From: Aegilops tauschii subsp. strangulata
Lineage: Eukaryota; Streptophyta; Magnoliopsida; Poales; Poaceae
Assembly (NCBI RefSeq): GCF_002575655.3
Contig: NC_053041.3
Coordinates: forward strand, 117,644,318 to 117,708,317
Direction of reading: 5' to 3'
Length of the DNA: 64,000 nucleotides
In this document: positions 1-64,000 of the stretch, in pieces
How positions within the stretch are numbered: the first letter of the stretch is position 1
Layout of the letters: each line of letters starts with the position of its first letter
Translations under genes and position numbers: made by a program
Notes under the pieces: generated by a model
What the model was told of the DNA's origin: nothing
Seen by the model: the letters and a program-made list of their open reading frames with translations, nothing else
Database searches by the model: none

Positions 1-2330
1 TTTAGGACCTTCTACAAGTATGGGGGTAGGTAGATTTGACAGAGAAGCTACCCGAAGCTTCGAGATCCTAGCTAATAGTGTCCATGAGGGAGTTGGTAGT
101 TACAGGCTGTAAAAGATTCATGAGAGCTTCCCAAGCAATTTGTTTCATTCGTCGTGAGCGATCGAAGAAAACCCACGTTGGCACTACCGGACGCAAACAC
201 CTACTAACCAGAATGTGGGGATCCGCCCTGATGACAAACAGAGAGGGAAAGGATGCGTAAAGATTGCGCAAAAAAAAGGAAAGGATGCGTAAAGAGGTTT
301 GTCTGGAATCCATTTGGCTAACAAGAATTTGGTGTCAAGACGGTTCCACTTTGGTGTTACAAGCAAAGAAATAAGAGCTGGGGAAGTATTTGGCTTTAAG
401 TAACCGCGCCCAAAGTCCGTCGTCGTCCTGTGAGATTTTCCAAATCCATTTGGTTATAAGGGCGAGGTTCATCTTTCTAGAATTCAAAATCCCGAGGCCT
501 CCTTAGTTTTTATGTCTGCCTATGTGACCATATGATATTTGCGAGTAAATAGCATAAAACTACTAGTTTATAGGCTAGGGTTCCAAAAAAACTACCAGTT
601 TTTAATTTTTCTCGCATAACTACTAAGTGGGTAGCCGGCTGTTTAGAAAAACCCAAAATCTTCGTTGTTAAAAAATTAAGCAGGTTTATGACAGGTCAGG
701 CCCACACCTAAACGATCCGTCTATATTTGACCGTTTGTTTGATCGTTAACTGACATGTGGGTCCCACATGTCAGTGTCTTGAAACTTTTCAAAAACGCCA
801 TCAGGTCCCTGCAAACTTTTCAAAAACGCAATCAGGTCCCTGCAATCTTTTGAAAAAAGCAATCGGGTCCTCCCGTGGTCGTGCGCCAGCAGCCGCCATG
901 GAGCTCTCTTCCGTCACGACCAGCAACCATGGCGCCGCCGTGGAGCTCCCTTCCGTCGCGGGCGGCGCGTGGAGCTCCCTTCCATCGCGACCAGCAGCCA
1001 TGGCGCCGAGCAGCGGCGCCGCCGTGGAGCTCCCTTTCATCGCGACCGTCCATGCCGGCGGGGCAGCGCCTTTGGCCGGTGGCGCCATGGCTCCGTGGAG
1101 GGAGGCATGTCGGGCGCCATGGCTGCAGGCTGAGGCTGGCGGCGCGTTAGGGGAGAAGATGCCACGGTGAGGAGAATAGGTTCCAGGGAGAGGGGGCAAT
1201 AGTGGAGGCGGAGGAGCGGCCGGCCGACGCCGACGAGGTGGAAGAGGGGCGACCGACGCTGGTGGAAGGAGGGGCGACCAGCGCTGGGGGAAGGAGCGGC
1301 GGTCGGCGCTCCATCGACCTCCTGGGGAAGAAGAGAGGCAGGAGGAGTAAAGAGAACGAGGAAGAGAGCTGACATGTGGACCCCACATGTCACTTAACGG
1401 TCAAACAATTAGTTTTCTTACGTGCGGGTCCCAATTGTCATAATCACGATCAATTGTAAAGCACCGGATGTTTTGGGTTTTTTGAAACAGCCGACCAACC
1501 ATTTGGTGGTTATCTTAGAAAAATTAAAAACTGATAGTTTTTTGGAACTCTAGCCTGTAAAATAGTAGTTTTATGCTATTTACTCGATATTTGCATTTTT
1601 GGGATCGACTTCCTAGAAAAATTCTAGCCTGCACTTTCTCAAATTCAGAGTGTACACCTTCTAAACAAGCCCATCACAAAGGTAGGAATCGTAGAGAGAC
1701 ACGCGTTAGTCAGCGCAGGACGAGGCGCAGAAGACATGAGCTTCACTTGCAACAGATCACATCTTTTAACAGCCTTCTCCCCGGTAGGATCCCACTCCGA
1801 GTCCACAGTGATTTTGTTAGCGCATGGGAGCCCAAGGTAGCTAATGGGAAAAGAACCGTTAGAACAGTTTAGGAGATCCGCTATCCTTTGACCCTCTTCC
1901 TTGTCCATTCCACTGGAAATCGCTTCACTTTTTGAGTAGTTGATTTTTAACCCTAGCATCCCCACAAAGCAGATGATTAGAATTTTGACCGTGGCTCTTC
2001 TAAGAAAATCGGATTGTAAGAGAACCACCAAGTCGTCAGCGTATTTGAGATAGTCACACCTCCAGGGATAAGATGAGGGACGACCTCTTTAAGGTGGCCG
2101 GAAGCCCTAACCTTGTCTAAGATGGCAAACAACGAGTATGCCACCATGTCGAAGAGTAGGGGGAGATGGGATCGCCTTGGCGCAGACCACGTTTGTTTTT
2201 GAAGAAGGAACCCACCTCTCCATTAATAAATACTACGAGTAGTGCGCTCGTACCTTCACAAGAGAGGAGCAGCTTCAGAAACAGAAACTTGGACTGAAAC
2301 CTCTGAAATAGTCCGATCTGCTGCTTCTAC
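1..2330 (-). pseudogene. LINE (non-LTR) reverse transcriptase relic, split by a MULE
   Basis: On the minus strand the sequence reads as the second half of a plant LINE ORF2. Going down from about 2,300 one sees FINGEVGSFFKNKRGLRQGDP (2,170-2,230), the catalytic YADD at 2,032-2,043, then KINYSKSE and YLGLP typical of RT. After the inserted element at 543-1,585 the reading resumes with GGLGIL, RKMNLALITKWIWKI and GLWARLLKAKYFP, then the region before the RT zinc finger (68-366). At least two small indels lie between GDP and YADD and one stop follows FACNTKVEPS, so it cannot encode a working enzyme. The upstream endonuclease part is not seen, so this is probably a 5'-truncated or partly deleted copy. 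The match is to family motifs, not to a named family. Confidence 0.8.
543..1585. mobile_element. Mutator-like non-autonomous element (Pack-MULE-like), 1,043 bp
   Basis: The two ends are about 115-bp imperfect inverted repeats beginning GAGTAAATAGCATAAAACTA. The 9 bases GATATTTGC are repeated exactly at 534-542 and 1,586-1,594, the target duplication length expected of Mutator elements. The element sits inside the LINE relic. Its middle (about 880-1,340) is very GC-rich with short open frames on both strands (for example 801-1,388 minus), unlike the AT-rich ends, so it may hold captured gene sequence. No transposase is present. Confidence 0.88.
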
Positions 2331-2339
2331 GCTGCTACT

Positions 2340-3308
2340 GCACCTGAAATTATAGCAGAAATGGAGATAATACTACAAGAGTATGCGGTTCCTCCTCTCT
2401 AAGTAAGGGGTGAACAATCCGTTGCCTGTTGTCTTCATACTCTCCAGGGCCGTCTCCAAAAATTTGGGGCCCGGGGCGAACTTCGAATTGCAGCTTCAAT
2501 TTTTTTTAAATAGTACAACTAATGGACTATCTTGAAAAAGTCTCATACCTACCTAAGAAATACCTCATGCTAAAGCATCAAAATATTTGCTAAAATACAA
2601 AATATTAGTAGAACTAAAAATTGATGTTGAACGATCAAACAAAATAGATAAAATATGACAAAAAATAATACGGGATACAAAAGAGTACCTAATCAACATG
2701 TTGCTTTGTCCGTGCATCTTATATGTGTAGACACTCCTGTTGCGGGCATCCATGAAAAATATCATGATCTTGTTTTCTACAACATGAAATCAAGTCGAAA
2801 AATGGGGGGAAATTGAGTTTAATGGATAAATGATTCTTTTTCACTTCAATTTCAGTTCAATGTTCAAGTGCATCAATTTATAAATCAACACATGCAGCAC
2901 CAATTTGGAAATTAAGTATTAACACATACAACATGTCAGTTCAAATGCATCTGCTATTGTTATACGTTTGTCTTGGTCCAAGAAATTACCCAGACGTGTG
3001 CTCTTGGCTTCCAAGGTGCGTCCAGTCCTGGGCGAGGGGGAGGCAGGGTAAGGCGCCCATCAGCAGCAGTACGGGGGCTGGGCGGGTCGGCCATACGTTG
3101 GGGAGCACTCGCGGGAACGACATGATGAGGCTAGCATGGAGCAGCTAGCAGGCCGAGCTGGATTATACTCTACATGGCCCTTTGCTTCACGCTGTTTTCT
3201 TGCCTCTTTACCGAATCATGAAGCACAGGCAATATACTAATTTCTTTTGCTTTTCCTAAAGATGATCTTCCACCTTGCAGGTTTTCATGGGAGTTAGCGG
3301 CTTAGCGC
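2340..3308. other. Gene-free stretch before the CACTA element
   Basis: I see no convincing gene here. The stretch is AT-rich with a GC-rich patch at 3,020-3,130. At 2,447 the motif CAGGGCCGTCTCCAAAA followed by GGGGCCCGGGGCGAA resembles the end of a hAT-type element, but no matching far end or target duplication was found. Confidence 0.4.
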
Positions 3309-3339
3309 ACACACTACTAGAAAAAGGCTATAGATAATA

Positions 3340-3545
3340 TGGACACTAATGACGCACCAGACATGCGGTGCGCCACTACTAACAATTTTTTTTTCCAAAA
3401 ATACTAATGGCGCACCGGGCACAGTGCGCCACTACTATCATTTTTGTTTTTTTTGCAAAACTACTAATGGCGCACCGCCAGCTGGTGCGCCATTAGTAAT
3501 CAGGGTTACTAATGGCGCATTTGTGGGTGGTGCGCCATTAGTAAC
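3340..3545. repeat. CACTA 5' subterminal repeats
   Basis: Several inverted and direct copies of ACTAATGGCGCACC / GGTGCGCCATTAGT are spaced 40-60 bp apart directly inside the 5' terminal repeat. In En/Spm such repeats bind the TNPA protein and partly act as promoter. Here they end about 500 bp upstream of the first transposase ATG. Confidence 0.85.
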
Positions 3546-4045
3546 CTGGGACCAGCTAGATATTTTGGACAGCCACCTACACACTCACTTTCCCCACTTC
3601 ATTCTCTCCACCTCCTCCTCCAAGCTTGTCTCGGCTGCCTCCTCCTCCTCACCTCATTTGCATCATAGATTCATCCAAATTAAGTGGTTAAATTATCTTT
3701 TTCTGATAGGTAAGTAAGGGAAAAGCTTTCTTTATGTTGTAGATCTATTTTTTTCTCCCTCCAACAACGTGCACATGCATTTTTTATGGCCTAGCTAGAT
3801 CTATGTATGTTTGTGGTGTTGCATATATTTGTGGTGTTGCATATATGTTTGTGTTTGCAGGTACCGGTATTTGAAATGCGATAGTTGCCAATATTTTGCC
3901 GGAATGTTGATTCATTTCCGTTTCGGCGAGAATTTTTGCACTATGCATTCTTTTTTGTCCTATTTTTAGGCAAAGTCATGCCAAATTTTTTCTTGGTTCT
4001 AAAATATCGTTTTGCTCTACCCCGCAGGCGACCATAATCCGCACG

Positions 4046-7000
4046 ATGACCGAAGGCATCATGAATAGGTTTTTGAGCTCCGCGAAGGCCGAGATGCTTC
4101 AAAAGAACGAGACGGAGATAAGATGTCTGTGTCGAAGATGCAAGCTGAGGAGCCTTATGGACTCGGATTCCGTACAAGTGCGGGACCACCCGCTCTTGCG
4201 TGGTTTCATGGATGGCTATCGGTGGCAAGGTGATGAAGATGATTATGAAGTCGCCCATGGGGGCCGGGCAAGAAATAAGGAAGGGCAGCAAGACAACCGC
4301 GGCGAGGGCGGGCGAGAAGACGAAGAATCTCCAGGACATGATCACGAAGTAGATGCAGTACACAGTCATCATGTAGAAGATGCTGAACATGATGATGAGG
4401 AAGATGCTGGAGCAGACGAAGGGCATGATCATGAAGATGAAGATGCCGGAGCAGACGACGATGGACCATCAATGGGCTGGGTGCAGGACCCTCATATTCA
4501 AGAGCTGCTTCTCAAGCAGACGGATAACGCAAGAGCTGCCGCCCGAGAGAAAGCCAAGCTGGATCAACTTGAGATAGACGCGGTTACTTCATTGTATGAA
4601 GGATGCAGGCCCGAGGATACCCGCCTGAAAGTAACGCTCATGGCTCTGGAGATGAAGGTAAAACACAAAATGACCGACGCATGCTTCGACGAGAACATGT
4701 CATTCTGGCACGAACGTCTTCCCAAGGGAAACAAGTGTCCGACCAGTTTCGAGGAGGTGAAGAAAATCGTGTGTCCTCTGGATTTACCGCACGTGAAATA
4801 CCATGTGTGCATGAACAATTGCATCATTTATCGGGACGAGCACGCGGAGTCTACCATATGTCCGGCGTGCGGCGTCACTCGATACAAGAAGAGAAAGAAA
4901 GCTCCTCGAAAAGTGGTGTGGTACTTTCCGATCACTCCTCGTCTGCAGCGGTATTTCGCGGACCCTAAGGTAGCAAAGCTCTTGCGTTGGCACGCGGATA
5001 GGGAGGAGAAGAAGCGAGAAGATGACGCAAATGATCCGGAGATAAATAAAAAAGACAAGATGCTGAGTCACCCTAAGGATGGGAGCCAGTGGCAAGCGTT
5101 GAATTTCGAACACCCAGAATTTGGGAATGATCCAAGGAATATCGTGCTGGGCGCGAGCACCGATGGAGTCAATCCGTTTGGCAGCCAGAGAAGCACACAT
5201 AGCACATGGCATGTGTTTGTGTGGATGTACAACCTTCCCCCCTGATTGTGCATGAAGAGGAAGTACATTCACATGAGTATGCTAATTGAAGGGCCGAAAC
5301 AACCAGGGAACGACATCAATCTGTATCTGGGGCTGCTGAAAGAGGAGCTAGACACGCTGTGGAAAACGCCAGCCAATACGTGGGACGCCACAGAGAAATA
5401 ATATTTCCCTATGAGAGCCGCACTGCTCACGACGGTGCACGACTATCTCGGTTACGGATATGTCCCGGGGCAGGTGGTCCACGGATTTTCTGGATGCGTC
5501 AGGTGCATGGATGACACAACGTATCGCCAGCTAGATAGAGATCCCGGGTCTTCAAAAACCGTGTTCATGGGACATCGAAGGTGGCTTCGCGACGATGACT
5601 CATGGAGGAAACGCAAGGATCTGTTCGATGGTGAAACCGAAACCCGAAGACGCCCGCGTACGAGGAGCGGCGAGGAAATAGACGAGCTGTTGAAAAATTG
5701 GAAAGATTGCCCACTATCGGAAAAGAAGCAAAAGGCACCAGAGCCGGGAAAGAAGCGAAAGGCGCAAGAGCCGCTGCTGAAGGTATGGAAAACGAGGTCT
5801 GTTTTCTGGGACTTGCCGTACTGGAAGATCCACCGTGTGCCTCACAGCCTTGATGTCATGCATATCACGAAGAACGTGTGCGAGAGTCTGCTTGGTACCC
5901 TGCTCAACATGCCAGAGAGGACCAAAGATGGGCCGAAAGTAAGGGCAGACTTGAAATCAATGGGCATCAGGGAGGAGCTTCACGCCAATGATGATAATGA
6001 TGAGGCGAAGCAGGACACGGAAAGTCGTCGCAAAGGCAAAAAGGCCAAGAAGACCGGAAATGACTTCCCTCCCGCGTGCTTCACTCTAAGTCAGGAGGAG
6101 ATCGATCAGTTTTTCACCTGCCTCATAGGAGTAAAACTTTCTTACGGTTACGCGGGGAAGATGAGCAGATACCTAGACTCCGCGAAGCAGAAGTTCAGCG
6201 GGATGAAGTCTCACGACTGTCACGTGCTGATGACGCAGATACTTCCAGTTGCAATCCGTGGGATCATGGACGCGCACGTCCGTGAAACGCTATTTGACCT
6301 ATGCAACTTTTTCGACGTCATCTCTCGGAAGTCGGTTGGCGTGAGGCAACTCAGAAGGCTACAGGAAGAGATCGTGGTGATACTATGCGAGCTTGAGATG
6401 TACTTCCCGCCCGCATTCTTTGACGTTATGGTGCATCTGCTGGTCCATATCATGGAGGATATCATCCAACTCGGGCCGACGTTCCTGCACAGCATGATGC
6501 CGTTCGAAAGGATGAATGGTGTCATCAAAGGATACGTTCGCAACATGTCACGTCCAGAGGGAAGCATAGCCAGGGGCTTTCTGACCGAAGAGTGCATCTC
6601 CTACTGCACGAATTATCTAGGCATCGAGAACCCCGTTGGTCTGCCCGTCAACAGGCACCTCGGCAGGCTCGCTGGATGGGGTCACCGTGAGGGTCACCGC
6701 GAAATGCATGTCGACTTCGAGGGTCGACTCGCCGACTTTGAAAGAGCAAACCTAGTCGCGCTACAACACATAGACGTGGTTGATCCTTGGGTGGTAGAGC
6801 ACAAAACCTTTATTGAGAAGACGTACAATGACCGAGGACAACAGAGGACGGACGGAGATATAATCAAAGAGCACAACTCATGTTTCACACGTTGGTTCAA
6901 GCAGAAGCTTTTGTCGTACCCTTTACATGAGGATTCTTCCGCGGAAGAACAACTCATATTCGCCTTGTCACAGGGCGCCGAGCACAACCTGATGACGTAT

Positions 7001-7578
7001 GAGGCGTACGATATCAACGGCTACACATTCTATACCGAGGGAAAGGACATGAAGAGCGATGGTTATCAGAACTCCGGGGTAACGATGGAATCCTACACAG
7101 GTAACGACAAGGACAGATACTACGGAAGGATCGAGGAGATATGGGAGCTGAGCTATGCTGGAGAGAAGGTCCCGATGTTCTGTGTCAGATGGGCCAAGAG
7201 CGTCCTAAAGAAGACCGGTATTTCACCACCATGGTTATACCCGAAGCCAAATCCAAGACCGCGGGCGCAAACGTCACCGCGAAAAATGAGCCATGGGTAC
7301 TGGCTTCCCAAGTGGACCAATGCTTCTTCGTTACCGACCCGTCAAAGCCTAGTCGTGTTGTCGTGAGGAGAGGCAAAAGGAAGATCATCGGAATGGATGG
7401 AGTCGCCAATGAGCAAGATTTCGACAAGTACGGCGACCCGAAGATGGAACATGACGACGACGATGAAGTACCAGCATACACCACAAGAAGAAGCAGGACC
7501 ACCCTACCTAAAGGACGTCCGTTCAAGAGAAGAACTCCATTTACGAAAAATAAGGACAAGAAGATTGTGAACAGATAG
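4046..7578 (+). pseudogene. CACTA TNP2-type transposase (broken)
   Basis: This is the cut-and-paste transposase. The start ATG at 4,046 lies just after a likely splice acceptor (GCAG, ending 4,027). The first 90 residues resemble the plant transposase-associated domain, followed by an acidic His/Asp-rich linker, then the TNP2 (Transposase_21) core with CPACG, the catalytic-type TDGVNPFG and PGND motifs, a DUF4218-like region (about 6,280-6,610) and a C-terminal DUF4216-like region (from about 7,100). One frame runs from 4,046 to 7,366 but is broken by TGA at 5,243-5,245 (probably a Trp codon) and TAA at 5,399-5,401 (probably Glu). A frameshift near 7,215-7,235 moves the C-terminal part into the frame that stops at 7,578. 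It is recognisable over its whole length but cannot make a full protein. Confidence 0.9.
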
Positions 7579-7589
7579 ATAGCTAAGAT

Positions 7590-7855
7590 CGATTGTATTT
7601 AAATTGTAGCCTTCATTTCTCGATTGTATTTCGACATATTGAAATGATATTTCTTCTGTTCTAGTGTCCTCATGAATATTTATTTATGTTTATTATGGTA
7701 TTGAATTTCTAACTCACAAAAAGTATTGAATTTGTTAATATTTTTTGAACTCATGAATATTTTTAAATTTCATGGGCACTTTTTGAATTCATGAATATTT
7801 TTTTCAAATTTGATGAATATGAAAAAATATTGAATATTCATGAGGACACTCGATC
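7590..7855. other. AT-rich 3' flank of the TNP2 gene
   Basis: Short AT-rich sequence after the transposase stop, with repeated TGAATAT and TTTGAATTC motifs. It is probably 3' UTR and spacer; no gene is seen. Confidence 0.5.
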
Positions 7856-7859
7856 TCGA

Positions 7860-8220
7860 TCCCCCTCCATCTCGATCGCTATCCCCCCTCGCCGCCGAGC
7901 ACCCCCCCACCCTCCCCCGCTCCACCGCCGCCGCTGACCCCCCGCACCCTCCCCCGCTCCACCGCCGCCGAGCACCCACCGCACCCTCCCTCGCTCCACC
8001 GCCGTCGCCGACACCCCGCACCCTCCCCGGCCCGCTCCACCGCCGCCGAGCACCCCCCGCACCCTCCCCCGCTCCACCGCCGCCGCCGACCCCCCGCACC
8101 CTCTCCCGCTCCACCGCCGCTGCCGACCCCCCGCACCCTCCCCGCTCCACCACCGGCGACGACCCCCGCACCCTCCCCTGTCTCCTCGCTCGGTTCCCCC
8201 TCCCTCCCCCCGCCCCCGAG
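7860..8220. repeat. C-rich degenerate minisatellite
   Basis: Imperfect tandem repeats of about 27-45 bp based on CGCACCCTCCCCCGCTCCACCG fill this stretch. Both strands are open for long distances here (for example 7,838-8,446 minus), but the translations are low-complexity Pro/Ala/Arg or Gly/Arg, which I read as a composition effect and not genes. Confidence 0.8.
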
Positions 8221-8221
8221 C

Positions 8222-8435
8222 GCCATTGCTATACAAAAAAAAGATTACTAATGGCGCACCTCTCTGGGGTGCGCCATTGCTATTCAAAAAAAAGATTACT
8301 AATGGCGCACCTCTCTGGGATGCGCCATTGCTATACAAAAAAAAGATTACTAATAGCGCACCGCGTGTGGATGCGCCATTGCTATCAAAAAAAATTTCTA
8401 ATGGCGCACCGCTCGGTGGTGCACCATTGCTAACC
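8222..8435. repeat. Internal array of CACTA subterminal-type repeats
   Basis: Four tandem copies of a unit of about 54 bp (CCATTGCTATnCAAAAAAAA, then GATTACTAATGGCGCACC) lie in the middle of the element, 4.9 kb from the 5' end. The core is the same ACTAATGGCGCACC motif as in the subterminal regions. It is followed by a CT-rich stretch (8,440-8,560) like the one after the 5' array, so it may be the promoter and TNPA-type binding array of the second gene. Confidence 0.8.
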
Positions 8436-11100
8436 CTTCCCCCCACAAAAATCCCCAGTCCCCTTTCTATCTCTCACCCGCCCACTGCCCCGCCGCAACC
8501 CGACCCGTACTGCGCCGCCGCCCCCGCACCTTCCCACTTCCCCTCCCCTCGCTGCTTCACCCGACTAGGTCGTCGCCGTCACCGCATCGTCCCCGCGACC
8601 ACCGTCGTCCCCGCACCCCACCAAGGAGTCCAGGAGCTCACCGCGGATCGAGGTCTTCTTCCACCTCCGGCCACCGCGGCCTCACCGTCGATCCGGGTCA
8701 CCCCCCGGCCCCGCACGAGCTCGCCATCGTCTTCCTCTCGGTGAGCTGCATCGGTTCCCCTCCCCCCCCTTCGGTTTCGTCGCCGTAGACTGTCGCACCA
8801 CCGCGCCCCAGCTCCTGGTTGCCCCCCCCCCCCCCCCGTGGTCGTGCTCCCCTCGGCCCCTGGCCGCGCCATTAGTCTAAATCTTGTTGATTGTTTGTCT
8901 GTTTGATTAATATAATATACACGGTGCATTGCTTAAGTTCATGTTCATACTGTTTAATTTCCAGTAGGAATAGAGGTGAAATAAAGTCCCAGAGAATTTT
9001 ATCTGAATCAGAGGGAATTTGCCTGCACTGAGATATCTTTTGATCTGGATATCGTCATGGTGTTTGAGGAGCAGTTCAGCAATGCCTCTCTCTCGCAGAG
9101 GACGGCGTAGTTGACCTTTTGCCATTTTGCTTGGAAATAAAACGGGTTTTTGAAAGTCTAGATAATGCTTCAGATGGTCTCTCTCAAATCTTTTATTTTC
9201 GTTCTTTTATGTGTGAAAGTTTCAGTGCATGGTTGATTTCATCGAAACTTGAAAAATAACACTGTAACATTTCTTCAGGTTTGACTTGTCACCATCTCGG
9301 AAGACCTTGGAGAAATCCCTCACAGAAGGTGAGATAGAGATACATGACTTTCCTACTTTGACCTGTCAGAGCGCTTTTCCGTGCTTAATTTGGAGATTTA
9401 TGTATCTAGAGTTTGGTAGTTTCTTGAAACTTCGTTGCTATAAAACTAGGAACAAGGATGCTGAAGTGCCTTGCTACAGGGTTGTGTGGGTCAATTTATC
9501 AATGTTTTGACTCTGATCTTGAACTACAGGGTTGCAATGTTTTGGTATCAACACTTGTAAAAAAATTAGCACGAGAATGAAGATTATAGAAAAAATGTCT
9601 TAGTAGTGGTAAACAAGCATATAATCCCTCCCAGGTAGTAACAATAACTTTATTGAGGGGATGGTTAAGCAATGCTAGAAAAAGATAACATGATGAAATT
9701 AAAGTTACACAAACTTATGAAGGTGGGGCTGTATCTTTTTTTGAGAAACACCGCAACAAGAACAGTTTCAGTACTTTTTGTAGCAATGACAAACATTCTG
9801 ATGATTTTGTTGGTCAAGATTCATATCCAAATAATTGTACAGCTGCCTACATCGCTGCTGGCGCAGTCACATATTAAGCCAGCTTAAACCAGAGGGACAC
9901 TTGAGCTTGCGCTAGATTGTGGTCACATGCCAAGCTAGCTTAAACCAGAGACACTTGAGTTTGTGCTAGATTAATGTATGTAGCTGTTTAATTTAAACTA
10001 CCTGATGCATGCAACTATCAGTATTCTACAATCTACATATGCTTGTGTGGTTGTGTTTGTGCCCATAAAACTGAAGATCTGAAATCTTTTTTGTTTAAAG
10101 TACCAGCCAATTTTCTAGGTTATGCATTCTGAAAATCTTGTGTCATTTGGTTCAGCAAATGATCTTGTCTTTGTCAATGGCTCACTACAAAAAAGAAAAC
10201 TTCTTCTTTCATTTGTCACTGCTAAGAAAGATACACTGGAAAAAGGTTCTCCTTATATTATGCTTTCTTCTGTTTATCAACAACGGAAAAGATAGGACTG
10301 AAGTGCCCTTAATTTGGAGATTTATGTATCTAGAGTGTGCAGAATTCTTTTCAGGTGTTGCAGTATGGATTTTAGTATGAGTCGTGTGTTGAACTATGTA
10401 GTGCCTCTACACTTGAACTGTATGTTGAGCTGCTAACACTGAGTAGTTTTGAGCTGTTTTACGTCGAATATGAGTTTTCCGAACTGTTTTACCTCTTAGC
10501 TTCCGATTCTATAGTCCTGGAATCTGTTAGATAAGTTGGAAAGAACTGGAATGTAGACCTGGAATGTTTCTTAGCCTGCTAGTACAAGTGAACAACTTGC
10601 TGCTATTATATCTGGAATGGAAGCTCACATAAGTTGAGCTGCTTTTTGTCCATATGAAAGCAGAGGACCATATGGTCTGTGGCCTTTTCATCCATATGAA
10701 AGTAGAGGCACATTGTGGTGCTAGTTTGCCGGGTTTTGTCTCCGACCATCGTGTCGTGATGATTTTGCAGGTACCCCAAGAGGCCCTTGAGTTTGCCGGA
10801 ATGTCGATTAACTTCCGTTCCGGCAAATTCGGGTACTCCATATGTCCTATTTTCAGCAAAGGTCATGCTGAAATTTTCCGTGAATTTTAGCATGACTTTG
10901 CTAAACATAGGACATATGGGGTACTTGCGACAAATGCATGGGCCGGGGTATCTTAGTACTTAATTAAGTAGGATCAACTGCCCCTTTATTCTTGCTGCAT
11001 TAAACCATAGGTGGCAATAGAGCCAAGTGATTAGGCCCAACTTAGAATTCTCCTTCCCTTTTCTTGATAGGGTATATTATTAGAAGATACCCATATATAT
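8436..11100 (+). other. Likely leader exons and introns of the second CACTA gene
   Basis: No long coding frame is convincing. A CT/CG-rich leader-like stretch (8,440-8,740) ends at a splice-donor-like GGTGAGC (8,740). The segment after TTTTGCAG at 10,770 (GGTACC to GTTCCGGCAAATTCGG) is recognisably similar to the segment after TTTGCAG at 3,860 upstream of the transposase gene, so both genes seem to share a leader exon. A duplicated 70-bp block lies at 9,876-9,971, and a 28-bp segment near 9,392 recurs near 10,310. Confidence 0.5.
10833..10924. repeat. Imperfect inverted repeat (hairpin) in the leader region
   Basis: Arms 10,833-10,875 (GTACTCCATATGTCCTATTT...) and 10,881-10,924 (...ATAGGACATATGGGGTAC) pair over about 43 bp with few mismatches and a very short loop. 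An RNA through it would fold into a long hairpin. Confidence 0.85.
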
Positions 11101-11110
11101 CAGTCAACCT

Positions 11111-11342
11111 GGGTGCCTCGGCATCGATAAACCCTAAATGATGAAAACTTAACTTAGCATTTAGGGTGCCTCAGCGTCAACAAACCCTAAATTATAAAAC
11201 CTTGGCTTTTAGGGTGCCTCAGTGTCGATAAAAAACTAAATGATGAAAGCTTAGGCTTTTAGGGCGCCTCGGCATCGACAAACCCTAAATGATAAAAGCT
11301 TAGCTTTTAGGATGCCTTGGTGTCGACAAACCCTAAATGATG
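11111..11342 (+). repeat. Tandem repeat with telo-box motifs, about 4 units
   Basis: Units of about 55-58 bp (TTTAGGGTGCCTCGGC...TCGACAAACCCTAAATGA) repeat about four times, ending 70 bp before the second gene's ATG. Most units contain AAACCCTAA (a plant telo-box) and its complement TTAGGG, so each unit is partly palindromic. Confidence 0.85.
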
Positions 11343-11411
11343 AGACCATGATCTTGTTCCTTGACAATAACCAACTTTTTGGCCAAACTTTTTTCCTATT
11401 TAGAGCGAAAC

Positions 11412-14400
11412 ATGGCCCACAACGATGAGGCCGGCGGTTCGGGCGGCAAGGCAGTCTGGGAGCTGTCCCAAGAGATGGAGGAAGAACCTCACCGCTATGA
11501 GGATGCCACGGAAGACACCGATCCTGACTACACAACCCCTAGTGGCGTCGGGGATGACACCACTGATGGTGCCGCCGAGGATGCCACCACTGATGATGGC
11601 AGCGCACGCACAGATGGCAGCCAGCCGAAGAGGCAACGGAAGGACCGGCGCCCGAACGTGCTCGGCACCGTCAAGGAGGAATTTACTGAAGTGAACTGCG
11701 ACGGGGATCCAACGGCGCCCAAAGAATTAGTCAAGGGGTACTCAGTTCAGCTCGCGTGCATTCTCCGGAGCACCGTCTCGATCAACACCGAGAACCTAAG
11801 GCATAAGGACCGAGGGAATTTGCGCAACCTCCTCTTCACGAAGCTGCACGAACGATACAAGTTCCCCGCTGACTTTGCAAACACACGCCTCTCAGGGAAT
11901 AAAGTGAACAGTGCCGCCCTCACGAAGATGAGCACGGCCCTGTCTACTTGGAGAAGCGCGGTGAAGAGAATGATTAACAAAGGTGATAGTTATAAGAAGA
12001 TCAAGGCGAAAAATCCATCGATCAGCGAAGATGACTACAAGGAGTTCAAGATCAAGTGCGAGAGCGGCGCATCCGAGGAATAAAGTCAGTGGGGGAAAGA
12101 GATGCGGGACTTGAACTTAGGGGTACACAAACTCGGTCCCGGCGGTTACAGAGTGGCGGAACCTATATGGGACAAGGAGGATGCGGAGCGTGCCGAGCAA
12201 GGCCTACCGCCCCGCTTCGAGAAATACCGTGAGAAGCAGACCAGGAACTATGTCAGGGCCCGGTACAAGGAGGACCGGGTAACAAAGGAGCTTACCATGG
12301 ATCCGAAGACCAAGGCGCTTGAGCGTGTTCTGGTAAGGAATACACCCCCGCGTAATTAGCTCCATATGGTTGCATTCTGATTAATGAAGCCAAATTTCTA
12401 AATGGTTCACATTCCTTCCACAGGAGACTGAAAGCAGTAGCGCGGGGTCATCTCAGAGCTCCTCTTGGGACAACACTCTAAATAGGGCGTTGAACATAAT
12501 AAAAAACAATGATAAGCTCAGTAAGCCGTTGTCAGCTGGTCGTGTGGCCGGCAAAGGCTTGTCCACAAAATGGTCGTCATACTATAACGCTGGTGGGCGA
12601 AAGGAGAAAAAGACCAGCTCGAAAAGCCAGTCGCGCGAGGTTCAAGAACTCAAGGCACAAGTGGCGCGGATTCCGGAGATTGTCCAAGAGCAAGTGCAAC
12701 AACAACTGGGAACGACGCTCACTGCCATTGTGCCTACCTTGATTCAGGGGCTGCAGACGTGGATTGCGGGCGGCCAACAGGGGCCGCCCCCGGTTCCCAG
12801 CTTCACGGCCAGCAACTCGCACAACGCACAGGCGGCGTCATTGGTGTCTCCGGCGGAGGCGGTATTGGTGTCTCCGACGCCGGCACGGGCATTGGAGCTT
12901 AATGCACCCGGGTGTACGCCGGCCGGCACCTCGGCAGCAAGCGTCCCCTCCGTCAGTTGCACGCCCGCCGTTGGCGGTGCCTCGACATTAGCCGAGCTCG
13001 ACGCCATCACGGTAACTAAGCCTCTCGGCCGATGACTTCATCTCCTTGCCTTTGACTGGGCATCCCTGACGCCCTACATGTTTTTGCAGGGCGCCGCCGA
13101 CGTTCCATGCACTCTCCTGCACTTCGTGGGCGGTGAGTTGATCGATGTCGCCAAGGGCAGAATCGTTCAACCGGGCAACCCCGTGTTCCATGATAATCCG
13201 ATGCCACCCACCGTGTATAGGGTTGAACTGGTTCGGGTGCTGCCAGGCTGCGACGAGTTGTTACCTCCGATTCGACCCGCTGGGGCCGACGAAGATGATG
13301 TGATGACCCTCAGCGCCTGCGTAAGCTTGCCCCTGCTTTGGCCGAAGAGCCAGATTCGTTTGGGGGCGGGGGACACCACCCCACAGACAACACCGCCAGT
13401 CGTGTCGGCGCCAAGCCATGGCAAGACCGCCGCAACGCTACCGGACATGCCAAACATCCCTATGGCACAGGATCCGGACATGCATATGGCACAGGATCCG
13501 GACGACGACGACAACGACGACGGTACATTTACCAACGTCGATAAGTACTTTGCCGAACGTGGGTACAGTGACGAATTCTTCGGGCCTCCTTCTCAAGAAC
13601 CCAACTCTGAAAAAGACGACCGCGATCTAGCTAGTACCGCGGAGAAACCCAATTGCAACAGGCGTCGTCTGGCGTTCAGTTCTCAGGAGACGCCTCCAGC
13701 TGCCGCCTTCACCGAGCCTCGGATAGCCGAGGTGCGGAATATTATTAGCCCCAACACACTCAAGAAGGCGGTCTCTGAGCAGAACTCGATCCCATTACAG
13801 CAGATGAGGAAGAAGGGACGGAAACGAAAGAATAACAAGGGCGGTGCGAGCCAGCCGGCATCGAGTACGATCCGTGCTCAGGACGGGCCACCTTCACCTA
13901 AGGATATCTCGAGGAGGGTGCATGTGGCGGGTAGGCCGATGCTACCGACTAATCTGTTCAATGCTGCAACCGGTGCTATGCGGAGTCTGCATGACAGTGT
14001 TCTTTCTTTGGAGAAGCGGCGTCTCTCCGAGAATGATGTGGCATACCCGGTTTTCGTGGCCAAGGTGCCAGAGGGCAAGGGCTTTGTGGATAGCGCCATC
14101 GGGGGTACGATCGTCCTGCGGTTTGATGACATCTTCGCTATGTTTAACCTTCATCCGCTGCACTACACCTTCGTTCGGCTATTTTCGCTGAGTATGGAGA
14201 TGCGGATCATTAGAGACAAGACCCCGGACACCGTGATAGTCGACCCCTTCTACATGCATGCCAAGATCTTGGGCAGCGCTGGGGACCGGCAAGTCGCGAG
14301 TTCATACCTCGAAGGCGTCATTCTGGCAAACCCAGAAAAGAATAACTTCCTCGTGCCTTACTTTCCCGAGTAAGTCATCCCCTCACCGCCCCGTAACATA

Positions 14401-15029
14401 TGATTTCTTAGATTTCGATCGTTCTTTTTTTTCTAACATTCCGTGTTTTGTGCGGTGACACACATTGCACACTCATCCTCTTAAGCCTGAAATATTCCAT
14501 GGCCACGTATTTCGACCCGGACCGTCAGTCGAAGAAAGACTACACAAATATCAAGAAAGTTCTTGATGATGTTCTCCCCGGCTACGCCAGATCTGGAGGC
14601 ACCTTCAGCAGGCCAGCTCGTAGGTACGGCAAGCACATCTTCACCCACAATACGACGTTCCCCTGCGTTAAGCAGCCGCCTGGCGGTCAGAAGGATGCCT
14701 ACTACGCCCTCCATCACATGCGGGCGATTGTACGGGACCATAATCACCTTCTGCTACCAAATAATCTCAAAGATTGGGCCGCATGCTTGTCGGCAATCCA
14801 GGACGCGGACATCACACAAGAATTCTTTCGCATCCAGTCGGAGTTTGCGGAAATCATCCATCAAGATGTCCTTCGTACCTCGGGGCAGTTCTATCTCAGA
14901 CATCAACCGTCCAACAGTGAGATAGAAACAACGCTACAAATGCAGGCTGACAACGCCCGCAATTTCATGACCATCACGAAAGACGGCGGCTTTATCCACG
15001 CTCCGGTCCCTGAGTCGAGTCAAAAGTAG
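11412..15029 (+). pseudogene. Second CACTA gene: Transposase_24-like / protease-dead Ulp1-like protein (broken)
   Basis: Exons are read as 11,412-12,332, 12,424-13,011, 13,090-14,369 and about 14,456-15,029. The first exon has an acidic N-terminus, then a Ptta/En/Spm-type (Transposase_24-like) region with KLHERYKFP and a basic SANT-like part. The second exon has a coiled coil followed by Pro/Ala-rich linker. The last two exons end in a Ulp1/C48-like fold: THCTLILL, YFDPD and KQPPGGQ occupy the His, Asp and Gln sites, but the DCG(Y) catalytic site reads DAYYAL, so Cys is lost. Defects are a TAA at 12,081-12,083 in frame and a last intron whose donor GTAAGT (14,370) is good but whose acceptor reads GCGG (14,452-14,455) in place of GCAG. 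It plays the TNPA-like partner role by position; exact function is inferred. Confidence 0.75.
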
Positions 15030-15270
15030 TGATGCTATGTAGTTCTGAAATGTCGATTGGCTCATTTGTAATATTAAACTTTAATGAACTTGTATGTCTC
15101 TTTGGTTTGGACAGTCGTTCAACTTATATGTAATCGATGCTATTTATTAGTAGGACCATGAATCGTGCTATTAATGTGTTGCTTTTCTCTTCCGATCCTT
15201 TTGTTGCATACTTATATATTGCTTATGTATTGTCTGTGAATTGCTACTAACGTTTTGTTTGGCTAGTGCA
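15030..15270. other. Spacer with 3' UTR-like sequence
   Basis: AT-rich stretch between the second and third CACTA genes. Nothing coding is seen. Confidence 0.5.
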
Positions 15271-15275
15271 TAGAG

Positions 15276-15530
15276 ATGTCATCGTATGTCGTGTACAAGG
15301 GTAAGGTTCCCGGAGTCTACGACGACTGGGAGGAGTGTCGGAGACAGGTTCACCGTTTCAGCGGTAACAGTTACAAAGGGTACACCACTAGGGCGGAGGC
15401 GGAAGCTAGATCCGCGCGCTATCTAGCGGGAGAGAGGAGGGAGCGGAGGAGGAACCGGATGAAGACCAGTTTCATCGCGATGATGCTAATCGTGATGACC
15501 GCAGCTCTCTTTTATGTGATGGTAGTTTAG
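15276..15530 (+). CDS. Small CACTA protein: viroplasmin/RNase H1 N-terminal-like domain plus membrane helix
   Basis: An 84-aa frame starting at the ATG at 15,276. Residues 4-50 (YVVYKGKVPGVYDDWEEC...VHRFSGNSYKGYTT...EA) match the pattern of the caulimovirus P6 / RNase H1 N-terminal fold, which binds RNA-DNA hybrids or double-stranded RNA: a YVVYKG-GVY-W-EC start and a G-S-YKGY-T-EA end. A basic stretch (RRERRRNRMK) is followed by a hydrophobic C-terminus (SFIAMMLIVMTAALFYVMVV) that should be one membrane helix. The frame is intact, unlike the two large genes beside it. Its role in transposition is unknown; it could also be the last exon of a longer transcript, since the leader at 15,265 has a splice-like context. 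Confidence 0.7.
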   Translation: MSSYVVYKGKVPGVYDDWEECRRQVHRFSGNSYKGYTTRAEAEARSARYLAGERRERRRNRMKTSFIAMMLIVMTAALFYVMVV

Positions 15531-15774
15531 ATGATCAATATCGACTTGTAATGTGAAGCCAAACTCGCTACTCGCGGTTTCGAGACTTGTAATGTTCTAA
15601 CTTTGTTCGGTCTTTTGAATTCGGAGACTAATATGATGAATTGTATTCGGAGACTAATCTTCTATTGTATTCGATAACTCTGCTGTTTATATGTTGTGTT
15701 GTCCATATTCTGTGCAGTAATATGTTTTATAACCTGTGCAAATATCAGAAAAGGAAAAAAAATTCCTAATATTC

Positions 15775-15862
15775 ATACTAGTGGCGCACCACCCAGCACT
15801 TTAGTGGCGCACTGCAAAACAGGTGCGCCATTAGTAGGCAAAACAGGTGCGTCACTAACAGG
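15775..15862. repeat. CACTA 3' subterminal repeats
   Basis: Copies of GTGGCGCACC and GGTGCGCCATTAGTA, oriented inward, lie directly inside the 3' terminal repeat. They match the 5' and internal arrays. Confidence 0.85.
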
Positions 15863-15882
15863 CTTTTTCCTAGTAGTGACAA

Positions 15883-16767
15883 TAAGATATTGACATTAGG
15901 ATTTGCATATTTTAACAGAATCTGGGAGTCTTGACGCGGTGATTTTTCTTCCTTGCCGGGTACGGTTTCGACGCGTACAGCCACAAGGCACATCGGCCGC
16001 ATTACCCAGGCTTCAGTTAAGAGCGCAAAACGCAAAGCGTCTAAACCAATAGACAAGCCTATATATGTTCATGGCCACTACATTTCTAGCACAGAAAATG
16101 CCCCGTCCTGGCACCTGCCAAAATCCTATTTTTCATACGTGAAGCGCAAGCTTATATGATGGACCAAACACGCATACACCTGGCACTTTTTTTTTCATGA
16201 AAGCTTACATTTATATTTCACTTTCAGATATTAATACTCCTACAATTTCTCTGTGGTCAGCAGATCCAAAGCTTTACTGAATCATTAGCTACAGCAAACC
16301 CAAATAAAGAATTTCTCAAAGGAAGTGCTTTGCAAAATACCAAATGCATAAAGTCAACTAGAGATCACACCAGTAACAAGTCTGACTGAACATTTTAGTA
16401 CACTAGCAGGTTGACGATATGCACTAAGATTTTGGATAATAATAATAACTGATTGGTATGGATAAGAGGGCCTATTACAGTACAATTTAGCCCCATGAAA
16501 CTAAGACATGTCCAGAACAACAACCAGTGGTAGGCAAACAAGAATAAGGGTAATAACATTCTTTGAAAATCCGTTCTTTGAAAATGAAATAATGCTGATG
16601 TTTACCAGGCATTGCTCTGAACTGGAAATCAAGCAAGCAGGAGTACAAGCACCAACAAATAGGGGGGCCATGATTGAAGCAGATTCAGAGGTGCACAGAC
16701 AAATTGTTCAGATGAAAGAAGAGCCAGTTTTTGGGAGGAAACACAGGGTGGTTTGAAGGTAAAGCTA
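15883..16767. other. Spacer between the CACTA element and the F-box gene
   Basis: AT-rich sequence without a convincing gene. The last 300 bp are probably the 3' UTR of the minus-strand F-box gene. Confidence 0.5.
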
Positions 16768-18009
16768 CTACTCCTCAGCATCTGCTAATGGCTCCGAGAA
16801 TACAGGAACATAGGGTAGAAATTTCTGTACACTGTTTTTCTCAAGATTAATGATACAGCCAACTTTCTGATGCCACATGTCATATGATACCAAGGTATCA
16901 CCTCCATACCGAGCCAGGAAAATTGTGTCGCAATCTGGATGAATCTCAACCACCCTGTACTTCTCCTCAGTCATGCTCATAAGCGTATCGATGCTGGCAG
17001 TATGCTTCAGGACCCATTGTTTACTGTCACAATCCTTGAGGCACCAGAGTGCTATCTCAGAAACTAGGATTTCATTGTTATTATTTACAGGAGCTACAGC
17101 ATAGTGTAAGCACCCCTGCGACAATCCAATAGTACCAAATTTTGAACCGTACGGCACACGGATAGTCTTCCACACTTTCCCCTCCATGTCCACCCCCACC
17201 AGCACATACTCGCCGTTGATGTCCTCCAGGTTACCCATGATGTACAGCATACCACCGACAAAGACACATTTACTCCTGAACAGGGTAGCTTTCTCAACTA
17301 TCCCACTGTCTCTATGAATCCAGGCTCCTGTGCGAGACGAGTAGATGTTCACTCATGTGATCAAAGTTTTCGGAAAGGTCCGCTCGAAACAAAGAACATG
17401 GAAATGGGACGAGACTGCTGGATCGAAAGCCAGGCCTGCGGTATTGTTAAGTCTGTTCATCGTCTCCTGCGTTTGAGGTTGAGGTGGCAGCTCCACCCAC
17501 CTCCCGGTGGCGGGATTGCACACAACAAAGTGGTAATCATGCCTGTTGCTGTTGTAGCGGCGGTAGAGAAGGAGGCCATTGCAAGCGTCCACCTGGGTGA
17601 TGCCCTCACCCTTGTTAGGATGCAGGTAAGGGAGGGAAGGGTCGAAGGAGGCTGCGCCGCCGGAGAAACCGGCGAAGTGGTGACGATACCCGCTGCTGCA
17701 GAAGGTCGTGTAGAGGAAGCCGTCAAGGGTCTGGGGTAGCTTCTTGTGGTTGGCGGGGTCGGCGATGAGGTCGCGCCAGAGCACTGAGACGCACTTGAAG
17801 CGGTGGACGGATCTGGCTGGGAGGCGGGAGAGGATATCCAGGATGAGGTCGACGTTGAACAGGCTGGCCACCCCCATCGCCGTCGCCTGCGGATGGTCGT
17901 CCAACCTCAGCTTGGTGTTCCTCTCGAAGATCTCCCCCTTCTCCGCCTCCTCCATGGAGCTCGGCTTGGTGTTCCACTCCAAGATCTCCCCCTTCTCCGC
18001 CTCCTCCAT
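16768..18009 (-). pseudogene. F-box protein gene with one in-frame stop
   Basis: The minus-strand frame runs 413 codons from ATG at 18,009 to TAA/TGA-type stop at 16,768, interrupted only by TGA at 17,353-17,355. The F-box lies at about residues 50-90 (FNVDLILDILSRLPARSVHRFKCVS, then WRDLIADP), which would bind Skp1 in an SCF ubiquitin ligase. After it come F-box-associated repeats (NGLLLYRR, VCNPATGRW, LAFDP, FHVLCF; then VNIYSSRTGAW, LYIMGNLED), the substrate-binding part. The N-terminus has an imperfect tandem duplication (MEEAEKGEI twice, 18 residues apart). A noncoding first exon is possible upstream (donor-like AAGGTAACT near 18,137, acceptor GCAG near 18,053). The stop could be a true mutation or a base-call error, because the frame is otherwise clean. 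Without readthrough only 218 aa are made: F-box and part of the binding domain. Confidence 0.85.
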
Positions 18010-18540
18010 GGAGGAGGAAGGGCTAGGCAGGGGACACGGTCAGGTCAGATCTGCAAATGGAGAGAGGAAAACATGGATCTGGCTGCGAATAATTAACCCA
18101 ATGGTGGTGGTGGTCCTCTAGGGAGTCGGAAAGTTACCTTGGTGTGGTTTACGACAGCGACGGGTGCCGGCGGTGAACGGGGATGCGACCGGCGGCACTT
18201 CACTTCTCAGAGGACAGTGGGAAACAACAGCACGGACGCTGAAGTTAGAAATAGGAAATGGGGATGCTTGGATTGGATAGTCATAGATGAGAAATGCTAC
18301 ACTTATGGCACACATTTACGCACTCACCTTACGGACAGGACGTGGCCTCATACAGTTGAATATATAATCAAGTAGTTGTCCTCACCTCACCTCACTCAGT
18401 CGCATAGAAATTTGCCATGTCAGTATGTAGGCATCTTTCTGTAGCAACCTATCCGTAGGCGTAGTATTATTGGTCATAGATACAAACACAAAAATGACAT
18501 GTATGTAAGAATTCACAACTTTCAAAATAACCTTTTTCCA
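18010..18540. other. F-box gene 5' region and spacer
   Basis: Probable leader and promoter of the minus-strand F-box gene. No other gene is seen. Confidence 0.5.
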
Positions 18541-18965
18541 AACATGACTAGAAGGAAACGTGAGCCTTGTTGTGCCATTTTTAATCAATGAAGAGCAACA
18601 TATATAGAAGTACTCCAATCATTTAACAAAAGCAAATAATTTCAATGCCACCACAAACTAAGAGAAAAAACCTAGTCCATCGCCACCTTCTAACTAACCT
18701 CCCCCCCCCCCCCCCCCCCCCCCAACTAAGTTTCTGCATTTAGGCCTCCCTATCCGTGTCCACAAACATGACTAGAAGGAAAAGTGCGCCTTGTTGTGCC
18801 ATTTTAGTCAATGAAGAGCAACATATATAGAAGTACTCCAACCGTTTAACAAAAGCAAATAATTTCAATGCCACCACAAACTAAGAGAAAAAACCTAGTC
18901 CATCGCCACCTTCTCACTAGCCTCCCCCAACTAAGTTTCTGCATTTAGGCCTCCCTATCCATGTC
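18541..18965. repeat. Tandem duplication of about 220 bp with a 23-base C run
   Basis: Two nearly identical copies follow one another: ACATGACTAGAAGGAAA... to ...GGCCTCCCTATCC, the first from about 18,541 and the second from about 18,762. They differ mainly in a run of 23 C at 18,701-18,723, which is only 5 C in the second copy (about 18,923). No function is seen. Confidence 0.9.
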
Positions 18966-19390
18966 TTATTTTCCAAAAAATGTCTTCTGTTCTCGTGTAA
19001 CTCCTTTTCACTTAGAGAGTTCCAAAGAGAGCATTGATCAGAAGTTTATTTCACCCAAACAAAACCATAACAGAATATTGGATACAACAATGTGTTAGCT
19101 ACGTACATATGGTACTCGGGCCAACTTCAACGCGCGACCCCAAATGATCCGGTCGCGTAACGGACACAAAAACGGCCCAACACGCGGGAGCAAATGAACA
19201 AATGTTTGTTTTTGTCCACCGCCGATCCATTCTCGGTTCAAATTTGAGCCACGTTTGTGTCGAAGCGGACAGTGCGCGGACGCGTGAGACGCACGCCCTT
19301 ATCCTCCCCTGGCCCACCCATCGGGGACACAAACACGCCTGCTTTCCCCCTCATTCCCAAAAACCTCCCGCGCTCCCCCTCACCTCCCTC
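18966..19390. other. Spacer with element-like sequence
   Basis: From about 19,115 the sequence (AACTTCAACGCGCGACCCC...) resembles, in inverse orientation, the stretch at 42,600-42,760. It is probably the end region of a family of DNA transposons to which the next pseudogene belongs. Confidence 0.4.
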
Positions 19391-19394
19391 CTCC

Positions 19395-20481
19395 ATGGCC
19401 GGCGCCCCGAAGAAACCTGACGACCCGGCTGCCACCACCGAGTGCCCCATGACGAAGAAGAAGGGCCCGAAGAAACCGCGGTCATAGCTCATGCTGGAAG
19501 AGGTCGCGTGGCCCGACATTGAATTGGCCAAGAGGAGGGTTCGTCGGACCACTGCGTCGTATAAGAAAGCCGTTGCCGACTTCTCTGCTGAGGCCGCGGC
19601 CTCGCAGCACAAGCCCGCCATCGACGAGAACGAGGCCATCCTTGCCAAGGCCATGTCGGAATGACGCAGGCCCTCGTCATGCTATGGTTGTGCCGACCCG
19701 GCCTAGCAATAAGCTCCTCCATAATACCGCAGACGGCCAGTTTCCATCCGCCGCGGCAGCATGCTCAGACCTGGTTCTCCACGTCGCCTAACGGCAGCGT
19801 GATCGCGCCGGCCACCCCCGCCCAGCCGATCGTCATCGACCTCAACGTCACACTTGGGTACAGTGGCGCTGGCCAGTCCTCCGACGGGATGCACAGGAAG
19901 CAGCCCCGATCTATTCCTAAGGCCAACCTTCCCGGCACCCACAACCTATTTGACGAAATGCCAATCCCGATGCCGGCGGCCGACGAACCTGACTACAACA
20001 TGTTCGTCGAGAATGTCATCTTCGAGGGTCATGGCCAAGCCTTCCACCCCGCCGGCCAAGGACAAGGCTACGATCCCGACAAGACCCAAAGCTAAGACGG
20101 TCGCGGCCATGATGGTGCCGACCACTATGGTGTCCACGAAGAAGAGGCCGACAACCATGGCAACTCATGGCATGAGATGAGGACATGTATTGCGAAGATG
20201 AGGAAGAAGAGGTCGAGACTGCGGAGGAGCCATTGTTTATCGATGAGCTCACCCAAAAAGCCGACGAACAAAGGAGGAAGCAAAGCATTCGCACGAAATC
20301 ATACACCAAAGAAGAGGACACGTTGATTTGTAAGAGTTGGATGGAGATAGGCCAAGATCCCAAGACCTGTTCCGAACAAAAAGGATCGGTTTTTCGGACG
20401 AGAGTTCATACAACGTTTCATGAACGGAGAAAGTTGCGCCAGTTGTTTGAGCAACCGTGGCATAAACTCAATCCAAAATAG
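19395..20481 (+). pseudogene. PIF/Harbinger ORF1-type (SANT/Myb-like) relic
   Basis: The coding trace starts at ATG 19,395 and continues through three frames to the stop at 20,481, with several stops and shifts (for example after KKPRS at 19,486). Recognisable parts are AKRRVRRTTASYKKAVADF, the His/Gly/Asp-rich middle, and a C-terminal SANT/Myb-like segment: SYTKEEDTLICKSWMEIGQDP, then EQKGSVFRTRVHTTFHERRK. That last block is typical of the DNA-binding ORF1 protein of grass PIF/Harbinger elements and of host proteins derived from it. No DDE nuclease ORF is nearby. Family assignment is by motif and is not certain. Confidence 0.65.
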
Positions 20482-20483
20482 AT

Positions 20484-20558
20484 GTGTTGCTGAATCTTGG
20501 GACACACGTTGAGGGATCTGATCGTGTTCAGTAGTAGCGCACCAAGATTCAGCAACAC
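20484..20558. repeat. Perfect 17-bp inverted repeat
   Basis: GTGTTGCTGAATCTTGG (20,484-20,500) is repeated in exact inverted form at 20,542-20,558, 41 bases apart, directly after the ORF1 relic. It could be a stem-loop or the trace of a small foldback element. Confidence 0.85.
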
Positions 20559-20612
20559 CCCCTCTATACACCTCATAATGCACCGAGTTCAAAAAGAAAC
20601 CACTTGAAAGTA

Positions 20613-20810
20613 CTCCCTCCATTTCATAATATAGTGCGCCCGCACTTTTCGAGATTTAATTTTGACTGTAAATTTAACAAACAAGACCAACTGCTGCGGG
20701 AGCAAAAATTATACCACTGAATTCATATTGAACCCCCGCCGCAGTCAGTTTCTACGGTCAAACTTGAGTCTCGGAAAACGCGAGCACACTACATTGTGGA
20801 ACGGAGGGGG
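20613..20810. mobile_element. Stowaway MITE (Tc1/mariner type), 198 bp
   Basis: Inverted ends CTCCCTCCATTTCATAATAT and the complement (...ACATTGTGGAACGGAGGGGG) are flanked by the TA duplication at 20,611-20,612 and 20,811-20,812. It lies exactly at the left edge of the next element, which it therefore post-dates. Confidence 0.9.
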
Positions 20811-21652
20811 TAAAAACGACAAATTTGACCTATGGACGAAAAAAATTCATAACTTAAACTGTCTTTGAAAAAATTCCGCTTCACTGAGTCTTTTGTGTAG
20901 CGCCCGACACATAGGCGTCACACTATATTGTGCAACGCCTAATTGATAGGCGCTACACGTCTAACCAGTATCACATTCTAAACTGTCTGAAAATTGCTAA
21001 GTGTGTGTAACGCTTAAGAGCTAGGCGCTACACCATACAGTGTGGCGCCTAGCGTGTAGGGCTACACAATCGGGGTCTTTTGTTTTGCTTCGCTACGTTG
21101 TCACGAGCCGACTAGAAGTGTCGCGAGTTTTAATAATGACTGGCTGGCCGAATGCTCTTTCTTTCTTGCTCGGTGCGACGGGGAAAAAGAGATGCGGGTA
21201 TAGAGGGAGGCAGCCAGTAAAAGTGCCTCGGTCAACACGCCCAACCAGACATGCAACCTATTACAGCTAAGGGCATGCATGCAGCGAGTTAAATGGCTGC
21301 AATTAATTAATCCAGAGCCCGTGCATGCAATTTATTACGGCTGCACCTTGACATTGGCTTTTGGGACTTTCTACCCGCGGCACCTCTCGGCGGGGCTCGC
21401 GACAGCGCAGTGAAAATCAAAACTCCCGATTGTGTAGAGCTCTTAGGCGTTACATGTTAACTTAGCTATTTTTAGATAGCTCAGGATGCGAGGCTGGTCA
21501 AACGTGTAGCGCCTGTCAGTTGGGCGCTGCATAGTGTTGTGTGACGCCTCTGTGTCAGGCGCTACACGAAAGGTCAGCGGAGTGAAATTTTTTCAACGAC
21601 AGTTTAATTTGTGAATTCTTTTCGTCCACAGGTCAAATTTGTCATTTTTGCC
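20811..21652. mobile_element. Foldback/MULE-like element with terminal repeats over 230 bp
   Basis: The left arm (20,811-21,080) and right arm (21,420-21,652) are imperfect inverted copies, starting TAAAAACGACAAATTTGACC and its counterpart. Inside each arm, short GTGTAGCGCC / GGCGCTACAC motifs occur in both orientations, so the arms themselves fold. The 340-bp middle has no gene. I could not find a clear target duplication, partly because a Stowaway MITE sits at the left end. Mutator class is likely from the long arms only. Confidence 0.7.
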
Positions 21653-22240
21653 ATCGAAGGGAGCACCAAACAAGAAGAGCAGGCAGTTTCACTACACCGG
21701 CAGTTGAAGCAATGTCTGCTGCGACAAAATCATGATACGGAGATTCACCCTCGGGGAAGAACTTACGAACCCAGAAACAAAAACAAGAAACATGTCAGTC
21801 ATTGTCTCTGCCAGGTCCTTCATAGCATGAAGCCTATACACGTGCAATGGAAGTATCCGACATAGGATCCGCCTTTGTCACTTTAGTCCAAGCCGTAAAC
21901 ATGAGCTCAAACCTATGGTACATTGTTCGATACGGCCAAATCACAAGAGCGACTTCCACATACCACTACAACACGGTTGTCAGAGGCATTTTGGCGAGGG
22001 CGTTTCTATAGATGCCTCCAAACTGTATATAAGAAGGCGTATCTAGAAAATGCCTCCGATTGAATGAAGCTTTCAGGGCATCTTTTGAAATTGCCACCAA
22101 ACAAACATACTGAGGCGTTTCTGGAAATGCCTCCGGCTAGATTTCGAGGCATTTCTGAAAAATGCCTCCCATCGATACCCTTTCGAGGCATTTTCTTCAA
22201 ATCGCCTCAACGCCGGCCACGCGTACAGAGCCGGCACGGC
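21653..22240. other. Spacer with a CACTA-like end and GAGGCATTT repeats
   Basis: At 21,964 CACTACAACAC begins a run of about 240 bp with many copies of GAGGCATTT and AAATGCCTC in both orientations (to about 22,210). This looks like the 5' end and subterminal region of another CACTA element or a derived MITE. The other end is not seen. The large MULE begins at 22,250. Confidence 0.55.
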
Positions 22241-22249
22241 AGATTTCTG

Positions 22250-22846
22250 GATTTTTTGTCCAAAAGGACCCCTGGCCAGCGGAATTGTCAAAAAGGACTA
22301 CCCGTGGATAAATTTGACAAAAAAGACCCCCTGGGCCATGGCGGCAGATGCGGCAGGCGACACGTGGCACCTGTCGCCACGCCAGGAGGCGGCGGGCCCT
22401 GCCGCCACCGTAGGAGGCGGCCACCCAGCCGAACGGGAATCCCAACTACTCACCGCGCCGCGACGGAACAGGGCGGGCCAGGTGGGCCCTGCCGCCACGG
22501 GCGGAGGCGGCCTCTCCTGGGCGTGGTCGCTGGCTGGCCGACAGGCTGCGGGCCCCGCCAGTGGGCCTCGCCGCCACTGCCGGAGGCGGCCTCTCCTGGC
22601 GCGCTGGCTGGCCGACACCCCTGACCACTGATGGCGCTGATTCCCATGACAGCGACCTGACGACGCTAATTCCAACGACGGGAAATGGACGCTGATGTGC
22701 TGCTGCTTTTCCCGGGAATCACTCCTGCTTTTCTTCTGTCCGGGAATCACTCCTGCTTTTGCTTGTTCTGCTTGAGTGGGTGCGACGGCACTGCGGAAGG
22801 AATCCTAGGCTGCGGGAACCTGTTGTGCCGACAGTACAGGGATCGT
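22250..22846 (+). repeat. Left terminal inverted repeat of the large MULE
   Basis: About 600 bp, matching the complement of 39,622-40,230. It is GC-rich in the middle, with repeated CCTGCCGCCACCG-type motifs and a repeated CGGGAATCACTCCTGCTTTT. Promoter sequence for the zinc-finger gene follows directly. Confidence 0.88.
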
Positions 22847-22898
22847 AAAATTTCGTATGTTCGCGTTTATTTTCTGGCCATCATTTGTCGTCTGAGCC

Positions 22899-22906
22899 TA
22901 TAAAAG
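22899..22906 (+). promoter_or_regulatory. TATA box of the MULE zinc-finger gene
   Basis: TATAAAAG lies just inside the left terminal repeat, 93 bp upstream of the ATG at 22,992. Confidence 0.6.
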
Positions 22907-24224
22907 GAGACACCGAGGCTCTCGTCATCTTCGTCCAGCCATCCTCGAAATCGCCACTGCGCAAAGTGTGTAACACATTTTTCTAGCCGGTATGAGTTTG
23001 CCTTGCTCGGATCAAAGCATTAGGCCGAGGAAAATGAAGAATGCAAGTTTGCCTCCGGGGATGGCAGTCCTGCGGTGTTGGTGTGGCGATCTTTGTGAAA
23101 GATCGTGGATGTCGCCTAGAGGGGGGGTGAATAGGCGCTTTAAAATAATTACGGTTTAGGCTTGAACAAATGCGGAATAAACCTAGCGGTTAATTTGTCA
23201 AGCACAAAACCTACAACAACTAGGCTCACCTATGTGCACCAACAACTTATGCTAAGCAAGAAAACCTACTTAGGTGATAGCAAGATAAACAACTAAGTGA
23301 TAACAAGATATATGACAAGAAACAATATGGCTATCACAAAGTAAAGTGCATAAGTAAAGGTTTCGGGTAAGAGATAACCGAGGCACGCGGAGACGACGAT
23401 GTATCCCGAAGTTCACACCCTTGCGGATGCTAATCTCCGTTTGGAGCGGTGTGGAGGCACAATGCTCCCCAAGAAGCCACTAGGGCCACCGTAATCTCCT
23501 CACGCCCTCGCACAATGCAAGATGCCGTGATTCCACTAAGGGACCCTTGAGGGCGGTCACCGAACCCGTACAAATGGCAACCCTTGGGGGCGGTCACCGA
23601 ACCCGTACACTTTGGCAACCCTTGGGGGCGGTCACCGGTACCCGTCAAATTGCTCGGGGCGATCTCCACAACCTAATTGGAGACCCCGACGCTTGCCCGG
23701 AGTTTTACACCACAATGATTGAGCTCCGAACACCACCAACCGTCTAGGGCGCCCAAGCACCCAAGAGGAACAAGCTCAAGGGCACCAAGCACCCAAGAGT
23801 AATAAGCTTCTCAACTTGTAACTTCCATGTATCACCGTGGAGAACTCAAACCGATGCATCAAATGCAATGGCAAGGGCACATGGAGTGCCCAAGTCCTTC
23901 TCTCTCAAATCCCACCGAAGCAACTAATGCTAGGGAGGAAAATGAGAGGAAGAACAAGAAGGAGAACACCAAGAACTCCAAGATCTAGATCCAATGGGTT
24001 CCCCTCACATAGAGGAGAAGGTGATTGGTGGAAATGTGGATCTAGATCACCTCTCTCTTTTCCCTCAAAAACTAGCAAGAATCCATGGAGGGATTGAGAG
24101 TTAGCAAGCTCGAAGAAGGTCAACAATGGGGGAAGAACACGAGCTCAAGAGATGAAGTAGAATGGGGAAGAAGACCCCCTTATATAGTGGGGGGAACAAT
24201 CCAACCGTTACCCCCACTTCAGCC

Positions 24225-24585
24225 CCGCAGAGAGCGGTACTACCGCTTGGCCAGCGGTACTACCGCTTGCCCCTATAAGCGGTACTACCGCTCCCCCTCG
24301 CGGTACTGCCGCTGGGCCCAGAGCGGTACTACCGCGGTGGCAGGGCGGTACTACCGCATACAAGCGGTACAACGGCCCCCACTGCCGTGGCTAGTACCGT
24401 AAAACCCGACACGAAAAAAGACCCCTTGAATCAAGGCGGTACTAGCACGAGACCGCAGTGGTACTACGGCTGGGGGCTACCAGCGGTACTACCGCTCAGG
24501 AGCGGTACTACCGCTCTAGAGCGGTACTACCGCTTGTAGCACCCAAGCGGTACTACCGCTCCGGCCCGCGGTACTACCGTTAGGA
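24225..24585. repeat. Array of near-palindromic AGCGGTACTACCGCT motifs
   Basis: About 14 copies or variants of AGCGGTACTACCGCT, spaced 15-30 bp with a gap near 24,380-24,430, inside the solo-LTR-like element. Each copy is almost its own reverse complement (one central mismatch). Confidence 0.9.
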
Positions 24586-25144
24586 AACCAAAACTGCCAT
24601 AACTTCTGCATATGAGCTCCGAATTGAGCAAACTCAAGCTTGTTGGATAGAGGAAGACGAGTAGCATCAAAACAACGAAGAGGAGTGAAACCTCCAACCG
24701 AGAAGAACCGGCATAACCTCCAACATCGAAAACATCATAGAAGATGCGAGTGAACTCCGTTTTCGATGAACTCGAGCTTGTCATCAAGATGACCATAAGC
24801 TCCAAAACTCACAAAGAGAAGAACCAAACAAGAACCAATAAAGATGATGCAAGGATGCAATGGTTTGAGCTCTCTATGAACGATACGATCAAGCTACTCA
24901 TTGAGAGCCCCCCTTGATAGTACGGCAATCGATCCTATAACCCGGTCTCCCACCTACCATCATGAGACCGGTAAAATAGAAAACCTATCAAGAGCAAACC
25001 TTTGCCTTGCACATGGTCCACTTGAGCTAGATGATGACGATCTTGACTCCCTCAAGTTGGACCACCTTTCTTGGTTGCGTTGGCTCGATGAAGACTAGTT
25101 GATTGCTCCCCCATGCTCCACTATGGGTGAGCCACTCTTCCGCA

Positions 25145-25326
25145 CATCTTCACAAGTCCATTGTCACCACAATGGACGGCAAGCTTCAAGCATTTGATCT
25201 CTTCATGATGCTTCACTTGAACTTGCACACCGCAACATCTTCACAAGTCCATTGTCACCACAATGGACGGCAAGCTTCAAGCATTTGATCTCTTCATGAT
25301 GCTTCACTTGAACTTGCACACCGCAA
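25145..25326. repeat. 91-bp tandem duplication
   Basis: Two essentially identical 91-bp units (CATCTTCACAAGTCCATTGT...CACACCGCAA) start at 25,145 and 25,236, inside the solo-LTR-like insertion. Confidence 0.92.
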
Positions 25327-26673
25327 CCTAACCCCACAAAGAACTCTCACGAAGATCATGGGTTAGTACACAAAGCGTAATTGACAATGCTCACCACACC
25401 ATGGGATCGCTTGATCCCTCTCGGTACATCTTGTGCGCTTTGTGTGTTGATCAACTTGATTCACTCTTGACTTAGTCTTGATCAACCTTGACTCTTTCCA
25501 ACTCTCTTCATTTGGATGATGTCTTGAAGGTAAACATGAATGATCACACAATCTTCTTCTTCAAGACATGCTTGCAATAAGCTCAACTCTCACATGACCA
25601 ATCTTTGGATAATTCCTTAATAACACCTTGGTCACCACATAAACTCCTTGAAACCAACACATGGACTTCAAGAAATGCCTATGGACAAATCCTTCAAATA
25701 TAACTCAAGGCAACCATTAGTCCATAGAGATTGTCATCAATTACCAAAACCAAACATGGGGGCACCGCATGTTCTTTCACTTTGCAAGGTGAAGGAGGTG
25801 ACGGATTTTTCAGATTGGTTGGGCATGAAGTTTTTCATGTGCGCCAATTATGAGGAAGATCCAACCGTAGCTATTTCAGAGTACGACAAGCCTCCGGTAT
25901 GCTTTAACCATCACGAATAGATATTGTTGGTATTTTGATTGATTCTTTAATAACATTCTTGTTTCTTGTTGTAGTCTCCTCCGCCTCTGTGCATGTACTA
26001 TCGTTTGATTGACACGGAGATGCCGGCTTGGGCAGTGACTGAGATTCGTGAAAGAAGTCACCGTGCGTGGAATAGTTTCTATGCGAAAGAGCGACGCGAG
26101 AAGGCGGAAGCAGAGGAGAAAGCAGAGCAAGAGAGAGAGTTAAAAGAATACTATGCGGAGCAACGCCGTTTTTTTTCAGGATTTAGGAAAGAAAAACAGG
26201 GAAGAGGCTCATCGCATGGAGGAGCAGGAACGACAGCGAAAGGAGGCTCGTGAGGCGGAGAGGCAGAGAAAGAAAGAAAGGGCTCGTGAGGCCAAGGCAG
26301 CAGAAGAAGCTGATGATGGAAAAGGAAAATATCCACGCTGGACTCAGTAGATTCCTGTGGCAGTATTTTAAATTTCGCAATCATTTGTATCTTTATTTCT
26401 GCAGTTTAATGTAGCTTTATTTCAGTAGTTAAATGTAGCTTTATTTCAATTCTACGATGTATCTTATTTTCAGTTGTACCATGTCGTAATGGAAAAAAAA
26501 TATAGTTTTAGAATAAAGTAGTGGCATTTTCTTTCCCTCCACTAATATCGAACATCATGCAAGAACTACAAAATGAAATTAAGATAGAACATAATGCCCT
26601 ACAATAAGAGAGTACAAACTAATAATGCAAGTACATCTGAATTAAACGGTAGAACTGGAATATAGCTTAAAAA

Positions 26674-27174
26674 CTACATGAAGGCATCATCGTCGTCCTC
26701 CGTCGATGCAGAACTCTTGCCCTTCGACGATGCAGAACTCTTACCCTTGGACGATGCAGAACTCTTGCTCTTCGAGGATGCAGTACTCTTGCCCTTAGAC
26801 GATGCAGAACTCTTGCCCTTTGACGATGCAGAACCCAGAAGCGGCGGCATGAAGATATCATCTTCGTCCTCGCTCTCCTCAGTCCATAAAAATGGATGCT
26901 TTTCTGCAGTCCTTCTGAAAGTTTCACTCTCGGGCTCCACTACCTTCTTCCACCTTGCATGCAACCTAAGAAGTTCTTTACGTACCTCCTCATAGGTCCT
27001 TTCAGGCTACCCAGACCTACGTAATTGGTGAGCCAACTCATTCATTATGGTGTCACTACCGGTGAGTTCGTCCCATGGAACTATCCTATTGTCCATCCTG
27101 AAATCAGTAGCTAGCCTCAGAAGAGTCCTGCTCATCCCAGGGTGAAAACTACGATCGAAAGGATAATGGGACAT
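26674..27174 (-). pseudogene. MULE accessory gene: small SANT/MADF-like protein with Ser/Lys repeat tail
   Basis: Read from ATG at 27,174 to the stop at 26,674: 167 codons, with one in-frame TAG at 27,007-27,009 (probably a Trp codon). The first 90 residues (SHYPFDRSFHPGMSRTLLRL, then DFRMDNRIVPWDELTG, NELAHQLRRSG, ERTYEEVRKELLRLHARWKKV) have the helix pattern of SANT/MADF/trihelix DNA-binding domains. An acidic region (EESEDEDD) and six tandem SASSKGKS-type repeats follow, from a tandem DNA repeat at 26,705-26,830. It lies between the zinc-finger gene (converging) and the PMD gene (same strand). A TATA box 50 bp upstream and an array of E2F-like sites suggest its own promoter. Not a gene I can name; its presence in a transposon is the main context. 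Confidence 0.65.
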
Positions 27175-27222
27175 CTCGACTACACTACACTTGAATGCTT
27201 ATCCACCTCCATCTGAAGGGGG

Positions 27223-27230
27223 TTTTATAG
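27223..27230 (-). promoter_or_regulatory. TATA box of the SANT-like gene
   Basis: On the minus strand this reads CTATAAAA, about 50 bp upstream of the ATG at 27,174. Confidence 0.6.
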
Positions 27231-27244
27231 GTAGAGAGGAGAAA

Positions 27245-27460
27245 ATGGCGGGAAAGAACGACTACAGTATGGCGGGAAAGGGTTGGCGGGAAGGGGTTGG
27301 CGGGAAACGGGTGGCAGGAAGATATGGCGGGAAGGGGTTGGCAGGAAACGGGTGGCGGGAACATATGGAGGGAAAGCGTTGGCGGGAAAATATTGAGGGG
27401 AAAGGGTTGCGCGAAAACATAAGCCGAAGAGTGGAGCGGGATAGTATGGCGGGAGATATA
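27245..27460 (-). promoter_or_regulatory. Array of E2F-like sites (TTCCCGCC)
   Basis: Seven exact copies of TTCCCGCC on the minus strand (plus-strand GGCGGGAA, from about 27,247, 27,271, 27,285, 27,299, 27,326, 27,353 and 27,381) and several one-base variants lie within 215 bp, directly upstream of the TATA box. Four copies extend to TTTCCCGC, the canonical plant E2F/DP binding site. They sit in diverging sequence contexts, so they are not merely one recent tandem duplication. Confidence 0.7.
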
Positions 27461-27578
27461 GGCAGGAAAAATTGTTCCTGACTGGTGCATTTTTATTTCA
27501 GCATACATAGATGTTCAAATCGAAAAGTCGGATACTGACATATGTAGATACAATGGGTTGCGCGCGTGGATAGTTGAA

Positions 27579-30239
27579 TCATTGTAGTCGACGACGGCCA
27601 GCTGGCCTTCCCTTCGGACCGGAAAGCTCCAAGCGATTAGGTGGTCGAGTTACACGAAGACCGCGACCGTACTCCAGTTGGTCTTCCTGTGTCTGCGACT
27701 CCTGCATAGGTGGTGGAGTCTGTAATCCTTGTTGCGAACCTGATGCGTAATTGTAGGCGTATGGTTGTTGTGACTCCTCGGGGATAAAAGATGGGCCAAT
27801 AACGTCCTCTCTGAAGAAATCTGTATCTACTGCGTTAACATTGTCGCCAGGTTGGGTGTACTCATCGTTCCAATTTACATCAGGTATGCCCTGCACATAG
27901 AAACATTGTAAACAAAAACTGTTAGAGGATAATATGTAATATCTCTGTAAATGCATTAAAATGTAAACATGACTACCTGATCAGATCCCTCGCCTGTACT
28001 GTCTGGACATTCTACCTAGTACTGGTTTAAATCTGGGACACGAGTCTCCTCGGGCATGGAGATCCCTCGCGTGGAGAGATACGGCTGAGATCCCTCACCT
28101 TGAGTGTATGCGCCATATCCTGTGTATGCATATGGGTTTGGGGAAAGATACAGCTCGGGCATCGAATCCAAGCCCATGCCATGGTCCTGTGATGTCTGCC
28201 CCTGACGAAGCAGCACCGAAGAAGAGCGATGTAGTGGCAGAGATGAGTCATGTCGTGGCAATGTCGTTGTTGTACTCGGACCCTCCCCCACTGCCCATGG
28301 CTTGTACGCGCCTCGCTCGGTCTGGACGACGGCGCCGCACTCGGTCTGGCTGACCTCGGTACTGGCATGTTGTACGCTCCAGTGACAACGTCGTCGCCTC
28401 TACCACATCTCAACTTTGTTAGCACGTATTCTTTAAAACGTTTATTGAATGACTTGACAGCTTGTCCCCTGGGCGGCATGCTTCCCGTCGCCATCTGCCC
28501 TATGTCGTTGGCAGTTTGAAGCTGGAAAAATATTTGGTCATTATTTGGTTGAAATGATTATGAAATGATGGACCTGAAAAAATTACTAGTGATTACCATC
28601 CGGTCATTATAGTAAGCTGCATGCAGCTCAACAGGTCGCTGCATCTGCTCCTCGTGCGTGAGATTTGTTGGTATCGTAGCTGGTTGACCGGCCAGGCTTG
28701 TACGCGTGCTGATGTAGTACCACTGCTTGTACGCTTGAGCTGTACTTCCATCGTACGGTCTGCAAAATTATATAATAACATCAACCGTTGTGATGAAAGC
28801 AAAGCATATTCACGCATCGTATGGTCATCGTAATAAAATAATGTAAATAAAATGTACCTAAGTTGATACACTATATCTGCTAGCGCTTCATTTTCCCACT
28901 TCTGTACCCATTGAATCTTGCGTTCCCTCCAATCGTAAAGACTCCAACCGTGGCCCATATTGGTTAGCCTGTAAATTATGTAACAAAGTGTGAGTTTAGT
29001 AAATTAAAAAGGACACTAACTATTTAGGGAGGTCACATCTTACTTATGGGTTTCCTCATCCGTACATCTTGGAAAAGGTGGTGGAATCTCCTGATACAGA
29101 CCGAACTATCTCATGACACGCTCTGGGTTGTAAGGCTCAACACACCACATGAACAATAAGTAGCAGCGAGTCAGCCAGAATGCACTATCGGTCAACATGC
29201 CTGCTGTGATGGGTCGTATATCAAAGACCATCTGTACATGCTCCTGGGTCCATGGGTTCCATGTGACTACAGACTCATCAAGTGCCTCAAACTGCTGGTG
29301 GTATATAGGGTAACAATTTTTCGCAATACTTGGAGACCAATGTTTCCGTGCCTTTGTCCACCTGCTGGCCATAGTTACACAGCTGCCCTCGCTATAGTCG
29401 TATGGGTGTATGGGATTTATTATACGAGGTCGTCCTACAGGGAGGTATTCCCAGGACCACAACTGTAGAAACTCGTAGGGGACACAAAGTAACGGAGCTT
29501 TTTTTGCGAAGGAAGTTTTTTGTGTGGCATCACACAAGCCTCTATATGTATGAGATAGAATGGCAGAACCGAAGCTGTATTTTGGCTGCTCGGGTAAAGG
29601 TTCATCTACCATCTTCTCCACAATGTAGATGAGACCAGGGAGAAGTACGTCCCCGTGTGAATTTGGAAACATAACCCCGAGGAGCCACAACAAATACGCA
29701 AACAGATGTCTTTTCCTCGTCTCAGAATCAGCGAAGCTAGAAAAATTAAGAAAGTTATCATGAAGCCAGGGGAGTGGGATGCCACGAGGGCCACCAGTAC
29801 ATTGTGATTCTGGCATTGTCATCCCAAGACGGTCTGATATATTTTGTGTCCAAGTTTTAGACACTCGTCGAGAGACTAACGGCTCACCTCTAATTTGTAG
29901 AGCAAGGATCATAGAAACATCTTTCAGTGTAGGTGCAAGCTCCCCAAAACGAAAGTGAAAGGTGTGGGTTTCAGGTCTCCACCGGTCAACGAGGGATCTC
30001 AAAAGGGATGGGTCCGAACGTAACTGGGATGGGTCTTCGCTTGATGTGAGCCTAGCAAAAGCATGTAGTCCATAAGCGTCAAGGCGAGGAATGAAATAAT
30101 TGTGTATTGGGCAGGTTTTCTTTACGGTTCGAAGTCTGAAACTCCGATAATCATGTTCTTTATTTGGGTTCAAAAATAGGTGGCAACGGTGGCCGGCGTC
30201 ATGGGGCCCCTCCAAAAGCCGCGGCACTTCAGCCATAAC
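27579..30239 (-). pseudogene. Plant mobile domain (PMD) gene carried by the MULE
   Basis: Five exons can be read: 29,044-30,239, 28,858-28,968, 28,597-28,759, 27,977-28,521 and 27,579-27,890, all with GT/AG borders in consistent phase. Exon 1 starts MAEVPRLLEGP and contains the PMD fold: LHAFARL, LVDRWRPETHTFHFRFGELAPTL-DVS, LLWLLG, GSAILSHTYRGL, LQLWSWEYLP, RW; then RVMR and FG. PMD proteins include the Arabidopsis MAIN/MAIL family, which keep transposons silent, and PMDs in Mutator elements. Defects: TAG directly after RVMR (a Gln codon expected) near 29,109, a frameshift in the G run near 28,285, and a TAG after DLNQY near 28,016. The exon 1 acceptor (TGTGCAG) lies just before the ATG, so a 5' exon existed upstream; a Copia element now sits in that gap. 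Confidence 0.85.
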
Positions 30240-30393
30240 CTGCACACAAACATACAAAAAAACACAAAGAGATTCAATAATACAAAGAGATTCAATTTAA
30301 AATAAATATAAATACAATAACACAATAATACAAAGAGATTCAATTTAAAATAAATATAAATACAATAACACAAAGAGATTTAATAATACAAAC

Positions 30394-32104
30394 TGTTGGA
30401 GATCGTTGCAGAAATTAAAAAAATTCTACGCATCACCAAGAACATTCTATGGAGTCTTCTAGCAACGAGAGGGAAAAGAGTGCATCTACATACCCTTGTA
30501 GATCGCGAGCGGAAGCGTTCAAGTGAACGGGGTTGATGGAGTCGTACTCGTCGTGATCCAAATCACCGATGACCGAGCGCCGAACGGACGGCACCTCCGC
30601 GTTCAACACACGTACAGTTGGGGAAGAAGTCTCCTCCTTGATCCAGCAAGGGGGAGGGAGAGGTTGATGGAGATCCAGCAGCACGACGGCGTGGTGGTGG
30701 AAGCAGCGGGGATCTCGGCAGGGCTTCGCCAAGCTCAGCGAGAGGGAGAGGTGTCACGGGAGGGAGAGGGAGGTGTCAGGGGCTTGGGTGCGGCTGCCCT
30801 CCCTCCCCCCTCTTTATATAGGGCCCCTGGGGGGGCGCCGTCCCTTGGAGATCCAATCTCCAAGGGGGGGCGGCGGCCAAGGGGGTGGCTTGCCCCCCAA
30901 GCCAAGTGGGGCGCCCCCACCCCTAGGGTTTCCAACCCTAGGCGCAGGGGAAGGCCCAAGGGGGGCGCACCAGCCCAACAGGGGCTGGTTCCCCTGCCAC
31001 TTCAGCCCATGGGGCCCTCCGGGATAGGTGGCCCCACCCGATGGACCCCCCGGGACCCTTCCGGTGGTCCCGGTACAATATCGGTGACCCCCGAAACTTT
31101 ACCGGTGGCCGAAACTGGACTTCCTATATTCAATTCTTCACCTCCGGAGCATTCCGGAACTCATCATGACGTCCGGGATCTCATCCGGGACTCCGAACAA
31201 CTTTCGGATTTCCGCATACTAATATCTCTACAACCCTAGCGTCACCGAACCTTAAGTGTGTAGACCCTACGGGTTCGGGCGACATGCAGACATGACCGAG
31301 ACGACTCTGCGGTCAATAACCAACAGCAGGATCTGGATACCCATGTTGGCTCCCACATGTTCCACGATGATCTCATCGGATGAACCACGATGTCGAGGAT
31401 TCAATCAATCCCGTATGCAGTTCCCTTTGTCAATCGGTACGTTACTTGCCCGAGATTCGATCGTCGGTATCCCAATACCTTGTTCAATCTCGTTATCGGC
31501 AAGTCACTTTACTCGTACCGTAATGCATGATCCCGTGACCAAACACTTGGTCACATTGAGCTCATTATGACGATGCATTACCGAGTGGGCCCAGAGATAC
31601 CTCTCCGTCATACAGAGTGACAAATCCCAGTCTCGATTCGTGCCAACCCAACAGACACTTTCGGAGATACCCGTAGTGCACCTTTATAGCCACCCAGTTA
31701 CGTTGTGACGTTTGGCACACCCAAAGCACTCCTATGGTATCCGGGAGTTGCACAATCTCATGGTCTAAGGAAATGATACTTGACATTTGGAAAAGCTCTA
31801 GCAAACGAACTACACGATCTTGTACTATGCTTAGGATTGGGTCTTGTCCATCACATCATTCTCCTAATGATGTGATCCCGTTATCAATGGCATCCAATGT
31901 CCATAGTCAGGAAACCATGACTATCTGTTGATCAACAAGCTAGTCAACTAGAGGCTCACTAGGGACATGTTGTGGTCTATGTATTCACACAAGTATTACG
32001 ATTTCCGGATAACACAATTATAGCATGAACAATAGACAATTATCATGAATAAGGAAATATAATAATAACCATTTTATTATTGCCTCTAGGGCATATTTCC
32101 AATA
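30394..32104 (-). repeat. 3' LTR of the Copia element
   Basis: 1,711 bp, bounded by the internal polypurine-like GTGGGAGAC just outside. The start has one change (TATTGG in place of TGTTGG). Its first 426 bp (31,679-32,104) match the truncated right LTR with a few differences, implying a moderately young insertion. Confidence 0.9.
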
Positions 32105-32136
32105 GTCTCCCACTTGCACTAGAGTCAATAATCTAG

Positions 32137-34985
32137 TTACATTGTGATGAATCGAACACCCATAGAGTTCTGGTGTTGATCATGTTTTGCTCTAGGGAGA
32201 GGTTTAGTCAACGGATCTGCTACATTCAGGTCCGTATGTACTTTACAAATATCTATGTCTCCATTTTGAACATTTTCACGAATAGAGTTGAAGCGACGCT
32301 TGATATGCCTGGTCTTCCTGTGAAACCTGGGCTCATTGGCAAGGGCAATAGCTCCAGTGTTGTCACAGAAGAGAGTCATCGGGCCCGACGCATTGGGAAT
32401 AACTCCTAGGTCGGTAATGAACTCCTTCACCCAGATTGCTTCTTGTGCTGCCTCTGAGGCCGCCATGTATTCCGCTTCACATGTAGATCCCGCCACAACG
32501 CTTTGCTTGCAACTGCACCAGCTTACTGCCCCACCATTCAAAATATACACGTATCCGGTTTGTGACTTAGAGTCATCCAGATCTGTGTGGAAGCTAGCAT
32601 CGACGTAACCCTTTATGACGAGCTCTTCGTCACCTCCATAAACGAGAAACATATCCTTAGTCCTCTTCAGGTACTTCAGGATATTCTTGACCGCTGTCCA
32701 GTGTTCCATGCCGGGATTACTTTGGTACCTTCCTACCAAACTTACGGCAAGGTTTACATCAGGTCTGGTACACAACATGGCATACATAATAGACCCTATG
32801 GCCGAGGCATAGGGGACGACACTCATCTTTTCTCTATCTTCTGCCGTGGTCGGGCATTGATCCGTGCTCAATTGCACACCTTGCAATACAGGCAAGAACC
32901 CCTTCTTGGACTGATCCATATTGAACTTCTTCAATATCTTGTCAAGGTACGTACTTTGTGAAAGACCAATGAGGCGTCTTGATCTATCTCTATAGATCTT
33001 GATGTCTAATATATAAGCAGCTTCTCCAAGGTCCTTCATTGAAAAACACTTGTTCAAGTAGGCCTTTATGCTTCCCAATAATTCTATATCATTTCCCATC
33101 AATAGTATGTCATCCACATATAATATGAGAAATGCTACAGAGCTCCCACTCACTTTCTTGTAAACACAGGCTTCTCTATAAGTCTGTGTAAACCCAAACG
33201 CTTTGATCATCTCATCAAATCGAATGTTCCAACTCCGAGATGCTTGCACCAGCCCATAGATGGAGCGCTGGAGCTTGCATATCTTGTTAGCATTCTTAGG
33301 ATCGACAAAACCTTCCGGCTGCATCATATACAATTCTTCCTTAAGAAAGCCGTTAAGGAATGCCGTTTTGACGTCCATTTGCCATATCTCATAATCATAG
33401 AATGCGGCAATTGCTAACATGATTTGGACGGACTTCAGCTTCGCTACGGGTGAGAAAGTCTCATCGCAGTCAACCCCTTGAACTTGTCGATAACCCTTAG
33501 CGACAAGTCGAGCCTTATAGATGGTCACATTACCATCTGCGTATGTCTTCTTCTTAAAGATCCATTTATTTTCTATGGCTTGCCGATCATCGGGCAAGTC
33601 AGTCAAAGTCCATACTTCGTTTTCATGCATGGATCCTATCTCGGATTTCATGGCTTCTAGCCATTTGTCGGAATCTGGGCCTGCCATTGCTTCTTCATAG
33701 TTTGAAGGTCCACCGTTGTCTAACAACATGATTTCCAGGACAGGGTTGCCATACCACTCTGGTGTGGAACGTGTCCTCGTGGACCTACGAAGTTCAGTAG
33801 TAACTTGATCCGAAGTACCTTGATCATCATCATTAGCTTCCTCTCTAGTCAGTGCAGGCACCACAGGAACATCTTCCTGAGCTGCGCTACTTTCCGGTTC
33901 AAGAGGTAGTACTTCATCAAGTTCCACTTTCCTCCCACTTACTTCTTTCGAGAGAAACTCTTTCTCCAGAAAGGACCCATTCTTGGCAACAAAGATCTTG
34001 CCTTCGAATCTGAGGTAGAAGGTATACCCAATGGTTTCCTTAGGGTATCCTATGAAGACGCATTTTTCCGACTTGGGTTCGAGCTTTTCAGGTTGAAGTT
34101 TCTTGACATAAGCATCACATCCCCAAACTTTTGGAAACGACAGCTTAGGTTTCTTCCCAAACCATAATTCATACGGTGTCGTCTCAACGGATTTCGACGG
34201 AGCCCTATTTAAAGTGAATGCGGCAGTCTCTAAAGCATAGCCCCAAAATGAGAGCGGTAGATCGGTAAGAGACATCATAGATCGCACCATATCCAATAGA
34301 GTGCGATTACGACGTTAGGACACACCATTTCACTGAGGTGTTCCAGGCGGCGTGAGTTGTGAAACTATTCCACATTTCCTTAAGTGTGTGCCAAATTCGT
34401 GACTCAAATATTCCCCTCCACGATCTGATCGTAAGAATTTTATTTCCCTGTCACGTTGATTCTCAACCGCACTCTGAAATTCCTTGAACTTTTCAAAGTT
34501 CTCAGACTTGTGTTTCATTAGGTAGACATACCCATATCTACTCAAGTCATCAGTGAGAGTGAGAACATAACGATAGCCAACGCGAGCCTCAACACTCATT
34601 GGACCGCACACATCAGTATGTATGATTTCCAATAAGTTGGTTGCTCGCTGCATTGTTCCGGAGAACGGAGTCTTGGTCATCTTACCCATGAGGCATGGTT
34701 CGCACGTGTCAAATGATTCGTAATCAAGAGACTCTAAAAGTCCATCAGCATGGAGCTTCTTCTGCGCTTGACACCAATGTGACCAAGACGGCAGTGCCAC
34801 AAGTATGTGGGACTATCATTATCAACCTTACATCTTTTGGTACTCACACTATGAATATGTGTAACACTACATTCGAGATTCATTAAGAATAAACCATTAA
34901 CCAGCGGGGCATGACCAGAAAATATATCTCTCATATAAATAGAACAACCATTATTCTCGGATTTAAATGAGTAGCCACCTTTATA
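32137..34985 (-). pseudogene. Copia pol: integrase, reverse transcriptase, RNase H (broken)
   Basis: On the minus strand from about 34,985 to 32,137: the gag-pre-integrase zinc-binding region (LWHCRLGHIG; C-x2-C as CEPCLMGK), the integrase core (IHTDVCGPM, DD-E region with FLRSDRGGEY), then RT (KWIFKKK, MDVKTAFLNG, catalytic YVDDILLMGN near 33,110) and RNase H (ASFHTDL, CEAEYMA, HIKRRFNSIRE). A frameshift lies near 34,735-34,800 and two stops (TGA, TAA) lie at 34,315-34,345. This is a defective polyprotein; gag and protease are deleted. It is a routine Triticeae retrotransposon. Confidence 0.93.
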
Positions 34986-35401
34986 GCCACCCAGTTACGT
35001 TGTGACGTTTGGCACACCCAAAGCACTCCTATCGTATCCGGGAGTTGCACAATCTCATGGTCTAAGGAAATGATACTTGACATTTGGAAAAGCTCTAGCA
35101 AACGAACTACACGATCTTGTGCTATGCTTAGGATTGGGTCTTGTCCATCACATCATTCTCCTAATGATGTGATCCCGTTATCAATGACATCCAATGTCCA
35201 TAGTCAGGAAACCATGACTATCTGTTGATCAACGAGCTAGTCAACTAGAGGCTCACTAGGGACATGTTGTGGTCTATGTATTCACACATGTATTACGATT
35301 TCCGGATAACACAATTATAGCATGAACAATAGACAATTATCATGAACAAGGAAATATAATAATAACCATTTTATTATTGCCTCTAGGGCATATTTCCAAC
35401 A
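34976..35401 (-). repeat. Truncated 5' LTR of the Copia element
   Basis: 426 bp identical in extent to 31,679-32,104 of the other LTR. The break to internal sequence occurs at GGTGG, a short motif shared by the two sides, which suggests a deletion by microhomology. Confidence 0.9.
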
Positions 35402-35476
35402 CAAACATATTCAATTTAAATTAATAAAAGTATAATACAAATATAAGTAGACATAGCGAGTACAGATAAATCAACA

Positions 35477-38017
35477 TCATGCGGTGTTGTTCGCTCGATA
35501 CGGGCATTCCCTACGTGAATCTCCAGGACACCTACAAACGCGGCATCGCCTTGGTTCTCCCATCTGGCTATGGTCCATGTCATTGCGATGACGCCTAGAC
35601 TGACATCGTCCCTTGGCGGTTCTCATCAAGTCGGCGTTCGGAACCCATTTCAGCCCATCTAGCGACATCATTTTGTAGTTCATATCAATGCCCCAGGCCC
35701 AGAACTCACCGTTCCAAGTGTTGTACAGATTGTACATGTTGAAGTACGGTGATATGTATGGCTCAACACTGATTTTTTTGATCTGCAGCCGCCCGGAGCA
35801 CATGACTACAAGGGCAGCCCTCAAGCTTGGGCTTGTTACACGTGCACTCACAGGACGTTGGGCCGAGGGTGACAGCTTGCTTTTTTGATCCTCTGTGGTG
35901 ACCCTTAACGTACTTGGCTCGCACATTGACCTCCCACTTATTCCTAAGTGCGTCCACTTTCCTGCAGCCATGGCTTTGGGACTTCTTTGCTTTCTCGACC
36001 AGATGTCTTTGCATCTTCTCGGACCATGGCTTGTTCAATTCAACTTGTGCTTTAGCCACGGTAACCCTGTCTGCAAAGTATGACAGGGTCCGGTTCCAAG
36101 TTTCTTCAATTAGGGCTGTGATAGGCAAGGCTCTCACCCCTTTAAGAACACCATTGTACACCTCTGACATGTTGCTGGTCATTATTCCATACCGAGCCCC
36201 GGTGTCGTGAGCCTGCGCCCACTTGTACAAATCAGGGCAATTCTCGCCGATCCACTGGCTCAAATTTATGGCCGTCCTTCGAACCCTCCCGTCTTCTCTC
36301 TGCAGCAAGGCCGCGCGCTCGATCTCACCATTGATACCTGCCCAGATGGCATTCATTTTGGCTTCAGTTTTCTGCATGCACATCCTCTTGAATAACTTGA
36401 ACCAATCCTTATTCTTGAATTTGGAGTAAAAGTTTGCTGCCAAATGCCGCATGCACGACCTTCCCTCTAGATCCGGCCACCCCCACTCTTCTGACGACTC
36501 CTTAATTATGTCGAGAGCACTTAATAATCCTGTGTTGCGATCAGAGATGATGCAAACACCTAAACGCTCTTTCACGACACCCATCTTCACGCAGCTCAGG
36601 AACCACAACCAGCTATCTTTGTTCTCGCTCTCGACCAGTGCGTATGCAATAGGAAGAAGCTGATTATTTGCATCTGCTGCAATCGCCACCAATAGTGTGC
36701 CCTTGTACTTTTCAATGAGAAAGGTACCATCAGCTGATAATACCGGGCGACAGTGCCTGAAGGCTTGTATAGTCTGGGCGAATGCCCAGAATAAGCGGTC
36801 CAGGATTAGCTCACCCGGGTTCTTTGGGTTCTGACGTTCTCTCCGCCAAACTTGAGTCCCCCTATTAGCACTTGCTATCTGATGAAGCATTCTGGGGGCA
36901 TAAGAATAGGCCTCCTCATAGGTTCCATACAAGTTTTTGAATATATTTTCCTTCGCACGCATAGCCTTGCTGTAGCTGACAGGGAAGCCAATCTGATCTT
37001 CTGCATCTTTTTGCAAAGCCCTAACACTAATGTTGAGACTTCCCTGCACAATCGTTTCCATCACCTGTGCCACATATCTTGCCGTCACATTGCAGTGATT
37101 TGAAAGAGTCCCAGTTTGCTCACAGCTATGCTGCACTATTTTTGTGATATGCCATGACTGACATACCCAAGGCTTCAGTCTAGCGAGAGCTCTTCCGCAG
37201 CAACCTTTCGCGGTGTGGATGCATATGACCTTCAACTCTTTTTTATCAAACTGCTACACTTTTTGCTGGCGGTGGAGGGCGATTGCATACCTATTAATTG
37301 CTTGGTAAGCAGACTTCTTGTCTGGGAAAACCTGCCCAACCTCCAGGCTCCCCGCTTCTAGGCCAGAAACAGAGTGAAATTCATTTGTGATGCTCATATC
37401 CTGTAAAAACCCAGGTTGCAGTGACGCCGCGACCGCCCTCTGGGGAGGAACATCTTCTTCTTCGCTTGACTCAGAAGATGCGGAAGGGTGATCGTCATCA
37501 TCGAGCGCCTCCGGCAATCCCTCCACGTGTTCACTCATGTCAACGGCCGCATACCAATATCACGTGTCATACACAGGCTGGTCTCCCATCGGTTCCGATG
37601 GGCCGATGCTAGGGGCTGATGTGATGGCCAACTCGACCTCACCGCCCCTGCTACTGCATCCGGCAACATCAGTGACTGAAATGAAGTCCACATACACCAT
37701 CGGCTGACCAAACACTGGGTTATTGGGATTGCTTGCAAACCTCATGTACGACCCCCACGACTGATCACCTGTGACAGGCCGCAAACCCCAACGGGCAGCT
37801 GTCCCATCATTTGCTCCGTCAGCGACGAAGGCCTCTATTGTCATTTTTTCCCCTGCATCCCTGGGCCAAACACCGCTCGGATGCGCCTTCTGACAGCTGC
37901 GTAACCCACGTTCACCATGTCTCTAACTACAACTGTAGTCGACTCGCACAAGGACACATCCACCCCGAAAGGACCGTCCCGTAAGACGTTTCCATAGTAC
38001 ACTACTAAATTTTCCAT
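35477..38017 (-). pseudogene. mudrA: MURA-type transposase of the large MULE (broken)
   Basis: Starts at ATG 38,017 (MENLVVYYGNVL), just after an acceptor (GGTTAG), and ends at 35,477. The N-terminus has a ubiquitin-like/MuDR region and an acidic linker (DDDDHPSASSESSEEED), then the MuDR DNA-binding part (VFPDKKSAYQAINRYAI, then GCCGR). The MULE catalytic domain follows with the DDE set LSADGTFL, ISDRNTGLLSAL and TSNMSEVYNGVLKGVRALPI, plus the CxxH motif (RSCMRHL). A SWIM zinc finger (CECTCNK...CPCSHVLRAA) and a CCHC-like end (RRCRVCRCPGDSRREC) complete it. Defects: a frameshift in an A run near 37,848, TGA near 37,557, TAG near 37,255, and a frameshift in a T run near 35,771. Catalytic residues are all kept, so loss of function came from these small changes. 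Confidence 0.92.
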
Positions 38018-38021
38018 AGTA

Positions 38022-39620
38022 CCTAACCAAAATACATGTTTACATTTCAAACAATTAGTAACTGAACATTTAATGGTAGTACGATGACAACATTTACATA
38101 TCAGACGACTAAAATAATAATCGTATTTTCGTTACAAATATTCATTTTGTTTTTAGAATCATTTGCTTAGACTTTCCGGGGTTGTTTGGTTAATGGGTAT
38201 TTAGAGATCTTTTTTTTCTCTAACTCGTCTACGAGCGTCACAAACTAAAACTCTGTTTGCTTTTCTCCAACTACCCCAAAAATATCCTAAACTGATCCTC
38301 GTAACATGCAAAAACTGAGCTTTTGGAAAAACAACTATTAGTAAAAACTAATTTTCTTACAACAGGTTATGACAAAACCGATGGTAATTACTCGCTATCC
38401 AAACAACCACTAAACATAATAGTACGATAATAACATTTTAATATCATATGAGTAAAACATTTAATTTCTTCCGGCTTTATATAATTTTTTCATATCATAC
38501 GATAACAATCATTTATTTACAAATAATAATATTTGCAGCGGCATGCACATTATTCACAATAGTACATCAATACAAAAAATGTTATCAAAATTACGGCGTC
38601 ATTTTATAACTTAGCTCCAATATGGATGTGCTTGCGAATGCAATTAAGCGTCAAAATAGTTCCAATAAATATCCGTCACCAGTGCTATATGAACGGAGTC
38701 AACCTATTATCACATGAAAATCAATATTACACACGGATTTTTCTTCCTGCTATCAAAAGTATGAAAATAGCACTTGCATGTATGTGGTCATCACCTCAAA
38801 AGGGACAACGAAGATGGATACACAATTTCTTCAATCACGTCATCTCCTCCTTGTTTGCTACTAAGATGAATTATTTTACCTAATTACATACATCATTAAG
38901 TACATTAGCACCTAATCTTAACATATAAAATTTAGATTATTGCGACATAACAAAGTAGACCTACGGTTTCCTAACTATAGACTTATTAATAAACATACCA
39001 CATGAAATGAACAATTACAGTATAATTTTTTCTTAATTACCGTATTAAGATTTCCCGCATGTCAATACTAATGGACGCACCTAACATTAATACAACATCT
39101 TCAACCTACTCTTCTAAAAAATAGTGTAAATGCTACATCTGTCGTCTGAAATTATTTCTAACCTCTAAGCACTACCATCGCATAGCTAATAACAAGCTAA
39201 AAGACGAACTAATTACCACCCTGCATGCACAAATAAATCAATGTATTGCAAAGCTCATACCTTAATCTTCAACTTCGTAGTTCACTTCGCTACACAAATC
39301 CTACTCCTGAAGCTCTAAATGACTCCAAAAAATAATAAAATAATACCTAACACAACAGAGAACACATAGTTATGAACTAAACAAAAAAGAGTACAAACTT
39401 CATGCATGCGAACGAAACCAACAAAAATGGATAGATCTTACCTTCGTCTATCTTTTCTTCAACTTCAGCATATTCAAAATCCAACTCTAAATCGCCCTAA
39501 ATCACGAGTGAAAGTGCCTAGTCAGTTTTGCTTTCTCTCTGTTCTTGCACGCAGAGAGTAGAAGAGGAGGCAAGAGTGTGCTTGCGCACGGAGAATACGC
39601 ATACTATATAAAAGGAAGAG
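38022..39620 (-). other. Leader and intron region of the MURA gene
   Basis: About 1.6 kb of AT-rich sequence without a coding frame between the MURA ATG and the right terminal repeat. The acceptor before the ATG implies a long 5' UTR intron here. Confidence 0.6.
39602..39613 (-). promoter_or_regulatory. TATA box of the MURA promoter
   Basis: On the minus strand this reads CTTTTATATAGT, at the inner edge of the right terminal repeat, in the place matching the TATA box after the left repeat. Confidence 0.5.
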
Positions 39621-39621
39621 C

Positions 39622-40230
39622 ATCCCTGTAGTGTCGGCACAACAGGTTCCCACATCGTGTGAGTGATTCCCGCAGTGCCGTCAAATCCGCTGAGGCAAAA
39701 GAAGAAAAAACCGGAGTGATTCCCGGGCAGCAGCATCGCCAAAGCAACCAGTGCAGAGCACCGCTGAGTGTCGGCACTAAGGGTCAAAGTTCACAGATTC
39801 CCGCGCGTGGGAATGAGGGTTGTCTGCGTCGGAATCAGCGCCGTCAGCTGTCGCGCGTGCAGGAAAGATGCCGCCAGCAGCAGTGGCGGCAGGGCCCGTG
39901 CCTCGGCCCGCGCGCAGCAGCAGCTGTCGGCCAGCCAGGGACAGCGCCAGGGGCGGCCGCCTCCCACGGTGGCGGCAGGGCCCACCTGGCCCGCCCCGTT
40001 TCGTCGCGGCACGGTGAGTAGTTGGGATTCCTGTTCGGCTGGGTGGCCGCCTCCTGCGGTGGCGGCAGGGCCCGCCGCCTCGTGGCGTGGCGGCAGGTGC
40101 CACGTGTCGCCCGCCGCGGCTGCCGCCGCGGCTGCCGCCACCGCTGAGGGGGTCTTTTTTGTCAAATTGATCCACAGGTAGTCCTTTTTGTTAATTCATC
40201 TCGGTAGAGGGTCCTTTTGGACAAAAAATC
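39622..40230 (-). repeat. Right terminal inverted repeat of the large MULE
   Basis: About 609 bp, inverted relative to 22,250-22,846. The outer 120 bp and a central GGAGGCGGCCACCCAGCCGA block are closely alike; the middle has diverged by small indels. Confidence 0.88.
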
Positions 40231-40239
40231 AGATTTCTG

Positions 40240-40491
40240 TGGCGCATGTTTTCACGGTTGCCTGCAGGGCTGTCCTCCGCGCAAATGGGACTCGACGGCG
40301 CAGGCCGGTCGCTCAGGCGAGAGTAGGGCGACGAGCAGCTGCGGCCATGTATGTGAAATGCACTGACGAGCGTGGCTCAAACTCTAATTTCCGTCGCCGT
40401 CTTAATGCGTAGTTGATGTTCTTACCGGCCGCCGGCGATGCATGAGTTGATTACCGAGCCGGCGATGGCCGATGCATGAGTTGCATGGCTT
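40240..40491. other. Short spacer between the MULE and the Harbinger element
   Basis: 250 bp of unique-looking sequence with an imperfect repeat of GGCGATG-GATGCATGAGTTG. It is the continuation of the sequence left of 22,250. Nothing coding is seen. Confidence 0.5.
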
Positions 40492-40494
40492 TAA

Positions 40495-42256
40495 GAGCAT
40501 CTTCACCCATTCGGTCCCCCAGGTGCTGAAAAAGAGTCACCTGGAGGCAAACTGGCGTTAGATTGGCGTGTGGGGTGACTCCGTTTCCGGTCGTTGGCCC
40601 ACAGGTCGCCGCGGGCTCGGCGATATTCCGTACTAAATTATTGCAAATTCAGCAATTTAGCACGAACTCGGCGAAATTTCATTGAAATTTGTACGAAAAA
40701 CATAAAAACATGCAAACTACGCCTACTACTACACCAAACTACGCCTAACCACTGCGCCCGCGTCCACCGCCCGCCATCCATATGCCGAGAAGCCTGTAGA
40801 AGCTGGTGCAGTCGTCGCTGTCGTTGTCATCGTCGTCGCGCGCCTCGCCGGTGCCGCCGCCGTCCCTGCTGCACCCCTGGCCAGGGTCGCCGACGCGCAG
40901 TGGGGCGCTAGACGGCCCGGCCTCGTCCTCCTCGTCGCTGTCGAGGACGATGACGCCGCCCTCCTCGCGCCCGCGGCATCGGGCCTGGACCTCCGCATAT
41001 GCCCGGCGCTGGCGGCGCACCTGCTCGCGGACGTAGTCTTCCCTCGCCCATTTTAGGGTTTCGGCCGGACCAGGCGAAGGGAGCGTTGGGAGGGCCGGGC
41101 ACCCTCGTTGATGACGAGGGCGCCGCTGCGGGTGCGGCGCCGGAGCGGCGTCTCCACCGGCTCTGGCTTGACGGGGCGGAGCGCCGGCGAGCCGGAGGAG
41201 AGCGAGCCGGAGCCCGACGACGAGGACGTCCCCGGCTCCATTCGCCGTGGCGTCCAGGAGCTGCCACAGCTGCGAGAGAAGGACGGCCGCGGCGGGTACT
41301 CGAGGCGCGGCACGTTGCCGGTCTCGATGTGATCGAGGACGGCCTCGAGGGTGCGGCCTGGCACGCCCCACCACTCGCGCCGCCCGTCGGTGTTGAGGCG
41401 GCCGCGGGGGATGATGCCGTTGACGGAGGCGGTCTGCTCTTGGCGGCGGCGCTCGAAGTATATCGTCCACAGCGTTTCGCTGTCGGCGGCGTACCTCGGC
41501 TCGTTCCGCTGCTCCTCCGTCAGGGACGAGCGGAAGCGGGCGATCTCGGCCCGTCGTGCCGCCCCTTCGGGCACCGGTGGCACCGGGACGTCGGCGACGA
41601 TTAGCCTCCACGCCCCCGGTACACGCATGTCCTGGGGCGCCGGATACTCGGCCTCGTAGAGGAGGCGTGCCTCCGGCTCTTGGAGATGGCAGCGGCCGAA
41701 GCCGTTCGCCGCTGCGCTGTCGCCTGGAAACCTCTCGGCCATTTGCTCGTCGGCGGGAAGGGGGGAGAGTGTTGCTTTGTGCAGCGGATGCGAGGGGGGC
41801 TGGGAGCTGTGATGTTCGCCGTCGGGGAGGTCGCCTTTTATAGCCGCAGCGGGGCGGCGAGATGCTGCATGCTGGGCGACGCGTGGCGGGAGCGAGCGGG
41901 ACGCGCGTTGGTGGCGCCTTCACTGCGCCGCCCATGAGGCATCAACGGGGGCTGACTGGTGCGGCAGCCTTGGCCAGCGTTTGCATTGATTCGTGCGGGA
42001 ACCGAGGCGATGAGGACGACGAAGCGGCGTCTCGCTGACTCGGCGGGCCCATCCTCGTTCGCGCCAAAATCGCGTTCCCCCGCGCCCCCAGGCGCTCCCC
42101 AGCGCGCCGGGTTCGGCCTGGGTCGGTCGACGCCAATTTCGGCCCAAACCGGCGAAAAACGGGTTCCTGGGGCGCGACTGGGCCGATTTTTGGGCGCCGG
42201 CGCAAAAAAATTGTCGGAAAGAGTGGCCCGTGTTGGAGGCGCGGCTGGAGATGCTC
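40495..42256 (-). mobile_element. PIF/Harbinger-type non-autonomous element, 1,762 bp
   Basis: Ends GAGCATCTTCACCC and the inverted GGCTGGAGATGCTC are flanked by TAA at 40,492-40,494 and 42,257-42,259, the 3-bp duplication type of PIF/Harbinger. Inside is a GC-rich coding-like minus-strand ORF, no DDE transposase. Confidence 0.85.
40745..41742 (-). pseudogene. Coding-like ORF inside the Harbinger-type element, one frameshift
   Basis: Starts at ATG 41,742 (MAERFPGD) and reads 228 codons with PGAWRLIVADVPVPPVPEGA, RRAEIARFRSSL, WTIYFERRR, WWGVPGRTLEAVLDHIETGN and CGSSWTPRR, then shifts frame near 41,060 and goes on as ETLKWAREDYVREQVRRQRR, ARCRGREEGGVIVLDSDEED to CTSFYRLLG and a stop at 40,745. 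The repeated-looking WWGVPGRTLE block and coiled, acidic tail suggest a real protein family of unknown function that is widespread in Triticeae elements. I do not recognise a function. The frameshift makes this copy non-functional. Confidence 0.6.
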
Positions 42257-42259
42257 TAA

Positions 42260-42588
42260 GATACAATCGATTTCATTGTGTAGTGGTAAAGTGCGCATCA
42301 ATATTTTCCATGTAGATAGTGTGTTCAAGTCATGCTCGTGCGAGAGATCGCACTTCAACCAGTTTAGTCTCGTACCGCTTAAGGAGTGAAAGTTGGACCA
42401 ACTTATAATAGGAAACATGTCCACTCTTTCAAAGATCACAGCGACTGCCTAATGGGCATGGGTTTAGTACCTAAGTTGTATTAGATTAGATTCTATTAGA
42501 AATAGATATTCAATGTTGTTTTAGAACTATCATTACACTTAACAAAAATATAATAATACAATATTACTGCCTGGCATATTTCCAACAA
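42260..42588 (-). repeat. LTR-like fragment (Copia type)
   Basis: On the minus strand it starts TGTTGGAAATATGCC at 42,588, as Copia LTRs do, and continues through AT-rich sequence to the Harbinger target duplication. The far end is not seen; the family is different from the Angela-like element at 30-35 kb. Confidence 0.45.
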
Positions 42589-42589
42589 T

Positions 42590-44370
42590 GGTTGGGCGGC
42601 TGACACGCGGGCCCGAGGGGACACCGAGCAGACGCGCGCCGCGGCCGTCTCATGTCCGCGTGGACATAAATTTAGATCGGTGTTTTTGTCTGTTTCAACC
42701 CAAACCAACACATGGGACCAAATGCATCGGCGCGTTGAAATTGCCTTCGGTACACGCTAGTGGGCCCAAAAGCCAAACCCAACGGTGCATACACGTACCG
42801 GCAGAGCCCATCTAACTGCCAACCACCCTCGATTCACCAGGAGGCTCACAGCCAGGAGCTTAGTAATTTTACTGATCGTAGTCTGTCCTTCCGAGACGAT
42901 TTGCAATACTCCGTACAAACTCTTGACGGTGCAAGACCTCAGATAGGAATGACCAACTAACCTTGTTTTCTCAAAGTCTAGTTTAAGGATAATCGCAAGC
43001 ATTATCATCCTTTTGAGCTTATGCGCGATTTCATTAAGACAAGGAACCTCTTCGAAAATAATCCGACCCTTAATAAAGGTCGTTCGAGATGTGTCGACAG
43101 TTTTAGCAGTAATAGAGACAAGCCTAAGCGCTTAGTATTTCACTACTAGCTTAAAAAGAACGTTGATGAGAGCTATTGGTCGGAATTCAGAATTTTATCA
43201 ACCCCAATGATCTTAGAAATAAGCGCGAGGATAGCAAAATTTAGATGCTTAATATCGACGCACCCTAACGCGAAGCCATTATGATGCTAGCCAGCAGCGG
43301 CTTAAGAGCATCTGCTTCATCGACCTCAAACCACCGCAACCGTTTAGACCATGCAGTCCTGACATGTTTGGTCACCCAACACTATCCTGTATCGGTCCGC
43401 TCGCCGGTCCGGACGTTTTTTTTTCGCAAACCAGAGACAAAATGGCGGGGGTTTTAAGGGAGTTCGGACCACCGCCACATAGGATTCGGAGACCCCTGGC
43501 CCACTCAAATCCCCCTCACTGTCCCATTCTCTTCCACTCCACCCCATGTCCCCCTTGCTTTGCATCAGCATCCTCCTCCTCTGACGTCGACATTCTACCT
43601 CTCTGGCCGCCACAGCACCGAAGCGCCCGCTCGCCTTTCACGATGGCGTCGTCCACCCAGGACCAGTCCGCGGCCAGGTACTCCTCTCCGCCCCTTGTCG
43701 ACGACGTCCATGGCCGACACCATGCCCGACAGGTGTTCGTTCAAATGCCTTTGAGCTTATTTTCAAACGTCATGTTGTTTTTCTAGAGTACGAAGGATGG
43801 CGGGGTACTCAACCATGAAGGATGAGTTGCTGTACGATGCATGATTGGCCGTATCCGTGGATTTTACATGCAGGAACAGAAGGGGGCTCTTCATTCATTT
43901 CCTCCTTGCAAAATAAGTTTATTGTTGACGGTGAACAGAACAGAAGGGGGCTCTTCATTCATTTCCTCCGTCCGTGGCCGTTGCCGTCTCTGGCGGCGAT
44001 GAGGACGGGAGACGCCGCCGGTAGCGGGGGTGCAGGCCAGGAACCCGAGCGGCCTGCGCGCTTGCGTCGGCGCGGCCCGGAGACGACGGAGGCGAGTGTG
44101 CGATTTGTCCGCTGGACGCGGACATCCCTAGGTAACTGATTAACTCTCTTCAGACTTCAGCGTTCCTTCCATCTCCATCGCCGTCAGATTTTACTGGCTA
44201 TCAGTGCATTACCAACGGAACTTCTAATCGACTTGTGTGCTATGCCAGTCGCCAAAAAAGTTATGCCTTGTGCATAGGATGTTGGCATTTGGTTCTGTCT
44301 TTGCCAAGAGGTGCACTATTCTCCAGAGAAACTCCACAGTGCAGCACACAACAGTGAGGCCGTCAGGTTC
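42590..44370. other. Intergenic region downstream of sucrose synthase
   Basis: No clear gene. It contains element-like sequence at 42,600-42,760 (inverse of 19,115-19,300), a Harbinger-type end at 43,306 (GAGCATCTGCTTCATC after TAA), a CCG-rich block (43,480-43,760), a 32-bp direct repeat (near 43,872 and 43,936) and a short GC-rich frame at about 43,997-44,139. Confidence 0.5.
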
Positions 44371-44456
44371 ATTCATGACAAAAGGGGCGACCATTCAATT
44401 TCCAAGACGAAACATTGCATTGAACTCTGATGAAAGATGAACAATATGGGCAGGCG

Positions 44457-44462
44457 TTTATT
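44457..44462 (-). terminator. Poly(A) signal of sucrose synthase
   Basis: AATAAA on the minus strand, about 195 bp downstream of the stop codon, giving a 3' UTR of about 200-230 bp. Confidence 0.5.
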
Positions 44463-44655
44463 CAGAGGCAACAACAAATGCCGCTGGCAAGAACCAGCAA
44501 GCACTGCCCAGGACCTCACAAATGTGCCGGAGACATCAAATTGCACACACTCCACGACCAGACCAAATGAAAACTACGGTAGACAGACAAATCATAACGC
44601 AGCCGACACTTCACCCTCCCGCTGAATGCGCCTCTTCATGCCCCATTGCACCGCG

Positions 44656-47600
44656 CTAGTTGTCGGAGCTCTCGCCGTCAACTGCCAATGGAACTGCAGC
44701 AGCCTGGATTCAAGAGGGAAAACGCATAAATCATAAGTGACAAGTGTCATGAAGTGGACACTGGTATACATTGCCCTCGGACAGTCAGATGACACTTACC
44801 AGGCTGCGGTACTTCAGGGCGTAGAACATCTCAAGGTAACGGCGAGTCTCACGCCTCTCCAAGTTGCTCACATACTTCCAGAACCCATACACGCCGGTCA
44901 GGGTCATCAGCCTCTCGGAGTACAGCTTCCAGGTGTACCTGATCATTCAGAAATTATAGGATCAATATTTGTTCAGGGACAGAACTTAGAACTATCTGGC
45001 AGGACAAAAATATTAGAGTCCATACTTCTCATAAATTCTCTTCAGGCCTCCTTCAGACATTTTGTCCCAGTAGCTTGGATCCTCGCTGCACTTCTCAAAG
45101 AAGTTGACCAAGATATCTGCGGCCTTGTCGCTGTGGTAAGGATCAATGTGCAGACCAGACACCCCGTTCACAATGATTTCAGCAGGGCCACCGTGGCATG
45201 TCGCAATCGTCGGCAAACCACATGTCATGGCCTCAATGACAGTCAGGCCAAACGCTTCATAGAATGCAGGCTAGAAACAATTGAAACAAGAGTTTAGTCC
45301 AGTGCAAACTCAAGGCTGTTTATTTTTTTCAAATGTTGATCACAGAAGAATATTAAGTGACATGGTGTATACCTGCACAAATGCACCCTTGGTGTCACAG
45401 ATGTAGCGGTACAGCTCTCCATTGCGAACACGGTTCATCTGAGCGGAGATCCAACGGATATGGCCCTTCAGCTTGTACTCCTCAATGAGACTGTACATCC
45501 TCTTGAACTCGGCCTGCTCCTCCCTATCCTTGGACTCCTTGCCATGGTCACCAGCAACAATCACAAGGTTTGCCAAATCCTTCAGATGTGCATTCTTGCC
45601 GTACATCTCAACCAAGCCAGTCATGTTCTTCACACGGTCAAGACGAGCCATTGAAAAGATGATTGGCTTGTTCCTGTCCTTCAACACAAACCTGTAGAAA
45701 ACAAATTTAAAATGGTTATGCTTGAATCAAAGGGCATGCATACCATACAGCAGAAAGTAAGCAAGTGTTTGGAACATTGAAGTCACTACTGTAAACCAGG
45801 TGAAACGCGCTAGTTATTACATCACATAGAGGTGAGTACTCACTTGTGTTCATCGTTCTCAACATCGCTGTACAGGAGCTCCTCAATTTCAGAGTGGAAG
45901 GCGGTGAGCCTCTTGTCAGTCTCAGTGTACGGGAAGTAGACAGTCATGTCTGCTCCAGGGGAGACGATGTTGAACTTAGGATCAAACACGTCAATCCCAT
46001 GGACAACCCGGTACAGATCAGGAAGGGTGAAAGCAATGTGAGACTCATATTGGCCCACGCTATCCTTGCTGCAAAAACAAAAGAGGGAAGCATCAGATAA
46101 ACGTTCTGGTACCGTCACAGCCAACAATGTTTCTACTGAAAATATAGAGATTTACCTTCCAGCAATTTCCTGGAATGTGCTGGTAATGATGAAATCAGTG
46201 TGGTTCATGGCAATCAGGTCAGCTGTGAACTGGCATGAAAAGTGATACTGGCTGTCGAATTTGTCCAAGTAGATGTCTGAGTTGGGGTACTTGGTTTTCT
46301 CCAAGGCATGGGCAATGGTGCACTGTATTCATGTACAAGAGAAATCATAAGTAATTTAGCTAATCAAAAATACAAGACTGATGTATACAGTACAACAAAA
46401 CCGACCGACCTGGGTAACTCCCAATTTATGGGCAAGTAGAGTGGCCACAAGGTTACCATCACTGTAGTTGCCAATGATCAAATCAGGCTTGGTCTGCATT
46501 TCTCTCATGAGTTCGTTTGCAACATCCTGTGACAAAACATGCATGATCTCAGAATACAGATACTATGTTCAGCTCTGTAGGACGCTCTGTCGAACAAAAC
46601 ATTTACCTCGGTGTATGTCTCCAGGTACGGCCAGACATCAAAACGCGAGATCCACTTACGGAGGATCCCATTCTCAGTTCTAAATGGAACACGGAGAATG
46701 TCAGTGTGCTCGGTTCCAATAACCTTCTCAAGGCGCTGGCCACATGTAGTTCCAACAGCATCAGGCAACAACCTGGTGACCTGCATAAATTAAAATTGGG
46801 TGGGCACATTTACCAACAGCACACTGACAATGTCATAGAAATTGCAACATCCAACATTGTTATGACAAACATACAATGAGGATCTTAGGAGTTATGTCAA
46901 GGCCTTGTTGCTTAATCCTCAGAAGCATCTCATTCTCCAAAGCCCGGACTTGATCTAAGATGTACACAACCTGTAAAACAGTACCATGGCAGATTCAGAA
47001 CCAGAAAGCTTAGAAGTAGTAGCTGACAGAAATTTGATTTTAAGCAGCTTTACCTGGCCACCGGTATCAGGGTATCCCAACACATTGGATTGAGCAAAGT
47101 ATCCATGTGGAGACAGGATGACAACATTGAACATCATCGGAATGGTGCCAAGGAACTTCTCCAAGCTGGCCGGATCAGGGGCCTCAAGAAGGTCAAGAAG
47201 CAAATGGATGGTGTCATGTACACGCTTTGCGGTGTCACCCCAACCCTTCTCCAAGCCAAGCTCTTGGAACCTGCAATTCAAACCGTAAGCAGCTATTCCA
47301 TTTGCAGTACTTTCACCTTGGCTACATGGTAAGGGCAAGTTGCATAAAAATAACCTGTGGTTGAATTCAGAGCTGGGAGTGTCTTCAGGAATGCTAACTA
47401 GATACTCTTCTGCCTTCCTAAGGGCTGACTGGAGGCCACGAAGGCTCTGAATTCTGTCGTTCAACATCATTGTCTGTAATTGAAAATGACATTTCATTAT
47501 CGAGAGGGCATGGATCAAATCATTAAGCGGTTCTTTCTAGCATGTCATGTTCATAAGTGATTTATGAATTCAAGAAGATTGGTTCCACGTATTGGAAGCT

Positions 47601-48659
47601 TACCGTGCCCTTGTAGTTATGGGCTTTCAGGAAGTTGAGCAGTGGGTAGAGGCTCTCCTTGTCCTGGAACAACTTGGAAGACAGGTGACGGTTAAGGAAC
47701 TGCACCCCGTTTCCGATGGACTTGGACATGGAAGGGCGCGGGAAGGAGGCGTTGAAAGGCTCAAAATCAAGCTCAAGCACAAACTTGCTGCTGGCACTGT
47801 TGTCAAGAAAAAGACACAAGGTTATTCACTACAAGTAGAATGTAAAATTCACCTACAACTGGTTAAGATTTCATCCTGGGACTTACTGCTCATCAACAAG
47901 CTGTTCCTTGAATGCCAAGTACTCAGAAACAGTCAGCTCTTCAACAGCGAGTTCACTAACATTCACCCGAATGTAGTCCCAGACACCAGGCCTGGGCCTG
48001 ATGGCAAGTGCAACCCATGGGGGTAGCACAATTGCTTCCTACATTTATATCAAGGAAGGATATTAGAATAAAATTCAACTGGCAGGCAATTGAGCAGTTA
48101 AGTCGCAGGTGTTACCTGTGCAGCACGGAGGATGTCTTCAAAGGGTGCATACTTCTCCTTGTCGGATTCGAACAGTTCGTCAAACTCAGCGAGCAGCTGG
48201 TGGCGCTGGAGCATGCCTTTGCCCTGGTGAACATACCTGCGAAGAGTGGTATTTTCAGAAAAAAGAAAGAGTGCTTCACCTCATATTTTTCGTACAGCTG
48301 AACTATGCAAGCAGCACTACCCTGTCTACCAGATTATACTGAAGTCTTGTCTAGCTTAGAACAAACAACATTTCAACATGATCCAAATTCCTCTAGTCCT
48401 GACTATGACGTACCAAAGATATGCATGCATCACCTTCTAATGCTGATTTTGATGTACTAAAAACTAAATAAAGATGAGAATGAAACTTGCACCATGTCAA
48501 CACGATTTGGATCCATAACAGAGGTTAGTTTCACATACAGGTAGACATGTTTTGAGATCCTCACCTGGAAAAGAGTGCAATGAGCTCATTGGGGTGGGAG
48601 GAGAAGGTGGCACCAAGGCGCTCCCTGAGGCTGTGGAGGCGAGTCAGCTTGGCAGCCAT
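44656..48659 (-). CDS. SUS1: Sucrose synthase, SUS1 type, 808 aa, 15 coding exons
   Basis: Catalyses sucrose + UDP to UDP-glucose + fructose in the cytosol; it feeds starch and cell-wall synthesis in sink tissue. Coding exons: 48,565-48,659; 48,116-48,236; 47,887-48,038; 47,604-47,796; 47,355-47,473; 47,054-47,270; 46,875-46,970; 46,607-46,780; 46,410-46,526; 46,156-46,322; 45,844-46,068; 45,373-45,691; 45,026-45,270; 44,800-44,938; 44,656-44,703. All borders are GT/AG and phases agree (2,427 nt with stop). The N-terminus [16 protein letters not shown] has the regulatory phosphorylation Ser at residue 10. The GT-B core shows [45 protein letters not shown] and the E-x7-E motif [11 protein letters not shown]. 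The protein matches the maize SUS1 class almost throughout; the C-terminal tail ([15 protein letters not shown]) is longer than in maize. No stop or frameshift was found, so it should be functional. Confidence 0.97.
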
Positions 48660-48790
48660 GGCTCAGGACACAAAACTGCAAAGCAAGGTAAAGATTTAGC
48701 AGTCAGCCTTGGAGAATCAGGACATTTACTTGCCCAAGAACCACAAGTCAACAGCCACTAGGATATCAACACTTCATATTACTGCAGGAC

Positions 48791-48825
<35 letters not shown>

Positions 48826-49560
48826 GGAAATCAAGACTACTCAGAGATTTTACCAAGACTAGTAAAATCTTACAGATCGAAGAAATCAAAGTAACGGAAA
48901 GGTAAAGCGAGCATTAATCTTGCGCCAAACTTAACCAAGTACTCCTGATTCCACACCAAACCAGTCGTTCTCTGAAGATGTTTCTAAAGAAAAAAAAAGG
49001 GGGCAAACTTGAGCAAGCGTGTTTGCTGATTATTTTTAGATCATTGATGCGACTAAGGCCGCAAAATGGCAGACAAAACCCGAGACACATTCCTCAGGCA
49101 AGATCCCAAGCTAACCAAAAACTTACGCTTGACCAAAAATCTCCTTGAGAGAGCTCTCACTAAACTTTTCCAACTGGCTCGGAGTAAAAATTTGGGGAAA
49201 AGAAGAGGAAGAGTCCGCTCATAAACCGTGCGAGGAATCTAGGAGGGATTCGGAGCAGAGAAGCCGAAAAACGCGTCAGCAAGAACCCGGGCGGGATTGA
49301 GGTGACGCCCCACCAGAAACGAACCGCAAGAAGTGCAAGAAACCCCCGGGGAAAAAGCAGCGGAGCAAGAAACTGGTAGCGATCAAAGCGAGTGACTACC
49401 AGATTTCCGGCGAGATTAGCTACGAATCCAAGCAAAAGCACACCTGAGCTCACGGAACGAAGGAAAGAAGTGGCTGACACCAGAGGCGCGGACAGACATA
49501 CCAATGGGGGAGCAGTGCAGGCAGCGGAGGGGAGAGGCCAAACGGAGGAGGGTTTGTGCA
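48565..49560 (-). other. Sucrose synthase 5' UTR and leader intron
   Basis: The leader exon (about 49,502 to 49,550) ends CCCCATTG before GTATGT; the intron (48,676-49,501, 826 bp) ends TTTGCAG, leaving 16 nt of UTR before the ATG. A first-position leader intron is known for plant sucrose synthases and often enhances expression. A run of about 33 A (48,791-48,823) lies within it. Confidence 0.8.
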
Positions 49561-49576
49561 AGATCCAGGAGGACAA

Positions 49577-49583
49577 ATAAATA
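49577..49583 (-). promoter_or_regulatory. Probable TATA box of sucrose synthase
   Basis: TATTTAT on the minus strand, about 30 bp upstream of the probable transcript start near 49,550. Confidence 0.5.
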
Positions 49584-49589
49584 GGCAGT

Positions 49590-50176
49590 AGGGGACGGAG
49601 CTAAACCCAAACCCCGAGTGGTGGCTAGCTAGCTAGAGTATTGGTGTTGGTAGGGCCGCCTCAGCTCACAAGCTGACATGACATAATGGATAACACCGAA
49701 TTATTCCTCTGCTCCAATTGAAAAATACTGGCAGTACCTATCTAATGGTGTCACTAATTGCGCAGGGATCCAGTTAGCATATGCTGTGCCGTCTGATGGC
49801 TGCTTTTCCCTACAGCTGCAAGCTTTTTTCGTGAGAGCATAAACTGCTGCAGGTCGATCGATTTGGACAGGTACAGGTGCAGTGGACTCAGGGAGTGGAT
49901 GGGGGAGAGCCGAGCGGATGGGTTCTCTTTTTCAACCTATTGAAATATCAATATGGATTAGGTGGGGAGCAGGGAAAAAGATTGGGGATTTGACGGCGAC
50001 GGGCCTAATTTACCTCGCAGTCACCGGCACACGCAATGAGATTGTCTGTCGTAGAACAAAAGCAAAAAAAGCTAGGGGATTTCTTCACCCGGCATTAACG
50101 GGCGGGGCCCTACCACAACAACAACAAATCCACAATCTAGAAGCTTGGTCTACAATCCAGAGGCCAGGGGGGATCC

Positions 50177-50210
<34 letters not shown>

Positions 50211-50974
50211 ATAAAGGGCATGTGCCGAAACGGTGGGGAAACACCAAGGTGGTGGTGGTTTTTAACGGACCCCAACCAAGTGGCAATTTCTTTGGTGCTA
50301 TACTAGGAGATCATCTGCATAGTAGTAGCACAATGGACGGAGCATAACGAAAAGTTGGTAGGAATAATCTTTCTGTAGCAGAAAAAAAGCAGCGGTTCTT
50401 GTTCTTGCGAAAGGAAAAATGCACTTGAGATGCCCGTCCGGACAGCGACGGCGCCCGGACAGCCCTACGTTCGGAACAAGAAGAAACAGGCAGAGGGCAT
50501 CGCATCTCTTTCATTCGCTAGAGGGAAAAACAAACAAGATGCCAAGAAGAAAGCGGTTTTTGCTTCCGTAATAGAAAACCAAACCGAACATGTCCTACAA
50601 ACTCTAATGACTGTCATTGCATTGCACTGAACAGATAAAGCAGTGGAGATACCCAAGGCACATTACCTTTGCGAGAGAAGAAGAGCACCAACACGGACGA
50701 ACGTGAGAAAGATGAACGGCTTGTGTGGCAGATGACGGGGATGGGAATGTGATGAGGTGTGGATTGCAGGTGCAGGAGGCACGCGTTTTATAGTGCCCAG
50801 AAAGAAATTAATCCTGGCCTGCGCAGCAAGCCAAGCCATGGACGGACGACGGGCCGTGGTTTTGATTGCATTCCATGTTCTGCATTCCCATGGGCGCCGC
50901 CGACCCGGGGACGGAGACCAGACCCAAGGAAGGGTGGAAAGCGCGGCGACTCACATGGTAACTGATCCAAAACC
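49590..50974. other. Sucrose synthase upstream region
   Basis: No gene is seen. A (GA)n run at 50,179-50,209 is present on the plus strand (CT on the gene strand), a motif class bound by GAGA-type factors in plants. The rest is mixed promoter-like sequence. Confidence 0.5.
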
Positions 50975-51558
50975 GCGGGGGGTGGAGGCGGCTTCCGGTT
51001 TTCGCACGATCCCCGCCTCGTTTCTTGGTTTTTTATTACTACCCGTACCCCGAGAGTGGCCGTGACTTTTCGTTTCTTGCAGGGTCGACGAGCGCGATTG
51101 GGTGGCGGGGCTTTCTGAAACCGCCGGTGGGTTTTTTTCTTTTCTTTTCTTTGGGGGCAAGAAAGAAAAGAAAAGTCGCTTTCGTTCGTTCGCTCGTTCG
51201 CGGCTGTTTCTTTCCACGAGAGCTGCTGCACAGCCGCGGCCTGGCCTGCGGGTGGCGTGCCTGTGCCTGTTTCTGTTTGTGTGCATGAACTGGACTGCGC
51301 GCGGAAGCAGGGACGGGCAGCGATGCAGTTTGCGGGCCAGACCGTCTCGATTTCGTGCGTGCGGCAGGTGAGCGTTGCTTCTTTGAAATAACTCGTGAGG
51401 AGCTAATACGTACGTGCTTCTGGATCGTTCCACGCGATTTTGGTTTGTCATTCAAGTCCGGTCAGAGCTGCACAAAGTTGGTGCGGTGTGTGCCCCATCG
51501 TTTTGGTATACACGTACAAGTGCACGGCCGCACAATAATGGTACCACGCTCTTTGAAC
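50975..51558 (+). repeat. Direct duplication, copy 1
   Basis: Similar over about 550 bp to 54,774-55,325, same strand: GAGGCGGCTTCCGGTTT..., GGTGGCCGTGA, TTTCGTTTCTTGCAGGGTCG, TTTCTTTGGGGGCAAGAAA, to GGTACCACGCTCTTT. Several small indels separate the copies, so the duplication is old. Confidence 0.85.
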
Positions 51559-51605
51559 TCCGAGGATTGCACGTTTTGGACGAAAAACGGTCAAATGCTT
51601 TCTTA

Positions 51606-52144
51606 GAGCATCTGCAGCCGGCGTCTCAAACCCGCCTCGTACACCCGCGCAACCCGCATCGCTGTCGGGCTGCCTCCGGACTCGCTGGAACCGGAGGAGG
51701 AGCGGCTGTCGAGCTTTCAACATGGAGCAGGCGGAGGCGGACTTCGTCATCACCTAGTCCGGCGAGATGGCAGAGCAACAGGCCATCCTGGAGTCCATCC
51801 AGGATGAGGTCTATGTGAAGACCAACCGGGCGTTCCTTCGGCAGGAGCAGACGGAGTCCGACACACTCTTTGCCGAACTCGACGCGGAGATAGAGGCGGA
51901 TGAGGCCAGAGCGGAGCAGCCGGAGGAGGCAGAGATGCAGCTGCCGCCAATCCTGCCGGAGCCGGGCACGGAGATCGTCGACACCTCCGACGATGAGTAG
52001 CTAGGTGATCCATGTAGTACGTAGGTTATTTTGTTTGCATTGCCTTTGTAAGGATTTAAGAATCTAGTATGAGATGATGCAACAAGTGAGATTTGAGGCG
52101 TCGATTATTGCCCCATATTTGTCCTATGTGGCTGTAGATGCTCT
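51606..52144 (+). mobile_element. PIF/Harbinger-type element, 539 bp
   Basis: Ends GAGCATCTGCAGCC and GGCTGTAGATGCTC are inverted and flanked by TTA at 51,603-51,605 and 52,145-52,147. It carries a short ORF and no transposase. Confidence 0.88.
51767..52000 (+). pseudogene. Short coiled-coil ORF in the 539-bp element
   Basis: 77 codons from ATG 51,767 (MAEQQAILESIQDEVYVKTN) to the stop at 52,000, highly acidic and predicted to be helical (FLRQEQTESDTLFAELDAEI). An in-frame stop lies just upstream after MEQAEADFVIT (51,722), so this is the tail of a longer ancestral protein. Function is unknown. Confidence 0.55.
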
Positions 52145-52194
52145 TATGCATAGTAATACATCTCGTGTAACATAGGTTTTTTTCATAGAATCCT

Positions 52195-53435
52195 TCTAAC
52201 ATAGTTTCCTCATCTCGAGCTAAGGTTAGATGATGTAGACATCAACAGATCGTCCAAAGAAAAGATTAAAGAAATAGAAGAAAAGTCTGGTTTTCTTATC
52301 AGCGTATGTCATCTTCAAGCTCCGGGACAAAATGCTAGACCTTCTTGTCGATGAATGAAATATATGAAGCTTCGATAGGCGTTTGATTTGGCGGACATAA
52401 CTTTTCTCTATCACATATCGTCGAGTGAAGTATGAAACCTAAGAGCATATACAGCTGGATATCTCAAACCCGCCTCACACATCCGTGCGGACCGCTCGGT
52501 CACTGTTCGGTCATAATTTTTTGACCCAGACGATCTCCTTAAACGTCCAGGCAAACCGGCACCCCCATGTCTAGCCCAAATATGGGGTAGATATGGGGAC
52601 GCCCGGGCACGCCCGACCCCACCTTAAATTGAACCAAATCCACCAAATTCTTCCTCCTCCTCCCGCTGCCCTCCAATCATTCCTGCGCCCGGACCCTCGC
52701 CGTCCTCCATCCTTTCTCCCAATCCTCGCCTCCCATCCGTATCCACCGCCGGAGATGTTGTCCAGCTCGACCCACACCGCCGCGATGGAGAAGCAGTTTG
52801 TCTCGTCCGTCGGCGGTGCCAATTCGTCGGCTGCGACTTGCAAGACAGAGAACGTCGCCCGCAAGTTGCGGCGACGCCGACAACGAGAGAGGGAGGCGGC
52901 GGCGGCGGCGCAGGGGGGTTCGAACGTGGTGGAGCAGCTGTCTCCTCCGCCGCGCCCGGATCCCCGCACCCCTTCCCTCCAAGCACCATCGCAGATTACG
53001 TCGTCTGACCCCATTGGGACAGAGTATGATTCGACCGCCGGCTGGCCATTTCAGTGAGCTTTCCAACCACGCAGATGCCGGCGGTCGACTTGTGTGATTC
53101 GCCGCAGCTCGTTCATGCACGGATGAGCAGGGGCTCCGACAGTGCCCGGGCTGCCCTCGACATGTTCGACGGAATGATCGAACAAGAGTTTTTCTGCGTA
53201 AAATCCTTCTAGCATAGTTCCGTCATCTCGAGCTAAGGTTAGATGATGTATACATCAACAGATCGTCCAAAGAAAATATTAAAGAAATAGAAGAAAAGTC
53301 TGGTTTCCATATCAGCGTATGTCACCTTCTTGTCGATGAATGGGATGTATGAAGCTTCAATATGCGTTTGGTTTGGCGGACATAAATTTTCATCTATCAC
53401 ATATCGTCGAGTGAAGTATGAAACCTAAGAATGTT
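52195..53435. repeat. 235-bp direct repeats flanking a Harbinger fragment
   Basis: Copies at 52,195-52,440 and 53,203-53,430 (CTCGAGCTAAGGTTAGATGA ... CACATATCGTCGAGTGAAGT) differ by point changes and a 24-bp indel. Confidence 0.85.
52444..53195 (+). mobile_element. PIF/Harbinger-type fragment, left end only
   Basis: Starts GAGCATATACAGCTGGATAT after TAA at 52,441-52,443, like the other two elements; the right end is missing. It contains a frame ending in MPAVDLCDSPQLVHARMSRG and ALDMFDGMIEQ (53,073-53,190), typical of the ORF1 family. A long opposite-strand frame (52,571-53,120) is a composition effect. Confidence 0.65.
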
Positions 53436-54097
53436 AGGCTTATATTTCAGTGAATATAACAAATAAACCGTGTGCACAACTTATGGATAGGTGTATTGTT
53501 TTCCAGAGCACACTTGGCTAGAGATATCTTGGCATGCCAATGGAAAATTGTGCCACAAGTTTGAAAGTATATCGCTGGTTTTTCGATGCTGGAAACTTAC
53601 GTATACCTCCTAGAGTTTGAGAATGGAACACAACAAATTCAACGCAGGACCATCTAGATAAGCTCAGGAAGAAATTGACCCGCCTCTACGAACAATAGAC
53701 GTGGAAACGGGGCCACGAGTCATGCAACCACACAACAATTTGCAATTGCTTTCGTATTTGCGTCTCTCTGAATTTCATTTTGTGCCCCCTAGTTGACGCA
53801 CGGAGTTCTTTCATAACTTCTTGACTCTCGGATATTAAATTCAGTCATTAATTTTACTAGATTATATTTCAAATCCCACACTAAAAAGTATTCCTTTTTA
53901 TTTTATTTGTGGGAAACGTATGTGGCTGGGTCCGTGCGCTTTTTGGGATACATGAGTATATTTTATCCTTGCATTTTTTTCACTTTATGTTAATCTGATT
54001 AGAGAAGGAAAGAGAAGTTGAAGTTTTATTTACGAATAAGGCTCTGCATTTATATCAAAACACTACCAACAATACAAGGCATTCCAAAACAAAAGAA
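53436..54097. other. Spacer without a recognised gene
   Basis: AT-rich, no coding frame of note. The last 70 bp (AATAAGGCTCTGCATTTATATC) resemble the inverted tail of a LINE. Confidence 0.4.
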
Positions 54098-54107
54098 TTA
54101 CAGCCGC

Positions 54108-54763
54108 GGTCTTTGGCTCTGGAGGGAAACCTCAGATCCGCTGGGTCGGGCGATGGAGGCGTCTTCACGTCTTTCTCCTCTTTGAGGGCATTGTCTCGGA
54201 GCCGGCTACGGCTGGGAGACTGGTGGATTGCGGCAATTTCGCTACGTGGTTTGCTGAGGTGGGACGCTGGTTTGTATTTGACAACGATGATATCGTCGAG
54301 AGGAGCTCGGGTCGCGGCGTGGACTTCGGTAGTCGGTTCTTCCCGGCGTGGCCGAGGTGCTCTCCTGAGGGCACGGTCGGGCGAAGTCCTGCATATTTCT
54401 CTGATGAGGCTCGTCGTCAAAGTTGGAGCTGTCGGTTGCTTGCGCGGGTGGCCATCCGGTGGCATTGTGCCGTCGTGGCTTCTATGCAGCTGTTTGCGGG
54501 TTGGCTTCAAGTTTGAAGCTCTATGGCGAAGTCGGAGTCGCTCGTTCGAGGCAACCGGTTATACGATGATGCTTGCGACTCCTTGACGAATGCCTTTCTC
54601 CTTTGCAGCTTTGTGTCCCACATCGGTGGCCAGGTTGGCCGGTGGTGTCCATGTCATGTGGTTTGAGTTATATCGGTTTTAGTCCGGTTTTCCGCCGATT
54701 AACCGGACAATTCTCTTCTTAACCGATGAAAATGATAAATCTTTTGCCTTGTTTAAAAAAAAT
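54108..54763 (+). mobile_element. LINE-like retroposon, 656 bp with poly(A) tail
   Basis: Flanked by a 10-bp direct repeat TTACAGCCGC (54,098-54,107 and 54,764-54,773) and ending in an A run (54,755-54,762) after GATAAATCTTTTGCCTTGTTT, the typical 3' end of plant LINEs. It is a 5'-truncated copy; the frames inside (for example 54,113-54,586) are not convincing as protein genes. Confidence 0.8.
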
Positions 54764-54773
54764 TTACAGCCGC

Positions 54774-55325
54774 AGAGGGAAGGGGAGGCGGCTTCCGGTT
54801 TCCGCTCGCAAGACCTGCGTCGTTTCTTGTTTTTCTTTTATTACCTCGACTCGATCGAGGGTGGCCGTGATTTTTCGTTTCTTGCAGGGTCGACGCGCGC
54901 GATTGGCTGGCGGGGCCTTTCTTTTCTTTGGGGGCAAGAAAAAAGAAAGAAAAAGTCGCTTCCTTTCTTTCTCTCGCGGACTCCTGTTTATGTGCACGAG
55001 AGCTGCTGCGCAGCTGCAAGCGTGCCGGTTTGTGTGCATGGACTTTCTGCGCGCGGAAGCAGGCACGGGCACAAGCCGACGGCCGGTCAGGGCTGCAGTT
55101 CGCGGACCAGGCCGGGTTTCGTGCATGCGGCAGGTGAACGTTGCTTCTTTCTTTCAAATAACACACTCATGGGTAAGCTGCCACTACTTCTGAATCGTTC
55201 CACACTATTTTCGTTTCTCATTCAAGTCTGGTCAGAGGTGTACAGAGTTGCTGGTCTAGTGCATGCCCCGTCGTTTTGGTATACAACTGTACAAGTGTGC
55301 GGCCGCACAACGGTACCACGCTCTT
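54774..55325 (+). repeat. Direct duplication, copy 2
   Basis: Partner of 50,975-51,558, 3.8 kb away in the same orientation. The retroposon inserted exactly at its left edge. Confidence 0.85.
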
Positions 55326-55575
55326 TTTTTTAATTAAAAAAAAGGCAAAAGGAAATATATTAAGTACCACAAACCCTTAAAATAACCACCCTCACAGAAA
55401 TCAAAAAATACATCCAAATCCTTGTGGTTGCCCAAGTCTTCTTCCTCCAACAATAAAATCGAAAACCCCTGAATTTTGCTTTTATCGGTCCACAGAGCGG
55501 TCCGGACGAGATTTCTCCCGTAAACCGGAGACAAACGTGAGTGTGCGCGGGGGGGGGGGGGGGGGGGGGGGGGGG
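55326..55575. other. Spacer ending in a long G run
   Basis: AT-rich start with ATTAAA and A runs, then a stretch with GGTCCACAGAGCGGTCCGGA and about 27 G up to 55,575. No gene is seen. The G run adjoins the Gypsy LTR and hides its target duplication. Confidence 0.5.
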
Positions 55576-56211
55576 TGAGGGAGTCCTGGACTAGGGGGTC
55601 CTCGGGCGTCCGGCCTGTTGGACATGGGCCGGACTAATGGGCTTGAAAGATACAAGACCGAAGACTCTCTCCCGTGTTCGGATAGGACTCTCCTTGGTGT
55701 GGAAGGCAAGCTAGGCGTCCAAATATGAAGATTCCTTTCTCTGTAACCGACTTTATGTTACCCTAGATCCCTCCGGTGTCTATATAAACCGGAGGGCTAG
55801 GTCCGTAGAGGCCAATACTCATAATCATAGTCATACAGCTAGACTTCTAGGGTTTTAGCCATTACGATCTCGTGGTAGATCAACTCTTGTAATACTCATA
55901 ATCATAGTCATACATGCTAGACTTCTAGGGTTTTAGCCATTACGATCTCGTGGTAGATCAACTCTTGTAATACTCATAATCATAGTCATACATGCTAGAC
56001 TTCTAGGGTTTTAGCCATTACGATCTCGTGGTAGATCAACTCTTGTAATACTCATATTCATCAAGATCAATCAAGCAGGAAGTAGGGTATTACCTTCATA
56101 GAGAGGGCCCGAACCTGGGTAAACATTGTGTCCCCTGTCTTCTGTTACCATCGATCCTAGACGCACAGTTTGGGACCCCCTACCCGAAATCCGCCGGTTT
56201 TGACACCGACA
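55576..56211 (+). repeat. Gypsy 5' LTR, about 636 bp
   Basis: TGAGGGAGTCCTGGACTAGG to ACACCGACA, followed by TTGGTGCTTTCATTGAGAG as the likely primer-binding region. A TATA box (TATATAAA, 55,781-55,788) lies inside a short inverted repeat CTCCGG...CCGGAG. Three tandem units of 77-78 bp follow. Confidence 0.8.
55814..56050 (+). repeat. Three tandem 77-78-bp units in the LTR
   Basis: Units start AATACTCATAATCATAGTCA at 55,814, 55,891 and 55,969. They are nearly identical, so the amplification is recent, and lie downstream of the TATA box in the expected transcribed R/U5 part. Confidence 0.92.
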
Positions 56212-56258
56212 TTGGTGCTTTCATTGAGAGTTCCACTGTGCCGTCCTCAAAAGGTTTG

Positions 56259-59200
56259 ATGGCTCCTTCAATCATCTACAACGATGCTCTCCAAGGGGAA
56301 ATCTTCCTCCCGGGGCAGATCTTCGTATTCGGCGGCTTCGCACAGCGGGCTAACTCGCTTGGCCATCTAGAGCAGATCGACAGCTATGCCCCTGGCCATC
56401 AGGTCAGATTTGGAAGCTTGAACTACGTCGCGGATATCCGTGGAGATTTGATCTTGGACGGATTCGAGACCGCGGCAGCCGCTCCCTGTCACCACGATGA
56501 ACATGATTTAAATCTGTCATCGGATCATACCCAGGAGATAACACATGCAACTGCTCTGGCCTTAGATCCGGAGCAGATCGCGCCATCCGAGGACGGGAAG
56601 CTCAACCCCGCCACGGAAGCCGCAGACTCCGCGGCGTTGGAGCCGCACACAGACCTAACCTCGGGTGATATCGGTGTCACCGGAACTTCGGACTCGTTTC
56701 CGGCTACAAGTTTCGAACCATGTGCGTCCGCGTACGTCGAGCTTGATCAGTCATCGATCATCGAATTCAGCGCCGCGGACATCTTCCGGCACTCGCCTTT
56801 AGGCGACGTGCTAAACTCATTAAAAAATATGTCCTTAGCGGGGGACTCATAGCCGAATTATATCCGGTTCGAACTGGAGGCTGATGATGGAGAATTGCGC
56901 TTCCCACCCGCCACCCACTTAATAGCCACTGTCGAAGACTTAACCGGCATGCTCGATTACGGCTCCGAAGACATCGACGGTATGGACGACGATGCCAATG
57001 AGGAGCAGGGCCAAAACCCGCCGTTTACCGGACGCTGGACGGTCACTTCTTCATATGATGTGTACATGGTAGATACACCTAAAGAAACTAACGACGATGA
57101 CAAAGAAGATCCAGTCGAGGATAAACCTCCTGAGACACAGAGCCCAGACGCCGGCGTCAGCGGCGCCGCTCTAAGTCACGTCGTGCAAAAGATAGCAATA
57201 CCGGCACCGGAGAAAATAATACTCCGGACGATGCCGAAGACAATGAAGACCCTGTTGAGGCAACTTCCGAACAGGAGGAACAGGAAAACGGGCAAGTTAG
57301 CCCTGATGAACATGCCATACACGACGACTCGGAGGATAGTAATTATCTTCCGCTCGCCGAGGATGAGGTGAGCCTTGGCAACGAGGATTTCATCATGCCT
57401 GAGGAACCTCTCGAGCAGGAGCGCTTCAAGCGCCAACTGATAGCCACTTCAAGGAGCCTGAAAAAGAAGCAGCAGCAGCTTCAGGCTGACCAAGACCCGC
57501 TCAACGATAGATGGACAGATGTCCTGGCAGCCGAAGAATACGGCCTCAAGCGCGCAGCCAAGAGTTACCCGAAGGGCAAATTGCTACCTCGGTTCGATGA
57601 GGAAGCGCTGGAGCCCATACCTCCCTCGCGTAATGCGGCCGACCGACCACCACGCGGTCGGGACAATGCGGCTGACCGACCACCACGCGGTCGGGATAAA
57701 GCGGCAACTCAAGCCGAACAGCAGCCCGCCCACCTCAACGTAAAAATAGAGATAAAACAGCTCGGGGTTATACATATGACCTTCGGCAAGACCTGGACAG
57801 TAGAGCAGGACATACCAGATCGATCTACGGATCGCGAGGACGCGCCTCAACACGCGACGACGGCTACCTATTCGGACATGACAAACCTAGTCATGCCTGG
57901 GCCGAAAACCGCAGACGGACTCCATTGGAGCTACGTCGCGATGCGGCCTGACATAGAGGCGCCGCACACCCTCTTTCCTTCACTGATGAAGTAATGGGCC
58001 ATGAATTCCCAGAAGGGCTTAAACCCGTAAATATTGAATCATACGATGGAACAACTGATCCCGCGGTATGGATCGAGGATTTTATTCTCCACATCCATAT
58101 GGCTCGCGGAGATGACCTTCACGCCATCAAATACCGCCCACTAAAACTCAAAGGACCAGCCCGGCACTGGCTGAACAGTCTACCCAAAAACTCCATTGGC
58201 AGCTGGGAGGACTTGGAAGAAGCCTTCTTTGACAACTTCCAAGGCACATATGTTCGACCTCCGGATGCCGACTACTTAAGTCACATAATTCAACAACCCG
58301 GAGAGTCAGCCAGGAAATTCTGGACTTGGTTCTTAACCAAAAAGAACCAGATCGTCGACTGTCCGGATGCCGAAGCCCTGGCGGACTTTAAGCATAGCAT
58401 CCGTGACGAATGGCTCGCCCGCCACCTCGGCCAAGAAAAGCCGAAGTCCATGACAGCCCTCACGGCACTCATGACCCGCTTTTGTGCGGGTGAGTATAGT
58501 TGGCTGGCCCGTAGTAAAAACACGGCAAGCGAAGCGGGCACCTCCGAGGTCAAAAATAGCAACGGCAAGCTCCGACGCAACAGACACAAACGCCGAAGCA
58601 ATGGTGACAATACCGATGACACAACATTCAATGCCGGATTCAGTGGCTCCAAGTCCGGTCAGCGGAAGAAGCCGTATAAAAGAAACAATCAGGGACCATC
58701 CAGCTTGGACCGCATACTCGATCGTCCGTGCCAGATCCATGGCACCCCAGACAAGCCAGCGAATCATACCAACAGAGATTGTTGGATTTTTAAGCAGGCC
58801 AACAAGTTAAATGCCGAAAACAAGGAGAAGGGATCGCAAGGCGAGGACGATGACGAGGAGCCCCGGCCACCGAATACAGGGGGACGGAAGAAGTTTCCCC
58901 CTCAGTTCAAAATGGTGAACATGATATATGCTACACACATCCCCGAGAGGGAGCGCTAGCGCGCGCTCAGGGACGTCTATGCGATAGAGCCAGTCGCCCC
59001 AAAATTCAATCCATGGTCGTCATGCCCGATCACCTTTGATCGTCGGGATCATCTGACTAGTATCCGCCATGGCGGTTCAGCCGCACTGGTCCTCGACCCA
59101 ATCATTGATGGATTTCACCTGACGCGAGTCCTCATGGACGGTGGCAGCAGCCTCAATCTGCTCTATCAGGATACAGTGCGCAAAATGGGCATTAATCCAT

Positions 59201-59637
59201 CACGGATCAAACCCATAAAGACTACCTTTAAAGGAGACATACCAGGTGTAGAGGCCCGCTGTACGGGCTCAATCACACTAGAGGTTGTCTTCGGATCTTC
59301 GGACAACTTCCGAAGCGAAGAGTTAATCTTCGATATCGTCCCTTTTCGCAGCGGCTATCACGCACTGCTGGGACGAACCGCATTTGCTCGATTCAACGCA
59401 GTGCCACACTATGCTTATCTCGAGCTCAAGATGCCCGGACCATGCGGCGTCATAACAGTTAATGGACACATGGAACGCTCCCTCCGTACCGAGGAGCACA
59501 CCACTGCCTTAGCAGCAGAAGTACAGAGCGGCCTTTTCAAGCAGAACCTCAATTCAGCGGCCAAGCTCCCGGGCACTGTCGAGAGAGTCCGGACTATTCT
59601 GCAGCAGGGCAGCTCGGCTCGTCAAGAGCTCGATTAG
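56259..59637 (+). pseudogene. Gypsy gag-protease polyprotein (broken)
   Basis: Starts at ATG 56,259. An N-terminal acidic region, then a Retrotrans_gag-type domain (58,020-58,500: WIEDFILHIHMARGD, ALKYRPLKLKGPARHWLNSL-type stretch, WEDLEEAFFDNFQGTY, FKHSIRDEWLARHLG). A basic, RNA-binding-like region and a His/Cys motif follow. The aspartic protease (59,110-59,500) has VLMDGGSSLNLLY as its catalytic loop and FDIVPFRSGYHALLGRTAFA. Defects: TAG at 56,850-56,852, a frameshift near 57,180, another near 57,975 and TAG at 58,957-58,959. A 33-bp tandem duplication (DRPPRGRDNAADRPPRGRD) lies near 57,640. The frame ends at 59,637 directly after protease, where RT would be expected. Confidence 0.85.
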
Positions 59638-59639
59638 CA

Positions 59640-60850
59640 ATTTGGCCTCCGTCCCAGTCCCGATCAAGCGGCGGTATTCGTACCGCGCGTACATAACTAC
59701 GCACTCAAAATTCCATGGGCATAGACGGAGGCATAACTAGCTTGTGATCCGCAATACGGCTCGACCGCCTCCGGACACACATACTTTCACTGTTTCCTTT
59801 TTTTCTCCTTTTCAGGATATTTTTCCACACGCCTTCCCTGACGGCCTGACCATCGGTCCTTTCGAAGGATAAATACACCAGGACGGCAAGAAGCATGGAC
59901 GTACTGGGGAATTTTTAGGTGGTCTCTTTAACGATCCCTTTACCTGTTTTCAGACCCACACGCAGCTCTCCCTTGGTTATGGCATATTAAATAACTGTTT
60001 GCTTATTGCACTACTTGTATAAATGCGCTTTGACGTATTAATGAAATGATAATGGAAACAGTTTGCGGCCCAAATTCTGCGGCTCTAGCTTATTACCCTT
60101 TCTTCTTTTCCTTTTTGATAACTTTATCAAAAGGCACTCGTACACTTTGGTATTCAATTTGCCAGGGGCTTCATAGCGCCCCGCACTACGGCAACAAAGT
60201 CCGAACACTTTTTACAGTGTAGTTCGGCACCCCGAATTTAGCAATATATGCATTGGCTCCGAATCATGTCTTTGGTCAATAGTTGGGTTGCCCGGCTCCT
60301 GTGCTTGCTATCCTACGTTCCGCTATCCCGGCTAGGGTAGTAAAGGGAGAACTACTGCGATTGTGCCCTGGTTTACCCGGATGAGCACCTCAGTAGAGAA
60401 AGCCAAAAACTGACTGTCATGATGCGGCGAGAGCCGGTCAGCTCTTTGGAGGTTTCAAATCTTTAGAGATTTTTTCCACATTACGCGAGGGATTGGTACT
60501 TATCCGATCAGGTGTTTACAGCATCCTAGTTCGGATACTAGGGGCTGCGCCTAAATTTTCATTGTCAAACTCCTATGGCTAAGTGAGGGTGCTAAAGCCG
60601 CATAGTCCGATTGCCTGGTTCGTTGCGCTAAACACCTCCTCCAAGGACCAAATAATTGGATCAAGAGTGTTTAGATTACATCCCGAACACCCCTGTACTA
60701 CCTACATGGGGGCAGAAGCCGACAACTAGCCAACTATCAGATTTTACAAAACACGGCCGCACAGGAGGTAAAATTTTTCAAATAACAAACATCATATTAA
60801 CATAACGGCTTTGTTTCATCATACAAGGCAAAAGACAAACATGAATGTAT
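59640..60850. other. Noncoding stretch between protease and antisense gene
   Basis: About 1.2 kb without a supportable frame. It is probably the deleted or absent pol region; TTTATTA-like poly(A) signals occur near 60,040. Confidence 0.5.
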
Positions 60851-63800
60851 TCATTCGAAAATAATGTCTTGTGCACATTGCGTCGCCACAATACGAGACC
60901 CCTCCAGGACATCTTCAAAATACCGCTCGGGCGTGCGGTGTTCCTTGCCCTCAGGCGGTCCCTCGGTCACAAGCTTGACGGCGTCCATCTTCGCCCACCA
61001 CACCTTGACGCGGCGAAGGCCATGCGCGCGCCCTCGATGCAGACCGACTGCTTGATGACGTCCAGCCGAGGGCAGACATTCACCAGCCGCTTCACGAGCC
61101 CGAAGTAGCTGCTGGGTATAGCTTCGGCAGGCCACAGCCGGATTATTAAATCCTTCATGGCCAGTTCGGCCACCCTATGCAGCTCGACCAGCTGTTTTAG
61201 CTGATCGCTAAAGGGCACCGGATGTTCTGGCGCAAGGTATTGCGACCAGAACAACTTCTCCGTTGAGCTCCCTTCTTCGGCACGGAAGAATTCCGCAGCG
61301 TTAGACACACTGCGCGGCAGATCCGCAAACGCCCCGGGGGAACTCCAAATCCGGGTCAGTAAGATATACTTCTTCTTGACATACTTGCTTCGCATACTAA
61401 AAGCCTTACCCGCCGCGATTTTCTTGGCCTCCTGGATCTCCTGGAGGGCGCCCTGGGCTTCAACCCGGGCTTCTTGAGCGCTTTGTTGCACCTTGGCGAG
61501 TTCGGTCTCTCGAGCCAAAACATCAAGCTCCAAGGACTCACACTTTTTCACGACATCCTGGAGCTCTTGCTGGACCTCATTGAGCTGGGCCTCGTGGTTT
61601 TCACGGGCAGCTTGCTCCTTAGCAACTTTCTCCTCAGCCTCGGCCAGGGCCTTTTTAAGGACCTCGACCTCGGTCGCCGCTCCTAAAAATATTATGGCAC
61701 TACGGTCATTAAAAACATCATCTACTCTTTCCGAATATACAACAAGTAATTACATACCTTGCTTGTCTTCTAGGTGCTTTCTTGCTTGGCTGAGCTCCTC
61801 CTCGGCCCGCTCCAGTCTCTGCTTCGGTCCAGAGACTTCGGCAGTATGTGCGGTCGCAGCTAGCAACGACGCCTGTTTCAACACACAGGTGCATATGGTT
61901 AGTCTCCTGCGAAAAACTGTTTGATCCTCTGTCCGGCTCTTCTTTCCGAACACCGGACAGAGTCTTAGAGGCTACTATCTATACTATGACATTCTTTTTA
62001 TAAAATTGCGTCGCTTACCACAAAACTTGTCAGCAGGCTGCTATGGTCAGTCCGCTCTTGACAGACTGAATCCTTTCAATCACCGTACCCATAAGGATAC
62101 GGTGTTCCTCCATGATGGAAGCGCCTCATAGCACTTCCAGCAGATTGTTCGGTGCCTCTGGTTGGACAGAGGTCACCGGCGGGACAGGCACGCCTCCTTC
62201 TTTTGAAGGAGGTTGCTCGCCGGATTCCGGAGCCGTATAGGTCCCCGGAATCATATTCGGCTAGGGGCCGAACTGAGCATGGCCCCCATCACCGTCTCCA
62301 TGGGGGTCTGCTCCCCCATGTGTCCGGCGACTGAGGTTTCGCCCTCCGGCGCCTCCCTGACAGCCTCCTGAACATCTCCCTAGCTGGGGAAGGTCCTTCG
62401 GGACAGCACCTCGGCGTCGCCCTTGGCCTGGGGAGATTGAGCGGCCGGCGGTGACATGCTGGCCATCGCCTTCGAATCCAGCGAACCTCCTGATGAGGAT
62501 CGCAGGGAGCTATCATGGGCCGGACTGCAATAGCATAATTTAACATGTTAATACCATGAAGTGGAGAGGCCGGATACATGGATGTATGCGGGTTTTTAGT
62601 ACTTACGATGCGGCCAGGGGCTTGTTTCGGGGGCGCCGCTCCGGGCTACTGTCGACGTCCCACGCGGGGTTATCCGCAGGGGGGCCCTTCCCCTCTTGGG
62701 CGCCTCCGCCTCCAGATTTGTGGACGCCGCCCTCTTCTTCCTCCCCCCATCAGGGGGAGAGTTGCTTTCTTCCTCCTCCTCGTCGTCGTCTTCGGCGGCG
62801 GTGGAATGAGTCTTGTCGTCGGACGACACATCCGAAGCTCCCTTGCGGCGGGGGCCACTCCAGACCCCCTTGGCCGTCTTCTTGGCCTTCTTCTCTGGCG
62901 CCTGATAGGGCGCCGGGACCAGCATCTTCGCCAGGAGCGGGATGACTGGTTCCTTGGGCAGCGGAGCCCAACATTGAATCCGCTTTGCTTTCTCTGTCCA
63001 TGCTTGAAAAAATAAAGTTTAGATATCTTCCTTGAGCAAGCAAGTAGAGGATGCGCCTTGAGATGTGAAAGACTTACCGCACTGGCGGGATGGGTAAGAT
63101 CGTGCCCGCGGTCCGAGTCAATGTCCGGCGGTGTCTCATTGCCCTTAAAGAGCAACTTCCAGACATCTTCGTGAGTGGTTCCGAAGAGCCTTTCCAAGAT
63201 TTGGTGCTTCTCCAGATCGAACTCCCATAAAGGGCAGGTTCGGCTTTGGCATGGAAGGATCCGACGAACTAGCATCACCTGGATCACGTTGACGAGCTTG
63301 ATGTTTTTATCCACCATGCTTTGGATGCGTTTTCGCAGCGCTATTAGTTCGTCTGACAAAGACCAATTGGGACCCTTCTCTATCCAGGAGGTGAGCCACA
63401 TTGGAGCTCCAGATTTGAATTCGGGAGCCGCCGCCCAAGAGGCGTCGCGAGGCTCGGTCATATAGAACCACTGTTTGTGCCATTCTTTGATAGTCTCCAC
63501 AAAAGTTCCCTTGGGCCATGTGACATTGGGCAACTTTCTCACCATGGCGCCTCCGCACTCCGCATGTTGGCCGTCCACCACCTTCGGCTTCACGTTGAAG
63601 ATCTTGAGCCACAGTCTGAAGTGGGGTTGGATGCGGAGGAAGGCCTCACACACGACAATGAATGCCGAGATGTTGAGGAAGGAGTTCGGGGCTAGATCAT
63701 GGAAATCTAGCCCGTAATAGAACATAAGTCCGCAGACGAAAGGGTGAAGAGGGAACCCCAACCCGCGGACGAAGTGAGGGATGAACACCACCCTCTCGGT

Positions 63801-63947
63801 GGGCTTTGGAGTGGGGACGATTTGCCCCTTGGCCGGAAGCCGGCGGGTGATTTCTTTTGCCAGATACCCGGCCTCCCGATGCTTGGTGATGTCCTTCTCC
63901 TTGACGGAGGAGGCCATCCACTTGCCTTGCGCTCCAGATCCAGGCAT
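60851..63947 (-). pseudogene. Antisense gypsy-type gene: PF04195-like domain plus coiled coils (broken)
   Basis: On the minus strand the first exon runs from ATG 63,947 to about 63,080 (donor GCGGTAAGT): MPGSGAQGKWMASSV, then KGQIVPTPKPTERVVFIPHF, RGLGFPLHPFV, FYYGLDFHDLAPNSFLNISAFIVVCEAFLRIQPHFRLW, a pattern of the plant gypsy-type transposase-like domain. The next exon (from about 63,004) reads AWTEKAKRIQCWAPLP-KEPVIPLLAKML, then an acidic/basic nuclear-like region, ending near 62,600 (GTAAGT). Later exons near 62,530-62,060, 61,873-61,760 and 61,680-60,851 encode coiled coils (EVEVLKKALAEAEEKVAKEQ; LELDVLARETELAKVQQSAQ) and a C-terminal block (RLWPAEAIPSSYFGLV, FEDVLEGSRIVATQCAQD). Stops near 62,380 and a frameshift near 61,000 break it. 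It may regulate or compete with the element's sense transcript. Confidence 0.75.
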
Positions 63948-64000
63948 GGTCGAGTGCTTTCTTGAGGCGGAAAAGATGAAGACTTGGGCGCTGGAGCTCA

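What the first reader, a model, noticed from the sequence alone, without database searches (positions are those of the whole stretch)
22250..40230. One intact-boundary MULE carrying MURA plus three accessory genes (PMD, GRF-like zinc finger, SANT-like)
A perfect 9-bp target duplication and 600-bp inverted ends prove that four genes moved as one unit. PMD proteins in plants (MAIN/MAIL family) take part in transposon silencing, and PMD and GRF-like genes inside a Mutator element suggest the element brings its own anti-silencing or DNA-end-handling proteins. The combination, with divergent promoters next to each terminal repeat, looks like a self-contained mobile operon-like system.
Basis: partly seen in the sequence, partly recalled or inferred. 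Interest (0 to 1): 0.9.

Follow-up and report, generated by a model that had tools for sequence, protein, structure and literature searches.

The report
Plant transposon with swappable helper genes
This is a worn-out copy of a grass DNA transposon that carries three helper genes besides its transposase, and one of the helpers also turns up in other, distantly related transposon families, as if such helpers can be passed from one transposon to another.

Summary
Window 22250-40230 is a Mutator-like element (MULE) with a perfect 9-bp duplication and long gapped inverted ends. About 7.7 kb of it is two later insertions; the element proper is about 10.3 kb. Of 34 MURA loci of the family, 19 have a listed SANT gene and 22 a listed GRF gene nearby, always at the expected side and strand. 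In this copy MURA, SANT and GRF are broken. PMD in MULEs, and the anti-silencing idea, are already in print. The new part: the SANT-like gene recurs in two other MULE families whose transposases are 36-41% identical to this one, in opposite orientation. In the one pair compared as DNA, about 830 bp match at 85% and almost nothing else does. A distant GRF gene faces a PMD gene at one further locus. I read this as an exchangeable accessory toolkit. Its function is inferred, not shown.

The parts
22241..22249 (.). left target duplication AGATTTCTG
40231..40239 (.). right target duplication AGATTTCTG
22250..22843 (+). left terminal inverted repeat (gapped, about 594 bp)
   Evidence: finds further copies in the genome
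39622..40230 (-). right terminal inverted repeat (gapped, about 609 bp)
22389..22605 (+). three copies of a subterminal motif of about 30 bp around GGGCCCTGCCGCCAC...GGAGGCGGCC; possible binding site
39866..40106 (-). four copies of the same motif at the right end
22992..26350 (+). GRF-like zinc-finger gene, two exons (first exon 22992-25896 including the insertion, second exon 25975-26350); broken by an insertion and a frameshift
   Evidence: open in copies C and F
23096..25779 (.). nested insertion, 2,684 bp, TG...CA ends, CTTTG duplication; not part of the system
26674..27174 (-). SANT/Myb-like gene, 166 codons in open copies; TAG at codon 56 here (27007-27009)
   Evidence: open in copies A, H, K, L
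26563..27389 (-). stretch shared with another MULE family at 85% DNA identity: SANT gene, minisatellite upstream region, short 3' tail
27579..30236 (-). PMD (plant mobile domain) gene, several exons; outer limits approximate
   Evidence: (PF10536, 1.2e-47)
30394..35401 (-). nested copia-type LTR retrotransposon, 5,008 bp, CAAAC duplication; not part of the system
35477..38017 (-). MURA (MULE transposase) gene, broken by two stops and frameshifts
   Evidence: (PF10551, 1.2e-15)

Best explanation
Shown: this is a broken copy of a MULE family whose long members (about 10 kb without later insertions) carry MURA, PMD and a SANT/Myb-like gene on one strand, and a GRF-like zinc-finger gene that starts at the other end and runs toward them. 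Shown: the SANT-like gene is not private to this family. It lies, in the opposite orientation relative to MURA, in two further MULE families with transposases only 36-41% identical; for the one pair compared as DNA the shared part is a stretch of about 830 bp with the gene and its upstream region. Inferred: this stretch moved between MULE families as a cassette (by gap repair, ectopic recombination or nested insertion) and was kept because it helps the element. Inferred, less certain (about 0.35): the SANT-like protein (predicted Myb-like domain, acidic stretch, SASSKGK-repeat tail) and the GRF protein (zinc ribbon and long coiled coil) bind DNA or chromatin at element ends or promoters and act in trans against silencing or for transcription, as is known for VANC of VANDAL elements.
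Confidence: 0.65

Rival explanations
1. Passengers: the accessory genes were captured by chance, as in Pack-MULEs, and spread as hitchhikers without a function for the element.
For: MULEs capture genes (PMC5418596 and PMC6446971, passages). Among copies of the family pN/pS is 0.41 (SANT) and 0.57 (GRF), not very low, and the copies decay. Between families SANT core dN/dS is near 1.
Against: Whole genes with open frames, not fragments; 137 of 150 listed SANT rows have no stop, though the list favours good matches. SANT and GRF homologues keep their full length at 50-70% identity in other sequences. The same gene in three MULE families.
Confidence: 0.2
2. Helper for transposition itself: GRF or SANT does the job that mudrB does in maize MuDR (integration), not anti-silencing.
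For: In this family GRF, and in the X and Z families SANT, lies toward the end opposite MURA and on the opposite strand, the place of mudrB in MuDR (MuDR layout as described in PMC9168764, Results). Both proteins look like DNA binders. Repeated motifs lie near the ends.
Against: Many MULEs have only a transposase (PMC9168764). Homology to MURB was not tested here. SANT is not at that place in the window's family.
Confidence: 0.25
3. Independent capture: each MULE family took the SANT gene from one common source (a host gene or a high-copy element), so there was no passage between MULE families.
For: Same protein in different orientation in different families; the search had 3,688 candidate places, so donors are plentiful.
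Against: The loci whose neighbourhood I read lie beside MULE or PMD/GRF genes: L059 and L062 (PMD), L060 (colinear with L059), L052 and L054-L058 (GRF). I read only a small part of the places, so a host source is not excluded.
Confidence: 0.25
4. The SANT stretch is a small mobile element of its own that inserted into several MULEs.
For: The shared stretch has fairly sharp limits (window 26563-27389) and its own minisatellite upstream region.
Against: I recognised no terminal repeats or duplication for it (not searched for specifically), and in the loci read it lies inside the gene order of MULEs.
Confidence: 0.1

Closest known systems
PMD-carrying plant MULEs (Ikeda et al. 2017, PMC5418596; Dupeyron et al. 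2019, PMC6446971)
   Same: MULE transposase plus PMD, 9-bp duplications, long TIRs; anti-silencing role already suggested by Ikeda et al.
   Different: Here two more genes (SANT-like, GRF-like) are constant parts, and one is shared between families; the passages I saw do not mention them
Abermu MULEs of barley and relatives (Gao et al. 2022, PMC9168764)
   Same: Large Triticeae MULE with transposase, a second ORF on the same strand and one on the opposite strand
   Different: Abermu ends are GGG...CCC with TIRs of 138-145 bp; here GATTTT... and about 600 bp, or GCTAATT... and about 100 bp in the X family; I could not compare the ORFs, so ORF2 or ORFR may be the SANT or GRF gene
Maize MuDR (mudrA and mudrB; as described in PMC9168764)
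   Same: Two convergent transcription units between long TIRs
   Different: Four genes; relation of GRF or SANT to MURB not tested
VANDAL21 with VANC (abstract of PMC10398659 in a listing; PMC8616336 passage)
   Same: Candidate for works-like: accessory protein encoded by a MULE-type element
   Different: No VANC homology test; no methylation data; VANDALs often lack long TIRs

Membership tests
Mutator/MULE superfamily | MULE transposase domain | tested here: met
   PF10551, 58.2 bits against a cut-off of 27.6
Mutator/MULE superfamily | 8-11 bp (mostly 9) target duplication | tested here: met
   perfect 9 bp in the window copy, B, C, E; less perfect or absent in the other 9 of 13
Mutator/MULE superfamily | terminal inverted repeats | tested here: met
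PMD proteins | plant mobile domain | tested here: met
   PF10536, 163 bits against a cut-off of 34.9
PMD proteins, clade C (MAIN-like) | place in the PMD tree | not tested
   no tree was made
GRF zinc fingers | match to the GRF zinc ribbon above its cut-off | tested here: inconclusive
   below cut-off for P0121 (16.8 against 25.9 bits); 12 of 81 relatives of the distant GRF gene carry PF06839 as precomputed, and that gene is 35% identical with the same intron position
SANT/Myb-like DNA-binding domains | Myb/SANT sequence profile or fold | tested here: inconclusive
Abermu | GGG...CCC ends and TIRs of 138-145 bp | tested here: not met
   ends GATTTT... and GCTAATT...
Abermu | sequence identity of the ORFs | not testable with these tools
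   the Abermu sequence was not at hand
VANC-type anti-silencing | loss of methylation on the family when the protein is expressed | not testable with these tools
   needs an experiment

The most novel reading that the evidence does not exclude
Grass MULEs draw on a common pool of accessory genes (SANT-like, GRF-like, PMD) that pass between anciently separate transposon families as gene-plus-promoter cassettes, much as accessory genes pass among phages and plasmids, because the proteins disable a host silencing step that acts on all of them.
Probability: 0.3. Interest if true: 0.85.

Novelty: new variant of a known kind. Interest (0 to 1): 0.6.

Why it matters
What accessory genes do for MULEs (PMD above all) is an open question. 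A gene found in families with very different transposases, still open in many places, hints that it acts on something common to all of them, such as host silencing or chromatin. That makes the anti-silencing idea testable with two small proteins. It also shows that a transposon's cargo can have another history than its transposase, which matters for how such elements are classified.

Tried and rejected
Rejected: 18 kb as the element's size; two insertions make up 7.7 kb. Rejected: accessory genes private to this family.

Led nowhere: Pfam scan and PDB profile search for the SANT-like protein; PDB profile search for GRF; model of the GRF finger, low confidence; PMC1702500, cited as the first description of PMD, is not held. 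Papers: GRF zinc finger with transposon and Mutator, none; GRF-type with transposase and MULE, one listed, on NLR proteins by its title; two of six GRF, MULE and PMD terms, 89 papers, 15 listed, none of the 15 with a GRF term; SANT or PMD with Mutator-like terms, 489 papers, 12 listed; accessory genes and exchange, 25 papers, 12 listed. I saw nothing on GRF or SANT genes in MULEs or on their exchange in these listings, but the unlisted papers were not seen, and Repbase and most subscription papers are not held. Transcripts: several homologous database contigs contain unspliced intron, so they are not clear transcripts. Dating the exchange failed: core and flanks disagree. A first dN/dS script ended in an error and was rerun. 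In one search the sequence X62 was cut out wrongly and gave no columns; its rows are not used. L063 was placed beside the wanted gene and did not hold it.

Full report
Where it is. The window lies in a plant genome of 4.10 Gb, contig C7, 117644318-117708317. The contig sizes look like the seven chromosomes of Aegilops tauschii (recalled, no tool result).

Observation. The element spans 22250-40230 with a perfect 9-bp duplication AGATTTCTG and inverted ends that align with gaps over 594/609 bp. Pfam gives PMD (PF10536, 1.2e-47) and MULE transposase (PF10551, 1.2e-15). Without them about 10.28 kb remain (my arithmetic), close to four other copies of 10,288, 9,969, 10,489 and 9,876 bp. Order: left end, GRF (+), SANT (-), PMD (-), MURA (-), right end, so transcription would run inward. 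TATA-like words lie at 22899, 93 bp before the GRF start at 22992, and near 39610 on the other strand, 1.6 kb before the MURA start; these are not evidence of promoters. This copy is broken: MURA has two stops and frameshifts, SANT one TAG, GRF the insertion and a frameshift.

Do the four genes recur? The left end, searched through the genome, gave 219 first candidates, 40 scored, 41 matches. Pairing of inverted matches by position gave 13 elements with both ends, this one included; I fetched the other 12. Duplications: perfect 9 bp in the window copy, B, C and E; perfect but with a one-base offset in F and I; 8 of 9 in A, D and H; 8 bp with an offset in J; none convincing in G, K and L. Gene content by tblastn: pieces of all four genes in 8 of 13 (A, B, C, D, H, J, L, window). 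The other 5: E (GRF, MURA), F and I (GRF, SANT), G (MURA, PMD), K (GRF, SANT, PMD). What remains is in the same order in all 13, so these are internal deletions; copy C has about 20 kb of extra sequence inside SANT. SANT is open in A, H, K and L; both GRF exons are open in C and F. Neither of the window copy's insertions was found at the same place in the 11 other copies that still have at least one of the two sites.

Genome-wide by coordinates. SANT protein: 3,688 candidates, 150 scored and listed, 137 without a stop in the match. GRF protein: 3,444 candidates, 150 scored, 150 of 185 matches listed. MURA core: 4,264 candidates, 86 scored, 131 matches. The lists hold the best-scoring part only, so linkage counts are lower bounds and open frames are over-represented. 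Of 150 SANT rows, 27 have a listed GRF row within 4 kb, 23 of them among the best 24; in all 27 GRF is downstream of SANT on the opposite strand. Six further SANT loci that I held with flanks (L052, L054-L058) all show GRF beside SANT. MURA loci fall into three groups. W (74% identity or more): 34 loci, 19 with a listed SANT row within 15 kb and 22 with a listed GRF row, always on the 3' side of MURA, SANT on the same strand and GRF on the opposite one. X (40-41%): 36 loci, 14 with SANT, all on the opposite strand. Z (36-37%): 6 loci, 3 with SANT, on the opposite strand. No X or Z locus has a listed GRF row. PMD was not searched genome-wide; that request did not complete.

The second family. 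C4:48818338-48828335 is a 9,998-bp element with ends GCTAATTTTTTT and duplication CTTAATATG. It holds a SANT gene of 158 codons near one end, PMD pieces, and a MURA frame of 935 codons without a stop on the other strand. Its transposase is 36% identical to the window's and its PMD 26-46%. At the DNA level the window's element matches it over window 26563-27389 (85% over 843 columns), over repeats of that stretch, and over 67 bp of the transposase gene. The shared stretch is the SANT gene with a minisatellite upstream region and a short 3' tail. L060 and L062 are the same family. In the first 113 SANT codons synonymous divergence between the families is 0.023-0.054, as within them (0.015-0.061), while MURA is saturated at synonymous sites with dN 0.57. 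So this gene and the transposase have different histories: it passed between families, or both took it from one source. Results that cut the other way: the stretch after the stop differs by 21-22% and the 70 bp before the start by 9-11% between families; dN/dS between families is 0.74-1.76 with few changes. Gene conversion could explain the low core divergence, and I give no date.

GRF elsewhere. At C3:559919200-559932900 a GRF gene of 187 codons, 35% identical with the intron at the same place, faces a PMD gene on the other strand; no MURA and no terminal repeat was found in 13.7 kb. About 45 similar distant GRF rows are in the list; I read only this one. Named relatives of the window's GRF come from wheat, barley, oat and Lolium, of the distant one from wheat, barley, Aegilops and Puccinellia, 12 of 81 with PF06839. 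The SANT search listed 120 of 210 relatives, one with a species name, wheat.

Known or new. PMD in MULEs and the guess of anti-silencing are published: Ikeda et al. 2017, PMC5418596 (passages); review PMC8616336 (passages); Dupeyron et al. 2019, PMC6446971 (passages with part of Table 1). The three-ORF MULE Abermu, PMC9168764, was read in outline, Results parts 1-2 of 3 and Discussion part 1 of 2. Its ends differ from both families here, but its ORF2 or ORFR of unknown function could prove to be the SANT or GRF gene; I could not test this, and it would lower the novelty of those genes, though not of the shared cassette. My searches for GRF or SANT genes in MULEs and for exchange between MULE families showed nothing on the point in their listings.

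Conclusion. The element is real, the four genes are a constant set of its family, and the SANT-like gene is shared with at least two other MULE families. GRF and PMD occur together outside the family at the one distant locus read. What the accessory proteins do is inferred; I favour an anti-silencing or chromatin role, with a mudrB-like role in integration as the main rival.

Noticed in passing
window 3911-7366: Two long open frames that look like a CACTA-type transposase (by eye, recalled motifs; no family search run).
   Followed up: no
window 56049-58959: Open frames that look like gag of a Ty3/gypsy retrotransposon (by eye; no family search run).
   Followed up: no
window 20809-21652: An inverted repeat with arms of about 190 bp in two pieces, 81-86% complementary, just outside the element.
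   Followed up: no
G000:C2:629369116, 629411773, 629454431, 629497067, 629539716: Five SANT-like genes at very regular steps of 42.6 kb, as if a 42.6-kb unit with an X-type element is repeated in tandem.
   Followed up: no
L059 7860-8117: The X-family element holds a second, inverted piece of the SANT upstream region and tail about 1 kb behind the intact gene.
   Followed up: partly
window 27246-27480: A minisatellite of GGCGGGAA-type units upstream of SANT, present also in the X family; three deletion copies (L052, L056, L058) break near its edge at 27416-27421.
   Followed up: partly
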